The notes under the pieces are model-generated. The model was not told the origin of the DNA, ran no database searches, and worked only from the letters and a program-made list of their open reading frames with translations. A DNA stretch of 34,454 nucleotides, from NCBI GenBank assembly GCA_013349825.1, contig DUYW01000017.1, positions 1 to 34,454 on the forward strand, in the 5' to 3' direction. Source of the stretch: Gammaproteobacteria bacterium (GTDB lineage Bacteria; Pseudomonadota; Gammaproteobacteria; GCF-002020875). This document shows, in pieces, positions 1-34,454 of this stretch. How positions within the stretch are numbered: position 1 is the first letter of the stretch; the number at the start of each line of letters is the position of its first letter. Made by a program: the position numbers and the translations under genes.

Positions 1-303
1 TACAGAGTGATTTTTTCCTCAAGAAATCACATGAAAACAACACAGGAAATTGTCTTATTTTCCCCCGTTTTCTGTCCAACGATTGGGGGTAGGTTCACTG
101 GGGTATTGGCTGCGATCTTCGCCTTGATCTTGGACACTATGGACGTAATTCAAATTACCCAGACTTGTTCAGAGGTTCCTTAGATTTTTTGCTTATTATT
201 TGATGGCATAGCCATATTATAAACTATACGTATAGCTGGTGCGCACTCTAAACATCCATGTAAATCACACTAAAATTTGAATTACTGTAGTGTATAGAGT
301 TCC
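1..303. other. Intergenic leader before the polyamine/PspA cluster
   Basis: No convincing gene is visible. The stretch holds the 104-179 repeat and then an AT-rich segment at about 180-300 with a small ATGGC-ATA-GCCAT inverted repeat near 203-215 and TATA-like sequences. That AT-rich part is the most likely promoter region for the 304-7008 gene run. No confident -35/-10 pair could be assigned by eye. Confidence 0.5.
104..179 (+). repeat. Dispersed 76-bp repeat, copy 1
   Basis: This segment matches 19674-19749 over its full 76 bases with about 9 mismatches (about 88% identity), counted by eye. Its right end, reading CAGACTTGTTCAGAGGTTCC, is the terminal-repeat-like end that recurs at 19749 and, inverted, at 14032. 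It is followed by TTAG, a YTAR tetranucleotide. The sequence left of position 104 does not match the other copy, so this is probably a partial element or a decayed transposon end. A 50-codon open frame at 31-183 runs through it. The repeat lies in the leader of the polyamine/PspA cluster. Confidence 0.75.
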
Positions 304-2010
304 ATGAAAACCGCAGCCTCCACACAACAAGAGAAAATACTCGACTACACGGTACTGGCTATTCTCAGTATCGGTGCAGGCTGTGGTCTGGTCTACGAGT
401 ACCTGCTCTCTCACTACGCCGGGCGGGTACTCGGGGCGATGGAGGTGGCCATTTTTGGCATCATTACGGTGATGATGATTTTTATGGGAGTAGGCTCATT
501 TCTGGCCCGCGCCATCCGTAACCCCTACACAGGCTTTGCCTGGCTGGAGGTGCTGTTGGCTCTACTCGGTAGCACCAGCGTATTTCTGATAGGCGGGCTA
601 TTTGCCCTCTCCAGTCTGCTTCCCAGAATCTTGATGGAAACTTTCAATATCCCCATCGACCTCGCCCCTCAGGGGGGCTGGTTACAGATCACCGAACAGA
701 TTGCCCGCTTCTCTCCCTACCTGGTCGGGGCGATACTCGGCACTATGATCGGCATGGAGATTCCATTGATCGGCGAGGTACGCGCACACATCTACAACAA
801 CCCTCTCAAAAATAGTGCCGGATCGATTTATGGCTTCGACTATCTGGGTGCCGGTGCAGGGGCAACTTTGTGGCTGCTCTATATGTTATCGATGGAGGTC
901 TCTGCGGCGGCGGCTATCACCGCATCAGCCAATCTGGCGGTGGGACTGCTCTTTTTTACCCTCTTCAGGGAGAAGATTCGCTGGCCCGTAGCACTACTGG
1001 CAACCCACGTTCTGGTTGCTGTTCTGGTGCTACAGATCTTTGATAAAGGGGCGCAGTGGTCAGCCTCGATGGAAGATCTACTCTACAAGGATCGGGTGAT
1101 CTACCGGGTCAACACCAAACATCAACGGCTGGTGGTGACCGAGCGCCTGAACCATCCCAGACAACCGACGGTATTGACCTTTTATCTCAATGGACGCACC
1201 CAGTTTGCCAGCAATGATGAGCATATCTACCACGCCATGTTGACCTACCCCGCTCTGGCCGCCTCTGCTCGTCAGAAAAAGGTACTGATTGTCGGCGGTG
1301 GCGATGGTCTGGCGCTACGCGATGTGCTGCGCTGGGACCCACAACAGGTGGTGCTGCTGGAGCTGGACCCACAGCTGGTCCAACTTTTCAGAGAACCCAG
1401 CCCAGAGACAGCCCCCGATAATGCGCGTCTGTTGGCTGCAAATCAGGGATCTCTCAGTGACCCGCGAGTCAAAATTGTGGCTGGAGATGCCTTTTTGACG
1501 GTGGATCAACTACTACAGAAAGAGGCTCTTTTTGACACCATTATCGTAGATTTGCCCGATCCCTCACACCCTGACCTGAACAAGCTGTATAGTGCTCGCT
1601 TCTATGCCAAACTATCCGGTTTGCTGGCGGGAGACGGGGCGATGGCAGTACAGTCGACCTCTCCCTATCATGCACAAAATACCTTTATCAGCATTGGAAA
1701 GACCGTACACCATGCCGGTTTTCTGAATGTAGAGCAGTACCACGCCAATGTCCCCTCTTTTGGTGAGTGGGGCTGGACTATTGCCACTAAAAATGGAAAA
1801 TCAGCAAGAGATAGACTGCAGAGACTACAGCACCTGCCCATCGATGACGGCTGGAGTACCCTGGGGCTAATGCAGGCCGCATTTGAATTTGGAAAGGATT
1901 TTTATAAAACCGCTGAATCGATAGAGATCAATCGACTCGGTTCAATGGTTGCCTACCAGTACCATCACAGTGACTGGCAACAGGAGGTGGGGCTGGTGAG
2001 CAAGAGATAA
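304..2010 (+). CDS. Membrane-anchored spermidine synthase-like aminopropyltransferase
   Basis: The protein has 568 residues. The first ~250 are strongly hydrophobic with about seven membrane segments, and the C-terminal ~310 form a Rossmann-fold aminopropyltransferase. The binding motif GGGDG is at residues 331-335, an acidic SAM-site residue follows in VLLELDPQL, and the catalytic-region motif DLPDP is at 416-420, followed by the LYSARFY segment usual in spermidine synthases. Soluble SpeE has only ~290 residues, so the membrane half is a real extra domain found in the membrane-bound SpeE-like family. The predicted reaction is transfer of an aminopropyl group from decarboxylated SAM to a polyamine at the inner membrane; the acceptor is not known. 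It is the first gene of the YjfI-PspA-YjfK-channel run, and a SAM decarboxylase gene lies convergent at its far end. Confidence 0.85.
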   Translation: MKTAASTQQEKILDYTVLAILSIGAGCGLVYEYLLSHYAGRVLGAMEVAIFGIITVMMIFMGVGSFLARAIRNPYTGFAWLEVLLALLGSTSVFLIGGLFALSSLLPRILMETFNIPIDLAPQGGWLQITEQIARFSPYLVGAILGTMIGMEIPLIGEVRAHIYNNPLKNSAGSIYGFDYLGAGAGATLWLLYMLSMEVSAAAAITASANLAVGLLFFTLFREKIRWPVALLATHVLVAVLVLQIFDKGAQWSASMEDLLYKDRVIYRVNTKHQRLVVTERLNHPRQPTVLTFYLNGRTQFASNDEHIYHAMLTYPALAASARQKKVLIVGGGDGLALRDVLRWDPQQVVLLELDPQLVQLFREPSPETAPDNARLLAANQGSLSDPRVKIVAGDAFLTVDQLLQKEALFDTIIVDLPDPSHPDLNKLYSARFYAKLSGLLAGDGAMAVQSTSPYHAQNTFISIGKTVHHAGFLNVEQYHANVPSFGEWGWTIATKNGKSARDRLQRLQHLPIDDGWSTLGLMQAAFEFGKDFYKTAESIEINRLGSMVAYQYHHSDWQQEVGLVSKR

Positions 2011-2041
2011 TGATGAATAATAGCGAGTAAGGAGAGAACCA

Positions 2042-2458
2042 TTGAGTGATAAAAGAGTAACCGAGATCATAGAGCTGTTGAATGGCGCCACCACGGTGGA
2101 GGGGCTGTCGATCCATGCCGAGGTGATCAATACCGATGAGCAGATGATCAAGGTCATTATAGAGACGCGCGAAGAGCTCCCGATCATTGTCGACATCAAC
2201 GATGATCAGATTCTGGCAATCGCCAACCTGTGGGATGCCTCCGAGGTCAAACAAGAGAGCGAAGCGGAGATGATGCGCTCCATGCTACGCATGAATATCG
2301 CCCTCCCCCTCTCTGCCTTTGCCCAGACTGGCAGTCAGTACCAACTATTTGGTGCCCTCTCTACCGATAGCCGTGATGAGGTGATTATCGAAGAAGTGGA
2401 GCTATTGAGCAGCAATCTTGAAGCCGTGCTCGAAGACTTTGCTATCTACCTAAAATAA
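2042..2458 (+). CDS. yjfI: YjfI-family protein (DUF2170)
   Basis: A 138-residue acidic cytosolic protein resembling Escherichia coli YjfI (DUF2170). The reading frame opens with TTG, supported by a strong AAGGAG ribosome-binding site at 2029-2034 seven bases upstream; no ATG gives a comparable start. The family's biochemical role is unknown. Its members sit next to a PspA paralogue (YjfJ), YjfK and DUF350 proteins, as here, which points to an envelope-stress role. It starts 31 bp after the aminopropyltransferase and ends 25 bp before the PspA gene, so the three are probably co-transcribed. No catalytic motif is visible. Confidence 0.8.
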   Translation: MSDKRVTEIIELLNGATTVEGLSIHAEVINTDEQMIKVIIETREELPIIVDINDDQILAIANLWDASEVKQESEAEMMRSMLRMNIALPLSAFAQTGSQYQLFGALSTDSRDEVIIEEVELLSSNLEAVLEDFAIYLK

Positions 2459-2483
2459 AACCGTTTACTGGAGTGATACACAA

Positions 2484-3179
2484 ATGAGTTGGTTAAAAAC
2501 AATATTTGATTTTGGACGTGGCAAGGTCAATGAGACCGGCGAGGCGATTGCCAATGACCCTCGGGTTGCAATTGCCGCGATGGAGCAGAGCATCCGTGAT
2601 GCCGATTCCAAACAGGGACAGGCGAGAAGTGCCCTCACCGATGTAATGGCACAGGAGAGGCTCACCGGAAAAAGTGTCGCCGATCTAGAGGCTAAAATGG
2701 CAGAGTATGAGGGCTATGCGGTACAGGCCGATAGTAAAGGGGATGAGACCCTGTTGATGGAGGTGGTTGAGAAGATTGCCGGAATCGAGACCGAACTGGT
2801 GACCCAACGCGCAATACAAGCGGGGATGGCCGAGCAGGTTAACAACCTCAAGCGCACCGTGGCCGAGACCGAGCGCAACATCAAATCAATGAAGACTGAG
2901 ATCAAAACCATCAAGGCCACTGAGTATGCCCAACAGGCAGCGATGGAGGCCTCTGCAAAATACTCTGGAGCCTCCTCGGATACCCGCCGGGCCGCTGAGC
3001 GGATGAAGCGCATTAAAGAGAACCAGGCCCACCGCAAAGCAAAGATGGAGGCAGCTCAGGAGCTGGAGCAGGCCACCAATGGCGAAGACCTGAAGGCCAA
3101 ACTAGCCGCTGCCGGGATTGGCGCGGCCACACCACAGCGTGATGATATTCTGGCTCGCATCCGTGCCAAACAGGGATAA
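2484..3179 (+). CDS. yjfJ: PspA/IM30-family membrane-stress protein (YjfJ-like)
   Basis: The 231-residue protein begins MSWLKTIFDFGRGKVNETGE, the amphipathic N-terminal helix typical of PspA/IM30/Vipp1 proteins, and continues as an almost uninterrupted charged coiled coil from about residue 25 to 190. Known PspA-family proteins bind stressed membranes and form ESCRT-III-like rods or rings. The length and the neighbours (YjfI before, YjfK after) match the YjfJ subfamily rather than classical PspA; no PspF, PspB or PspC gene is present. A GGAG sequence at 2469-2472 can serve as ribosome-binding site. It probably acts peripherally on the inner membrane and is regulated with the cluster. Confidence 0.85.
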   Translation: MSWLKTIFDFGRGKVNETGEAIANDPRVAIAAMEQSIRDADSKQGQARSALTDVMAQERLTGKSVADLEAKMAEYEGYAVQADSKGDETLLMEVVEKIAGIETELVTQRAIQAGMAEQVNNLKRTVAETERNIKSMKTEIKTIKATEYAQQAAMEASAKYSGASSDTRRAAERMKRIKENQAHRKAKMEAAQELEQATNGEDLKAKLAAAGIGAATPQRDDILARIRAKQG

Positions 3180-3196
3180 CGGCTGAGGTCACAGCA

Positions 3197-3859
3197 ATGG
3201 GTTGGCTGAAAAAAATCGGGCTGGGTGGGATGAAAGAGGAGGCGGCTCCACGCCGTCTGGAACATCCCCGTGACCTCTCGCCCGGAGATATGGTGCAGTT
3301 TGAGTTTGCCTCTCAAGCGGAGATCAGTAACAAAACTTTTACCGTCACCCGGCTCTGGGCACTCTCCACCGGTGAAGGGGCTGCCCATCTGCAGATCTAT
3401 TACGGACTGCAAGAAGTGTCCCGGCAGCTACGCTTAAGAGTGGTTGATGAGGAGCAGATTGAGATCGCCATTGAGGTTTTACCCGATTCCCTGCTGACGA
3501 TCTTCAAGCAGCACAACATCATCGACCTGCTGGAGTCAGAGGAGCCGATGGGAGTGCTGAAAAGACGCAAGCTGGAGAAGGTGCCCGAGTCTTTCCACCC
3601 ATGGACCGCCCCGCTCTACCGTCGGGAAGGGGTACTTCTCGCCTATCGCTTCGAGGGTGACTATCGCACCCAACCGATACCAGACGAGGCTGATGCTGGA
3701 GAGGTTGGTTGTGACTACCACTGTCTGGTCTCTGATGACCGACAACATAGCGTTGAGTTTCGGGTCTTCGACGGAGGCCGCACTGAGGTCCATCTCTGTG
3801 CCGTAATTCCCCGAAGGAAGCTGGAGGCGCTGTGGCCTGCTCCTGAACAGTCCAGCTAA
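3197..3859 (+). CDS. yjfK: YjfK-family protein (DUF2491)
   Basis: A 220-residue soluble protein matching the length and character of E. coli YjfK (DUF2491, about 219 residues). It opens MGWLKKIGLGG, an amphipathic start like that of the preceding PspA paralogue, which may also favour membrane contact; this is inference. The remainder is mixed alpha/beta with a conserved-looking FHPWTAPLYRR segment near residues 131-141. No catalytic motif or membrane helix is evident. GAGG at 3185-3188 gives a well-spaced ribosome-binding site. It starts 17 bp after the PspA gene. Function is unknown; the fixed neighbourhood suggests a partner of the PspA-like protein. Confidence 0.8.
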   Translation: MGWLKKIGLGGMKEEAAPRRLEHPRDLSPGDMVQFEFASQAEISNKTFTVTRLWALSTGEGAAHLQIYYGLQEVSRQLRLRVVDEEQIEIAIEVLPDSLLTIFKQHNIIDLLESEEPMGVLKRRKLEKVPESFHPWTAPLYRREGVLLAYRFEGDYRTQPIPDEADAGEVGCDYHCLVSDDRQHSVEFRVFDGGRTEVHLCAVIPRRKLEALWPAPEQSS

Positions 3860-3877
3860 ACCCTCTATCTACCTATT

Positions 3878-4990
3878 ATGCCCAGTTTTCTAACCACACT
3901 CTGGAACCAGCACCGCTATAAAAGTCTGGCCTTCACTGAGGATGAACTGCATCATGCATTGATACAGGCCGGAGTCTTTCTGCTGATCATCTTTACACTC
4001 CATAGTGGAGCGATGATGGTCTTCGAGGGGTTCAGTGCTGCAGATGCACTGTGGTTGACACTGACCACCGCAACCACGGTGGGCTATGGTGACCTCTCTG
4101 CTGTGACCCTCTGGGGACGTGTCTCAACTGTCGTACTGTTATATATTGGGGGCATCTTTGTATTGGCCAAATTGGTCGGAGACTATTTTGATTATCGTAC
4201 TGAAAAGCGTATCCGCCAGAAGTGCGGAGAGTGGGAGTGGAACATGCAAGACCATATATTGATCATCAACACACCGAAAGAGGATGGCGAGGGATTTTTT
4301 GTTAAAATGATTGACCAGATCCGCGCCAACCCGCGCTATGGCGACAAGGTAATCCAGATACTTACCAAACGCTTTCCCAACGGACTACCCTCCAAGCTCT
4401 CGGGGATGGAGGGGGTATCCCATAAAAACCGGGATGCGCTGGATGATCAGCAGCTATTGGCTGCTGGAGCCGATAAAGCTGCAGCGATCATGATTCTTGC
4501 ACGTGAAGAGCATAACCCGGATTCAGACAGCCGCACCTTTGATATTCTGCACCGACTTCAAGAGTTCAAAATCGGCGATACACTGGTAATCGCAGAGTGC
4601 GTCAATGATCTCAACCGGGAGCGTTTCCAGCGTGCCGGGGCAGCGGTGGTAATGCGCCCGATTCGCTCCTATCCAGAGATGCTGGTACGCGGACTGGTGG
4701 CTCCGGGTTCGGAACAGATTATCGAAAATATGTTCACCTCCAACGCGGATGAGTATGTGCGCCATGAGGTCACTATTGCTAACCTGCCATGGAAGTCGGT
4801 GGTACGTCAGTTGATTGAAGAGGACCTGGGTACCGCTGTGGCCTATATTAACCATACATCCGGGCAGGTTGAGACCAACCCTCGTGCCGAGACCCTCGTG
4901 AACGGCTCCGCCCTGTTTGTGATCGCTAATGAGGACAACAGACAGAGCACTGAGGCCATACAATCTGCTCTGAATTTGGTACAGCAATGA
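3878..4990 (+). CDS. Two-TM potassium channel with RCK-like cytoplasmic domain
   Basis: The 370-residue protein has membrane helices at about residues 25-45 and 80-105 around a pore loop with the potassium selectivity filter TTVGYGD at 66-72. The cytoplasmic part (about 120-370) is laid out like a TrkA-N/RCK ligand-gating domain, but where the first beta strand should lead into GxGxxG it reads HILIINTPKEDGEGFF, so the canonical dinucleotide-binding glycines are absent. A C-terminal RCK-C-like segment follows. It sits inside the PspA/polyamine run and overlaps the next gene by ATGA, implying translational coupling. Known families predict K+ flux across the inner membrane gated by a cytoplasmic ligand; the ligand cannot be read from sequence. 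Confidence 0.85.
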   Translation: MPSFLTTLWNQHRYKSLAFTEDELHHALIQAGVFLLIIFTLHSGAMMVFEGFSAADALWLTLTTATTVGYGDLSAVTLWGRVSTVVLLYIGGIFVLAKLVGDYFDYRTEKRIRQKCGEWEWNMQDHILIINTPKEDGEGFFVKMIDQIRANPRYGDKVIQILTKRFPNGLPSKLSGMEGVSHKNRDALDDQQLLAAGADKAAAIMILAREEHNPDSDSRTFDILHRLQEFKIGDTLVIAECVNDLNRERFQRAGAAVVMRPIRSYPEMLVRGLVAPGSEQIIENMFTSNADEYVRHEVTIANLPWKSVVRQLIEEDLGTAVAYINHTSGQVETNPRAETLVNGSALFVIANEDNRQSTEAIQSALNLVQQ

Positions 4991-6051
4991 CCCATAGACA
5001 ACACAACTCCCCTCCCTTTACCTGGCTACTGTTGCTGCTCTCCACCCTGTGGATGCTGCAAGGATGTAGCAATGAGTATACCGAACAGGCACAGGCACGT
5101 GCCGACCACCTGACCTCCCGGTTGTCTACGCTCGGAGAGAAGCTGGATGCGGGTCAGCTCACCCATGCTCTACTGGTGCAAAACTACGCCAATAAACTAG
5201 AGCACTCACAGCCCGATCTCGCCCCCATCACTCAGGCCCTGGCCAAGGATGCCACCACTCAGGGCGCACTTTATCAGGGGTTGATGCAGCGGCTACAGGA
5301 GTTCAACCGTACCCCCCAGAACAAGAATGAATTTATCCAAGTGATGAAAGAGGTTCACTCTCTGGAGGCCGCCACTGACCCTGCAATCTTTAATGATGCA
5401 CTGCTCGATCTGGTCAACACCCTGGCTGACCTCTCAGCGGGCGAACTGGCTCGCATCAATATCCCTCAGAGTTCCGAGGCTGAACAGCTCAAAGGAGAGA
5501 ATGTTCCCGGCAGCTATCTGGTCGGCAACCCCAACTATGGCTCATGGGGCCAGGGGGGAAGTGGTGGTGGATTTTGGGTCTTTTATGGACAGTATCGACT
5601 GTTGAGCGACCTGTTGGGTGGCTCACGTTACAACCGGGGCATCCAGTACAACGACTGGAACTCCCGCTCACACCACTCTTACCACCGTGACTATGGACGT
5701 GATCTATACGGTAGCAGTGGAGACCGTTCACACACCCGCAGCGCCAACAGCGCGATGGAGAGACAGGGGGTAAAAGCGGCCAAACCGAAACGAAAATATG
5801 GCTCGGCAGCGGGCCAGCAGCGACGCAGTACCTACGCTACACGGCGTAGTGATTTTCAGCAGACATCGGGTAGAAAATATGGTGCCAGCGGGGGGCCGCG
5901 TCATGCAAGTACCTCATCCTCGCGCCCGTCCAATCACGCCTCCAACCAAACCAAACCACGCAGCAGCAACCGCTCTTCCAGCCTATTTGGTGGCAGCGCA
6001 CGCAGTAGCAGCCGCTCCAGCCGCGGATTCGGCGGCTTTGGTGGAAAATAA
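4987..6051 (+). CDS. Lipoprotein with Gly/Ser/Arg-rich C-terminus
   Basis: The 354-residue protein has an N-terminal signal with lipobox MLQGC (lipid-modified Cys at residue 27). Residues ~30-165 are helical and resemble a folded domain. Residues ~175-210 are Gly/aromatic-rich (GGSGGGFWVFYGQYRLLSDL), and ~215-354 are low-complexity Ser/Arg/Gly ending RGFGGFGGK. This order of lipobox, Gly-flanked FW..Y segment and basic Ser/Gly tail recalls E. coli YgiB/YjfM (DUF1190), which occupies the same neighbourhood in yjfIJKLM-type operons; homology is not certain. The start ATG overlaps the channel stop codon. The tail could bind an anionic surface such as LPS or peptidoglycan, which is inference. Confidence 0.75.
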   Translation: MTHRQHNSPPFTWLLLLLSTLWMLQGCSNEYTEQAQARADHLTSRLSTLGEKLDAGQLTHALLVQNYANKLEHSQPDLAPITQALAKDATTQGALYQGLMQRLQEFNRTPQNKNEFIQVMKEVHSLEAATDPAIFNDALLDLVNTLADLSAGELARINIPQSSEAEQLKGENVPGSYLVGNPNYGSWGQGGSGGGFWVFYGQYRLLSDLLGGSRYNRGIQYNDWNSRSHHSYHRDYGRDLYGSSGDRSHTRSANSAMERQGVKAAKPKRKYGSAAGQQRRSTYATRRSDFQQTSGRKYGASGGPRHASTSSSRPSNHASNQTKPRSSNRSSSLFGGSARSSSRSSRGFGGFGGK

Positions 6052-6075
6052 CAGCCTTCTCAGGGAACAGATACT

Positions 6076-7008
6076 ATGGAACAACTTAACTCAATGATCA
6101 TGTTATCCGACGGATCAATCGGCTACTACGTCATCGACTTTGTGATCATGCTCGGGTTTATGGCTGCATTGCGTCTGATCGCCAGCTCTATTGCAGGCAC
6201 TTCACTCGCTGAGATCCTCGCCCGACGCGACAACTTCGCCGCAGGCATCACCCTGGCAGGTGCTGTTATTGCGGTCTCGATCCTGATGATGGGGGTGGTT
6301 GCAGGTGAGGCCGGGCGCAGCTACATTGATGAGATCAGTCTGATGGCCGCCTATGGAGTGCTGGCGGTGGCATTGATGGGGGTGACTCGCAAGATCTTTG
6401 ACCACATTGCCCTGCCATCGGTATCAATTCACGCCGAAATTCTGCGCGGCAATCTTGCGGCCGGGGTTGTCGATGCAGGTAATATGATCTCCACTGCAGT
6501 TATGGTGCGCGCCGCGATGAGTTGGATTGATGGCTCCTCGTTCCTCGGGCTGGTGGTGGTACTGGTGATCTATCTGTTCTCACAACTGCTTCTGTTGGGA
6601 GCCACCCTCTATCGCAAGAAGGTATTTGAGATACGGCATCAACAGAACTACAACCAAAATGGTGACAACAGCGACAAAACACTGGCCTCTGAGATTGCTA
6701 ACGGTAATGTGGCCCTTGCACTACGCTTTGCAGGCCACCGCCTCGGCGTGGGTCTGGCGGTAACCGCCACCTCGGGTATGGTGATCTATGACCCAGCCCT
6801 GCTACTCTGGTCTCTACTGGCATGGAGTGTGGTGGCAGTGATGATGTTTCTGGCGCAGACCGGGTTTTCTATCGTATTACGTCAGATCCTGCTGCCGGGG
6901 ATCAATATCGGCCAAGAGGTAGGAGAGCAGCGTAATATTGCGATTGGCTCAATTGAGGCTGCAATCTATATCGGAGTGGGATTCACCTTTGTAGGGTTAC
7001 TGGGATAA
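6076..7008 (+). CDS. DUF350 (YjfL-like) polytopic membrane protein, duplicated
   Basis: The 310-residue protein has about eight hydrophobic segments in two halves separated by a charged loop near residues 195-220. Each half carries the FxAGxxLAGxxxAV-like pattern of DUF350 (residues ~53-68, DNFAAGITLAGAVIAVS, and a related GNLAAGVVDAGNMIS at ~122-138). E. coli YjfL has only ~132 residues, so this is a tandem duplication of the domain. DUF350 function is unknown, but the family recurs beside YjfI, YjfJ and YjfK. It begins 24 bp after the lipoprotein gene and is the last gene of the plus-strand run; only four bases separate its stop from the convergent SAM decarboxylase stop. Confidence 0.8.
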   Translation: MEQLNSMIMLSDGSIGYYVIDFVIMLGFMAALRLIASSIAGTSLAEILARRDNFAAGITLAGAVIAVSILMMGVVAGEAGRSYIDEISLMAAYGVLAVALMGVTRKIFDHIALPSVSIHAEILRGNLAAGVVDAGNMISTAVMVRAAMSWIDGSSFLGLVVVLVIYLFSQLLLLGATLYRKKVFEIRHQQNYNQNGDNSDKTLASEIANGNVALALRFAGHRLGVGLAVTATSGMVIYDPALLLWSLLAWSVVAVMMFLAQTGFSIVLRQILLPGINIGQEVGEQRNIAIGSIEAAIYIGVGFTFVGLLG

Positions 7009-7012
7009 CACA

Positions 7013-7423
7013 TCAGGGAAGTATGCCCCGTCTATGCTCTGTTACGAGTACCTTGTCTGGCTTAAAGTGCTCTTTTAATGGGGTAATTGAGGTATATGGA
7101 TCGCAGTTACCACACATAAAAATATCGATTGCTGCAAAATTACGTTCCGGCCAAGTATGAATGCTGATGTGTGATTCAGCTAAAACAGTAACACCGGTAA
7201 CCCCACCATAGGGGCTGAATTCGTGTGTATGCACACTCAGGACTGTAGCCCCGGCTGCTTCAGCCGCACGACACAGAGCAGCTTCTATTGCTGCAGCGTC
7301 ACTGAGATTTTTTGCACCCCAGAATTCGATCAACAGATGGATTCCAGCAAATAGCATCCCATCTTTCTCTATAAAATAGTCTTTTTCAGAGCTTTCTTCT
7401 TTGAGCGCAAGACTATTGTTCAT
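7013..7423 (-). CDS. speH: S-adenosylmethionine decarboxylase proenzyme
   Basis: A 136-residue prokaryotic class 1 AdoMet decarboxylase. The self-cleavage motif AESHISIHTWPE places the pyruvoyl-forming Ser at residue 84, after Glu83; His89 and Cys104 (in MCGNC) match the family's processing and catalytic residues. The enzyme converts SAM to decarboxylated SAM, the aminopropyl donor of spermidine synthases, in the cytosol. It is convergent with the 304-7008 run, whose first gene is an aminopropyltransferase, so the two enzymes complete a polyamine route in one locus. The upstream hemerythrin gene on the same strand ends 66 bp away, so the two might share a transcript. Confidence 0.93.
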   Translation of the reverse strand: MNNSLALKEESSEKDYFIEKDGMLFAGIHLLIEFWGAKNLSDAAAIEAALCRAAEAAGATVLSVHTHEFSPYGGVTGVTVLAESHISIHTWPERNFAAIDIFMCGNCDPYTSITPLKEHFKPDKVLVTEHRRGILP

Positions 7424-7489
7424 ATCTGTCCATACAATAGTTCAACATAAAACATCCATCTACTGCCCCCCTCCGGCTTGGTTAGAAAG

Positions 7490-7876
7490 TCAGCTGACAT
7501 AGTGCTTGAACTTCATATCTTCAACCATGATATGTTGCTCCAGCCACTCTACCAAAAACTGTACTGTACTATTCAGGTCATCAATATTGATATTCATAAT
7601 CAGTCTAGACGCTTGATCAGAGAGCGCTCCATGAATGGATAAGTGCTGGACCAGATCAGGATACCCAACCTGTGTCATTAAGATCTCCTCTGCCTTGAAG
7701 TGAGTGTGAACATACTCATCTAACTGCATCAAAATATTGATATATTTGCTTGAACTTGGAGCTTTCTCTTCAGATAGCTCAACCAGTTCATTCACAATCC
7801 CCATCAGTGATCGGTGCTGATGGTCTATCAGAGGGTGGCCAACTGAGTATTTATTATCCCAAATGAATTTTTCCAT
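7490..7876 (-). CDS. Bacteriohemerythrin
   Basis: A 128-residue single-domain hemerythrin. All seven di-iron ligands can be placed: His21 (DHQH), His59 and Glu63 (HFKAE), His78 and His82 (HLSIH), and His115 and Asp120 (HIMVED). The family binds O2 reversibly at a non-haem di-iron site; in bacteria it serves as an O2 carrier or sensor, or in iron handling. There is no fused signalling domain, so it is a free cytosolic protein. A perfect 16-bp palindrome at 7898-7913, 21 bp upstream of its start codon, is a candidate operator. It precedes speH on the same strand, but a functional link between the two is not evident. Confidence 0.92.
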   Translation of the reverse strand: MEKFIWDNKYSVGHPLIDHQHRSLMGIVNELVELSEEKAPSSSKYINILMQLDEYVHTHFKAEEILMTQVGYPDLVQHLSIHGALSDQASRLIMNINIDDLNSTVQFLVEWLEQHIMVEDMKFKHYVS

Positions 7877-7897
7877 GATTCTTGTAGTGAACGATTC

Positions 7898-7913
7898 TGA
7901 TTAATATTAATCA
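7898..7913. promoter_or_regulatory. Perfect 16-bp palindrome, candidate operator of hemerythrin gene
   Basis: TGATTAATATTAATCA reads identically on both strands and lies 21 bp upstream of the minus-strand hemerythrin start codon, where a repressor could block transcription or early elongation. It is not an FNR box, since the TGAT/ATCA arms are eight bases apart rather than four. The binding factor is unknown. Confidence 0.45.
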
Positions 7914-8008
7914 TACTCCTTTTTATTTTTTACAAACATGGAGAAATTGCTAAAAGGCAAAAACAGAGGATTATTTCTATATTTTCGCGCAAAACAACCC
8001 TCAAAATA

Positions 8009-8020
8009 CGTATTAATACG
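8009..8020. promoter_or_regulatory. 12-bp palindrome upstream of small membrane ORF
   Basis: CGTATTAATACG is a perfect palindrome 64 bp before the small ORF start. With the 7898-7913 palindrome it makes the 7877-8084 intergenic region the likely divergent control region for hemerythrin and the small ORF. The length is modest, so chance occurrence is possible. Confidence 0.3.
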
Positions 8021-8087
8021 CATAGAGATAATACCCACATAAACTATGCTATATTTATTGCCTAAGCCAATAGTCGAGGAGAAAATG

Positions 8088-8225
8088 ATGATAATTGAAA
8101 GTAAGGATATTGCATGGTCTGTTTTTTACTACAGCTTAGCAACTGTTGCTGCAGTTATTGGAGCAATAGCTGTCCTCATGATTGGGGTAAGTGTGTTTGG
8201 TGAAAGCCTTGTATCACTGTTTTAA
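8088..8225 (+). CDS. Small single-TM membrane protein (45 residues)
   Basis: A 45-codon frame opens at ATG 8088 with a strong GAGGAG ribosome-binding site at 8076-8081, six bases upstream; an in-frame ATG at 8085 is only three bases away and less likely. The peptide has a short polar N-terminus (MIIESKDIAW), one long hydrophobic helix at about residues 12-37 and a short tail. The strong ribosome-binding site plus a clean membrane helix argue that it is translated. It is divergent from the hemerythrin gene and shares its control region. No family was recognised; small TM peptides of this size often act as accessory subunits of membrane complexes, but nothing here names a partner. Confidence 0.6.
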   Translation: MIIESKDIAWSVFYYSLATVAAVIGAIAVLMIGVSVFGESLVSLF

Positions 8226-8286
8226 GCGGCTGGTCCGGAATAAGTACCTAAACAGGCGGTCAAATACAATCTGAAAGGGTGGGTTA

Positions 8287-8306
8287 CTGCTCATCTCTGC
8301 TCATCT
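8287..8306 (+). repeat. Short tandem repeat, CTGCTCATCT x2
   Basis: Two exact adjacent copies of a 10-bp unit, followed by the related CTACTC. It lies between the small membrane ORF and the STAS-like gene. The surrounding 8226-8396 stretch holds no gene; a 7-bp inverted repeat (8225-8231 with 8321-8327) brackets it. Confidence 0.6.
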
Positions 8307-8396
8307 CTACTCTTGAGGGGAGCCGCTACTTCCTCAGCGTCATCCTGTTGCGATATAATAGTTTGAATTTTTCAGATTTATCCACACCTTAATACT

Positions 8397-8780
8397 ATGA
8401 AGACAGTGCAACTACCCGGTCTGACCGTCATATTTCATCGCTCTGATATTGCCGAAACGATCATTGATGACAATATTGAAGTAACAGCACCTATGGTCAA
8501 AGAAGTCCACAATTTCCTGGAAAGCAGACTGGAGCAGCCTTTCTCCCTGGTTTGTAACTGGCGCAATGATTTCTCTATTCATCGTCATGCATTACCTCTT
8601 ATTGGAGAGATGAACGGGATTAACTCAATTGCTGTATTTGCCGCCTCTCACACAAAGGAAATCGTCGCTGAAAGTGCGCTCTCCTTTCCCCAAAAAGAGC
8701 CCTTTGAACATGCGATCTTCTCAACTCTTGAAGAGGCACTGAAATGGGCTACACAGCAACAAGACCATTCAGAATCATGA
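8397..8780 (+). CDS. STAS/SpoIIAA-like domain protein
   Basis: A 127-residue soluble protein with the alternating beta/alpha pattern of STAS-like (SpoIIAA-like) domains: an early beta hairpin (LTVIFHRSD), helix (VTAPMVKEVHNFLESRL), central strand (SLVCNWRND) and a C-terminal helix containing FSTLEEALKWA, which resembles the FxxxxxALxWL ending of this group. Such proteins are usually regulatory or lipid/membrane-associated, and no enzyme motif is present. There is no good ribosome-binding site before the ATG, so its start is less certain than the frame. It stands alone, facing the small gene at 8878-9084. Confidence 0.6.
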   Translation: MKTVQLPGLTVIFHRSDIAETIIDDNIEVTAPMVKEVHNFLESRLEQPFSLVCNWRNDFSIHRHALPLIGEMNGINSIAVFAASHTKEIVAESALSFPQKEPFEHAIFSTLEEALKWATQQQDHSES

Positions 8781-8877
8781 TAAAGGGGCCACAGCAGCCC
8801 GAACACATAAGAACCTGTCAGAGAACCAAGAAAACTACATAAGTAGAATAAACAGAGCAGGATAGACTGGCAAAATA

Positions 8878-9084
8878 TCAGGCGTAAACATCAACTTTTC
8901 CTTTGCTGAATTGTGCTTCAAACGCCTTTTTCTTTTCCTGTGCCTGAACTTGCAGCTGGTCAATCTTGATCTCTCGCTCGGATGAAGTCTTCTTCATCTG
9001 TTCAAGTTCTGCCTTCTTCTTTTCAGAGGTTGCCTGCACCTGTTGGTTTAAATCGACCGACGAAACTGATGAGATAGTAGCCAT
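8878..9084 (-). CDS. Hypothetical short coiled-coil protein
   Basis: From the ATG at 9084 the frame gives 68 residues. The N-terminus is Ser/Thr-rich (MATISSVSSVDLNQQVQA) and residues ~20-58 form a charged coiled coil (repeated KKK/E/Q heptads). A longer version could begin at TTG 9120 (80 residues), but the ATG is preferred because the extra twelve residues break the pattern. There is no signal peptide or membrane helix. The family was not recognised. It is convergent with the STAS-like gene and divergent from the kinase operon. Confidence 0.45.
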   Translation of the reverse strand: MATISSVSSVDLNQQVQATSEKKKAELEQMKKTSSEREIKIDQLQVQAQEKKKAFEAQFSKGKVDVYA

Positions 9085-9299
9085 ACTCAAGAGTGTAGGC
9101 CAACCCGATGCTTTAAGCAATAAACTGGAATTTTATGGCTATAAATCAGACCGCCTGTAAGCTGCAACCAATCGTTCAATAATATGATCCAGGTGCCTCC
9201 AGAAAAGGTAACTATTCAGAGGTTACTAAAAAGGTTAAAGAATTTGGTAGTAGCTGTTCAGGTTGCCCCTGAATTTTACAAGCGGAAAATGTCACAAGT

Positions 9300-9316
9300 T
9301 GTTACTTAAGGTAACA
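9300..9316. promoter_or_regulatory. TGTTAC-N5-GTAACA palindrome before the kinase operon
   Basis: The inverted half-sites TGTTAC (9300-9305) and GTAACA (9311-9316) are separated by five bases. The identical architecture occurs at 14125-14141 upstream of livK. TGTTAC/GTAACA half-sites resemble those I recall for the CbrB regulator of Pseudomonas. The site ends 17 bp before the start codon at 9334, suggesting autoregulation of the operon by its own response regulator. A related, weaker pair (GTAAC 9208-9212, GTTAC 9222-9226) lies further upstream. Confidence 0.6.
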
Positions 9317-9333
9317 CTCGATACACTTCTCCG

Positions 9334-9549
9334 ATGGGTCGGCCACCAAACAACAAAGAGCAACGAATTCCTGCTGTACTGATCACAGTCGTGACACTAA
9401 TCGCCCTCACCTCGCCACTGATGCAGTGGTGGAGTAGCACAGAAAGCCCCTGGTTCACCCTCTATCTCTTGTGGGGTGGAATCATCCTCTTCATTGCACT
9501 GCTCAATACACCACATAGCAACAGTGGCCCCGGTGACACCACAGATTAA
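9334..9549 (+). CDS. Small two-TM protein preceding the symporter-kinase
   Basis: A 71-residue protein with two hydrophobic segments (about residues 12-31 and 40-58) joined by a WW/WF-containing loop, with polar ends. The stop codon overlaps the start of the symporter-kinase gene (TAATG), so translation of the two is coupled. Small two-TM proteins accompany several sodium/solute symporters as a small subunit, and a comparable role with the symporter half of the kinase is the obvious inference. An in-frame stop 27 bases upstream excludes a longer N-terminus. No ribosome-binding site stands out before the ATG. Confidence 0.7.
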   Translation: MGRPPNNKEQRIPAVLITVVTLIALTSPLMQWWSSTESPWFTLYLLWGGIILFIALLNTPHSNSGPGDTTD

Positions 9550-12500
9550 TGTCTATTGATCTCACTCTGCTCTTCGTATCAGGTGTAGTCTATCTGCTGA
9601 TCCTCTCTCTGATCGCCCATTTGGCAGACCGCGGAACCATTCCTGAACATTGGGTCAATAACCCCTGGGTTTACACCCTCTCTTTGGGGGTCTATGCCAC
9701 CTCCTGGAGCTTTTACGGCTCGGTTGGATTTGCACAATCGGAGGGGTTCCAGTTTATTGCCATCTATATCGGGGTTACTCTCGCCTTTATGCTGAGTCCG
9801 GTACTGTTACGACCCATTCTACGTCTTACTCAGGAGCATCAACTCTCCTCTCTGGCAGACCTTTTTGCTTTCCGCTACCGTAGTCAGTTTGCCGGAGTGC
9901 TGGTCACCCTGTTTATGTTGTTGGGAACACTCCCTTATCTTGCTCTGCAGATCCGCGCCATTACTGAATCTCTGCATATCCTGACACAGGAGATCCCTTC
10001 GCAGATGATTGCCCTTGGGTACTGTCTCCTGATCATCTTTTTCGCTATTCTGTTTGGTGCAAAACACACCTCCAGTCGAGAAAAAAATCATGGTCTGGTA
10101 TTGGCCATCGCCTTTGAAAGTTTAGTGAAATTGATTGCGATCTCCACGGTTGCGCTGGTTGCTCTGTTCGGCCTGTTTGATGGTTTTGGGGGGCTGAATC
10201 AGTGGCTACTGGAACATCCCAAGGCGACAGAATCCCTCTACCAACCAATCCAGCAAGGCCCCTGGGTGACGCTACTGTTTCTCGCCTTTGCTGCCGCATT
10301 TCTCCTGCCCCGGCAGTTTCACATGCTCTTTTCCGAGAACCTCGATAGCGGTCACCTTCGTATTGCCAGCTGGGCCTTCCCCCTCTTTCTACTACTCTTT
10401 AACCTCTCTATTCCAGTGCTGTTGTGGGCAGGAGAGCACATTGAGCTACAGATTCCGGCAGATTATTACATTCTGGGTATTGCACAGCAGAGCCAGATTG
10501 AGTGGTTGCCAACCTTAACCTTTATTGGTGGCCTATCAGCAGCCAGCTCAATGATTATTGTGACCACACTGGCTTTGACCTCAATGTGTCTCAACCATCT
10601 GATTCTTCCCATCAACTACCCTGCCCCATCGGTCAACCTCTACCAATGGTTACTGTGGGTACGGCGCGCACTGGTGGTGCTGATTATTTTTGCCGGTTAT
10701 CTCTTCTACACTCTGCTGCAACATAATGAGGGGTTGGTACAGTTGGGGCTGATCTCTTTTGTCGCAGTAACCCAGTTTGTTCCGGGGATTGTCGGATTAC
10801 TCTACTGGAAAGAGGCTACACGACTGGGGATGATCTGGGGACTGCTCGGTGGCATTGCCACCTGGTTTATTACGCTGATCCTTCCACTACTGCACCACTC
10901 CAACCTAATCCACCTCCCCGATCACTGGATTGATCTCCATACCCATTCCGGTATGACTTCATGGGAACTTTCCACCCTGCTCTCACTGCTCATCAATAGC
11001 ACCCTGTTTATTGTGGTTACACGCATCACCCGACAATCCAACGCAGAGTATGAGGCAGCTCACGCTTGCTGTACGGAGAGCTTCTTCTCGCCTCAAGGTG
11101 TGGTAATTGCCACTTCTCCGGGTGAGTTTTGTCGTGCACTTGCAATCAGTTTGGGTGAGAAGACAGCACAGAGAGAAGTTGATCAGGCTCTTCATGAACT
11201 GAACCTCTCTGCCGATGAATCTCGCCCCACCGAGTTACGTCAACTGCGTGAGCGACTAGAACAGAACCTCTCAGGTCTCATTGGTCCTCAACTCGCTTAT
11301 GTCATTATCAACCAGCGTCTTCACCTTGACACTGTCGGAAAGACAGCATTGGCAGACTCTATTCACCATATGGAAGAGCGACTGGAGAGTTCAAACCTAG
11401 AGCTAAAGGGACTCAATGCAGAGCTGGATGAACTGCGACGGATGCAGCGACAGATTCTGCTGAAGCTACCAATTGGTGTCTGTGTTATTGATGATCATAA
11501 CGGCATCATGCTGTGGAATAATATGATGGAGAGCCTAACAGGCATTGCAGAAAGTGATGTGCGCAGGAGAAATATCGATCAACTCCATGAACCCTGGTAC
11601 TCCCTGATCCAGCAACTACTCAATGCCTCTGAGGACCACCTTTATCGTATTCCTTCCCAGACAAAACAAAAGGCCTCCTGGTTCAACCTGCACCGCTCTT
11701 CCTATATTGAACCCTATCAAGACCAGAAACAGCACCATCGCGGTACCGTGCTGTTGATTGAAGATATCACTGAGTTGAAACGGCTGGAGTCTGAACTGAC
11801 GCATAATGATCGCCTGGCCTCCATTGGGCGGTTGGCTGCCGGTGTCGCTCATGAGATTGGAAACCCGATCACGGGCATCTCATGTATCGTACAAAACCTT
11901 CAGCACCTCTCCAATGGAGAGGAAACAGGGGAGAAAGAGCAAGAGACCGCTCAAGCCTACAGTGACATCATCACCCAGACAGAACGTATCAACCATATCC
12001 TCAAGACACTCACTCACTTCAGTCGCAGCAACAGCCAACCACGCTACCGTGAGCAGTTTGAGCTTTTACAGGTCATACAGGCGGCTATCCATCTGACTGA
12101 ATTAACCTACAAGAAGCAGAATATCCGCTTTATAGTACAGTGCCCTGATCAGCTTCGAATGGAAGGTGACCCTCAGGCAATGACCCAGGTCTTTATCAAC
12201 CTGTTGAGCAATGCCGGCGATGCCTCTGAACCAGGCTCTGAAATTCGGGTGGTTGCCACTCAGTACTCCCGGACAATCGAAATCGAGCTCAACGATCAGG
12301 GCACAGGCATCGCTGAAGAGAATCTTGAATCAGTTTTTGACCCTTTTGTGACCACCAAAACAGCTGGCCGGGGAACCGGGTTAGGGCTCTCCATTGTCCA
12401 CCGTATTATTGAAGAGCATAAAGGGACGATCACGCTCCACTCCACGCTTGGGGTTGGGACCACTGCACATATCACCCTTCCAGCATTGGAACCGTTGTAA
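9549..12500 (+). CDS. Sodium/solute symporter-fused sensor histidine kinase (CbrA-like)
   Basis: The 983-residue protein begins with a PutP-type sodium:solute symporter domain (about residues 1-490, roughly 13 membrane helices), then a linker (500-610) containing the RLEQNLSGLIGP segment usual in such kinases, a PAS domain (about 625-745), a HisKA domain with HEIGNPI around His768, and a HATPase with N box (NLLSNAGDAS, ~884), G1 (DQGTGIAEE) and G2 (GRGTGLGLSIV). This is the architecture of CbrA. The symporter half probably senses or carries a solute across the inner membrane and sets phosphorylation of the regulator encoded 46 bp downstream. The symporter, kinase and regulator order next to an importer and acs points to an organic-acid or amino-acid signal. 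Confidence 0.92.
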   Translation: MSIDLTLLFVSGVVYLLILSLIAHLADRGTIPEHWVNNPWVYTLSLGVYATSWSFYGSVGFAQSEGFQFIAIYIGVTLAFMLSPVLLRPILRLTQEHQLSSLADLFAFRYRSQFAGVLVTLFMLLGTLPYLALQIRAITESLHILTQEIPSQMIALGYCLLIIFFAILFGAKHTSSREKNHGLVLAIAFESLVKLIAISTVALVALFGLFDGFGGLNQWLLEHPKATESLYQPIQQGPWVTLLFLAFAAAFLLPRQFHMLFSENLDSGHLRIASWAFPLFLLLFNLSIPVLLWAGEHIELQIPADYYILGIAQQSQIEWLPTLTFIGGLSAASSMIIVTTLALTSMCLNHLILPINYPAPSVNLYQWLLWVRRALVVLIIFAGYLFYTLLQHNEGLVQLGLISFVAVTQFVPGIVGLLYWKEATRLGMIWGLLGGIATWFITLILPLLHHSNLIHLPDHWIDLHTHSGMTSWELSTLLSLLINSTLFIVVTRITRQSNAEYEAAHACCTESFFSPQGVVIATSPGEFCRALAISLGEKTAQREVDQALHELNLSADESRPTELRQLRERLEQNLSGLIGPQLAYVIINQRLHLDTVGKTALADSIHHMEERLESSNLELKGLNAELDELRRMQRQILLKLPIGVCVIDDHNGIMLWNNMMESLTGIAESDVRRRNIDQLHEPWYSLIQQLLNASEDHLYRIPSQTKQKASWFNLHRSSYIEPYQDQKQHHRGTVLLIEDITELKRLESELTHNDRLASIGRLAAGVAHEIGNPITGISCIVQNLQHLSNGEETGEKEQETAQAYSDIITQTERINHILKTLTHFSRSNSQPRYREQFELLQVIQAAIHLTELTYKKQNIRFIVQCPDQLRMEGDPQAMTQVFINLLSNAGDASEPGSEIRVVATQYSRTIEIELNDQGTGIAEENLESVFDPFVTTKTAGRGTGLGLSIVHRIIEEHKGTITLHSTLGVGTTAHITLPALEPL

Positions 12501-12546
12501 GAGCACATCAACTAAGGAGCCTATGAATAACTCATGAGAACACCAG

Positions 12547-13851
12547 ATGTATAAAATATTAATCATTGAAGATGAGAAGCTGATTCGGGAAGCACTCACA
12601 ACACTGCTGGAACGTAATGACTATAGTGTCAAAGCTGTCGACTCTGTCGAGTCTGCTGAGCAACATGAGCTACACAGCTTTCACCTTATTCTCAGTGATG
12701 TACGTCTACCCGGTCTACCCGGTACTGAAATCATTCAACGTGCGGCCCCAGTTCCCGTCATTATTATGACCAGTTACGCCGCTGTTGAATCGGCGGTAGA
12801 GGCGATGCGGATGGGGGCAATCGATTACATCTCTAAACCTTTTAATCATGACGAGATGTTAATGGTAATCGGGCGTGTACTACGTGATCGCCAGAGCCAG
12901 AAATCTTGTGAGGCACTGAAGAAGGATCTCTCCTCAATCTATCCGGTTGACCAGATTATCGGCAATAGTGAAGAGATGGTGCCAGTATTTCAGCGCTTGG
13001 AAAAGGTAGCACCTACCGACAGTACAGTCTTGATCATTGGGGAATCGGGTACCGGAAAAGAGTTAATTGCTCGGGCACTGCATGCAAAAAGTAATCGTGC
13101 CGACGATCCATTCGTCACCTTCAGCTGTACAGCAGCCTCAAAAGATTTAATGGAGGCGGAGCTATTTGGAATAAGTCGTAGTAGTGTACATCGAGAGCAC
13201 TGCCTCATTGATGAAGCAGAGGGAGGAACCCTCTTTCTCGATGAGATTGGTGAACTACCTCTCTCTGCACAAGGGCGTTTGTTGCAACTGTTGCAACCGG
13301 GTGATTTGGAGCCACATCGTGGTGGCAATATCCGAATTCTTGCATCCACCCACCAAGATTTGCGCAAACTGGTTCAGGAGGAACTATTCAGAAGCGATCT
13401 CTATTTTCGCCTCCGGGTCATTGAGATCATCCTGCCTCCACTACGCAAGCGCGGTGATGACATTACCCTGTTGGCGATCCACCTGCTTAAGGTGAGCTGC
13501 AACCATCTCAATATACAACCTCTTAAAATCAGTAAAGACTCTTTTGAAGCAATTCGTCGCTACCGCTGGCCGGGGAATGTGCGAGAGCTGGCCAACTCCA
13601 TGGAGCGTGCGGCGCTATTATGTGATGGAGAGCAGATCACTCCTGAGTTACTCTCCATTGACCACTCCATTGGAGCAACACCGTCAGAAGCTGAGCTTGA
13701 GGAGAAGCTATCTCTGGAAGAGTATTTCCGAAATTTTGTGCTCCAACATCAGGAACAGATGACCGAAACCGAATTGGCCAAGCGACTGGGTATCAGTCGA
13801 AAGTCTTTATGGATGCGCCGCCAGCGCTTTGGAATTCCCCGGAGGAAATAG
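12547..13851 (+). CDS. NtrC-class response regulator lacking GAFTGA
   Basis: The 434-residue protein has a receiver domain (phospho-acceptor Asp51 in SDVRLPG, Lys in SKPFNH), an AAA+ domain with Walker A GESGTGKE (~165) and Walker B GGTLFLDEIG (~226), sensor-II-like RWPGNVREL, and a Fis-type helix-turn-helix at the end (ELAKRLGISRKSLWMRR). After ELFG (205-208), where sigma-54 activators carry GAFTGA, it reads ISRSSVHREHCLIDEAE, about four residues shorter than usual. NtrC-class proteins without this loop (for example Rhodobacter NtrC and TyrR) do not work with sigma-54, so this one probably controls sigma-70 promoters. It is the cognate partner of the upstream symporter-kinase. Confidence 0.92.
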   Translation: MYKILIIEDEKLIREALTTLLERNDYSVKAVDSVESAEQHELHSFHLILSDVRLPGLPGTEIIQRAAPVPVIIMTSYAAVESAVEAMRMGAIDYISKPFNHDEMLMVIGRVLRDRQSQKSCEALKKDLSSIYPVDQIIGNSEEMVPVFQRLEKVAPTDSTVLIIGESGTGKELIARALHAKSNRADDPFVTFSCTAASKDLMEAELFGISRSSVHREHCLIDEAEGGTLFLDEIGELPLSAQGRLLQLLQPGDLEPHRGGNIRILASTHQDLRKLVQEELFRSDLYFRLRVIEIILPPLRKRGDDITLLAIHLLKVSCNHLNIQPLKISKDSFEAIRRYRWPGNVRELANSMERAALLCDGEQITPELLSIDHSIGATPSEAELEEKLSLEEYFRNFVLQHQEQMTETELAKRLGISRKSLWMRRQRFGIPRRK

Positions 13852-13868
13852 TTATAAGATAATATTAG

Positions 13869-14027
13869 GTGCCTGTCCAAGAATAGAGAGCCTACTGCGG
13901 GAAAGCTGAATTTGGCCATATTCCCCCATCCTTTTCGTTAAATAGTAGAACTATTCGCCTCAAATGATGACAAAATCTGTCTCAAATCAGCCTCCCCTCG
14001 TTACGACTTCTATTCTCGGACAACCAC
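13869..14027. mobile_element. MITE-like element with ~21-bp inverted ends
   Basis: The left end GTGCCTGTCCAAGAATAGAG and the reverse complement of the right end, GTGGTTGTCCGAGAATAGAA, match at about 16 of 20 positions. The element is 159 bp long with no coding frame. It is flanked by TTAG on the left and CTAG on the right, both YTAR tetranucleotides as preferred by IS5-family transposases, so it may be a non-autonomous derivative. An internal AATAGT-AGA-ACTATT hairpin is present. It lies between the regulator gene and livK. Confidence 0.65.
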
Positions 14028-14031
14028 CTAG

Positions 14032-14053
14032 GGAATTTCTGAATAAGTCTGGG
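14032..14053 (-). repeat. Solo end of the dispersed repeat family
   Basis: GGAATTTCTGAATAAGTCTGGG is the inverted right end of the repeat at 104-179 and 19674-19749 with about three changes. It directly follows the CTAG flank of the 13869-14027 element. No partner end was found to its right, so it is a remnant. Confidence 0.5.
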
Positions 14054-14114
14054 CTATTGTTCAGTTGTCGGAGTACTTAGTATTTAATCAAATTTTTCTA
14101 CGACATCCACAGAA

Positions 14115-14161
14115 GTAACAGCCATGTTACCTTTCGTAACACTTATAGATTATTCTGTTAC
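14115..14161. promoter_or_regulatory. Cluster of four TGTTAC/GTAACA half-sites upstream of livK
   Basis: Half-sites occur at 14115-14120 (GTAACA), 14125-14130 (TGTTAC), 14136-14141 (GTAACA) and 14156-14161 (TGTTAC). The middle pair forms TGTTAC-N5-GTAACA, identical in layout to 9300-9316. Start-to-start spacings of 10, 11 and 20 bases put the sites near one face of the helix. They lie about 230-280 bp before livK and are the best candidate binding region for the regulator encoded at 12547-13851. Confidence 0.65.
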
Positions 14162-14393
14162 TTTTCGGATCATAGTATAGAAAAAATCTCAAAAAAACCC
14201 TAAAACAATCAAACATTTAATTTGATTCGTGTAGATGAATACGCCAGAATGGGGGGACAAGATCTACATACCTATACTCAGTCTTCAGGCGCTCTCGACA
14301 TCACCGATGGACGCTTCTGAACTGAGCAAACGGATGATCTACCAAAGTCACTAATTTTAAAGATTGAGATCAACCTGGAAGGAGAGAGAAAAT

Positions 14394-15734
14394 ATGTCCG
14401 ATAATAATTGGAGTCGTAGAGATGTACTCAAGGCGAGCGTTGCATTTGCAGCAGCAGGAGCCGCGCCAATGTTCTTCACCAAAGATGCATGGGCCGCCAA
14501 AAACTTTATGAACAATCCGGGTAGCTCTTCTACCGTTACCCTGGGTTTTAATGTGCCTCAGACAGGCGCCTATGCCGATGAAGGTGCAGATGAACTTCGT
14601 GCATTCAAGCTGGCGGTGAAGCACCTCAATGGTGAAGGTGACAGTGGTATGATGAATACCATGAAGCCCTCTGTGCTAAAAGGCAATGGTATTCTTGGCA
14701 AAAAGGTGACTTATGTGACCGGCGACACCCAGACCAAATCAGATGCTGCACGCGCCTCTGCCAAGCGCATGATTGAGAAAGATGGCGTAATTATGTTCTC
14801 GGGCGGCTCCTCTTCCGGTGTCGCAATCGCCGTACAAGGGCTTGCCCAAGAGATGGGGGTGGTCTTTATGGCGGGTCTGACGCACTCCAATGACACAACC
14901 GGCAAAGACAAACGTCGTTATGGTTTCCGTCACTTCTTCAATGCGAAGATGTCCGGTTCTGCACTGGGTCCGGTGCTGAAAGAGCGTATGGGAACAGACC
15001 GTAATGCCTATCATTTGACAGCAGACTACACCTGGGGATGGACTCAGGAGCAGTCTATTAAAGAGACTACCGAAAATCTGGGCTGGAATACGGCCAAAGC
15101 GGTCAAGACTCCGGTAGGTGCGGGTGACTTCTCACAGTACATCACCCCCATCCTCAACTCTGGTGCCGACACACTAATTCTGAATCACTACGGCAAGGAT
15201 ATGATCAACTCCCTGACTCAGGCCGTTCAGTTCGGTCTGCGTGACAAGCAGGTGAATGGTAAAGATTTCCAGATTATCGTACCGCTCTACTCGCGTCTGA
15301 TGGCGCAGGGTGCAGGCGAAAACCTCAAGGGTATTCTCGGAACCACCAACTGGAATTGGGCACTCTCGGATCACGGTTCACAGGCATTCGTGAAGTCTTT
15401 TGGTAACGAATATGGTTTCCCACCTTCACAGGCTGCACACACTTGCTATGTACAGACACTGCTCTATGCAAATGCCTGTGAGATGGCAGGTACCTTCTAC
15501 CCACCTGAAGTGATCAAACAGCTTGAAGGCTTCAAGTTTGACGGTATGGGCAACGGTAAAACGGAGTACCGCGCAGCGGATCACCAGTGCTTCAAGGATG
15601 TTCTCGTTGTAGAGGGTAACCAGAACCCTTCCAGCCAGTTCGACCTACTGAAGATCGTTAAGGAGGTGCCACGCTCACAGGTTGAGTATGATGCCTCTAT
15701 CTTTGGTGGTAATCTCGGTCCTTACGAGGTCTAA
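14394..15734 (+). CDS. ABC transporter substrate-binding protein (LivK/UrtA-like), Tat-exported
   Basis: From ATG 14394, placed by a GGAGAGAG ribosome-binding site, the protein has 446 residues. The N-terminus carries a twin-arginine signal (SRRDVLKA) and probable cleavage after AWA near residue 38. The rest is a type 1 periplasmic binding protein of the branched-chain amino acid/amide family (GFNVPQTGAYADEGADELRA near the start, FSGGSSSGVAIAVQ in the first lobe). It binds a small solute in the periplasm for the permease genes downstream. A terminator separates it from livH, so it is probably made in excess of the permease, as is usual for binding proteins. The substrate is not readable; the neighbouring acs gene suggests a short-chain carboxylate or a related amide or amino acid. 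Confidence 0.88.
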   Translation: MSDNNWSRRDVLKASVAFAAAGAAPMFFTKDAWAAKNFMNNPGSSSTVTLGFNVPQTGAYADEGADELRAFKLAVKHLNGEGDSGMMNTMKPSVLKGNGILGKKVTYVTGDTQTKSDAARASAKRMIEKDGVIMFSGGSSSGVAIAVQGLAQEMGVVFMAGLTHSNDTTGKDKRRYGFRHFFNAKMSGSALGPVLKERMGTDRNAYHLTADYTWGWTQEQSIKETTENLGWNTAKAVKTPVGAGDFSQYITPILNSGADTLILNHYGKDMINSLTQAVQFGLRDKQVNGKDFQIIVPLYSRLMAQGAGENLKGILGTTNWNWALSDHGSQAFVKSFGNEYGFPPSQAAHTCYVQTLLYANACEMAGTFYPPEVIKQLEGFKFDGMGNGKTEYRAADHQCFKDVLVVEGNQNPSSQFDLLKIVKEVPRSQVEYDASIFGGNLGPYEV

Positions 15735-15746
15735 GAGCGGGGGGAT

Positions 15747-15783
15747 AATGGCGACCACAGTCCCAATGTGGTCGCCATTTTTT
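15747..15783 (+). terminator. Strong intrinsic terminator between livK and livH
   Basis: A perfect 13-bp stem (AATGGCGACCACA at 15747-15759 pairing with TGTGGTCGCCATT at 15767-15779) with a 7-base loop, followed by a run of six T (15778-15783). It sits 12 bp after the livK stop codon and 26 bp before the livH start. Partial read-through here would give high binding-protein and low permease expression; the hairpin also protects the livK mRNA 3' end. Confidence 0.9.
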
Positions 15784-15809
15784 ACTGATGATTGAACCGG
15801 GATAAATCT

Positions 15810-16826
15810 ATGGATGCCATATTTCTTCAGTTGTTGAACGGTCTGGATAAGGGGGGAGCATACGCACTGATTGCCCTGGGTCTGACACTGGTATTTGGAA
15901 CACTGGGCGTGGTCAACTTTGCCCACGGTGCCCTCTTTATGCTCGGTGCCTTCTGTGCTGTCACTTTTCAAAAGATATTGACGCTCTCGGTTAAGGTACG
16001 AGACACCAGTATCACCTTCTTCGAGGCCTATAAAGAGCAGCCTTATCTGGAGATCTGGTTTGGTGACACAGGAACCGCCATCATTGACTGGGCTGTTCCT
16101 TTATCTATAGTATTAACTATACCCACTATGTTATTGATTGGACTCGCAATGGAGCGAGGCCTTATCAAACATTTTTACAAGCGCACCCATGCTGAACAGA
16201 TTCTCGTCACCTTTGGCCTCGCCATTGTATTGCAGGAGATTGTTCGCCACTTCTTTGGTGCCAACCCTATTCCAACCCCCGCCCCTGATATCGTTTCAGG
16301 AAGTGCCCCAATCGGTGCCTGGCTCGGGTTAAGTGAAAATCTGGTCTATCCCTGGTGGCGTATTATCTACCTCTCCTTCTCTCTAACCATTATCGTTTCT
16401 GTATTTGCCTTTCTCCAGCTCACCACCTTTGGGATGGTAGTTCGTGCCGGTATGCAGGACAGAGAGATGGTCGCCATGCTCGGTATCAATGTGGAACGAA
16501 AATTCACCATTGTCTTTGGTATGGCCGCTGTCGTGGCCGGCCTTGCCGGAATGATGTATGCACCGATCCTGCCACCTGACTACCATATGGGGATGGATTT
16601 TCTGGTTCTCTCCTTCGTGGTTGTTGTTGTTGGGGGTATGGGTTCGCTGCCCGGCGCAGTGGCTGCCGGTTTCCTGCTCGGCATTCTACAGTCCTTTGCC
16701 TCAATGAATGAGATCAAATCAATCCTTCCCGGCATTGACCAGATCATCATCTATCTGGTAGCAGTGGTTATTCTGTTAACCCGTCCCCGCGGATTGATGG
16801 GACGTAAAGGCGTAATGGAGGACTAA
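15810..16826 (+). CDS. ABC transporter permease, LivH family
   Basis: From ATG 15810 the protein has 338 residues and about eight membrane helices. A TTG 18 bases upstream is possible, but the ATG before DAIFLQLLNG is preferred. The GLTLVFGTLGVVNFAHGA segment near residues 28-45 is typical of LivH, and REMVAMLGINVERKFTIVF near 218-236 is the cytoplasmic coupling helix that contacts the ATPase. With LivM it forms the transmembrane channel of a branched-chain amino acid/amide-type importer. A ~40-residue insertion at about 60-100 is longer than in textbook LivH. livM follows after 3 bp. Confidence 0.92.
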   Translation: MDAIFLQLLNGLDKGGAYALIALGLTLVFGTLGVVNFAHGALFMLGAFCAVTFQKILTLSVKVRDTSITFFEAYKEQPYLEIWFGDTGTAIIDWAVPLSIVLTIPTMLLIGLAMERGLIKHFYKRTHAEQILVTFGLAIVLQEIVRHFFGANPIPTPAPDIVSGSAPIGAWLGLSENLVYPWWRIIYLSFSLTIIVSVFAFLQLTTFGMVVRAGMQDREMVAMLGINVERKFTIVFGMAAVVAGLAGMMYAPILPPDYHMGMDFLVLSFVVVVVGGMGSLPGAVAAGFLLGILQSFASMNEIKSILPGIDQIIIYLVAVVILLTRPRGLMGRKGVMED

Positions 16827-16829
16827 CCG

Positions 16830-17945
16830 ATGAACTTTTCTGAAACACGTAGTGACCTGACCCTGATGCTGATCTTCTCGGCGGTAGTACTGACGATGCC
16901 GTTGTGGCTGGCTCCTATTGGAGCCGGATACCCTGATCTGCTGCAGAAATTTGCAATCTTCGGCATCTTTGCCATCGGCTACAACATCCTGTTCGGACTC
17001 ACCGGCTACCTCTCTTTTGGCCATGCGGCCTTTCTGGGAATTGGCTCTTACACGGCAGTCTGGTCTTTTAAACTATTGACGATGAATGTGCTCCCCGCAA
17101 TTTTCTTCGCCATCATCATGACGGGACTGTTTGCGGCACTGATTGGCTTTATCTCACTGCGCCGTTCCGGTATCTATTTCTCGATCCTGACGCTGGCGTT
17201 TGCACAGATGAGTTATAACCTCGCCTATTCGGTACTCACACCAATCACCAATGGTGAGACCGGACTACAATTGACGCTGCAAGATGCCCGAATTCTCGAT
17301 GGCCCGGCAGGCGCAGGATTGCCCTCTACAGAGCTGTTTGGTATCTCCATGAGCGGCTACTCCGGCTTCTACTTCTGTGCTGTAGTACTGATCATCGCCT
17401 TCTTCTTCTCGTTGAAGATCTTCCGTTCCCCCTTTGGTATGAAGCTACAAGCAATCAAGTCTAACCAGACACGGATGAAATATACCGGCTACAACACACG
17501 CCCCTACCTGATGACCGCCTTTATCATCTCCGGTATGTATGCTGGGTTGGCAGGTGCGCTGATGGCCGTCACCGACCCACTCGCAGGTGCAGAACGCATG
17601 CAATGGACAGCTTCCGGTGAGGTGGTACTGATGACCATCCTAGGAGGCGTTGGCACCCTGTTTGGTCCACTGCTTGGGGTTGGCATCATTAAGTACTTTG
17701 AGAATATCTTTTCGGCCATCAATGAAGAGGCTCTCCACAGTTTCTTCTCCTTTCTTCCCGGTTTTCTGGAGAACCTTCTGGTTGCCATCACCTCTCCATT
17801 TGTGGGTGAAGGGTGGCATCTGACACTGGGTGTACTCTTTATGGTGATCGTAATCTTCCTCCCCGGTGGCATTATGGAGGGGATAGACCGAATCAAGAAA
17901 CGCTACAGGAACCAGGGTACCAAGACCACCCCGGAAAAGGAGTAG
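16830..17945 (+). CDS. ABC transporter permease, LivM family
   Basis: A 371-residue polytopic protein. The [25 protein letters not shown] region (about residues 50-74) is the LivM hallmark, and [23 protein letters not shown] near 200-222 is the coupling helix. It ends with a basic cytoplasmic tail (RIKKRYRNQ). GGAGG immediately upstream gives a strong ribosome-binding site. It pairs with LivH in the importer. The gene is in a tight operon: 3 bp after livH and 4 bp before livG. Confidence 0.92.
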
Positions 17946-17949
17946 CCCG

Positions 17950-18714
17950 ATGAGTAATCTTGTATTGAATATTAAGGGTGTCAACAAGACTTTCGGAGGT
18001 CTCCAGGCACTTAACGATGTTAATCTGGAAATTGAAGAGGGTAAGGTTCATGCCATTATCGGCCCCAATGGGGCGGGCAAGTCAACCCTTCTCAACTGCT
18101 GTATCGGACGCTTGATACCTGATACAGGCACAGTAACCTTCGACGGAAAAAACATCATCGGCAAAGAGGCCCATGAGATTAATCAGATGGGTATGGTTCG
18201 TGTATTTCAGACCCCGGAGATCTTCCCGGACCTGAGCCTGCTGGAAAACGTAATGATTCCTGCCTTTGCCAAACGAGATGGTTCCTATAACTTCAGCATG
18301 TTCAAGGCCGCCTCGGATGAGCAGGAGATTATTGACGAAGCTGAGAAAATGCTCAATGATCTAGGTATTGAAGGGGACCATATTCACAGCAATGCCGGCA
18401 GCATGTCACGTGGAGACAAACGCCGACTTGAGTTGGTGATGTGCCTGATACAACACCCTCGCCTACTACTGTTGGATGAACCAACAGCAGGCATGGCACG
18501 TCATGACACCAACCGTACCATTGAGCTGTTGCAAAAGATCAAGGAAAGTGGAATGACCAAAATTATTATTGAGCATGACATGCATGTCGTCTTCAGTGTT
18601 GCGGACACGATCTCCGTATTGGCACAAGGGGCAATCATCGCATCCGGGACACCCGATGAGATACGCGGAAACCCGGTTGTTCAAGAGGCCTATTTGGGTG
18701 GAGCACATCTATGA
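17950..18714 (+). CDS. ABC transporter ATPase, LivG family
   Basis: A 254-residue ATPase with Walker A GPNGAGKST (~38-46), Q-loop in VRVFQTPEIF, a signature segment reading SMSRGDKRRLEL in place of the LSGGQ consensus (degenerate SRGDK forms occur in LivG-like proteins), Walker B LLLLDEPTAGM and switch His in IIEHDMHVV. The C-terminal GNPVVQEAYLGG is the LivG ending. It powers the importer as one half of the LivG/LivF heterodimer. Its stop overlaps the livF start by ATGA. Confidence 0.93.
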   Translation: MSNLVLNIKGVNKTFGGLQALNDVNLEIEEGKVHAIIGPNGAGKSTLLNCCIGRLIPDTGTVTFDGKNIIGKEAHEINQMGMVRVFQTPEIFPDLSLLENVMIPAFAKRDGSYNFSMFKAASDEQEIIDEAEKMLNDLGIEGDHIHSNAGSMSRGDKRRLELVMCLIQHPRLLLLDEPTAGMARHDTNRTIELLQKIKESGMTKIIIEHDMHVVFSVADTISVLAQGAIIASGTPDEIRGNPVVQEAYLGGAHL

Positions 18715-19478
18715 GTACAGAAAACAGACCACATGCCCCAGGTACACCGGCAATTCAGCGCACCGGTTCTGCCCCTGCATTTTTCTCCTGCTGGGACCTT
18801 CACTCTTACTATGGTGAGAGTTATATAGTTCAGGGGGTTAACTTTGATATTCGTGAAGGTGAAATTGTTGCCCTGCTTGGTCGTAATGGTGCAGGCAAGA
18901 CCTCGACCCTGCGCTCTATCGCCCGTGCTACTGAGCCCGAAATGCGTCATGGAGAGATCTGGCTGGACCATAAGCCTCTTCACAACATGAAGGCCTATGA
19001 GGCGGCACAATTAGGCGTCTCCCTGGTGCCCGAGGATCGCTGTATCATTGCAGGGTTAACGGTAGAGGAAAACCTTGAACTTGCACAGATTGAGGGCCCT
19101 ATTGGCTGGTCTCTGGAGCGTATCTATGAGTCTTTCCCCCGCCTGGGTGAACGTCGTACCCAGGATGGTGTCACCCTCTCAGGTGGTGAACAGCAGATGC
19201 TGGCTGTAGCCCGTGCATTGGCACGCGACATCAAACTACTATTACTGGACGAACCTTATGAGGGGCTGGCACCCGTAATCGTACAGGAGATTGAGCGCAT
19301 CCTGGAGAGTATCAAGTCCCTCGGTATTACTACAGTCATCGTGGAACAGAATGCAATCGCAGCACTTCATCTGGCAGACCGCGCACTCATTCTGGATATG
19401 GGGCAAATTGTGTTTGACGGCACGGCTCAAGAGGTACTGGACAACGAGGAGCTACGCCAGCAATATTTGGCGATCTGA
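18711..19478 (+). CDS. ABC transporter ATPase, LivF family
   Basis: A 255-residue ATPase with Walker A GRNGAGKTS, canonical signature LSGGEQQML, Walker B LLLLDEPYEGLAP and switch EQNA. Compared with typical LivF (~235 residues) it has ~25 extra N-terminal residues rich in Pro, Thr and Arg before the first strand, so the true start could be internal, although the ATGA overlap with livG supports the annotated one. It is the second ATPase of the importer. The 335-bp gap to acs follows. Confidence 0.93.
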   Translation: MSTENRPHAPGTPAIQRTGSAPAFFSCWDLHSYYGESYIVQGVNFDIREGEIVALLGRNGAGKTSTLRSIARATEPEMRHGEIWLDHKPLHNMKAYEAAQLGVSLVPEDRCIIAGLTVEENLELAQIEGPIGWSLERIYESFPRLGERRTQDGVTLSGGEQQMLAVARALARDIKLLLLDEPYEGLAPVIVQEIERILESIKSLGITTVIVEQNAIAALHLADRALILDMGQIVFDGTAQEVLDNEELRQQYLAI

Positions 19479-19591
19479 CCTCAGATTCAAATCAGCCTGA
19501 AGCCATTCGGTACTCCCCAGCACTCCGGCAAGCCAAGATTATTAAGATAATCGTATAGTTTGTAAGATTCGTTGTATACACTCTACCCTAA

Positions 19592-19749
19592 GGAGCCCCT
19601 GAATCAGTGATGTGTAAATGCCGAACGCCCATAGTGCCCAATATCTTCGTTGAAAACCTTGCGGATAGCCTGCTATTGGCTGCAATTATCACCTTGATCT
19701 TGGACTCTATGGAGATAACTCAAATTACCCAGACTTATTCAGAGGTTCC
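19592..19749. mobile_element. MITE-like element containing dispersed repeat, copy 2
   Basis: The left end GGAGCCCCTGAATCAGT resembles the reverse complement of the right end, GGAACCTCTGAATAAGT (about 14 of 17 positions). The right 76 bp (19674-19749) match 104-179. The element is about 158 bp long without a gene. It is flanked by CTAA on the left and CGAA on the right, so a target duplication is not clear. Confidence 0.55.
19674..19749 (+). repeat. Dispersed 76-bp repeat, copy 2
   Basis: About 67 of 76 positions are identical to 104-179 with no gaps. In both copies a frame reads AAI..LILDSM/TM...QITQT.SEVP, so the segment may be the eroded 3' end of a transposase-related element; that is inference. 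Confidence 0.75.
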
Positions 19750-19813
19750 CGAACAATCATAGCCAGCAGAACTTTATACTTGAACCCATAATGACGCAGG
19801 AGGACCGAACGTC

Positions 19814-21754
19814 ATGAGTGATGAAAAAATCTATCCTATTGATGAGGCCTTTGCTGCCCAATCTAACATTACTGAAGCACAATACAATGAGATGTATCAA
19901 CGCTCGGTTGATGATCCAGAATCTTTCTGGGAAGAGCAGGCCAACAAATATCTATCCTGGTTCAAACCCTGGGATACCACACTGGACTGGAGCTTCAAGG
20001 ATGATATTCGTATCAACTGGTTTAAAGGTGGCAAGCTCAACGCATCCTACAACTGTCTGGACCGCCATTTAGAGGAGCGTGGAGATCAGGTTGCCATCAT
20101 CTGGGAAGGCGATGATCCCAATGAAGATCGCAAAATTACCTATACCGAACTCCATGCCGAGGTTAGCCAGTTCGCCAACGTGCTCAAGTCTCGGGGTGTC
20201 AAAAAAGGAGATCGGGTCTCCATCTACATGCCAATGATCCCGGAAGCTGCGGTTGCCATGCTCGCCTGTACCCGAATCGGTGCCATGCATTCGGTGGTCT
20301 TTGGTGGCTTCTCCTCTGACGCACTGCGTGACCGAATTCAGGATTCTGATTGCCAGGTTGTCATCACTGCTGACCAGAGCGTACGGGGTGGTAAACGTGT
20401 TCCACTCAAGAGTAATGCAGATCAGGCAATGGCCGCCTGTCCCAACGTACACACCTGTCTGGTTGTGAAACGTGGTGGCGATCCGGTTGAGTGGAATGAT
20501 GAGCGTGATATCTGGTACCACGATGCGATGGCGGATGCCTCAACCGACTGCCCTCCTGAGGAGATGGATGCCGAAGATCCCATGTTCATCCTCTACACCT
20601 CCGGGTCGACAGGAAAACCAAAAGGGGTGCAGCACACCACAGGGGGCTACATGCTCCACGCTGCAATCACCCATAAGCTCGCCTTTGATTACAAAGATGG
20701 AGAGAACTACTGGTGTACAGCCGATGTGGGCTGGGTAACGGGACACACCTACATCCTCTATGGTCCACTGGCCAACGGTGCAACCACAATCATGTTTGAA
20801 GGTATCCCGACCTACCCCACCGTATCCCGCTTCTGGGAAGTTTGTGATAAACACAATGTTGCCACCTTCTATACCGCACCGACAGCTATACGTGCGCTGA
20901 TGTCTGCCGGTGATGATCCCGTAAAGAAAACCTCCAGAAAGTCACTGCGTCTTCTCGGTACCGTCGGAGAACCCATCAACCCCGAGGCCTGGGAGTGGTA
21001 TTACAAAGTAGTCGGAGACAGCCGCTGTCCGGTTGTCGATACCTGGTGGCAGACCGAGACCGGAGGTCATATGATCACCCCGCTGCCTGGTGCCCACCCG
21101 TTGAAACCCGGCTCAGCCAGCCGCCCTTTCCTGGGTGTGCAACCCATCCTGTTAGATGATCAAGGCAACGAGCTTGAAGGCGCCATCTCTGGAAACCTGG
21201 CGATCAAGTTCCCATGGCCCGGCATGATGCGCACCATCTATGGTGACCATAAGCGCTTTGGTGAGACCTACTTCAGCATGTACCCCGGTTACTACTTCAC
21301 CGGTGATGGCGCGCGTCGTGATGAAGATAACTACTGGTGGATTACCGGACGTGTCGATGATGTACTGAATGTGTCCGGTCACCGTCTGGGGACCGCAGAG
21401 ATTGAGTCTGCACTGGTACTACACGACCTGGTTGCAGAATCTGCCGTAGTGGGCTATCCACACGAGATTACCGGTCAGGGCATCTACGCCTTTGTCACCT
21501 TGATGCAGGGTACAGAAGCAACCGATGAGCTGAAACGCGAACTGGTTGCACAGGTGCGTAAAGAGATCGGTCCAATTGCCAAAGTCAACCTGATCCAGTG
21601 GGCACCCGGCCTTCCCAAGACTCGCTCTGGAAAGATCATGCGCCGCATCCTGCGCAAAGTAGCCGCTAATGAGTTGGATAGCCTGGGGGATACCTCAACA
21701 TTGGCTGATCCATCTGTGGTTGAAGAGCTGATTGAAAACCGGATGAACCGGTAA
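19814..21754 (+). CDS. acs: Acetyl-CoA synthetase (AMP-forming)
   Basis: The 646-residue enzyme shows the full set of ANL-superfamily motifs: the P-loop [11 protein letters not shown] (~258-268), acetate-pocket region TWWQTETGG (~405-413), [17 protein letters not shown], the hinge [13 protein letters not shown] and the catalytic [11 protein letters not shown] with Lys607, the residue acetylated in Acs regulation. It converts acetate, ATP and CoA to acetyl-CoA in the cytosol. AGGAGG at 19798-19803 supports the start. Lying after the importer, it probably activates the imported acid. Propionate is an alternative substrate that cannot be excluded by eye, but length and motifs fit Acs best. Confidence 0.95.
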
Positions 21755-21775
21755 AAAGCCCCCTTGCGCGACGAG

Positions 21776-21812
21776 ATGCCAAGAAGAGATCTATACAACA
21801 ACTTCTTGGTGT
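21776..21812 (+). terminator. Hairpin after acs, probable terminator
   Basis: An 8-bp perfect stem (CCAAGAAG 21779-21786 with CTTCTTGG 21802-21809), extendable by G-U pairs, with a 15-base loop. A U-rich but interrupted tail (GTCTTTGCGCTTTT) follows. It lies 22 bp after the acs stop and separates acs from pyc. The loose tail keeps confidence moderate. Confidence 0.45.
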
Positions 21813-21871
21813 CTTTGCGCTTTTGCATGATATAAGCTGTTTTGACTTTACGCTATCAGGAGCACAACCTT

Positions 21872-24800
21872 ATGAGTCACCCTATCCAAAAACTCCTTGT
21901 CGCCAATCGTGGTGAGATTGCTATCCGGGTATTGCGTGCAGCTTCTGAACTCAACATAAAAACAGTCTCGGTTTTCACCCATGAAGACCGCTTCTCCCCT
22001 CACCGATACAAGGCCGACGAGGCCTACCAGATTGGAGAGGATGATGATCCACTACGCCCCTATCTCAATATTGAATGCATCATTGAGATTGCTAAGAAGA
22101 ATGATGTCGAGGCGATCCATCCGGGCTATGGCTTTCTATCCGAAAATGTAGCCTTTGCACGCCGCTGCCGGGAGGAAGGTATTATCTTTATCGGCCCGAC
22201 TCCAGAGAGCATGGAGGCTCTGGGAGACAAAATCGCAGCAAAGCAGAATGCAGTTGCAGCCGGTCTGCCGATCATCAAGAACAGCCGTGAACCACTCGAT
22301 AGTTATGAAATTGCCCGACAGGAGGCCGAACATATTGGCTTTCCGGTGATGCTTAAGGCAGCCTCCGGTGGTGGTGGTCGTGGCATGCGTGTCATCCGCT
22401 CTATCGATGAGTTGGAGACCGCCTTTAACGACGCCAAAAGTGAGGCCGGTAAGGCATTTGGTGACGATACAGTCTTTCTTGAGAAGTACATCGACGCCCC
22501 TAAACATATCGAGGTTCAGATACTGGGGGATCAGCACGGTAACCTGGTCCACCTGTTTGAGCGCGACTGTTCGGTACAGCGGCGCTTTCAGAAAGTAGTG
22601 GAGATTGCACCCAGTATCACCCTGACAGAGAAGACCCGTGACCAACTTCACCACTATGCACTGGATATTGCACGCCATGTTGATTATGTAAATGCCGGTA
22701 CCGTCGAATTCCTGGTCGATGATGATGAGAACATCTACTTTATCGAGGTCAACCCAAGGGTTCAGGTGGAGCACACCATCACCGAAGAGGTGACTGGAAT
22801 CGACATCGTTCGTAGCCAGATATTTATTGCCAGTGGCTTCAGGCTGGATAGTGAAGAGATCAACATCACCTCACAGCAGATGATTGAGTGCCGTGGTTAT
22901 GCTATTCAGTGCAGAATCACCACAGAAGACCCCGAAAACAATTTCCAGCCAGACTTTGGCCGCCTCATCGCCTACCGGAGTGCCGGAGGCTTTGGTATTC
23001 GCCTGGATGTGGGAGCAGCCTACCCCGGTGCCCGGATCTCCCCATTCTTTGACTCTATGCTGGTCAAGGTATCCTCATGGGGACGCACCTTCCCTGGAGC
23101 TATCCAACGCATCAACCGCGCACTGCGTGAATTCCGTATTCGTGGCGTCAAGACCAATATCGGTTTTCTGGAGAATGTGCTTGCCAATGAGACCTTTTCC
23201 AGTGGTCAGGCAACGGTCACCTTTATTGATACCCACCCTGAACTGTTTGAGATCCACTCTCCATTTGATCGTGCCACCAAAACGCTGAACTATCTGGCCA
23301 ACGTATCCGTCAATGGCAATACCGATGTCAAGGTGTGTGACCGGCAGCAGCCGTTCCGTAAACCACTGATCCCCAAATTTGACCGCTTCGCTGACCCCCC
23401 ATCGGGGACCAAAAACCTACTGGATGAGATGGGCCCGGAAAAGTTTGTCGACTGGATCAAGAGTCAGAAACATATTCTCTATACTGACACCACCATGCGA
23501 GATGCACACCAGTCACTGCTGGCAACCCGTGTACGTACCCGCGATATGCTTAAAGTTGCTGAAGGTTATGCAAAGAGCCACCCTCAACTATTCTCTCTGG
23601 AGCTTTGGGGAGGGGCCACCTTTGATGTCTCCATGCGCTTTCTCCATGAGTGTCCCTGGGAGCGTCTCAAGAAGCTACGGGCTGCAATTCCCAACATCCT
23701 CTTTCAGATGCTGTTCCGTGGCTCCAATGCCGTGGGATACAAGGCCTACCCAGATAATCTGATTGAAAAATTTATAATCGAATCGTGGCAGAACGGCATC
23801 GATGTATTCCGCATCTTTGACTCTCTAAACTGGATTGAGGGGATGAAACAGTCGATCCGGGTGGTACGCAATCAGACCGGCGGTCTTGCAGAGGCGACCA
23901 TCTGTTATACCGGAGATGTACTCAACACCGATCCCTCGAATCGCTACAACATGCAGTACTACCTTGATCTGGCAAAACAGTTAGAGGATGCCGGGGCCCA
24001 TACCATCGCCCTGAAAGATATGGCCGGACTGCTAAAACCATACGCTGCACAAGAGTTGATTCCAGCACTGAAAGAGGCGATTGATCTCCCCATCCACCTC
24101 CACACCCACGATACCGCCGGTGTGCAGTCAGCCACCCTGCTCAAGGCCATTGAGGCCGATGTTGATATCATCGATACCAGCCTCAGCTCTATGTCCGGGC
24201 TCACATCACAACCCAACCTCAACTCAATGGTTGCGATCATGCAGGGACACCAGCGTGAACAGCCGTTTGATCTCCACAGTCTCAACCAGTACGCCAACTA
24301 CTGGGAGGATGTACGGGAGTACTACTACCCCTTTGAGTCAGGCCTCAAGGCAAGCACTGCAGAGGTCTATGACCACGAGATTCCCGGTGGGCAATACTCC
24401 AATTTGCGTCCCCAGGCAATTGCACTTGGGCTGGAGCACAAATTTAACGAAATCAAGAAACACTATTCAATTGTTAACAATATGTTTGGTGATATAGTTA
24501 AAGTCACTCCATCCTCTAAAGTTGTGGGTGATATGGCGCTGTTTATGGTCTCGAATGGTCTCTCTGAGGCTGACATTATGGAGAAAGGAGAGACACTTGC
24601 CTTTCCCGACTCAGTCATCGAGATGTTCAAGGGTGACCTCGGGCAGATGGAAGGCGGTTTTCCTGAGGCACTCTCAAAGATTATTCTCAAGGGCGAAACA
24701 GCGATGAAGAAGCGCCCTAACGTCTATCTCGATCCCGTGGACTTTGAGGCAGAATTTGAACTTTTTCAACAGCAATTTGGTGGTGATCAACAGCTGACCA

Positions 24801-25321
24801 TGCAGGACTTTCTCTCCTACAAAATGTACCCCGATGTCTTCAGTGACTTCTATCAGCACAAACAGGAGTATGGTGAGATCTCCTATCTGCCAACCAGCGC
24901 ATTCTTCTATGGTCTCAAGCCTGATGAAGAGATTGCGGTAGAGATTGGCAAGGGTAAAGTCATCATTATTCGCCTGCTCTTTATCTCCGCACCGGGTGAA
25001 GATGGCATGCGAACCGTCTCTTTTGACCTCAATGGCCAGACCCGTACCGTGCGTATTCGTGACAACTCCGTGATCTCTAAAACGACAGTGAATCAGAAGG
25101 CCTCGGATGATCATGAAGTCGGTGCTCCGTTACAGGGAAAACTCTCAGAAATTCTGGTTCAGGATGGAGAATATGTAGCGAAAGGTGCTCCACTATTTGT
25201 GATTGAGGCGATGAAGATGGAGACCACGCTAACCGCCCCATTTGAGGGCACCGTGCGCAAGGTCCACCTGCAGGCAGGGGAGTTGGTTCAACAGGATGAT
25301 CTGATTATTGAGTTCAAATAA
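21872..25321 (+). CDS. pyc: Pyruvate carboxylase, single chain
   Basis: From ATG 21872 (AGGAG at 21858-21862) the protein has 1149 residues, normal for single-chain PYC. It comprises biotin carboxylase (1-~450, with ANRGEIAIRVLRA and the ATP-grasp loop GGGGRGM at ~163), the carboxyltransferase domain (~530-~990, TTMRDAHQSL at ~540, carboxylatable Lys715 in ALKDMAGL, metal ligands in HLHTHDTAG) and a C-terminal biotinyl domain with Lys1115 in EAMKMET. It makes oxaloacetate from pyruvate, bicarbonate and ATP. Family enzymes are commonly activated by acetyl-CoA, the product of the preceding acs gene. A TTG 30 bases upstream would extend the frame but has a poorer start. epmB follows at once. Confidence 0.95.
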   Translation: MSHPIQKLLVANRGEIAIRVLRAASELNIKTVSVFTHEDRFSPHRYKADEAYQIGEDDDPLRPYLNIECIIEIAKKNDVEAIHPGYGFLSENVAFARRCREEGIIFIGPTPESMEALGDKIAAKQNAVAAGLPIIKNSREPLDSYEIARQEAEHIGFPVMLKAASGGGGRGMRVIRSIDELETAFNDAKSEAGKAFGDDTVFLEKYIDAPKHIEVQILGDQHGNLVHLFERDCSVQRRFQKVVEIAPSITLTEKTRDQLHHYALDIARHVDYVNAGTVEFLVDDDENIYFIEVNPRVQVEHTITEEVTGIDIVRSQIFIASGFRLDSEEINITSQQMIECRGYAIQCRITTEDPENNFQPDFGRLIAYRSAGGFGIRLDVGAAYPGARISPFFDSMLVKVSSWGRTFPGAIQRINRALREFRIRGVKTNIGFLENVLANETFSSGQATVTFIDTHPELFEIHSPFDRATKTLNYLANVSVNGNTDVKVCDRQQPFRKPLIPKFDRFADPPSGTKNLLDEMGPEKFVDWIKSQKHILYTDTTMRDAHQSLLATRVRTRDMLKVAEGYAKSHPQLFSLELWGGATFDVSMRFLHECPWERLKKLRAAIPNILFQMLFRGSNAVGYKAYPDNLIEKFIIESWQNGIDVFRIFDSLNWIEGMKQSIRVVRNQTGGLAEATICYTGDVLNTDPSNRYNMQYYLDLAKQLEDAGAHTIALKDMAGLLKPYAAQELIPALKEAIDLPIHLHTHDTAGVQSATLLKAIEADVDIIDTSLSSMSGLTSQPNLNSMVAIMQGHQREQPFDLHSLNQYANYWEDVREYYYPFESGLKASTAEVYDHEIPGGQYSNLRPQAIALGLEHKFNEIKKHYSIVNNMFGDIVKVTPSSKVVGDMALFMVSNGLSEADIMEKGETLAFPDSVIEMFKGDLGQMEGGFPEALSKIILKGETAMKKRPNVYLDPVDFEAEFELFQQQFGGDQQLTMQDFLSYKMYPDVFSDFYQHKQEYGEISYLPTSAFFYGLKPDEEIAVEIGKGKVIIIRLLFISAPGEDGMRTVSFDLNGQTRTVRIRDNSVISKTTVNQKASDDHEVGAPLQGKLSEILVQDGEYVAKGAPLFVIEAMKMETTLTAPFEGTVRKVHLQAGELVQQDDLIIEFK

Positions 25322-25352
25322 GCACTCACCGGCCCCTCCCTTACCGCACTCT

Positions 25353-26384
25353 ATGCCGCGTGGTACTACGTTGCTCAGAATGAACCAACGCCCCGACACT
25401 CAACAGAACCAAACCTGGCAACAGGAGGTAGCACGTTCCCGTCTCACCCCAGAGCAACTTTGCAGTCAGTTACAGCTACCTGAAAACCTGGCTCTATCGA
25501 TGGTAAAGGGGGATCAACTGTTTCCAATCCGGGCACCGCAGAGCTATCTCAACAGAATTGAACCCTGCAATGAACAGGACCCGTTACTGAAACAGATTCT
25601 GCCAACAGAGGATGAAGCGGTAACGGTAAGCGGTTATTCTGCAGACCCCGTAGGAGACCACCATGCAACCCAGACAGAGGGGGTACTACAGAAATACCAC
25701 GGCAGAGCACTGCTGATCACCACAGCCAGCTGCCCCATCCACTGCAGGTACTGTTTTCGTCGTGCCTACCCCTATCAAGACAACCGGCTCTCTCTACAAA
25801 ACAGTCAGGCTATTGAGTGGATTGACGCAGACCAGAGCTTGCATGAGGTGATCCTGAGCGGTGGTGATCCATTGATGCTCAGCAATGATCGGCTCGAAAC
25901 ACTGATCAACAGACTTGGGGCGATTAGCCACCTCAAAACGCTACGTATCCACAGCAGAATACCGGTAGTACTGCCTGAACGCATCGACCACACACTACTC
26001 AACCACCTTGAACATTGCCGCCTCAATGTCGTGATGGTGATCCACTGTAACCACCCACTTGAGATTGACGATACCGCGAGGGCAGCACTCAGCCGATTAA
26101 AGCCGGTTGTCACCGCGTTACTCAACCAGAGCGTGCTGCTAAAGGGCATCAATGACTCTACCGCAGTGTTGGAGCAACTCAGCCACACCCTGTTTAATGC
26201 CGGTGTTCTCCCCTACTATCTGCATCTGCTTGATCGCGTCAACGGCAGCCACCACTTTGAAGTTGAAGAGAGCATGGCTCACCAGTTTCTGCAAACACTT
26301 CGCAGTCTGTTACCCGGCTACCTGGTACCCAAGCTGGTACGAGAGATTGCCGGAGAGCCTTGTAAATCTCCAAGGATAGAATAA
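25353..26384 (+). CDS. epmB: EF-P beta-lysylation protein, radical SAM lysine 2,3-aminomutase
   Basis: The radical SAM triad is CPIHCRYC (Cys127, Cys131, Cys134 from ATG 25353), followed by FRRAYPY, with SGGDPLM and LRIHSRIPVV as in EpmB. The end, YLVPKLVREIAGEPCKSP, matches the EpmB C-terminus (E. coli EpmB has 342 residues; this reads 343). It lacks the extra C-terminal part of clostridial lysine 2,3-aminomutases. It converts lysine to (R)-beta-lysine for modification of elongation factor P; efp and epmA are not in the window. The start is uncertain: an ATG at 25380 is also possible, and the frame is open back into pyc. It is probably co-transcribed with pyc. Confidence 0.9.
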   Translation: MPRGTTLLRMNQRPDTQQNQTWQQEVARSRLTPEQLCSQLQLPENLALSMVKGDQLFPIRAPQSYLNRIEPCNEQDPLLKQILPTEDEAVTVSGYSADPVGDHHATQTEGVLQKYHGRALLITTASCPIHCRYCFRRAYPYQDNRLSLQNSQAIEWIDADQSLHEVILSGGDPLMLSNDRLETLINRLGAISHLKTLRIHSRIPVVLPERIDHTLLNHLEHCRLNVVMVIHCNHPLEIDDTARAALSRLKPVVTALLNQSVLLKGINDSTAVLEQLSHTLFNAGVLPYYLHLLDRVNGSHHFEVEESMAHQFLQTLRSLLPGYLVPKLVREIAGEPCKSPRIE

Positions 26385-26752
26385 TTCTTAATTCTTCTTG
26401 GTCACTGTTACCACTCTGATATTTTTACACCATGACCTCTGAAAAAGGTCAAATCTGCCCTTAAATATCCGGCATTAATGTCATAAATCAAAGCACAGAA
26501 CCCATATCGTTATCCATCATATGGGCTGTTTTGACTGGTGGCATATTTTATAAAATAGACATCTATCAATTATTTATTTTATAAATTCATATGTTTATGT
26601 GATATTCAATCTAATAAACCCTATATACAATGCCATTAATATAATTACTCAGTAATATATTTTTATATTATGATAAAAATCAAAAAAGTGCATTAGTCTA
26701 TACATTGAGATATTTAAAACACTTATTGAAAATGCCTTCTATAGAGAGGTTC
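26385..26752. other. AT-rich intergenic region between epmB and the Sel1 gene
   Basis: No gene is visible in 368 bp. The left part holds the hairpin at 26496-26532. From about 26540 to 26700 the sequence is very AT-rich with many TATA-like motifs and a small palindrome ATTACT-C-AGTAAT (26644-26656), so it probably contains the promoter of the Sel1 gene, but no single -35/-10 pair is convincing. Confidence 0.45.
26496..26532 (+). terminator. Candidate intrinsic terminator after epmB
   Basis: CCCATAT (26501-26507) pairs with ATATGGG (26519-26525) around an 11-base loop. CAG (26496-26498) can also pair with CTG (26526-26528) across a two-base bulge. TTTT follows at 26529-26532. It lies about 110 bp after epmB. 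The short T run limits confidence. Confidence 0.5.
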
Positions 26753-28024
26753 ATGATTAAAACCTCATTTCTATCTCTACTTTTGTGCATAGCACTTTTA
26801 TCCACTCCTGTATCCGGGAGCTCATTGGATTCCGCACCAACGAACCTCGAAACTTCAGCCTCCTTCACCGATAAATATGATGAAGATTTCAAGACGGACA
26901 GTTTCGAAGCTATATCGTCAAAAAGGCAATCAAAGAAAAGTACGCCGACCCTCACTAAAGATCAATTTGAAGAGTTCAAGAGTAGTGCAGAAACCGGAGA
27001 TAGTGATGCTCAATTTGCCTTAGGGGCCATCTACGTAAATGGCATCGGAAGAGCAAAAGATGCCTTTGAGGGGGCTAAATGGTACAAAAAATCTGCCGCT
27101 CTGGGAAACGCCAAGGCTCAGTCTGCACTTGGAGTGATGTATGTTCATGGTCGAGGGACTGTTCAGGATAAGGCCGCAGCAGTCAAATGGTTACACTTGT
27201 CTGCTGTGCAGGGGTATGCAAAGGGACAGTATAATCTGGGCCTACTCTATAGACGCGAAATTGGTGTCTTAAAAAGTAATGTAGAGGCCGCTAAATGGTA
27301 TAGAGAGGCCGCTGATCAAGGATTAGCAGATGCCCAGTTCGCACTCGGAGTGATGTACCGGTTGGGACATGGAGTAGATAAAGATAAGTATGCCGCAGTA
27401 CAATGGTACCGGAAGGCTGCTAATCAGGGACATATGAGAGCGCAGTCCAGTCTCGCGCTGGTCTATAGCCATGGGGACGGTACCGAAATGAACCTTGATA
27501 AAGCCAAGAAATGGTTTAAGGAGGCTGCATACCAGGGGCACGCCTCTTCCCAATTCAACCTGGGTGTTCTCTACAGTCGTAAAATCAATGGTAACGTTGA
27601 CTATCCAGAGGCTCTTGAGTGGTTTCAGAGGGCAGCAGCACTGGGGGTCATTGAGGCGCAATACAATGTGGGTGTAATGCATCGCTATGCGATGGGTACT
27701 CCACAAGACTACTCTGAAGCAGCGCGATGGTTTACAAAAGCGGCTGAACAGGGTTTTGCAAAATCACAAACTAATCTTGGGGTACTCTATACACGCGGGA
27801 ATGGCGTCACTAAAGACCCGGCTGAGGCGCTCAAGTGGTTTACAAAAGCGGCGTATCAAGGACTCGATATCGCCCAATTCAACCTTGCAACGATGTATGA
27901 CTTTGGTAACGGGGTTTCAGAAAATAATATCAAAGCCATCAAGTGGTATCGCAAAGCCGCTGAACAGGGCCACAAAAAAGCCCAATCCAAGCTTAAAACC
28001 AATATCGCAATGCTGAGTCAATAA
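26753..28024 (+). CDS. Secreted Sel1-repeat protein
   Basis: From ATG 26753 (AGAGG just upstream) the protein has 423 residues, opening with a clear Sec signal peptide (MIKTSFLSLLLCIALLSTPV, Ala/Ser-rich end). A TTG-started version 16 residues longer would spoil the signal. After a ~70-residue linker come nine Sel1 repeats of ~36 residues, each with AQxxLGxxYxxGxGxxxDxxxAxxWYxKAAxQGxxxA character. Sel1 repeats are helical solenoids that scaffold protein contacts; exported ones often act in envelope or host interaction. There is no enzymatic domain. It lies 49 bp before the MscS gene on the same strand. Confidence 0.88.
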   Translation: MIKTSFLSLLLCIALLSTPVSGSSLDSAPTNLETSASFTDKYDEDFKTDSFEAISSKRQSKKSTPTLTKDQFEEFKSSAETGDSDAQFALGAIYVNGIGRAKDAFEGAKWYKKSAALGNAKAQSALGVMYVHGRGTVQDKAAAVKWLHLSAVQGYAKGQYNLGLLYRREIGVLKSNVEAAKWYREAADQGLADAQFALGVMYRLGHGVDKDKYAAVQWYRKAANQGHMRAQSSLALVYSHGDGTEMNLDKAKKWFKEAAYQGHASSQFNLGVLYSRKINGNVDYPEALEWFQRAAALGVIEAQYNVGVMHRYAMGTPQDYSEAARWFTKAAEQGFAKSQTNLGVLYTRGNGVTKDPAEALKWFTKAAYQGLDIAQFNLATMYDFGNGVSENNIKAIKWYRKAAEQGHKKAQSKLKTNIAMLSQ

Positions 28025-28073
28025 AATCTGCACCACTGAAAGTAGTTTTACCTACTGACCAATAACCTAAACT

Positions 28074-29573
28074 GTGGATATAAAAAAACAAATTCTGCTC
28101 AAAATCACCCTGCTGGTTATTGTATCTACCATTGAAAGCAGCTGGTCCACTTTTTCCAACCCATCTACCCTGCCCTCTAATGAATGGCTACAACAGGGAG
28201 TCCCTATTGCTGCCCAAGTCCTGTTCTGGGCTCTATTGACCTCACTGCTTGTTAACGTAACTCATCACGCTCTGAATTCCTGGGAAAAACAGCACCCCGG
28301 CATTACCATTCCAAAACTCTTGAGAGACCTCTCTTCTCTTGTTATCTGGTCTGGTTTCATTGTTCTTGTGCTTTCTGGAGTGTTCGAAATTGATGTTACC
28401 GCACTGCTGACTGCTTCCGGTTTGGCAATTGCCGTAATTGGTTTTGCGCTTCGAAGCATGATCTCTGATATTTTTACCGGAATTGCATTAGGAATAGAGC
28501 GTCCTTTCCGTATCGGAGATTGGGTACAGGTTGATGATTATGCACCTGGAAAAGTGATTCAAATGAATTGGCGCTCTACAACAATCGAAACTGAAGAGCT
28601 CGTGACGGTAATCTTCTCAAATAGTCTATTGGCAACAAAACCCTTCCAGAACTATAGCCGCCCTCATCGCTATTTCCGCGATAGCTTCACCATAGCACTC
28701 GACAGCACTATTACTACACATAAAGCAGAACGTATTTTTCTATCAGCTATCAGCCAGGTTTCTGAGTCGATGAAAATTAATGAGAAACCTGAAATACGGA
28801 TCAAAGAGTTCTCATCAAGGGGGATACACTGGGAGATCCTCTATTGGGTGGAAAACTATGCAGAACGTTTTACGATTCGCCATGAAATTCAACGACGAAT
28901 GCTACGCAATATGCATTACTCAGGAATAGAGGTCGCTGCAGACCGTATTGAACTTGAGAAGTTAGAGCCTGACAACACTGTAGCCTTGGAAAACAAGAGT
29001 GTTGACCTGCATTTTATTCGTACCCTACCTCTATTTCAGTCACTCAACAGCTCAGAGCTGGATTGGCTGCAATATGAAATGAAACGGGTATTTTTTCAAA
29101 AAGGGAGCCGGGCTGTGCATTTGGGAGATAAGGGAAATTCTCTGTTTATTGTGCAAGAGGGGATTTTCGACGCCGCTATTCAGGATACCCATGGAAAAAT
29201 GGTCAGTGTAGGACATTTAATTCCAGGGACATTCTTCGGGGAAATGTCTTTATTAACGGGTGCTCCACGCTCTGCAACGATTACCGCCGAGGTCGACTCC
29301 ATCGCCTATGAACTGAACAGAGATACCCTAACCTCTCTTTTCACACAACGTCCGGCAGTCATGGAAGAACTCAGCATCAGCTTGGCCGAACGACAACTAC
29401 AAAACTCTGACTCCCTAAAAACAGCATCGAACTCTCAGATAATAATAGAGAAGGTCTCGCTGGCGAAACACTTCATGGGCAAGATCAGACAGGTATTTGG
29501 CTTTACCCACCAGGAAAAAGAGACTCCTCATGCCAAAATCAGCCCCGCCGCGACCGCCAAGGCCTCTTTATAA
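28074..29573 (+). CDS. MscS-type mechanosensitive channel with cyclic-nucleotide-binding domain
   Basis: The 499-residue protein starts at GTG 28074, with an in-frame stop two codons upstream. It has four hydrophobic segments; the last (ALLTASGLAIAVIGFALRSM, about 106-125) is the pore helix of MscS and leads into FRIGDWVQVDDYAPGKV, the beta-domain. After the alpha/beta domain (~to 310) comes a cyclic-nucleotide-binding domain (~325-450), with a FFGEMSLLTGAPRSA phosphate-binding cassette near residue 388 that includes the usual Glu and Arg. The tail is Ala/Lys-rich. MscS channels open under membrane tension; the fused domain implies gating by cAMP, cGMP or another nucleotide, as proposed for bCNG channels. 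Confidence 0.92.
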   Translation: MDIKKQILLKITLLVIVSTIESSWSTFSNPSTLPSNEWLQQGVPIAAQVLFWALLTSLLVNVTHHALNSWEKQHPGITIPKLLRDLSSLVIWSGFIVLVLSGVFEIDVTALLTASGLAIAVIGFALRSMISDIFTGIALGIERPFRIGDWVQVDDYAPGKVIQMNWRSTTIETEELVTVIFSNSLLATKPFQNYSRPHRYFRDSFTIALDSTITTHKAERIFLSAISQVSESMKINEKPEIRIKEFSSRGIHWEILYWVENYAERFTIRHEIQRRMLRNMHYSGIEVAADRIELEKLEPDNTVALENKSVDLHFIRTLPLFQSLNSSELDWLQYEMKRVFFQKGSRAVHLGDKGNSLFIVQEGIFDAAIQDTHGKMVSVGHLIPGTFFGEMSLLTGAPRSATITAEVDSIAYELNRDTLTSLFTQRPAVMEELSISLAERQLQNSDSLKTASNSQIIIEKVSLAKHFMGKIRQVFGFTHQEKETPHAKISPAATAKASL

Positions 29574-29683
29574 ACCCTATTCGAGCGACCACTGAGGCTG
29601 AACAATTGATTTTTGCAGGTGCTCCAGTTGGGCTTGTTTAATATCAGCGGCCTCTTTCAGCCTCTGCTCAATATCTTCCTGTT

Positions 29684-29950
29684 TTAGCGGGTTGTAAAAC
29701 CAGAATTTACTTCAACATTTACCTCACTACAGACCACACCCGAAACAGCTGACCACTCCGATCCTTGCCATAACCACTGCTGCAGTGCATCCAGTTGCAG
29801 CCTGTCTCCACAAGCGACCACCTCAACCGTACCATCGGACAGATTACGCGCAAAACCATCCAATTTCAGGCGGCGCGCCTGCTGTTGCGTAGTGCCTCTG
29901 AAATAGACCCCCTGTACTCGACCAGAGACGATACAGCGCCTGCAAGTCAC
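29684..29950 (-). CDS. acyP: Acylphosphatase
   Basis: An 88-residue acylphosphatase. The catalytic Arg18 lies in the loop [10 protein letters not shown] and Asn36 in [13 protein letters not shown], both canonical. It hydrolyses acylphosphates such as acetyl phosphate or 1,3-bisphosphoglycerate in the cytosol. Its start overlaps the end of the adaptor gene upstream (29947-29950), so it is the last gene of the overlapping minus-strand run. Its relevance to the efflux-like genes is not obvious; it may simply be translationally coupled. Confidence 0.93.
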
Positions 29951-30504
29951 TCTCTTTCAACCCCAAAACGGATCAATAGCGGTGGCTGTTGCTGCTCACT
30001 GTTGATCACCTCTCCCGGATGGTAGTGACGCTCCAGTACAACACCATCTTTAGGTGCCTTGAGTTCGCTCAACTCCAGATTGAGTCTTGCCTCATCTCGC
30101 GCGGCAATCAGTGCAGCCACTGCGGCTTCAGCCCGTACCCCGTTAAGGCGAGCGGTTCTCATCTCATTCTCGGTTGTCACCATGCGTTCAAGCAGCTCTT
30201 TCTGGAAGTTAAGATCTCTCTCTGCCTCTTCAAAATCAGCCTCTGCAACCCGCAGTGCGGCCTCTGCTGCAGCCAGTTGATACTGAAAACGGCGTGGGTC
30301 CAGGCGCAGCAGTGTAGCCCCCTTCTTTACACGATCCCCGACTTTAACCAATACTTCCTGAACCACTCCGGATACCGGCAAGCTGAGTCGTATCGGTGTA
30401 ACCGGTCGATCGAAGAGAGAAGTGGCTGGCGCACCCTCTTCAGCAGCTAAAGCTTGAAGTGGTAGTAGCAAGAGAAACAGTACAGGTCGAATCAGACTAT
30501 TCAT
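29947..30504 (-). CDS. Short periplasmic adaptor (HlyD/RND membrane-fusion type)
   Basis: The 185-residue protein has a signal peptide ([20 protein letters not shown]), then a first biotinyl-lipoyl half ([20 protein letters not shown]), a helical hairpin of ~85 residues and the second lipoyl half ([19 protein letters not shown]), ending about 15 residues later. Typical adaptors have 350-400 residues and continue with beta-barrel and membrane-proximal domains, which are absent here. The frame closes cleanly on a stop that overlaps acyP, so this is more likely a natural mini-adaptor than a frameshift product. It probably works with the TolC-like protein encoded just upstream. No pump gene is next to it. 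Confidence 0.82.
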
Positions 30505-31774
30505 TCAGGGTAACCTCCTTTCCGATTAAATATTCCAGCTTGGTATAGATAAGCATCGCTTCAAACCGGCTCTTGGCACTGCGTAGATGGGCCGATGAGA
30601 CTCCGACCAGAGCATCACCAAAATTTGACTGCTGCTCCTGCTCATAGAGTGCCCGGTTACGATCCAGCTCAAAATCACGATACTCCTCTGCGAGCTGATC
30701 AGCACCCCATTGTGCCTCTAGTGAAATCAGCTGCAGATAGAGCTGATCAATTTCAGTTGCAATTGTGCGTTTCTCAACCTCCAGAGCGGATTGTGCTTGA
30801 TGTAACACCTCACGGGCAGCTGCCAACTGATAGTCCCGGCTACCGCTATCAAACAGTGGTATTTCCAACAGCAGGGAGGCCCGCCAACGATCTTTTGAGC
30901 TGGTCACCCGGCTGTGGTCAAGCCACTCCATCGATGCATCCAACTGCGGATACCCTGCCAACTGTGCCCGCTCGACCTCTTTCTGTGCCGCATTGATCTG
31001 CTGTTGCCTGATCGCTATTTGCCCATTGCCAGACCAGGCTGTCTGTTTTAATGAATCCACAGGGGCCAGCATCTCCACCAGCTTAGAGGGATTGATCATT
31101 GGGGCAATCAGAGTAGAGGGGATCTCTGTAGGATGGTTCATCAACTCTGCCAGGCGGATTCGGCTCATCCGCTGCTCCATCTCTCTGCGTTTCTGTATTG
31201 CCCGCTCATCCTGAAACAGCGACTCTGCCTGCAACAGATCAAGTTCTGAATAGGCCCCGGTATGTGCCTTATCCTGTTTTTTCTGAAAGCGCAGATAGGC
31301 AATTGTCATCGCCTCATCTGCAACGGTACGTTGATGGTCTGCCAACAGTACATCGAAAAAACGCTGCATAATTTCCAACTTTAACTGCTGCAGCGCCTGC
31401 TCTTGCCCAGCTTGTCGTTGATCTACTGTCAACACTGCAATTTCATGCTCCAGTCCGCTACGTCCAAAGTCATACAATGGCTTCCCGGCAATCACTGAAA
31501 ACAGGTGGTCATCTACCGACTCACCAACCTGCTGTTGCAACGCCTTGCTGCGAATACGGGCCTGCAGATCCAGTGTTACCCCTTGACGGCTCTCAACCTG
31601 ATTGACCTCAAACTGTGACTGTGCCAACCGGGATTGGAAAATGGCCAGGCGGGGATGGTCAGGAGTCGCAAACTGCAACGCCTGCTGTAAACTCAAAGGT
31701 TCAGGAATCGCACCTGCCTGCACCAGAGATGAGGAGAGCAGCGCGGATAACAGTATAAAGCACCACCTCATCAT
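30497..31774 (-). CDS. TolC-like outer-membrane efflux protein
   Basis: The 425-residue protein has a signal peptide (cleavage near VQAG, residue ~21) and two copies of the outer-membrane-factor helical layout: long Gln/Glu/Ala-rich helices (e.g. LQQLKLEIMQRFFDVLLADHQ and later RTIATEIDQLYLQLISLEAQW) broken by short strand-forming segments. This is the OEP/TolC architecture, slightly shorter than TolC (~470 after processing). It should form the trimeric outer-membrane duct and periplasmic tunnel. It overlaps the adaptor gene (30497-30504) and the thioredoxin-like gene (31774), so all are translationally coupled. The inner-membrane transporter must be encoded elsewhere or be absent. Confidence 0.85.
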   Translation of the reverse strand: MMRWCFILLSALLSSSLVQAGAIPEPLSLQQALQFATPDHPRLAIFQSRLAQSQFEVNQVESRQGVTLDLQARIRSKALQQQVGESVDDHLFSVIAGKPLYDFGRSGLEHEIAVLTVDQRQAGQEQALQQLKLEIMQRFFDVLLADHQRTVADEAMTIAYLRFQKKQDKAHTGAYSELDLLQAESLFQDERAIQKRREMEQRMSRIRLAELMNHPTEIPSTLIAPMINPSKLVEMLAPVDSLKQTAWSGNGQIAIRQQQINAAQKEVERAQLAGYPQLDASMEWLDHSRVTSSKDRWRASLLLEIPLFDSGSRDYQLAAAREVLHQAQSALEVEKRTIATEIDQLYLQLISLEAQWGADQLAEEYRDFELDRNRALYEQEQQSNFGDALVGVSSAHLRSAKSRFEAMLIYTKLEYLIGKEVTLNE

Positions 31775-32298
31775 CAGTTCCGCTGTTGCCGCTTATAACG
31801 TGAAAAGGAGCTCTTCAGGTAGTGCTGATCCGCTGCATACTGCCCCAGCAGCAGAAACTCTTTCTGACTTGATGCAGCACCGGTATAGCGCACGACCATC
31901 TCGCCATCCAGATTATAGAAGGCCATTAAAGGGGTTGCCCGTACCCGATTCTTCTTTTCCGCAAAGTGCTTCTCCAGCATCATCTCGCCTTTGAAATTGG
32001 TAATTTCCACCTCTCCCTTGATATTGACCCGATAGATCTGGAAGTGATCCCGATAGAAGTCCTGCACCGCACTCTGATTGAGAATGGTTGCTTTCATGCG
32101 GGCACAAAAAGGGCAATCATCCTCTTCAAAGAAGAGAAAGACCCCCTTTTTACCCTCCTCACGAGCGATCTCCAGCTCCTCTGAAAAATCTCCAAAGGTG
32201 GAGTGGAAAAAGTGTTCCCCCGGATCGCGAATTTCGCTCAACACCGTGGTAGAAATCAGCAGAAAAACTGCTACAAAAGCGGATTGAACAATACCCAT
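31774..32298 (-). CDS. Exported thioredoxin-like protein (SoxW/thioredoxin_7 type)
   Basis: The 174-residue protein has an N-terminal hydrophobic signal (GIVQSAFVAVFLLISTTVLS) and a thioredoxin fold with redox motif CPFC (Cys62, Cys65) after the strand GVFLFFEEDD, and the cis-proline region VRATPLMAFYN. Thioredoxin_7 proteins of this sort are periplasmic thiol-disulfide reductases, sometimes linked to sulfur oxidation (SoxW) or metal handling. It is the first gene of the overlapping minus-strand run; its TGA overlaps the TolC-like start. A role in keeping a periplasmic thiol or the exported substrate reduced is inference. Confidence 0.82.
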   Translation of the reverse strand: MGIVQSAFVAVFLLISTTVLSEIRDPGEHFFHSTFGDFSEELEIAREEGKKGVFLFFEEDDCPFCARMKATILNQSAVQDFYRDHFQIYRVNIKGEVEITNFKGEMMLEKHFAEKKNRVRATPLMAFYNLDGEMVVRYTGAASSQKEFLLLGQYAADQHYLKSSFSRYKRQQRN

Positions 32299-32455
32299 TA
32301 CTCCCCCTATTCAACATACTATACGACACTCAAAACGGTGAAAGAGTCCTCCTCTTTGAGCCGATGGTTAGATACCGGTTTTGTAACTATTCATCACAAC
32401 ACTGTAACTGTTTAGATTGCCTCTCAAGTTCGTCAGTCTAAGGCAGAAAACGTGA

Positions 32456-32471
32456 ATTTACACCTGTAAAT
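32456..32471. promoter_or_regulatory. Palindrome in the thioredoxin/fumarase divergent region
   Basis: ATTTACA-CC-TGTAAAT is a perfect inverted repeat with 7-bp arms, about 80 bp before the fumarase start and 160 bp from the divergent thioredoxin-like gene. It could be an operator for either. The rest of 32299-32550 shows no gene. Confidence 0.35.
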
Positions 32472-32550
32472 GGCCCTTTTCGAACACAGAAATGGCAGAT
32501 TTCAGAGGTGAGCTGAATAGTTACCAGACTTCAATGGTAGCATAAGCACT

Positions 32551-34062
32551 ATGACTACGATCCAACAAGAAGATTTTATCTCCAGCATTGCTGAAGCACT
32601 ACAGTTCATCTCCTACTACCACCCGATTGATTTCATTCAGGCGATGGGGGAAGCGTGGCAACGTGAAGAGTCCCCTGCCGCTAAGGACGCTATAGCACAA
32701 ATTTTAATGAACTCCAGAATGTCCGCACTTGGCAAGCGACCCATCTGTCAGGACACAGGCATTGTAGTGATCTTTCTGAAGATCGGTATGGAGGTACGCT
32801 GGGAGTCTACTCTCTCTATACAGGAGATGGCTGATGAGGGGGTACGCAGAGCCTACCTCCATCCAGACAACAAATTACGTGCCTCGGTACTGAGTGATCC
32901 TGCAGGAAAACGGAGTAATACCCGCGACAACACCCCCGCAGTGGTCCATATGGAGGTTGTGCCCGGAAGCCATCTGCAGGTTACCGTCGCTGCCAAAGGG
33001 GGGGGCTCCGAAAATAAATCTCGCTTTGCCAACCTCAGCCCCAGTGCCAATGTTGCTGATTGGGTAGTCGAACAGCTCCCCACCATGGGTGCAGGGTGGT
33101 GCCCACCGGGTATGCTCGGGGTGGGCATTGGCGGTACCGCTGAAAAGGCGATGCTGATGGCCAAAGAGTCGTTAATGGAACCAATCAACATCCATACCCT
33201 GCGTGAGTCTGGCCCCCGATGCCGTGCAGATGAGTTACGTCTGGAGATCATGGAGCGGGCCAATGCATTGGGGATCGGCGCACAGGGGCTGGGAGGGTTA
33301 ACCACTCTGCTCGATGTTAAAATCAAAGAGTACCCCACCCATGCCGCCTCTCTTCCTGTCGCTATCATCCCCAACTGTGCCGCCACCCGTCATCTGCACT
33401 TTTCACTGGATGGTAGTGGCCCGGCCCAACTCCCTCCCCCCTCCATCGATCAGTGGCCCGATGTTGAATGGCAACCGGCTGCCGATGCACGTAAGGTCAA
33501 TCTGGATCAACTAACCGCAGAAGAGACACAGGCATGGCGACCCGGAGATACATTACTGTTGAGTGGAAAATTACTCACAGGGCGAGATGCCGCCCATAAA
33601 CGGATTGCCGACCTCTATGCAGCAGGTGAAGCTCTGCCTGAAGGTGTGGATCTCACCAACCGGATGATCTACTACGTGGGGCCTGTAGACCCGGTTGGCG
33701 ATGAGGTGGTCGGTCCCGCTGGCCCAACCACCTCAACCCGTATGGACAGCTTTACCGAGTTGATGCTGGAGAAGACCGGACTGATTGGTATGGTAGGTAA
33801 AGCGGAACGTGGTCCCGCGACTATCGAGTCCATCAAGAAACACCGCTCTGTCTATCTGATTGCAGTGGGTGGCGCCGCCTATCTGGTTGCCAAGGCGATC
33901 AAGAAATCACGTATTGTTGCCTTTGAGGAGTTGGGGATGGAGGCCATTTATGAGTTTGAGGTGGAAGAGATGCCTGTCACGGTTGCCGTCGATAGCCTGG
34001 GAGACTCTATCCACAAAAGCGGCCCTGCAGCCTGGAAGACCGAGATCGAAAGCCACTCATAA
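32551..34062 (+). CDS. fumA: Fumarate hydratase class I (iron-sulfur)
   Basis: The 503-residue protein combines the alpha (1-~290) and beta (~300-503) domains of class I fumarases in one chain. The Cys residues fitting the [4Fe-4S] ligands are Cys66 (CQDTG), Cys224 (PRCRADE) and Cys276 (NCAATR). The beta part carries GRDAAHKR and the YYVGPVDP...GPAGPTTSTRMD active-site stretch. It catalyses reversible hydration of fumarate to malate in the TCA cycle. The chain is ~45 residues shorter than E. coli FumA, lacking part of the N-terminus, as in several proteobacterial forms. L(+)-tartrate dehydratase is the main alternative, less likely because of the fused layout. Confidence 0.92.
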   Translation: MTTIQQEDFISSIAEALQFISYYHPIDFIQAMGEAWQREESPAAKDAIAQILMNSRMSALGKRPICQDTGIVVIFLKIGMEVRWESTLSIQEMADEGVRRAYLHPDNKLRASVLSDPAGKRSNTRDNTPAVVHMEVVPGSHLQVTVAAKGGGSENKSRFANLSPSANVADWVVEQLPTMGAGWCPPGMLGVGIGGTAEKAMLMAKESLMEPINIHTLRESGPRCRADELRLEIMERANALGIGAQGLGGLTTLLDVKIKEYPTHAASLPVAIIPNCAATRHLHFSLDGSGPAQLPPPSIDQWPDVEWQPAADARKVNLDQLTAEETQAWRPGDTLLLSGKLLTGRDAAHKRIADLYAAGEALPEGVDLTNRMIYYVGPVDPVGDEVVGPAGPTTSTRMDSFTELMLEKTGLIGMVGKAERGPATIESIKKHRSVYLIAVGGAAYLVAKAIKKSRIVAFEELGMEAIYEFEVEEMPVTVAVDSLGDSIHKSGPAAWKTEIESHS

Positions 34063-34067
34063 CCGAT

Positions 34068-34105
34068 AATCCTAGAATCCTAGAATCCTAGAATCCTAGA
34101 ATCCT
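34068..34105 (+). repeat. 8-bp tandem repeat (AATCCTAG, 4.75 copies)
   Basis: Four exact copies of AATCCTAG followed by AATCCT begin five bases after the fumarase stop codon. Such a simple array is prone to slippage. There are no spacers, so it is not a CRISPR. Confidence 0.95.
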
Positions 34106-34169
34106 CATTTTAGCCATATTGCTCTGGATGGCGTAGTGGCTCGGCAAGCTCAACTGTTATTTATATTTT

Positions 34170-34200
34170 TTGACAAATAGCATGAATATGCCATGCTATT
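34170..34200 (+). promoter_or_regulatory. Candidate msrA promoter with embedded operator palindrome
   Basis: A perfect -35 box TTGACA (34170-34175) is followed directly by AATAGCATG-N7-CATGCTATT (34176-34200), a perfect inverted repeat with 9-bp arms. The likely -10 (TGCTAT, 34194-34199, 18-base spacer) lies inside the right arm. A protein bound here would sit between and over the core promoter elements, as repressors and MerR-type regulators do. Confidence 0.55.
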
Positions 34201-34261
34201 GGGGTGATATAGTTTTTTACAGGGAAACCAGCACTCCGACAACACAATATTGGAGTTATCG

Positions 34262-34381
34262 ATGCTATTAGAGATTGTATTTGGTGCAGGCTGTTTCTGG
34301 GGGGTAGAGAAACGGTTTGAACAGATTACAGGGGTGTTGGATGCTGAGTCAGGCTATGCCCTCAGCGCTAACAAAAATTGA
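34262..34381 (+). pseudogene. msrA: Methionine sulfoxide reductase A, truncated by insertion
   Basis: The ATG at 34262 has GGAG nine bases upstream. The first 33 residues are good Msr[16 protein letters not shown] contains the catalytic Cys11 in GCFWGVE, then [12 protein letters not shown]. Full MsrA would go on with GG and ~120-180 more residues; instead the frame reads LSANKN and stops at 34381. The break coincides with the start of an IS-like end. The N-terminal fragment cannot fold into an active enzyme, so the gene is disrupted unless the rest resumes beyond the window and is repaired by excision. The intact promoter-like region suggests a recent event. Confidence 0.85.
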
Positions 34382-34454
34382 CCCACCTGTGCTCAAAATA
34401 ATTGACCCACCCAGTGCGCAGTTTTTAAGGTTTATGCACTCGGACTTTTCATAA
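34361..34454. mobile_element. End of an IS21-like insertion sequence (cut by window edge)
   Basis: From about 34361 the sequence stops resembling msrA. It carries two direct copies of AATTGACCCACC at 34376-34387 and 34400-34411, 24 bp apart. Repeated GACCC/GGGTC motifs inside the ends are typical of IS21-family elements, which lack simple inverted repeats. No transposase gene is visible before the window ends, and the exact junction cannot be fixed without the other end. Confidence 0.6.

Follow-up and report, generated by a model that had tools for sequence, protein, structure and literature searches.

The eight genes at positions 304-7423 of the window, i.e. the whole stretch of 34,454 nucleotides that was analyzed, are a widespread bacterial envelope operon that has already been largely described. 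What is new relative to Ravi et al. 2024 is that the tail protein encoded in this operon ends with lysine, that this lysine is linked to a membrane-anchored SpeE-type protein (TM-SpeE), and that the topology of the latter appears to be periplasmic. We propose, at a probability slightly below one half (about 0.48), that the operon is an envelope-modification system in which TM-SpeE would aminopropylate the C-terminal lysine of the lipoprotein tail in the periplasm.

The block consists of seven tightly packed plus-strand genes, separated by 31, 25, 17, 18, -4 and 24 nucleotides, and of a convergent AdoMet decarboxylase gene that follows after 4 nucleotides. The first gene (304-2010) encodes TM-SpeE (NF002956, 564.6 bits, above the cut-off), with a 7-TM region at approximately residues 8-258 and an aminopropyltransferase domain at approximately 262-562. 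It is followed by genes for YjfI (DUF2170, CesT/Tir-like; 2042-2458; PF09938, 5.6e-29), a YjfJ-type PspA/IM30 family protein (2484-3179; PF04012, 3.1e-32), a DUF4178 protein, P4 (3197-3859), a two-TM K+ channel with a TVGYGD filter and an RCK/TrkA-like domain (3878-4990; PF07885 (Ion_trans_2), 1.9e-10, RCK/TrkA_N matches being weak), a lipoprotein with lipobox LQGC and a Ser/Arg/Gly-rich tail ending with GFGGFGGK (4987-6051), and a double DUF350, 8-TM YjfL-like membrane protein (6076-7008; PF03994, 1e-39). The convergent speD is on the minus strand (7013-7423; TIGR03330, 7.1e-38). Open reading frames and family matches thus bear out the gene content given in a preliminary description of this DNA, apart from the fourth gene, which had been labeled YjfK. 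This label was rejected since PF10679, the DUF2491 model, matches nothing in the genome and hhalign against the YjfK alignment gave a probability of 2.2%. The assignment of P4 to DUF4178 comes from its homologs, 18 of 44 of which match PF13785 (best match 3.6e-7). The AF2 model of P4 (pLDDT 91.6) is beta-rich, and a Foldseek comparison with the PDB gave no match at E<=0.001; the best VIA Z was 3.9, with the YjfI/BacA structure 8q8o at Z 3.3 only. Without a convincing match in the PDB, no function was read from the fold.

The same gene set recurs in dozens of genomes and in several gene orders, so the linkage is not due to chance. About 140 relatives were compared. In the 65 clusters uninterrupted by a contig end, YjfI and PspA are present in 56, the K+ channel in 39 and a linked speD in 13; no fewer than five distinct arrangements of the genes include speD. 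The proposal that the aminopropyltransferase, the channel and the decarboxylase belong with YjfI-PspA therefore holds in the neighborhood survey, the cluster being found in many other genomes and not only in this one. Minimal clusters made of the lipoprotein, DUF350 and TM-SpeE genes also exist, without YjfI and PspA. The layout was published as the 'second group' of CesT/Tir(YjfI)-PspA operons, with Shewanella AAN56744-AAN56747 as the example (Ravi et al. 2024, PMC11237479). The window has the YjfI-PspA dyad adjoining a 7TM-fused SpeE that defines this group, and shares with it DUF4178, the 8-TM DUF350 protein and a lipoprotein, that of Ravi et al. bearing the family name Ctha_1186. The RHH regulator gene, optional in the group, is absent from the window. 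Conversely, the text of Ravi et al. on the second group includes neither the K+ channel nor the AdoMet decarboxylase, both present here, and it mentions neither a C-terminal lysine, nor its link with TM-SpeE, nor a periplasmic topology.

The window also resembles the E. coli yjfIJKLM-yjfC and tolC-ygiB-ygiC loci, with which it shares YjfI, PspA, DUF350, a lipoprotein with a Gly-rich tail and a polyamine-type enzyme; a K+ channel of the same family as that of the window occurs in many relatives of the E. coli system, i.e. in yjf clusters of the ATP-grasp type. However, the two hallmarks of the E. coli type, a DUF2491 YjfK and an ATP-grasp YjfC, are not found in the window, where DUF4178 takes the place of the former and TM-SpeE that of the latter, a peptide-spermidine ligase. 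Moreover, the lipoprotein tail ends with Gly-Gly in the E. coli type and with Gly-Lys in the window.

The cluster lipoprotein ends with Gly-Lys in all 72 complete homologs, even though the tail before it is variable over much of its length, and such an end is found in only about 1 of 925 other open reading frames of the same loci. In the window, the codon of this invariant lysine, the proposed acceptor, is at 6046-6048 on the plus strand. We then used a blind scan that required a TM segment and a Gly/Ser-rich composition of the last 24 residues, the terminal residue being unused. Among 53 separately sampled TM-SpeE loci it retrieved 40 tail proteins, 38 of which end with lysine; 27 of these 38 fall outside the lipoprotein family represented in the window or are at most its very remote relatives. 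None of the 7 tail proteins from 24 loci without TM-SpeE ends with lysine (Fisher 6e-7, for rows that are not phylogenetically independent). The lysine-ended partners, whose tails are predicted to be extracytoplasmic, belong to several unrelated families, including lipoproteins and single-TM proteins of 46-100 residues that end with GGK, GHK, THK or RIK/RVK; in some cases the lysine tail is fused behind a TM segment on DUF4178 itself. A filter demanding Gly-Lys misses the His-Lys and Ile/Val-Lys tails. All tails of four further plasmid loci, one of them from Gemmatimonadota, end with lysine as well. Counting against the proposal, a tail protein was not found beside 5 of the 53 TM-SpeE genes (L118, L270, L280, L299 and L302). 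Beside ATP-grasp enzymes of the YjfC/YgiC type, which RefSeq names peptide-spermidine ligases, 15 of 19 tails end with Gly-Gly and none with lysine. The terminal residue therefore tracks the enzyme, a match that counts in favor of tail aminopropylation together with the invariant Gly-Lys end and the outcome of the blind scan.

The AF2 model of TM-SpeE (pLDDT 88) shows seven helices followed by a SpeE fold, and its catalytic part matches the T. thermophilus aminopropyltransferase 1uir and thermospermine synthase 6bq2. The GGGDG, DExxYH and DLPDP motifs are conserved. Aminopropyl transfer is thus the predicted activity, given this modeled fold and the intact active-site motifs, which are common to soluble spermidine and thermospermine synthases (SpeE, ACL5 type); a PSFG.WGW motif recalls the thermospermine/triamine branch. 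TM-SpeE differs from the soluble enzymes in its 7-TM anchor, its link with lysine-tail proteins, its predicted location outside the cytoplasm and its near lack of cysteines. An excess of Lys and Arg on the N-terminal side was found in 81/81 and 57/57 sequences, so that the positive-inside rule places the N-terminus inside and the catalytic domain outside in all 138. This domain is free of cysteine in 80/81 and 45/57 sequences, compared with 2-7 cysteines in each of nine soluble SpeEs. These sequence signals, indirect as they are, suggest a periplasmic location of the catalytic domain, and this also counts for the proposal. A periplasm-facing catalytic part and, beside it in the window, a membrane-anchored partner with a C-terminal lysine suggest decoration of the tail rather than synthesis of a free polyamine.

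Like putrescine, the side chain of lysine is an aminobutylamine. TM-SpeE would lie in the inner membrane, expose its aminopropyltransferase domain to the periplasm and move an aminopropyl group from decarboxylated AdoMet, which the linked SpeD would make, onto the C-terminal lysine of the tail at its epsilon-amine; the product would be a spermidine-like side chain. Hypusine and silaffin-type polyamination are known cases of a protein lysine extended by a polyamine-like chain; the product type would be similar here, although enzymes and donors differ. A periplasmic TM-SpeE would need its donor to be exported, which counts against the proposal; DUF350, the best candidate, may ensure this transport or else substrate docking. 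YjfI, PspA, DUF4178 and the K+ channel may constitute a cytoplasmic/membrane-state layer. A possible though tentative extension, with the odds running somewhat against it, is that there are two routes to polycationic tails: TM-SpeE would modify the C-terminal lysine of dedicated envelope tails, and ATP-grasp ligases would join spermidine to Gly-Gly tails.

The distribution of AdoMet decarboxylase bears on this mechanism in both directions. The window speD, the only such gene found in the genome (single PF02675 match), is predicted to be of class 1b from its ESH-x-x-x-HTWPE processing motif and family model. The SpeD tree is mostly unresolved, with long branches; in it, the SpeD proteins of the window and of relative L143 fall apart, and they are 44% identical compared with 69-81% for the operon genes, which weakly hints at separate acquisition of speD. 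Its repeated linkage to the cluster counts for tail aminopropylation. However, the enzyme would then be expected in every host, and it is absent altogether from 19 of the 33 genomes whose cluster lacks a linked speD, where the TM-SpeE active-site residues are unchanged. This counts against the proposal, and the idea that speD always supplies the donor was rejected. Shewanella is a case in point, with no AdoMet decarboxylase in 8 of 8 genomes searched with PF02675, nor in six more, for which TIGR03331, a class 1a model, was the sole search model.

The C-terminal lysine of Lpp (Braun lipoprotein) is a known peptidoglycan attachment point. The tail lysine could instead serve as such an anchor, attached through an L,D-transpeptidase, or guide the docking of TM-SpeE; in either case TM-SpeE would aminopropylate another periplasmic amine, e.g. 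one in a stem peptide or on a lipid head group. Besides this precedent, the lipoprotein has a weak Lpp/OprI-type N-terminal match (E 0.028), and many lipobox +2 residues are compatible with outer-membrane sorting. We nevertheless consider this unlikely, as lysine tails are also present on tiny inner-membrane proteins and DUF4178-TM fusions, and as the terminal residue switches to Gly beside the ATP-grasp ligase. Rather unlikely, too, is the reading of the preliminary description and of Ravi et al. 2024 (PMC11237479), in whose proposal polyamine chemistry already serves as the input to a membrane response by PspA: TM-SpeE would make a free spermidine-like polyamine at the membrane, a PspA-YjfI complex would sense it or use it for membrane structure, and the K+ channel would balance charge. 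PspA and polyamine-type enzymes do share an operon, and the SpeE fold and motifs are intact. For this genome, however, free spermidine is disfavored as the product, because neither an ornithine or arginine decarboxylase, the source of putrescine, nor a soluble SpeE was detected in this 98%-complete genome (a further point for tail aminopropylation), because many cluster-bearing genomes are devoid of AdoMet decarboxylase, and because the catalytic domain seems to lie on the periplasmic side; this reading also leaves the lysine tails unexplained and fits poorly with the minimal clusters devoid of YjfI and PspA. Finally, that TM-SpeE puts another AdoMet-derived group (e.g. 3-amino-3-carboxypropyl or methyl) on the same tails, SpeD being linked in a subset only, would accommodate the hosts lacking AdoMet decarboxylase but is improbable, as every SpeE motif residue is kept with or without SpeD, no residue was found to separate the TM-SpeE proteins of the two kinds of host, and speD has repeatedly been re-linked to the cluster.

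Membrane SpeE, DUF350 and DUF4178 genes occur across Proteobacteria and beyond. By pointing to a definite substrate residue and compartment, the lysine-tail rule makes both their function and the role of AdoMet decarboxylase testable. If true, tail aminopropylation would be a novel type of protein modification in bacteria, located in the envelope. It would account for the co-occurrence of PspA-type genes with polyamine enzymes, and would give a purpose to an AdoMet decarboxylase that occurs without a polyamine pathway.

ORF and family searches placed all eight genes of the block where the preliminary description had located them. The seven plus-strand genes span 304-7008, with intergenic gaps of 31, 25, 17, 18, -4 and 24 nt, and encode TM-SpeE (304-2010, a 7-TM domain fused to an aminopropyltransferase domain), YjfI (DUF2170), PspA, a DUF4178 protein, a K+ channel, a lipoprotein and a DUF350 protein. 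The speD gene lies tail-to-tail with this operon, 4 nt downstream of its last gene. The window is one entire contig of 34,454 bases (the genome has 2.87 Mb in 274 contigs and is 98% complete), and the upstream context is cut because TM-SpeE begins 304 bases from the end of the contig. The earlier label YjfK for the gene at 3197-3859 is ruled out: a DUF2491 profile search of this gene gave zero matches, comparison with the YjfK alignment gave 2.2% probability, and 18 of 44 homologues of the protein match DUF4178. A bacteriohemerythrin gene (7490-7876) adjoins speD, with no sign of cluster membership in relatives. Further downstream, 9549-18966 contains a large sensor kinase and a sigma-54 response regulator, then ABC transporter genes of the urea/branched-chain-amino-acid type.

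The operon itself belongs to an already published class and, as an operon discovery, is ordinary. In Ravi et al. 2024 (PMC11237479), the authors set out a second group of YjfI(CesT/Tir)-PspA operons with a 7TM-fused spermidine-synthase-like protein, an 8-TM DUF350 protein, a lipoprotein, DUF4178 and sometimes an RHH regulator; in their scheme the K+ channel goes with a third group, which has an ATP-grasp ligase, and AdoMet decarboxylase goes with variants that lack PspA. The window is a variant of the second group, with the same set plus channel and speD, but without the RHH gene. Our survey started from DUF2170, found in 27 of 369 genomes from the class, and gene maps of these loci revealed the group-2 set in many families and ATP-grasp-type clusters as a separate class with the same channel family. 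Scanning the collection with TM-SpeE yielded the 80 nearest loci, among them Shewanella, Colwellia, Pseudoalteromonas, Methylococcaceae, Alphaproteobacteria and MAGs labelled Polarisedimenticolaceae. Among the 65 loci not cut by a contig end, DUF350 is present in 63, the lipoprotein in 62, DUF4178 in 57, YjfI and PspA in 56 each, RHH in 50, the channel in 39 and a linked speD in 13. The association of channel, decarboxylase and TM-SpeE with YjfI-PspA thus recurs beyond the window genome. The RHH-like regulator lies behind DUF4178 in most clusters (L045, L048, L054, L057 and most genome-contig loci) and is absent from the window's genus. A minimal cluster, lipoprotein-DUF350-TM-SpeE, occurs in Motilimonas and Psychromonas, and in Moritella with a short speD-like gene.

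The lipoprotein ends in Gly-Lys in 72/72 complete homologues (a contig end truncates one further homologue), while the Ser/Arg/Lys-rich tail before it varies over much of its length. Background ORFs of at least 200 aa from the same loci (about 925) include a single GK ending, and Lys is the last residue in about 12% of them. Other TM-SpeE genes would likewise be expected to adjoin a Lys-ended membrane protein; 53 separately sampled loci served to test this prediction, with a tail scan that did not use the terminal residue as criterion. It returned 40 tail proteins, 38 of them Lys-ended, 27 of which are outside the window's lipoprotein family or only very distant to it; ten more loci have such a partner by eye, missed by the filter, and at 5/53 none was found by scan or eye. 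Partners comprise two kinds of lipoprotein, small single-TM proteins, and DUF4178 with the tail behind a C-terminal TM. In the last type, at L268, L271, L274, L276, L281, L309 and L111, the fused Gly/Ser tail ends in His-Lys. Further plasmid loci, Gemmatimonadota included, are Lys-ended in 4/4, and the same scan of 24 control loci without TM-SpeE gave 7 tails, 0 Lys-ended. Fisher values overstate significance because the rows are related by descent; more weight lies on the recurrence across partner families that are unrelated. Tails adjacent to ATP-grasp enzymes (n=19) comprise 15 Gly-Gly, E. coli YjfM and YgiB among them, three Gly-Ser, one Cys-Gly and none with Lys. RefSeq annotates E. coli YjfC and YgiC as peptide-spermidine ligases. 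At L035-L044, L236-L238 and L316-L327, lipoproteins beside such ligases are mostly Gly-Gly-ended, often with an internal SRGGFG motif, which fits ligases that use a C-terminal glycine as their substrate.

On the simplest interpretation, TM-SpeE would use the tail lysine as acceptor. The lysine side chain, like putrescine, is an aminobutylamine, so aminopropylation of the terminal lysine would yield N-epsilon-(3-aminopropyl)lysine. Gly-Gly tails would instead be modified through amide formation, catalysed by E. coli YjfC and YgiC. In the AF2 model (pLDDT 88), TM-SpeE consists of seven membrane helices and a SpeE domain; the PDB structures that match this domain best are triamine/agmatine and thermospermine synthases. 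K+R excess in the N-terminal-side loops (81/81 group-2 and 57/57 other TM-SpeEs), together with seven helices, predicts an outside catalytic domain. This domain is cysteine-free in 80/81 group-2 and 45/57 other TM-SpeEs, compared with 2-7 Cys in nine soluble SpeEs, that of E. coli among them. The tails of the lipoproteins and small-TM proteins, and most of those fused to DUF4178, are likewise predicted to lie outside, which would place the lysine tails in one compartment with the enzyme domain. The presumed donor is made on the other side, in the cytoplasm; its export by DUF350 is a guess, as are roles for the channel and PspA. Ravi et al. (PMC11237479), with reference to Li et al. 2019, had already proposed that what PspA systems monitor is polyamine or 'aminopropylation of other substrates'; the preliminary idea that polyamine tunes PspA is unsupported. 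As rivals to lysine aminopropylation, TM-SpeE could make free polyamine, the tail lysine could be a peptidoglycan anchor or docking element, or TM-SpeE could transfer a group other than aminopropyl.

Polyamine background bears on the first and last of these. The cluster speD is the sole AdoMet decarboxylase detected in the window genome, and TM-SpeE the sole good SpeE match (one other is weak, 38 bits). Two candidate Orn/Arg decarboxylase matches (contigs C72 and C47) proved to be one lysA split over two contigs, which reveals a fragmented assembly. With no ornithine/arginine decarboxylase found and a PF01276 search empty, the decarboxylase searches yielded no known putrescine route in this genome. 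Linked speD occurs in at least five placements. It converges on the operon at the 3' end (window) or diverges from it at the 5' end; elsewhere it precedes YjfI-PspA in opposite orientation, sits upstream in the same orientation, or follows TM-SpeE. Between the window and its relative G004, operon proteins share 69-81% identity but SpeD only 44%, and the two speD genes lie at opposite operon ends. In Moritella clusters without YjfI/PspA, TM-SpeE is immediately followed by a shortened speD-like ORF of about 106 aa (LLAESHAAVHTFPE; L173:11733-12053, L180:11777-12100, L194:11732-12055). Genomes of clusters with linked speD (n=17) mostly have no second AdoMet decarboxylase copy; of 33 genomes without linked speD, 14 have one elsewhere and 19 none. 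These 19 include all eight Shewanella species searched with PF02675. The class 1a model TIGR03331 gave the same picture apart from a single sub-cut-off match, in the genome of L209; it also detected no decarboxylase in six Shewanella species beyond those of the PF02675 search. The genomes with the Shewanella loci L191, L192, L195, L200, L206, L208, L214 and L219, and those with several Colwellia loci, keep a TM-SpeE with all SpeE motifs and a Lys-tail lipoprotein, yet have no detectable AdoMet decarboxylase. The active-site residues are identical across speD-linked, unlinked-speD and no-decarboxylase hosts, and this unchanged site in hosts without AdoMet decarboxylase is the observation that is hardest to explain.

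Lysine tails are unmentioned in the literature searched, a search that did not reach two key papers. The lysine-tail rule, read from sequence, is strong and apparently not reported before, and it makes the function of membrane aminopropyltransferases testable.

Follow-up and report, generated by a model that had tools for sequence, protein, structure and literature searches.

A 17-letter palindrome that occurs twice in the window, the whole 34,454-nt stretch of gammaproteobacterial DNA analysed here (contig DUYW01000017.1), very probably serves as landing site for a CbrB-related, carbon-sensing regulator. In our overall model, to which we give a probability of roughly 0.7, the dyad would serve as operator for the CbrB-like response regulator whose gene lies between the two dyad copies, mediating autorepression at cbrX and, at livK, a control that has changed from sigma54 to sigma70. 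The palindrome TGTTAC-N5-GTAACA is exact at both places where the initial annotation had located it, and the two additional half-sites described near the livK dyad are present as well, giving start-to-start distances of 10, 11 and 20 bases:

9300..9316, no strand assigned: predicted CbrB-type operator dyad TGTTACTTAAGGTAACA, autoregulatory site, from the window scan and kept before cbrX/cbrA in 56 of 112 loci
14115..14120, minus strand: half-site GTAACA (R), from a hexamer scan, kept in the congener G002
14125..14141, no strand assigned: predicted CbrB-type operator dyad TGTTACCTTTCGTAACA, upstream of livK, from the window scan and relatives
14156..14161, plus strand: half-site TGTTAC (F), from a hexamer scan, kept in G002

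A scan of the window allowing up to two mismatches gave 3 dyad matches against 0.86 expected. TGTTAC, the half-site by itself, shows no enrichment there (16 against 11.7 expected), so the evidence consists of the dyad and its placement, and the hexamer was not used. The window's own genome (2.87 Mb in 274 contigs) holds three exact dyads and no copy of the pattern read backwards, which served as control. Two of the three are those of the window, 4.8 kb apart, and the third, on C116, is intergenic, about 70 bp upstream of the start of an ORF that we take to be methylase-like (HsdM-like). Relaxing the pattern to YGTTACN5GTAACR added a single site, within a dnaK-like ORF, and the 24 one-mismatch sites fell mostly in another repeat and in coding sequence (13 loci inspected). 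In a sample of 369 genomes from the class, 39 gave a full-length cbrA hit; 35 of these carried at least one YGTTACN5GTAACR site, as did 85 of the remaining 330. The 39 cbrA genomes together had 72 such sites, against 29 for the reversed control. The search called for by the initial annotation, run genome-wide and in the class, thus did not reveal a frequent and randomly placed motif.

Between the two dyads lie three genes, all of them intact:

9334..9549, plus strand: cbrX-like small membrane ORF, 71 aa, matching PDB 10ed chain X (E 0.0018) and overlapping cbrA by 1 nt (TAATG)
9549..12500, plus strand: cbrA-like transporter-histidine kinase, 983 aa, SLC5-STAC-PAS-HisKA-HATPase, assigned by domains, PDB match and tree
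12547..13851, plus strand: cbrB-like response regulator of the NtrC family, 434 aa, with Walker A/B but without the GAFTGA loop

The kinase/regulator pair, previously described as CbrAB-like, is orthologous to CbrAB, being 45% and 49% identical to the kinase and regulator that adjoin CrcZ in G166. Residues 1-587 of the window CbrA match the kinase chain of PDB 10ed (10ed_A, E 3.5e-170), which in that structure is paired with the 58-aa CbrX-like chain X, and a tree places the CbrA proteins of the window and G166 in one clade (100/100 against outgroup rows L116 and L117). The recognition region of the CbrB helix-turn-helix, ISRKxLWxRRQRxxIPR, is common to the window and the CrcZ-bearing G166. 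A crcZ RNA after cbrB was not detected, with no Rfam match in the window and no RF01675 match in G000. CbrAB orthologs were found in Gammaproteobacteria that include Sedimenticola, Thiodiazotropha, Thioalkalivibrio and Spiribacter, and also in two Pyxidicoccus genomes, many of these loci having a conserved operator.

The initial annotation had placed the first dyad before the kinase operon. This holds for the operon but not for the kinase gene itself, as the 71-aa ORF, starting 17 bp after the end of the dyad, intervenes. The dyad falls on a candidate sigma70-like core promoter:

9299..9304, plus strand: candidate -35 hexamer TTGTTA of the cbrX promoter, overlapping the left half-site, suggested by the sequence and near-relative rows
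9322..9327, plus strand: candidate -10 hexamer TACACT, separated from TTGTTA by 17 bp and from the downstream ATG by 6 nt

A T stands immediately 5' of the dyad in all eight near-relative rows inspected, where the promoter geometry is T-dyad-5 nt-TANNCT-6 nt-ATG. The operator would therefore span the -35 hexamer and the spacer, the start point would fall on the cbrX ATG and the mRNA would probably be leaderless. Since the dyad covers the candidate core promoter, CbrB bound there would be expected to shut off the operon that encodes it, which argues for negative autoregulation at cbrX. Of 112 non-redundant loci, 56 have YGTTAC-N5-GTAACR, with 11 or more of its 12 positions matched, 140-340 bp ahead of cbrA (40 exact), against 1/112 for the reversed pattern and 0.08% for shuffles. 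The 56 loci without it are mostly from Pseudomonadales and include 20 of 20 named Pseudomonadaceae-type loci. On the own-genome, class-wide and upstream controls, we reject a chance origin of the dyads.

The second dyad precedes a transport operon:

14222..14250, plus strand: candidate sigma70 promoter TTGATT-N17-CAGAAT for livK, a weak 8/12 match
14394..15734, plus strand: livK-like periplasmic binding protein, first gene of the ABC operon livKHMGF, which extends to 19478
19814-21754: acs, after the livKHMGF operon

A dyad is found before livK in 8 of the 11 testable genomes with cbrA (the exceptions being G206, G298 and G194) and in none of the 8 without it, although the livK of the latter is up to 88% identical. 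With a dyad near cbrX and another near livK, present before livK only where cbrA is, both promoters are probable targets of the regulator, as had been proposed. The spacing of the four half-sites before livK is identical in G002, with 20/20 core bases shared, whereas the rest of the promoter is identical at 134 of 295 positions (45%). With their near-whole-turn spacing, these half-sites may act as an upstream control element. G002 carries TTGCCT-N17-CAGAAT equally placed (98 against 97 bp from the dyad start), so that the sigma70-like match is seen in two genomes, 8/12 matches being common by chance.

Alignment clearly indicates that the window CbrB has lost the GAFTGA motif, which is also absent from CbrB of G002, while Walker A and B are present; the loop is shortened and ELFGISRSSVHREHCL replaces the sigma54-contact segment. 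No sigma54 promoter with GG and GC steps was found within 500 bp after cbrB, and in the 500 bp before livK the best -24/-12 score was 10/15 in G000 and G002, with no box at 61-64 bp. A looser -24/-12 scan gave chance level over the window as a whole. By contrast, a -24/-12-like box lies 61-64 bp downstream of the livK dyad in 9/9 relatives whose loop is intact, conservatively changed or unread (GAFTGA in five, GAFTSA in two, not on the contig in two), and is missing in 4/4 loop-less genomes; these belong to two lineages, few in number, and sister genomes are not independent. Of the 16 other dyad clusters at GAFTGA loci, 13 are followed by a box 50-75 bp downstream. Chance yields 0.35 matches at score 12 in every 500 bp, so that the information lies in the fixed distance alone.

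These observations suggest how the system may have evolved. The ancestral form, still seen in relatives, would be a sigma54 enhancer in which a GAFTGA-type CbrB sits on a dyad or dyad pair and activates a -24/-12 promoter located about 50-75 bp beyond it (61-64 bp in the case of livK), with livK, acs or symporter genes as targets. Twice, in the window genus and in the separate G356/G261 lineage, GAFTGA has been lost from CbrB and the box from the livK promoter, with the operator retained; CbrB would therefore now have to act at livK through sigma70 RNA polymerase. We favour activation from about 120 bp upstream over simple repression, by analogy with NtrC proteins lacking GAFTGA (Caulobacter NtrC, R. 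capsulatus NtrC and V. cholerae VspR), which excerpts of PMC10274813 report at sigma70 promoters, Caulobacter NtrC also repressing its own operon. These are likewise NtrC-type proteins without the sigma54 loop, the rest of the AAA+ domain being kept in the window CbrB, but they differ in subfamily, signal and operator. Moreover, as far as those excerpts go, the present case stands apart in having sigma54-type orthologs with the same operator and a promoter box lost in parallel. The system may serve carboxylate uptake.

A possible but doubtful alternative is that CbrB is purely a repressor in this genus, blocking the cbrX promoter and a livK sigma70 promoter near 14115-14161 until the kinase signal relieves it. 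This would fit the disappearance of the known activation route with GAFTGA, the core promoter covered by the cbrX dyad and an AT-rich, -10-like sequence just after half-site 14156. The sequence just after the array, however, is not conserved in G002, the array keeps the position of a sigma54 enhancer far from the livK start (-269, against -232 to -337 in most relatives), and Walker A and B are kept, as in NtrC activators lacking GAFTGA. That CbrB remains sigma54-dependent, its loop altered and the -24/-12 promoter diverged, seems unlikely: rpoN is still in the genome, sigma54 itself not having been lost, and other orthologs carry the conservative variants GAFTSA, GAYTGA and GAFSGA, but the window loop is shortened and lacks the GAFTGA motif, and the low box score before livK and the empty 61-64 bp position speak against it.

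Decay of the regulator, with the dyads left as functionless relics, we consider improbable. In its favour, the family shows repeated losses of GAFTGA (five or more label changes on the tree if conservative variants count as losses), several lineages no longer have the Walker B residues and cbrA is missing in 3 of 6 genomes of the window's genus; against this, the three ORFs are intact, the array cores are fully identical between species whose promoters otherwise diverge, and the livK dyad is retained in two loop-less lineages. Least probable is a different transcription factor on the dyad, linked to cbrXAB only indirectly. Another repeated element found elsewhere in the genome, TGTAACAAAATGTAACA, does contain related half-sites, but the dyad follows cbrA both from genome to genome and at livK, and the half-site, whose resemblance to the Pseudomonas CbrB site had been noted, equals the published subsite (excerpts of PMC8871633). 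Like the window kinase, that of the CrbS/CrbR acetate system is of SLC5-STAC type, with acs and symporter targets; CrbR, however, is described in excerpts of PMC5715377 as a LuxR-type protein recognizing the ACTU inverted repeat, whereas the window regulator is NtrC-type, and ACTU was rejected as the identity of the dyad because its sequence differs (examples such as TACTACCATCGTCGAAT).

The CbrB-operator model places the window beside Pseudomonas CbrXAB, with which, judging from excerpts of PMC8871633, PMC6296734, PMC6591292 and PMC13022988, it shares the cbrX-cbrA-cbrB order, the cbrX/cbrA overlap, orthologous kinase and regulator, an identical half-site TGTTAC/GTAACA and a nearly identical recognition helix. 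The geometry differs: the Pseudomonas site is given as TGTTAC-N12-14-GTAACA-N15-19-GTAACA (F1, R1 and R2; PMC8871633), where the window has N5 dyads and spacings of 10, 11 and 20. The window also has its dyad at cbrX and livK as target, and lacks GAFTGA, the sigma54 box and CrcZ. Viewed as possible relics of N5 dyads, the Pseudomonas subsites do not clearly retain partner half-sites. With sigma54 enhancer-binding proteins such as NtrC, the system shares an AAA+ regulator and 17-bp dyads and, in relatives, tandem sites about two helical turns apart, but the loop and the -24/-12 promoter are absent in the window. Among openly licensed papers, TGTTAC with GTAACA returned nothing relevant beyond Pseudomonas CbrB, and CbrAB with Thioalkalivibrio gave no match.

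CbrAB has been described as exclusive to Pseudomonadaceae (excerpts of PMC6296734 and PMC8871633). The orthologs found beyond this family, many with a conserved operator, are at odds with that exclusivity and, as identified from sequence, would contradict it. We see even odds that CbrB swapped its RNA polymerase partner in place, moving livK control from sigma54 to sigma70 on unchanged DNA sites in at least two gammaproteobacterial lineages (with operator, kinase and target kept), and that CbrXAB is widespread in Gammaproteobacteria, Pseudomonas being a derived branch with altered operator geometry. The parallel loss of loop and box at a retained operator would then constitute a natural series, GAFTGA, GAFTSA, GAFIGA and none, along which the switch of control from sigma54 to sigma70 becomes directly testable.

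In the window, the 17-bp dyad TGTTAC-N5-GTAACA precedes both cbrX (9300-9316) and livK (14125-14141), and two further half-sites (14115-14120 and 14156-14161) make the latter a four-half-site array whose members start 10, 11 and 20 bases apart, the dyads and half-sites being as the initial annotation had described. A motif count across the 2.87-Mb genome, which had been suggested there, returned three exact dyads and no reversed pattern. The third exact dyad is intergenic, near a methylase-like gene, and a fourth copy, of the relaxed form YGTTACN5GTAACR, lies within a dnaK-like ORF. The bare hexamer half-site showed no enrichment.

Other elements of this genome (G000) were also recorded. A site with one mismatch to the dyad, TGATACACAAAGTAACA (locus L011 1501-1517, contig C48:10724-10740), occupies the gap between a divergent gene pair whose products resemble amino-acid and TRAP-type binding proteins, and is a possible further target. 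A second scattered repeat, TGTAACAAAATGTAACA and its variants (C116:1902, C9:37643, C18:24832, C163, C168 and others), is similar to the CbrB-type half-site yet of direct-repeat type; its C116 copy adjoins an Arc-like DNA-binding ORF. Contigs C33 (L008) and C35 (L009) carry the same gene neighbourhood in opposite orientations, perhaps as a repeat or an assembly duplicate.

The CbrAB-like identity proposed for the kinase and its NtrC-like regulator is borne out. Residues 1-587 of the kinase match the kinase chain of PDB 10ed (E 3.5e-170), and the 71-aa ORF that begins 17 bp past the 9300 dyad and overlaps the kinase gene by 1 base matches its chain X (E 0.0018). We take 10ed to be the CbrA-CbrX structure, since it pairs a kinase with a small protein in this way and chain X is 58 aa long; a complex of this type is described in PMC13022988. 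CbrA and CbrB are 45% and 49% identical to the pair adjoining the CrcZ gene in genome G166, and a kinase tree (n=42) fully supports the separation of the CbrA family from two outgroup kinases, G166 being nested inside the family. Furthermore, the HTH recognition region of CbrB is almost unchanged between the window and G166, which fits a common half-site.

The published subsites are TGTTAC/GTAACA, confirming the suspected likeness to the Pseudomonas CbrB site. PMC6296734 and PMC8871633 give TGTTAC-N12-14-GTAACA-N15-19-GTAACA as the consensus and describe monomeric binding of P. putida CbrB to non-palindromic subsites. The N5 dyad therefore has this half-site in a different geometry. In Pseudomonas, identical half-sites precede crcZ in another arrangement.

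The relaxed dyad was found in 35 of the 39 genomes with full-length cbrA versus 85/330 others, those 39 holding 72 sites versus 29 for the reversed control. At 140-340 bp upstream of cbrA, it occurs at 11/12 positions or better in 56 of 112 de-duplicated loci (exact in 40), compared with 1/112 in reversed sequences and 0.08% in shuffles; it was absent there from all 20 named Pseudomonadaceae-type loci. Of 11 testable cbrA+ genomes, 8 carry the dyad upstream of livK; none of 8 cbrA- genomes does. The whole livK array recurs in the congener G002 with unchanged spacing and all 20 core bases identical, versus 134/295 elsewhere. Comparison between genomes lends good support to reading both promoters as probable targets of the CbrB-like regulator.

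In relatives whose CbrB bears the sigma54-contact loop GAFTGA, a -24/-12 box lies 50-75 bp past the dyad cluster in 13 of 16 clusters, the exceptions being L082 (no box), L114 (box at 21 bp) and one of two L108 clusters (only a distant box, on the opposite strand). These clusters lie near genes that we take, partly judging from their sequences, to be symporter-like, cyclic-nucleotide-domain-like, acs and livK. At livK, the dyad-to-box distance is 61-64 bp in 9/9 loci (loop GAFTGA in five, GAFTSA in two, unreadable in L144 and G363). A box at score 12 is expected by chance 0.35 times in every 500 bp; what is improbable is the fixed spacing. CbrB of the window and of G002 lacks the GAFTGA loop, and their livK promoters have no -24/-12 box; G356 and G261, on a separate branch, likewise have neither. 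Both losses hence coincide in 4/4 genomes from two lineages. In five loci (L101, L105, L107, L110 and L112), CbrB also lacks the Walker B acidic residues and conserves the HTH; judged from these residues, the ATPase of such orthologs is probably dead.

Upstream of cbrX, the window, its two congeners and the five near relatives L079 (= L136), L126, L128, L130 and L133 all share one layout, T, dyad, 5 nt, TANNCT, 6 nt, ATG, which reads TTGTTA-N17-TACACT in the window. Transcription would start at the ATG, giving a leaderless mRNA, and CbrB bound at the operator, which lies across the -35 and spacer, would repress its own operon. In other relatives the spacing from dyad to cbrX start is longer or different, so this exact geometry is a property of the window's group. 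At livK, TTGATT-N17-CAGAAT (window, 97 bp from the dyad start) and TTGCCT-N17-CAGAAT (G002, 98 bp) are weak candidates that offer a possible starting place for a sigma70 model, not proof; no comparable pair was found at livK of G356 and G261. Downstream, livKHMGF is followed by acs (14394-21754), an order shared after cbrXAB by G159 (L099), which suggests that the substrate taken up through this ABC transporter belongs to acetate-type metabolism. GAFTGA-less NtrC proteins at sigma70 promoters are known, one repressing its own operon (PMC10274813), so the mechanism envisaged for CbrB is of an ordinary kind. The comparative series at a single operator is unusual.

Also unusual is the spread of CbrXAB beyond Pseudomonadaceae, which goes against statements in PMC6296734 and PMC8871633. 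The kinase N-terminus is matched at E 1e-30 in 70 of 369 gammaproteobacterial genomes, 39 of which hold full-length orthologs (E 1.6e-123 or better, counting G363, split across two contigs). Among named genomes, at least 80 loci were recovered, including Sedimenticola, Thiodiazotropha, Thioalkalivibrio, Spiribacter, Pseudomonas and two Pyxidicoccus. The Pyxidicoccus (Myxococcota) loci, L155 and L157, encode a full-length CbrA ortholog and a GAFTGA-bearing CbrB, probably acquired by transfer. The record labelled Pantoea sp. Ap-967 (L173) carries a Pseudomonas-type cbrAB locus and is probably mislabelled. Congeners G001, G003 and G005 (1.6-1.9 Mb) have neither cbrA nor livK, as if both had gone with genome reduction. 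Within this family, we file the window's system as a CbrXAB variant that has lost its sigma54 output, and not as a sigma54 system.
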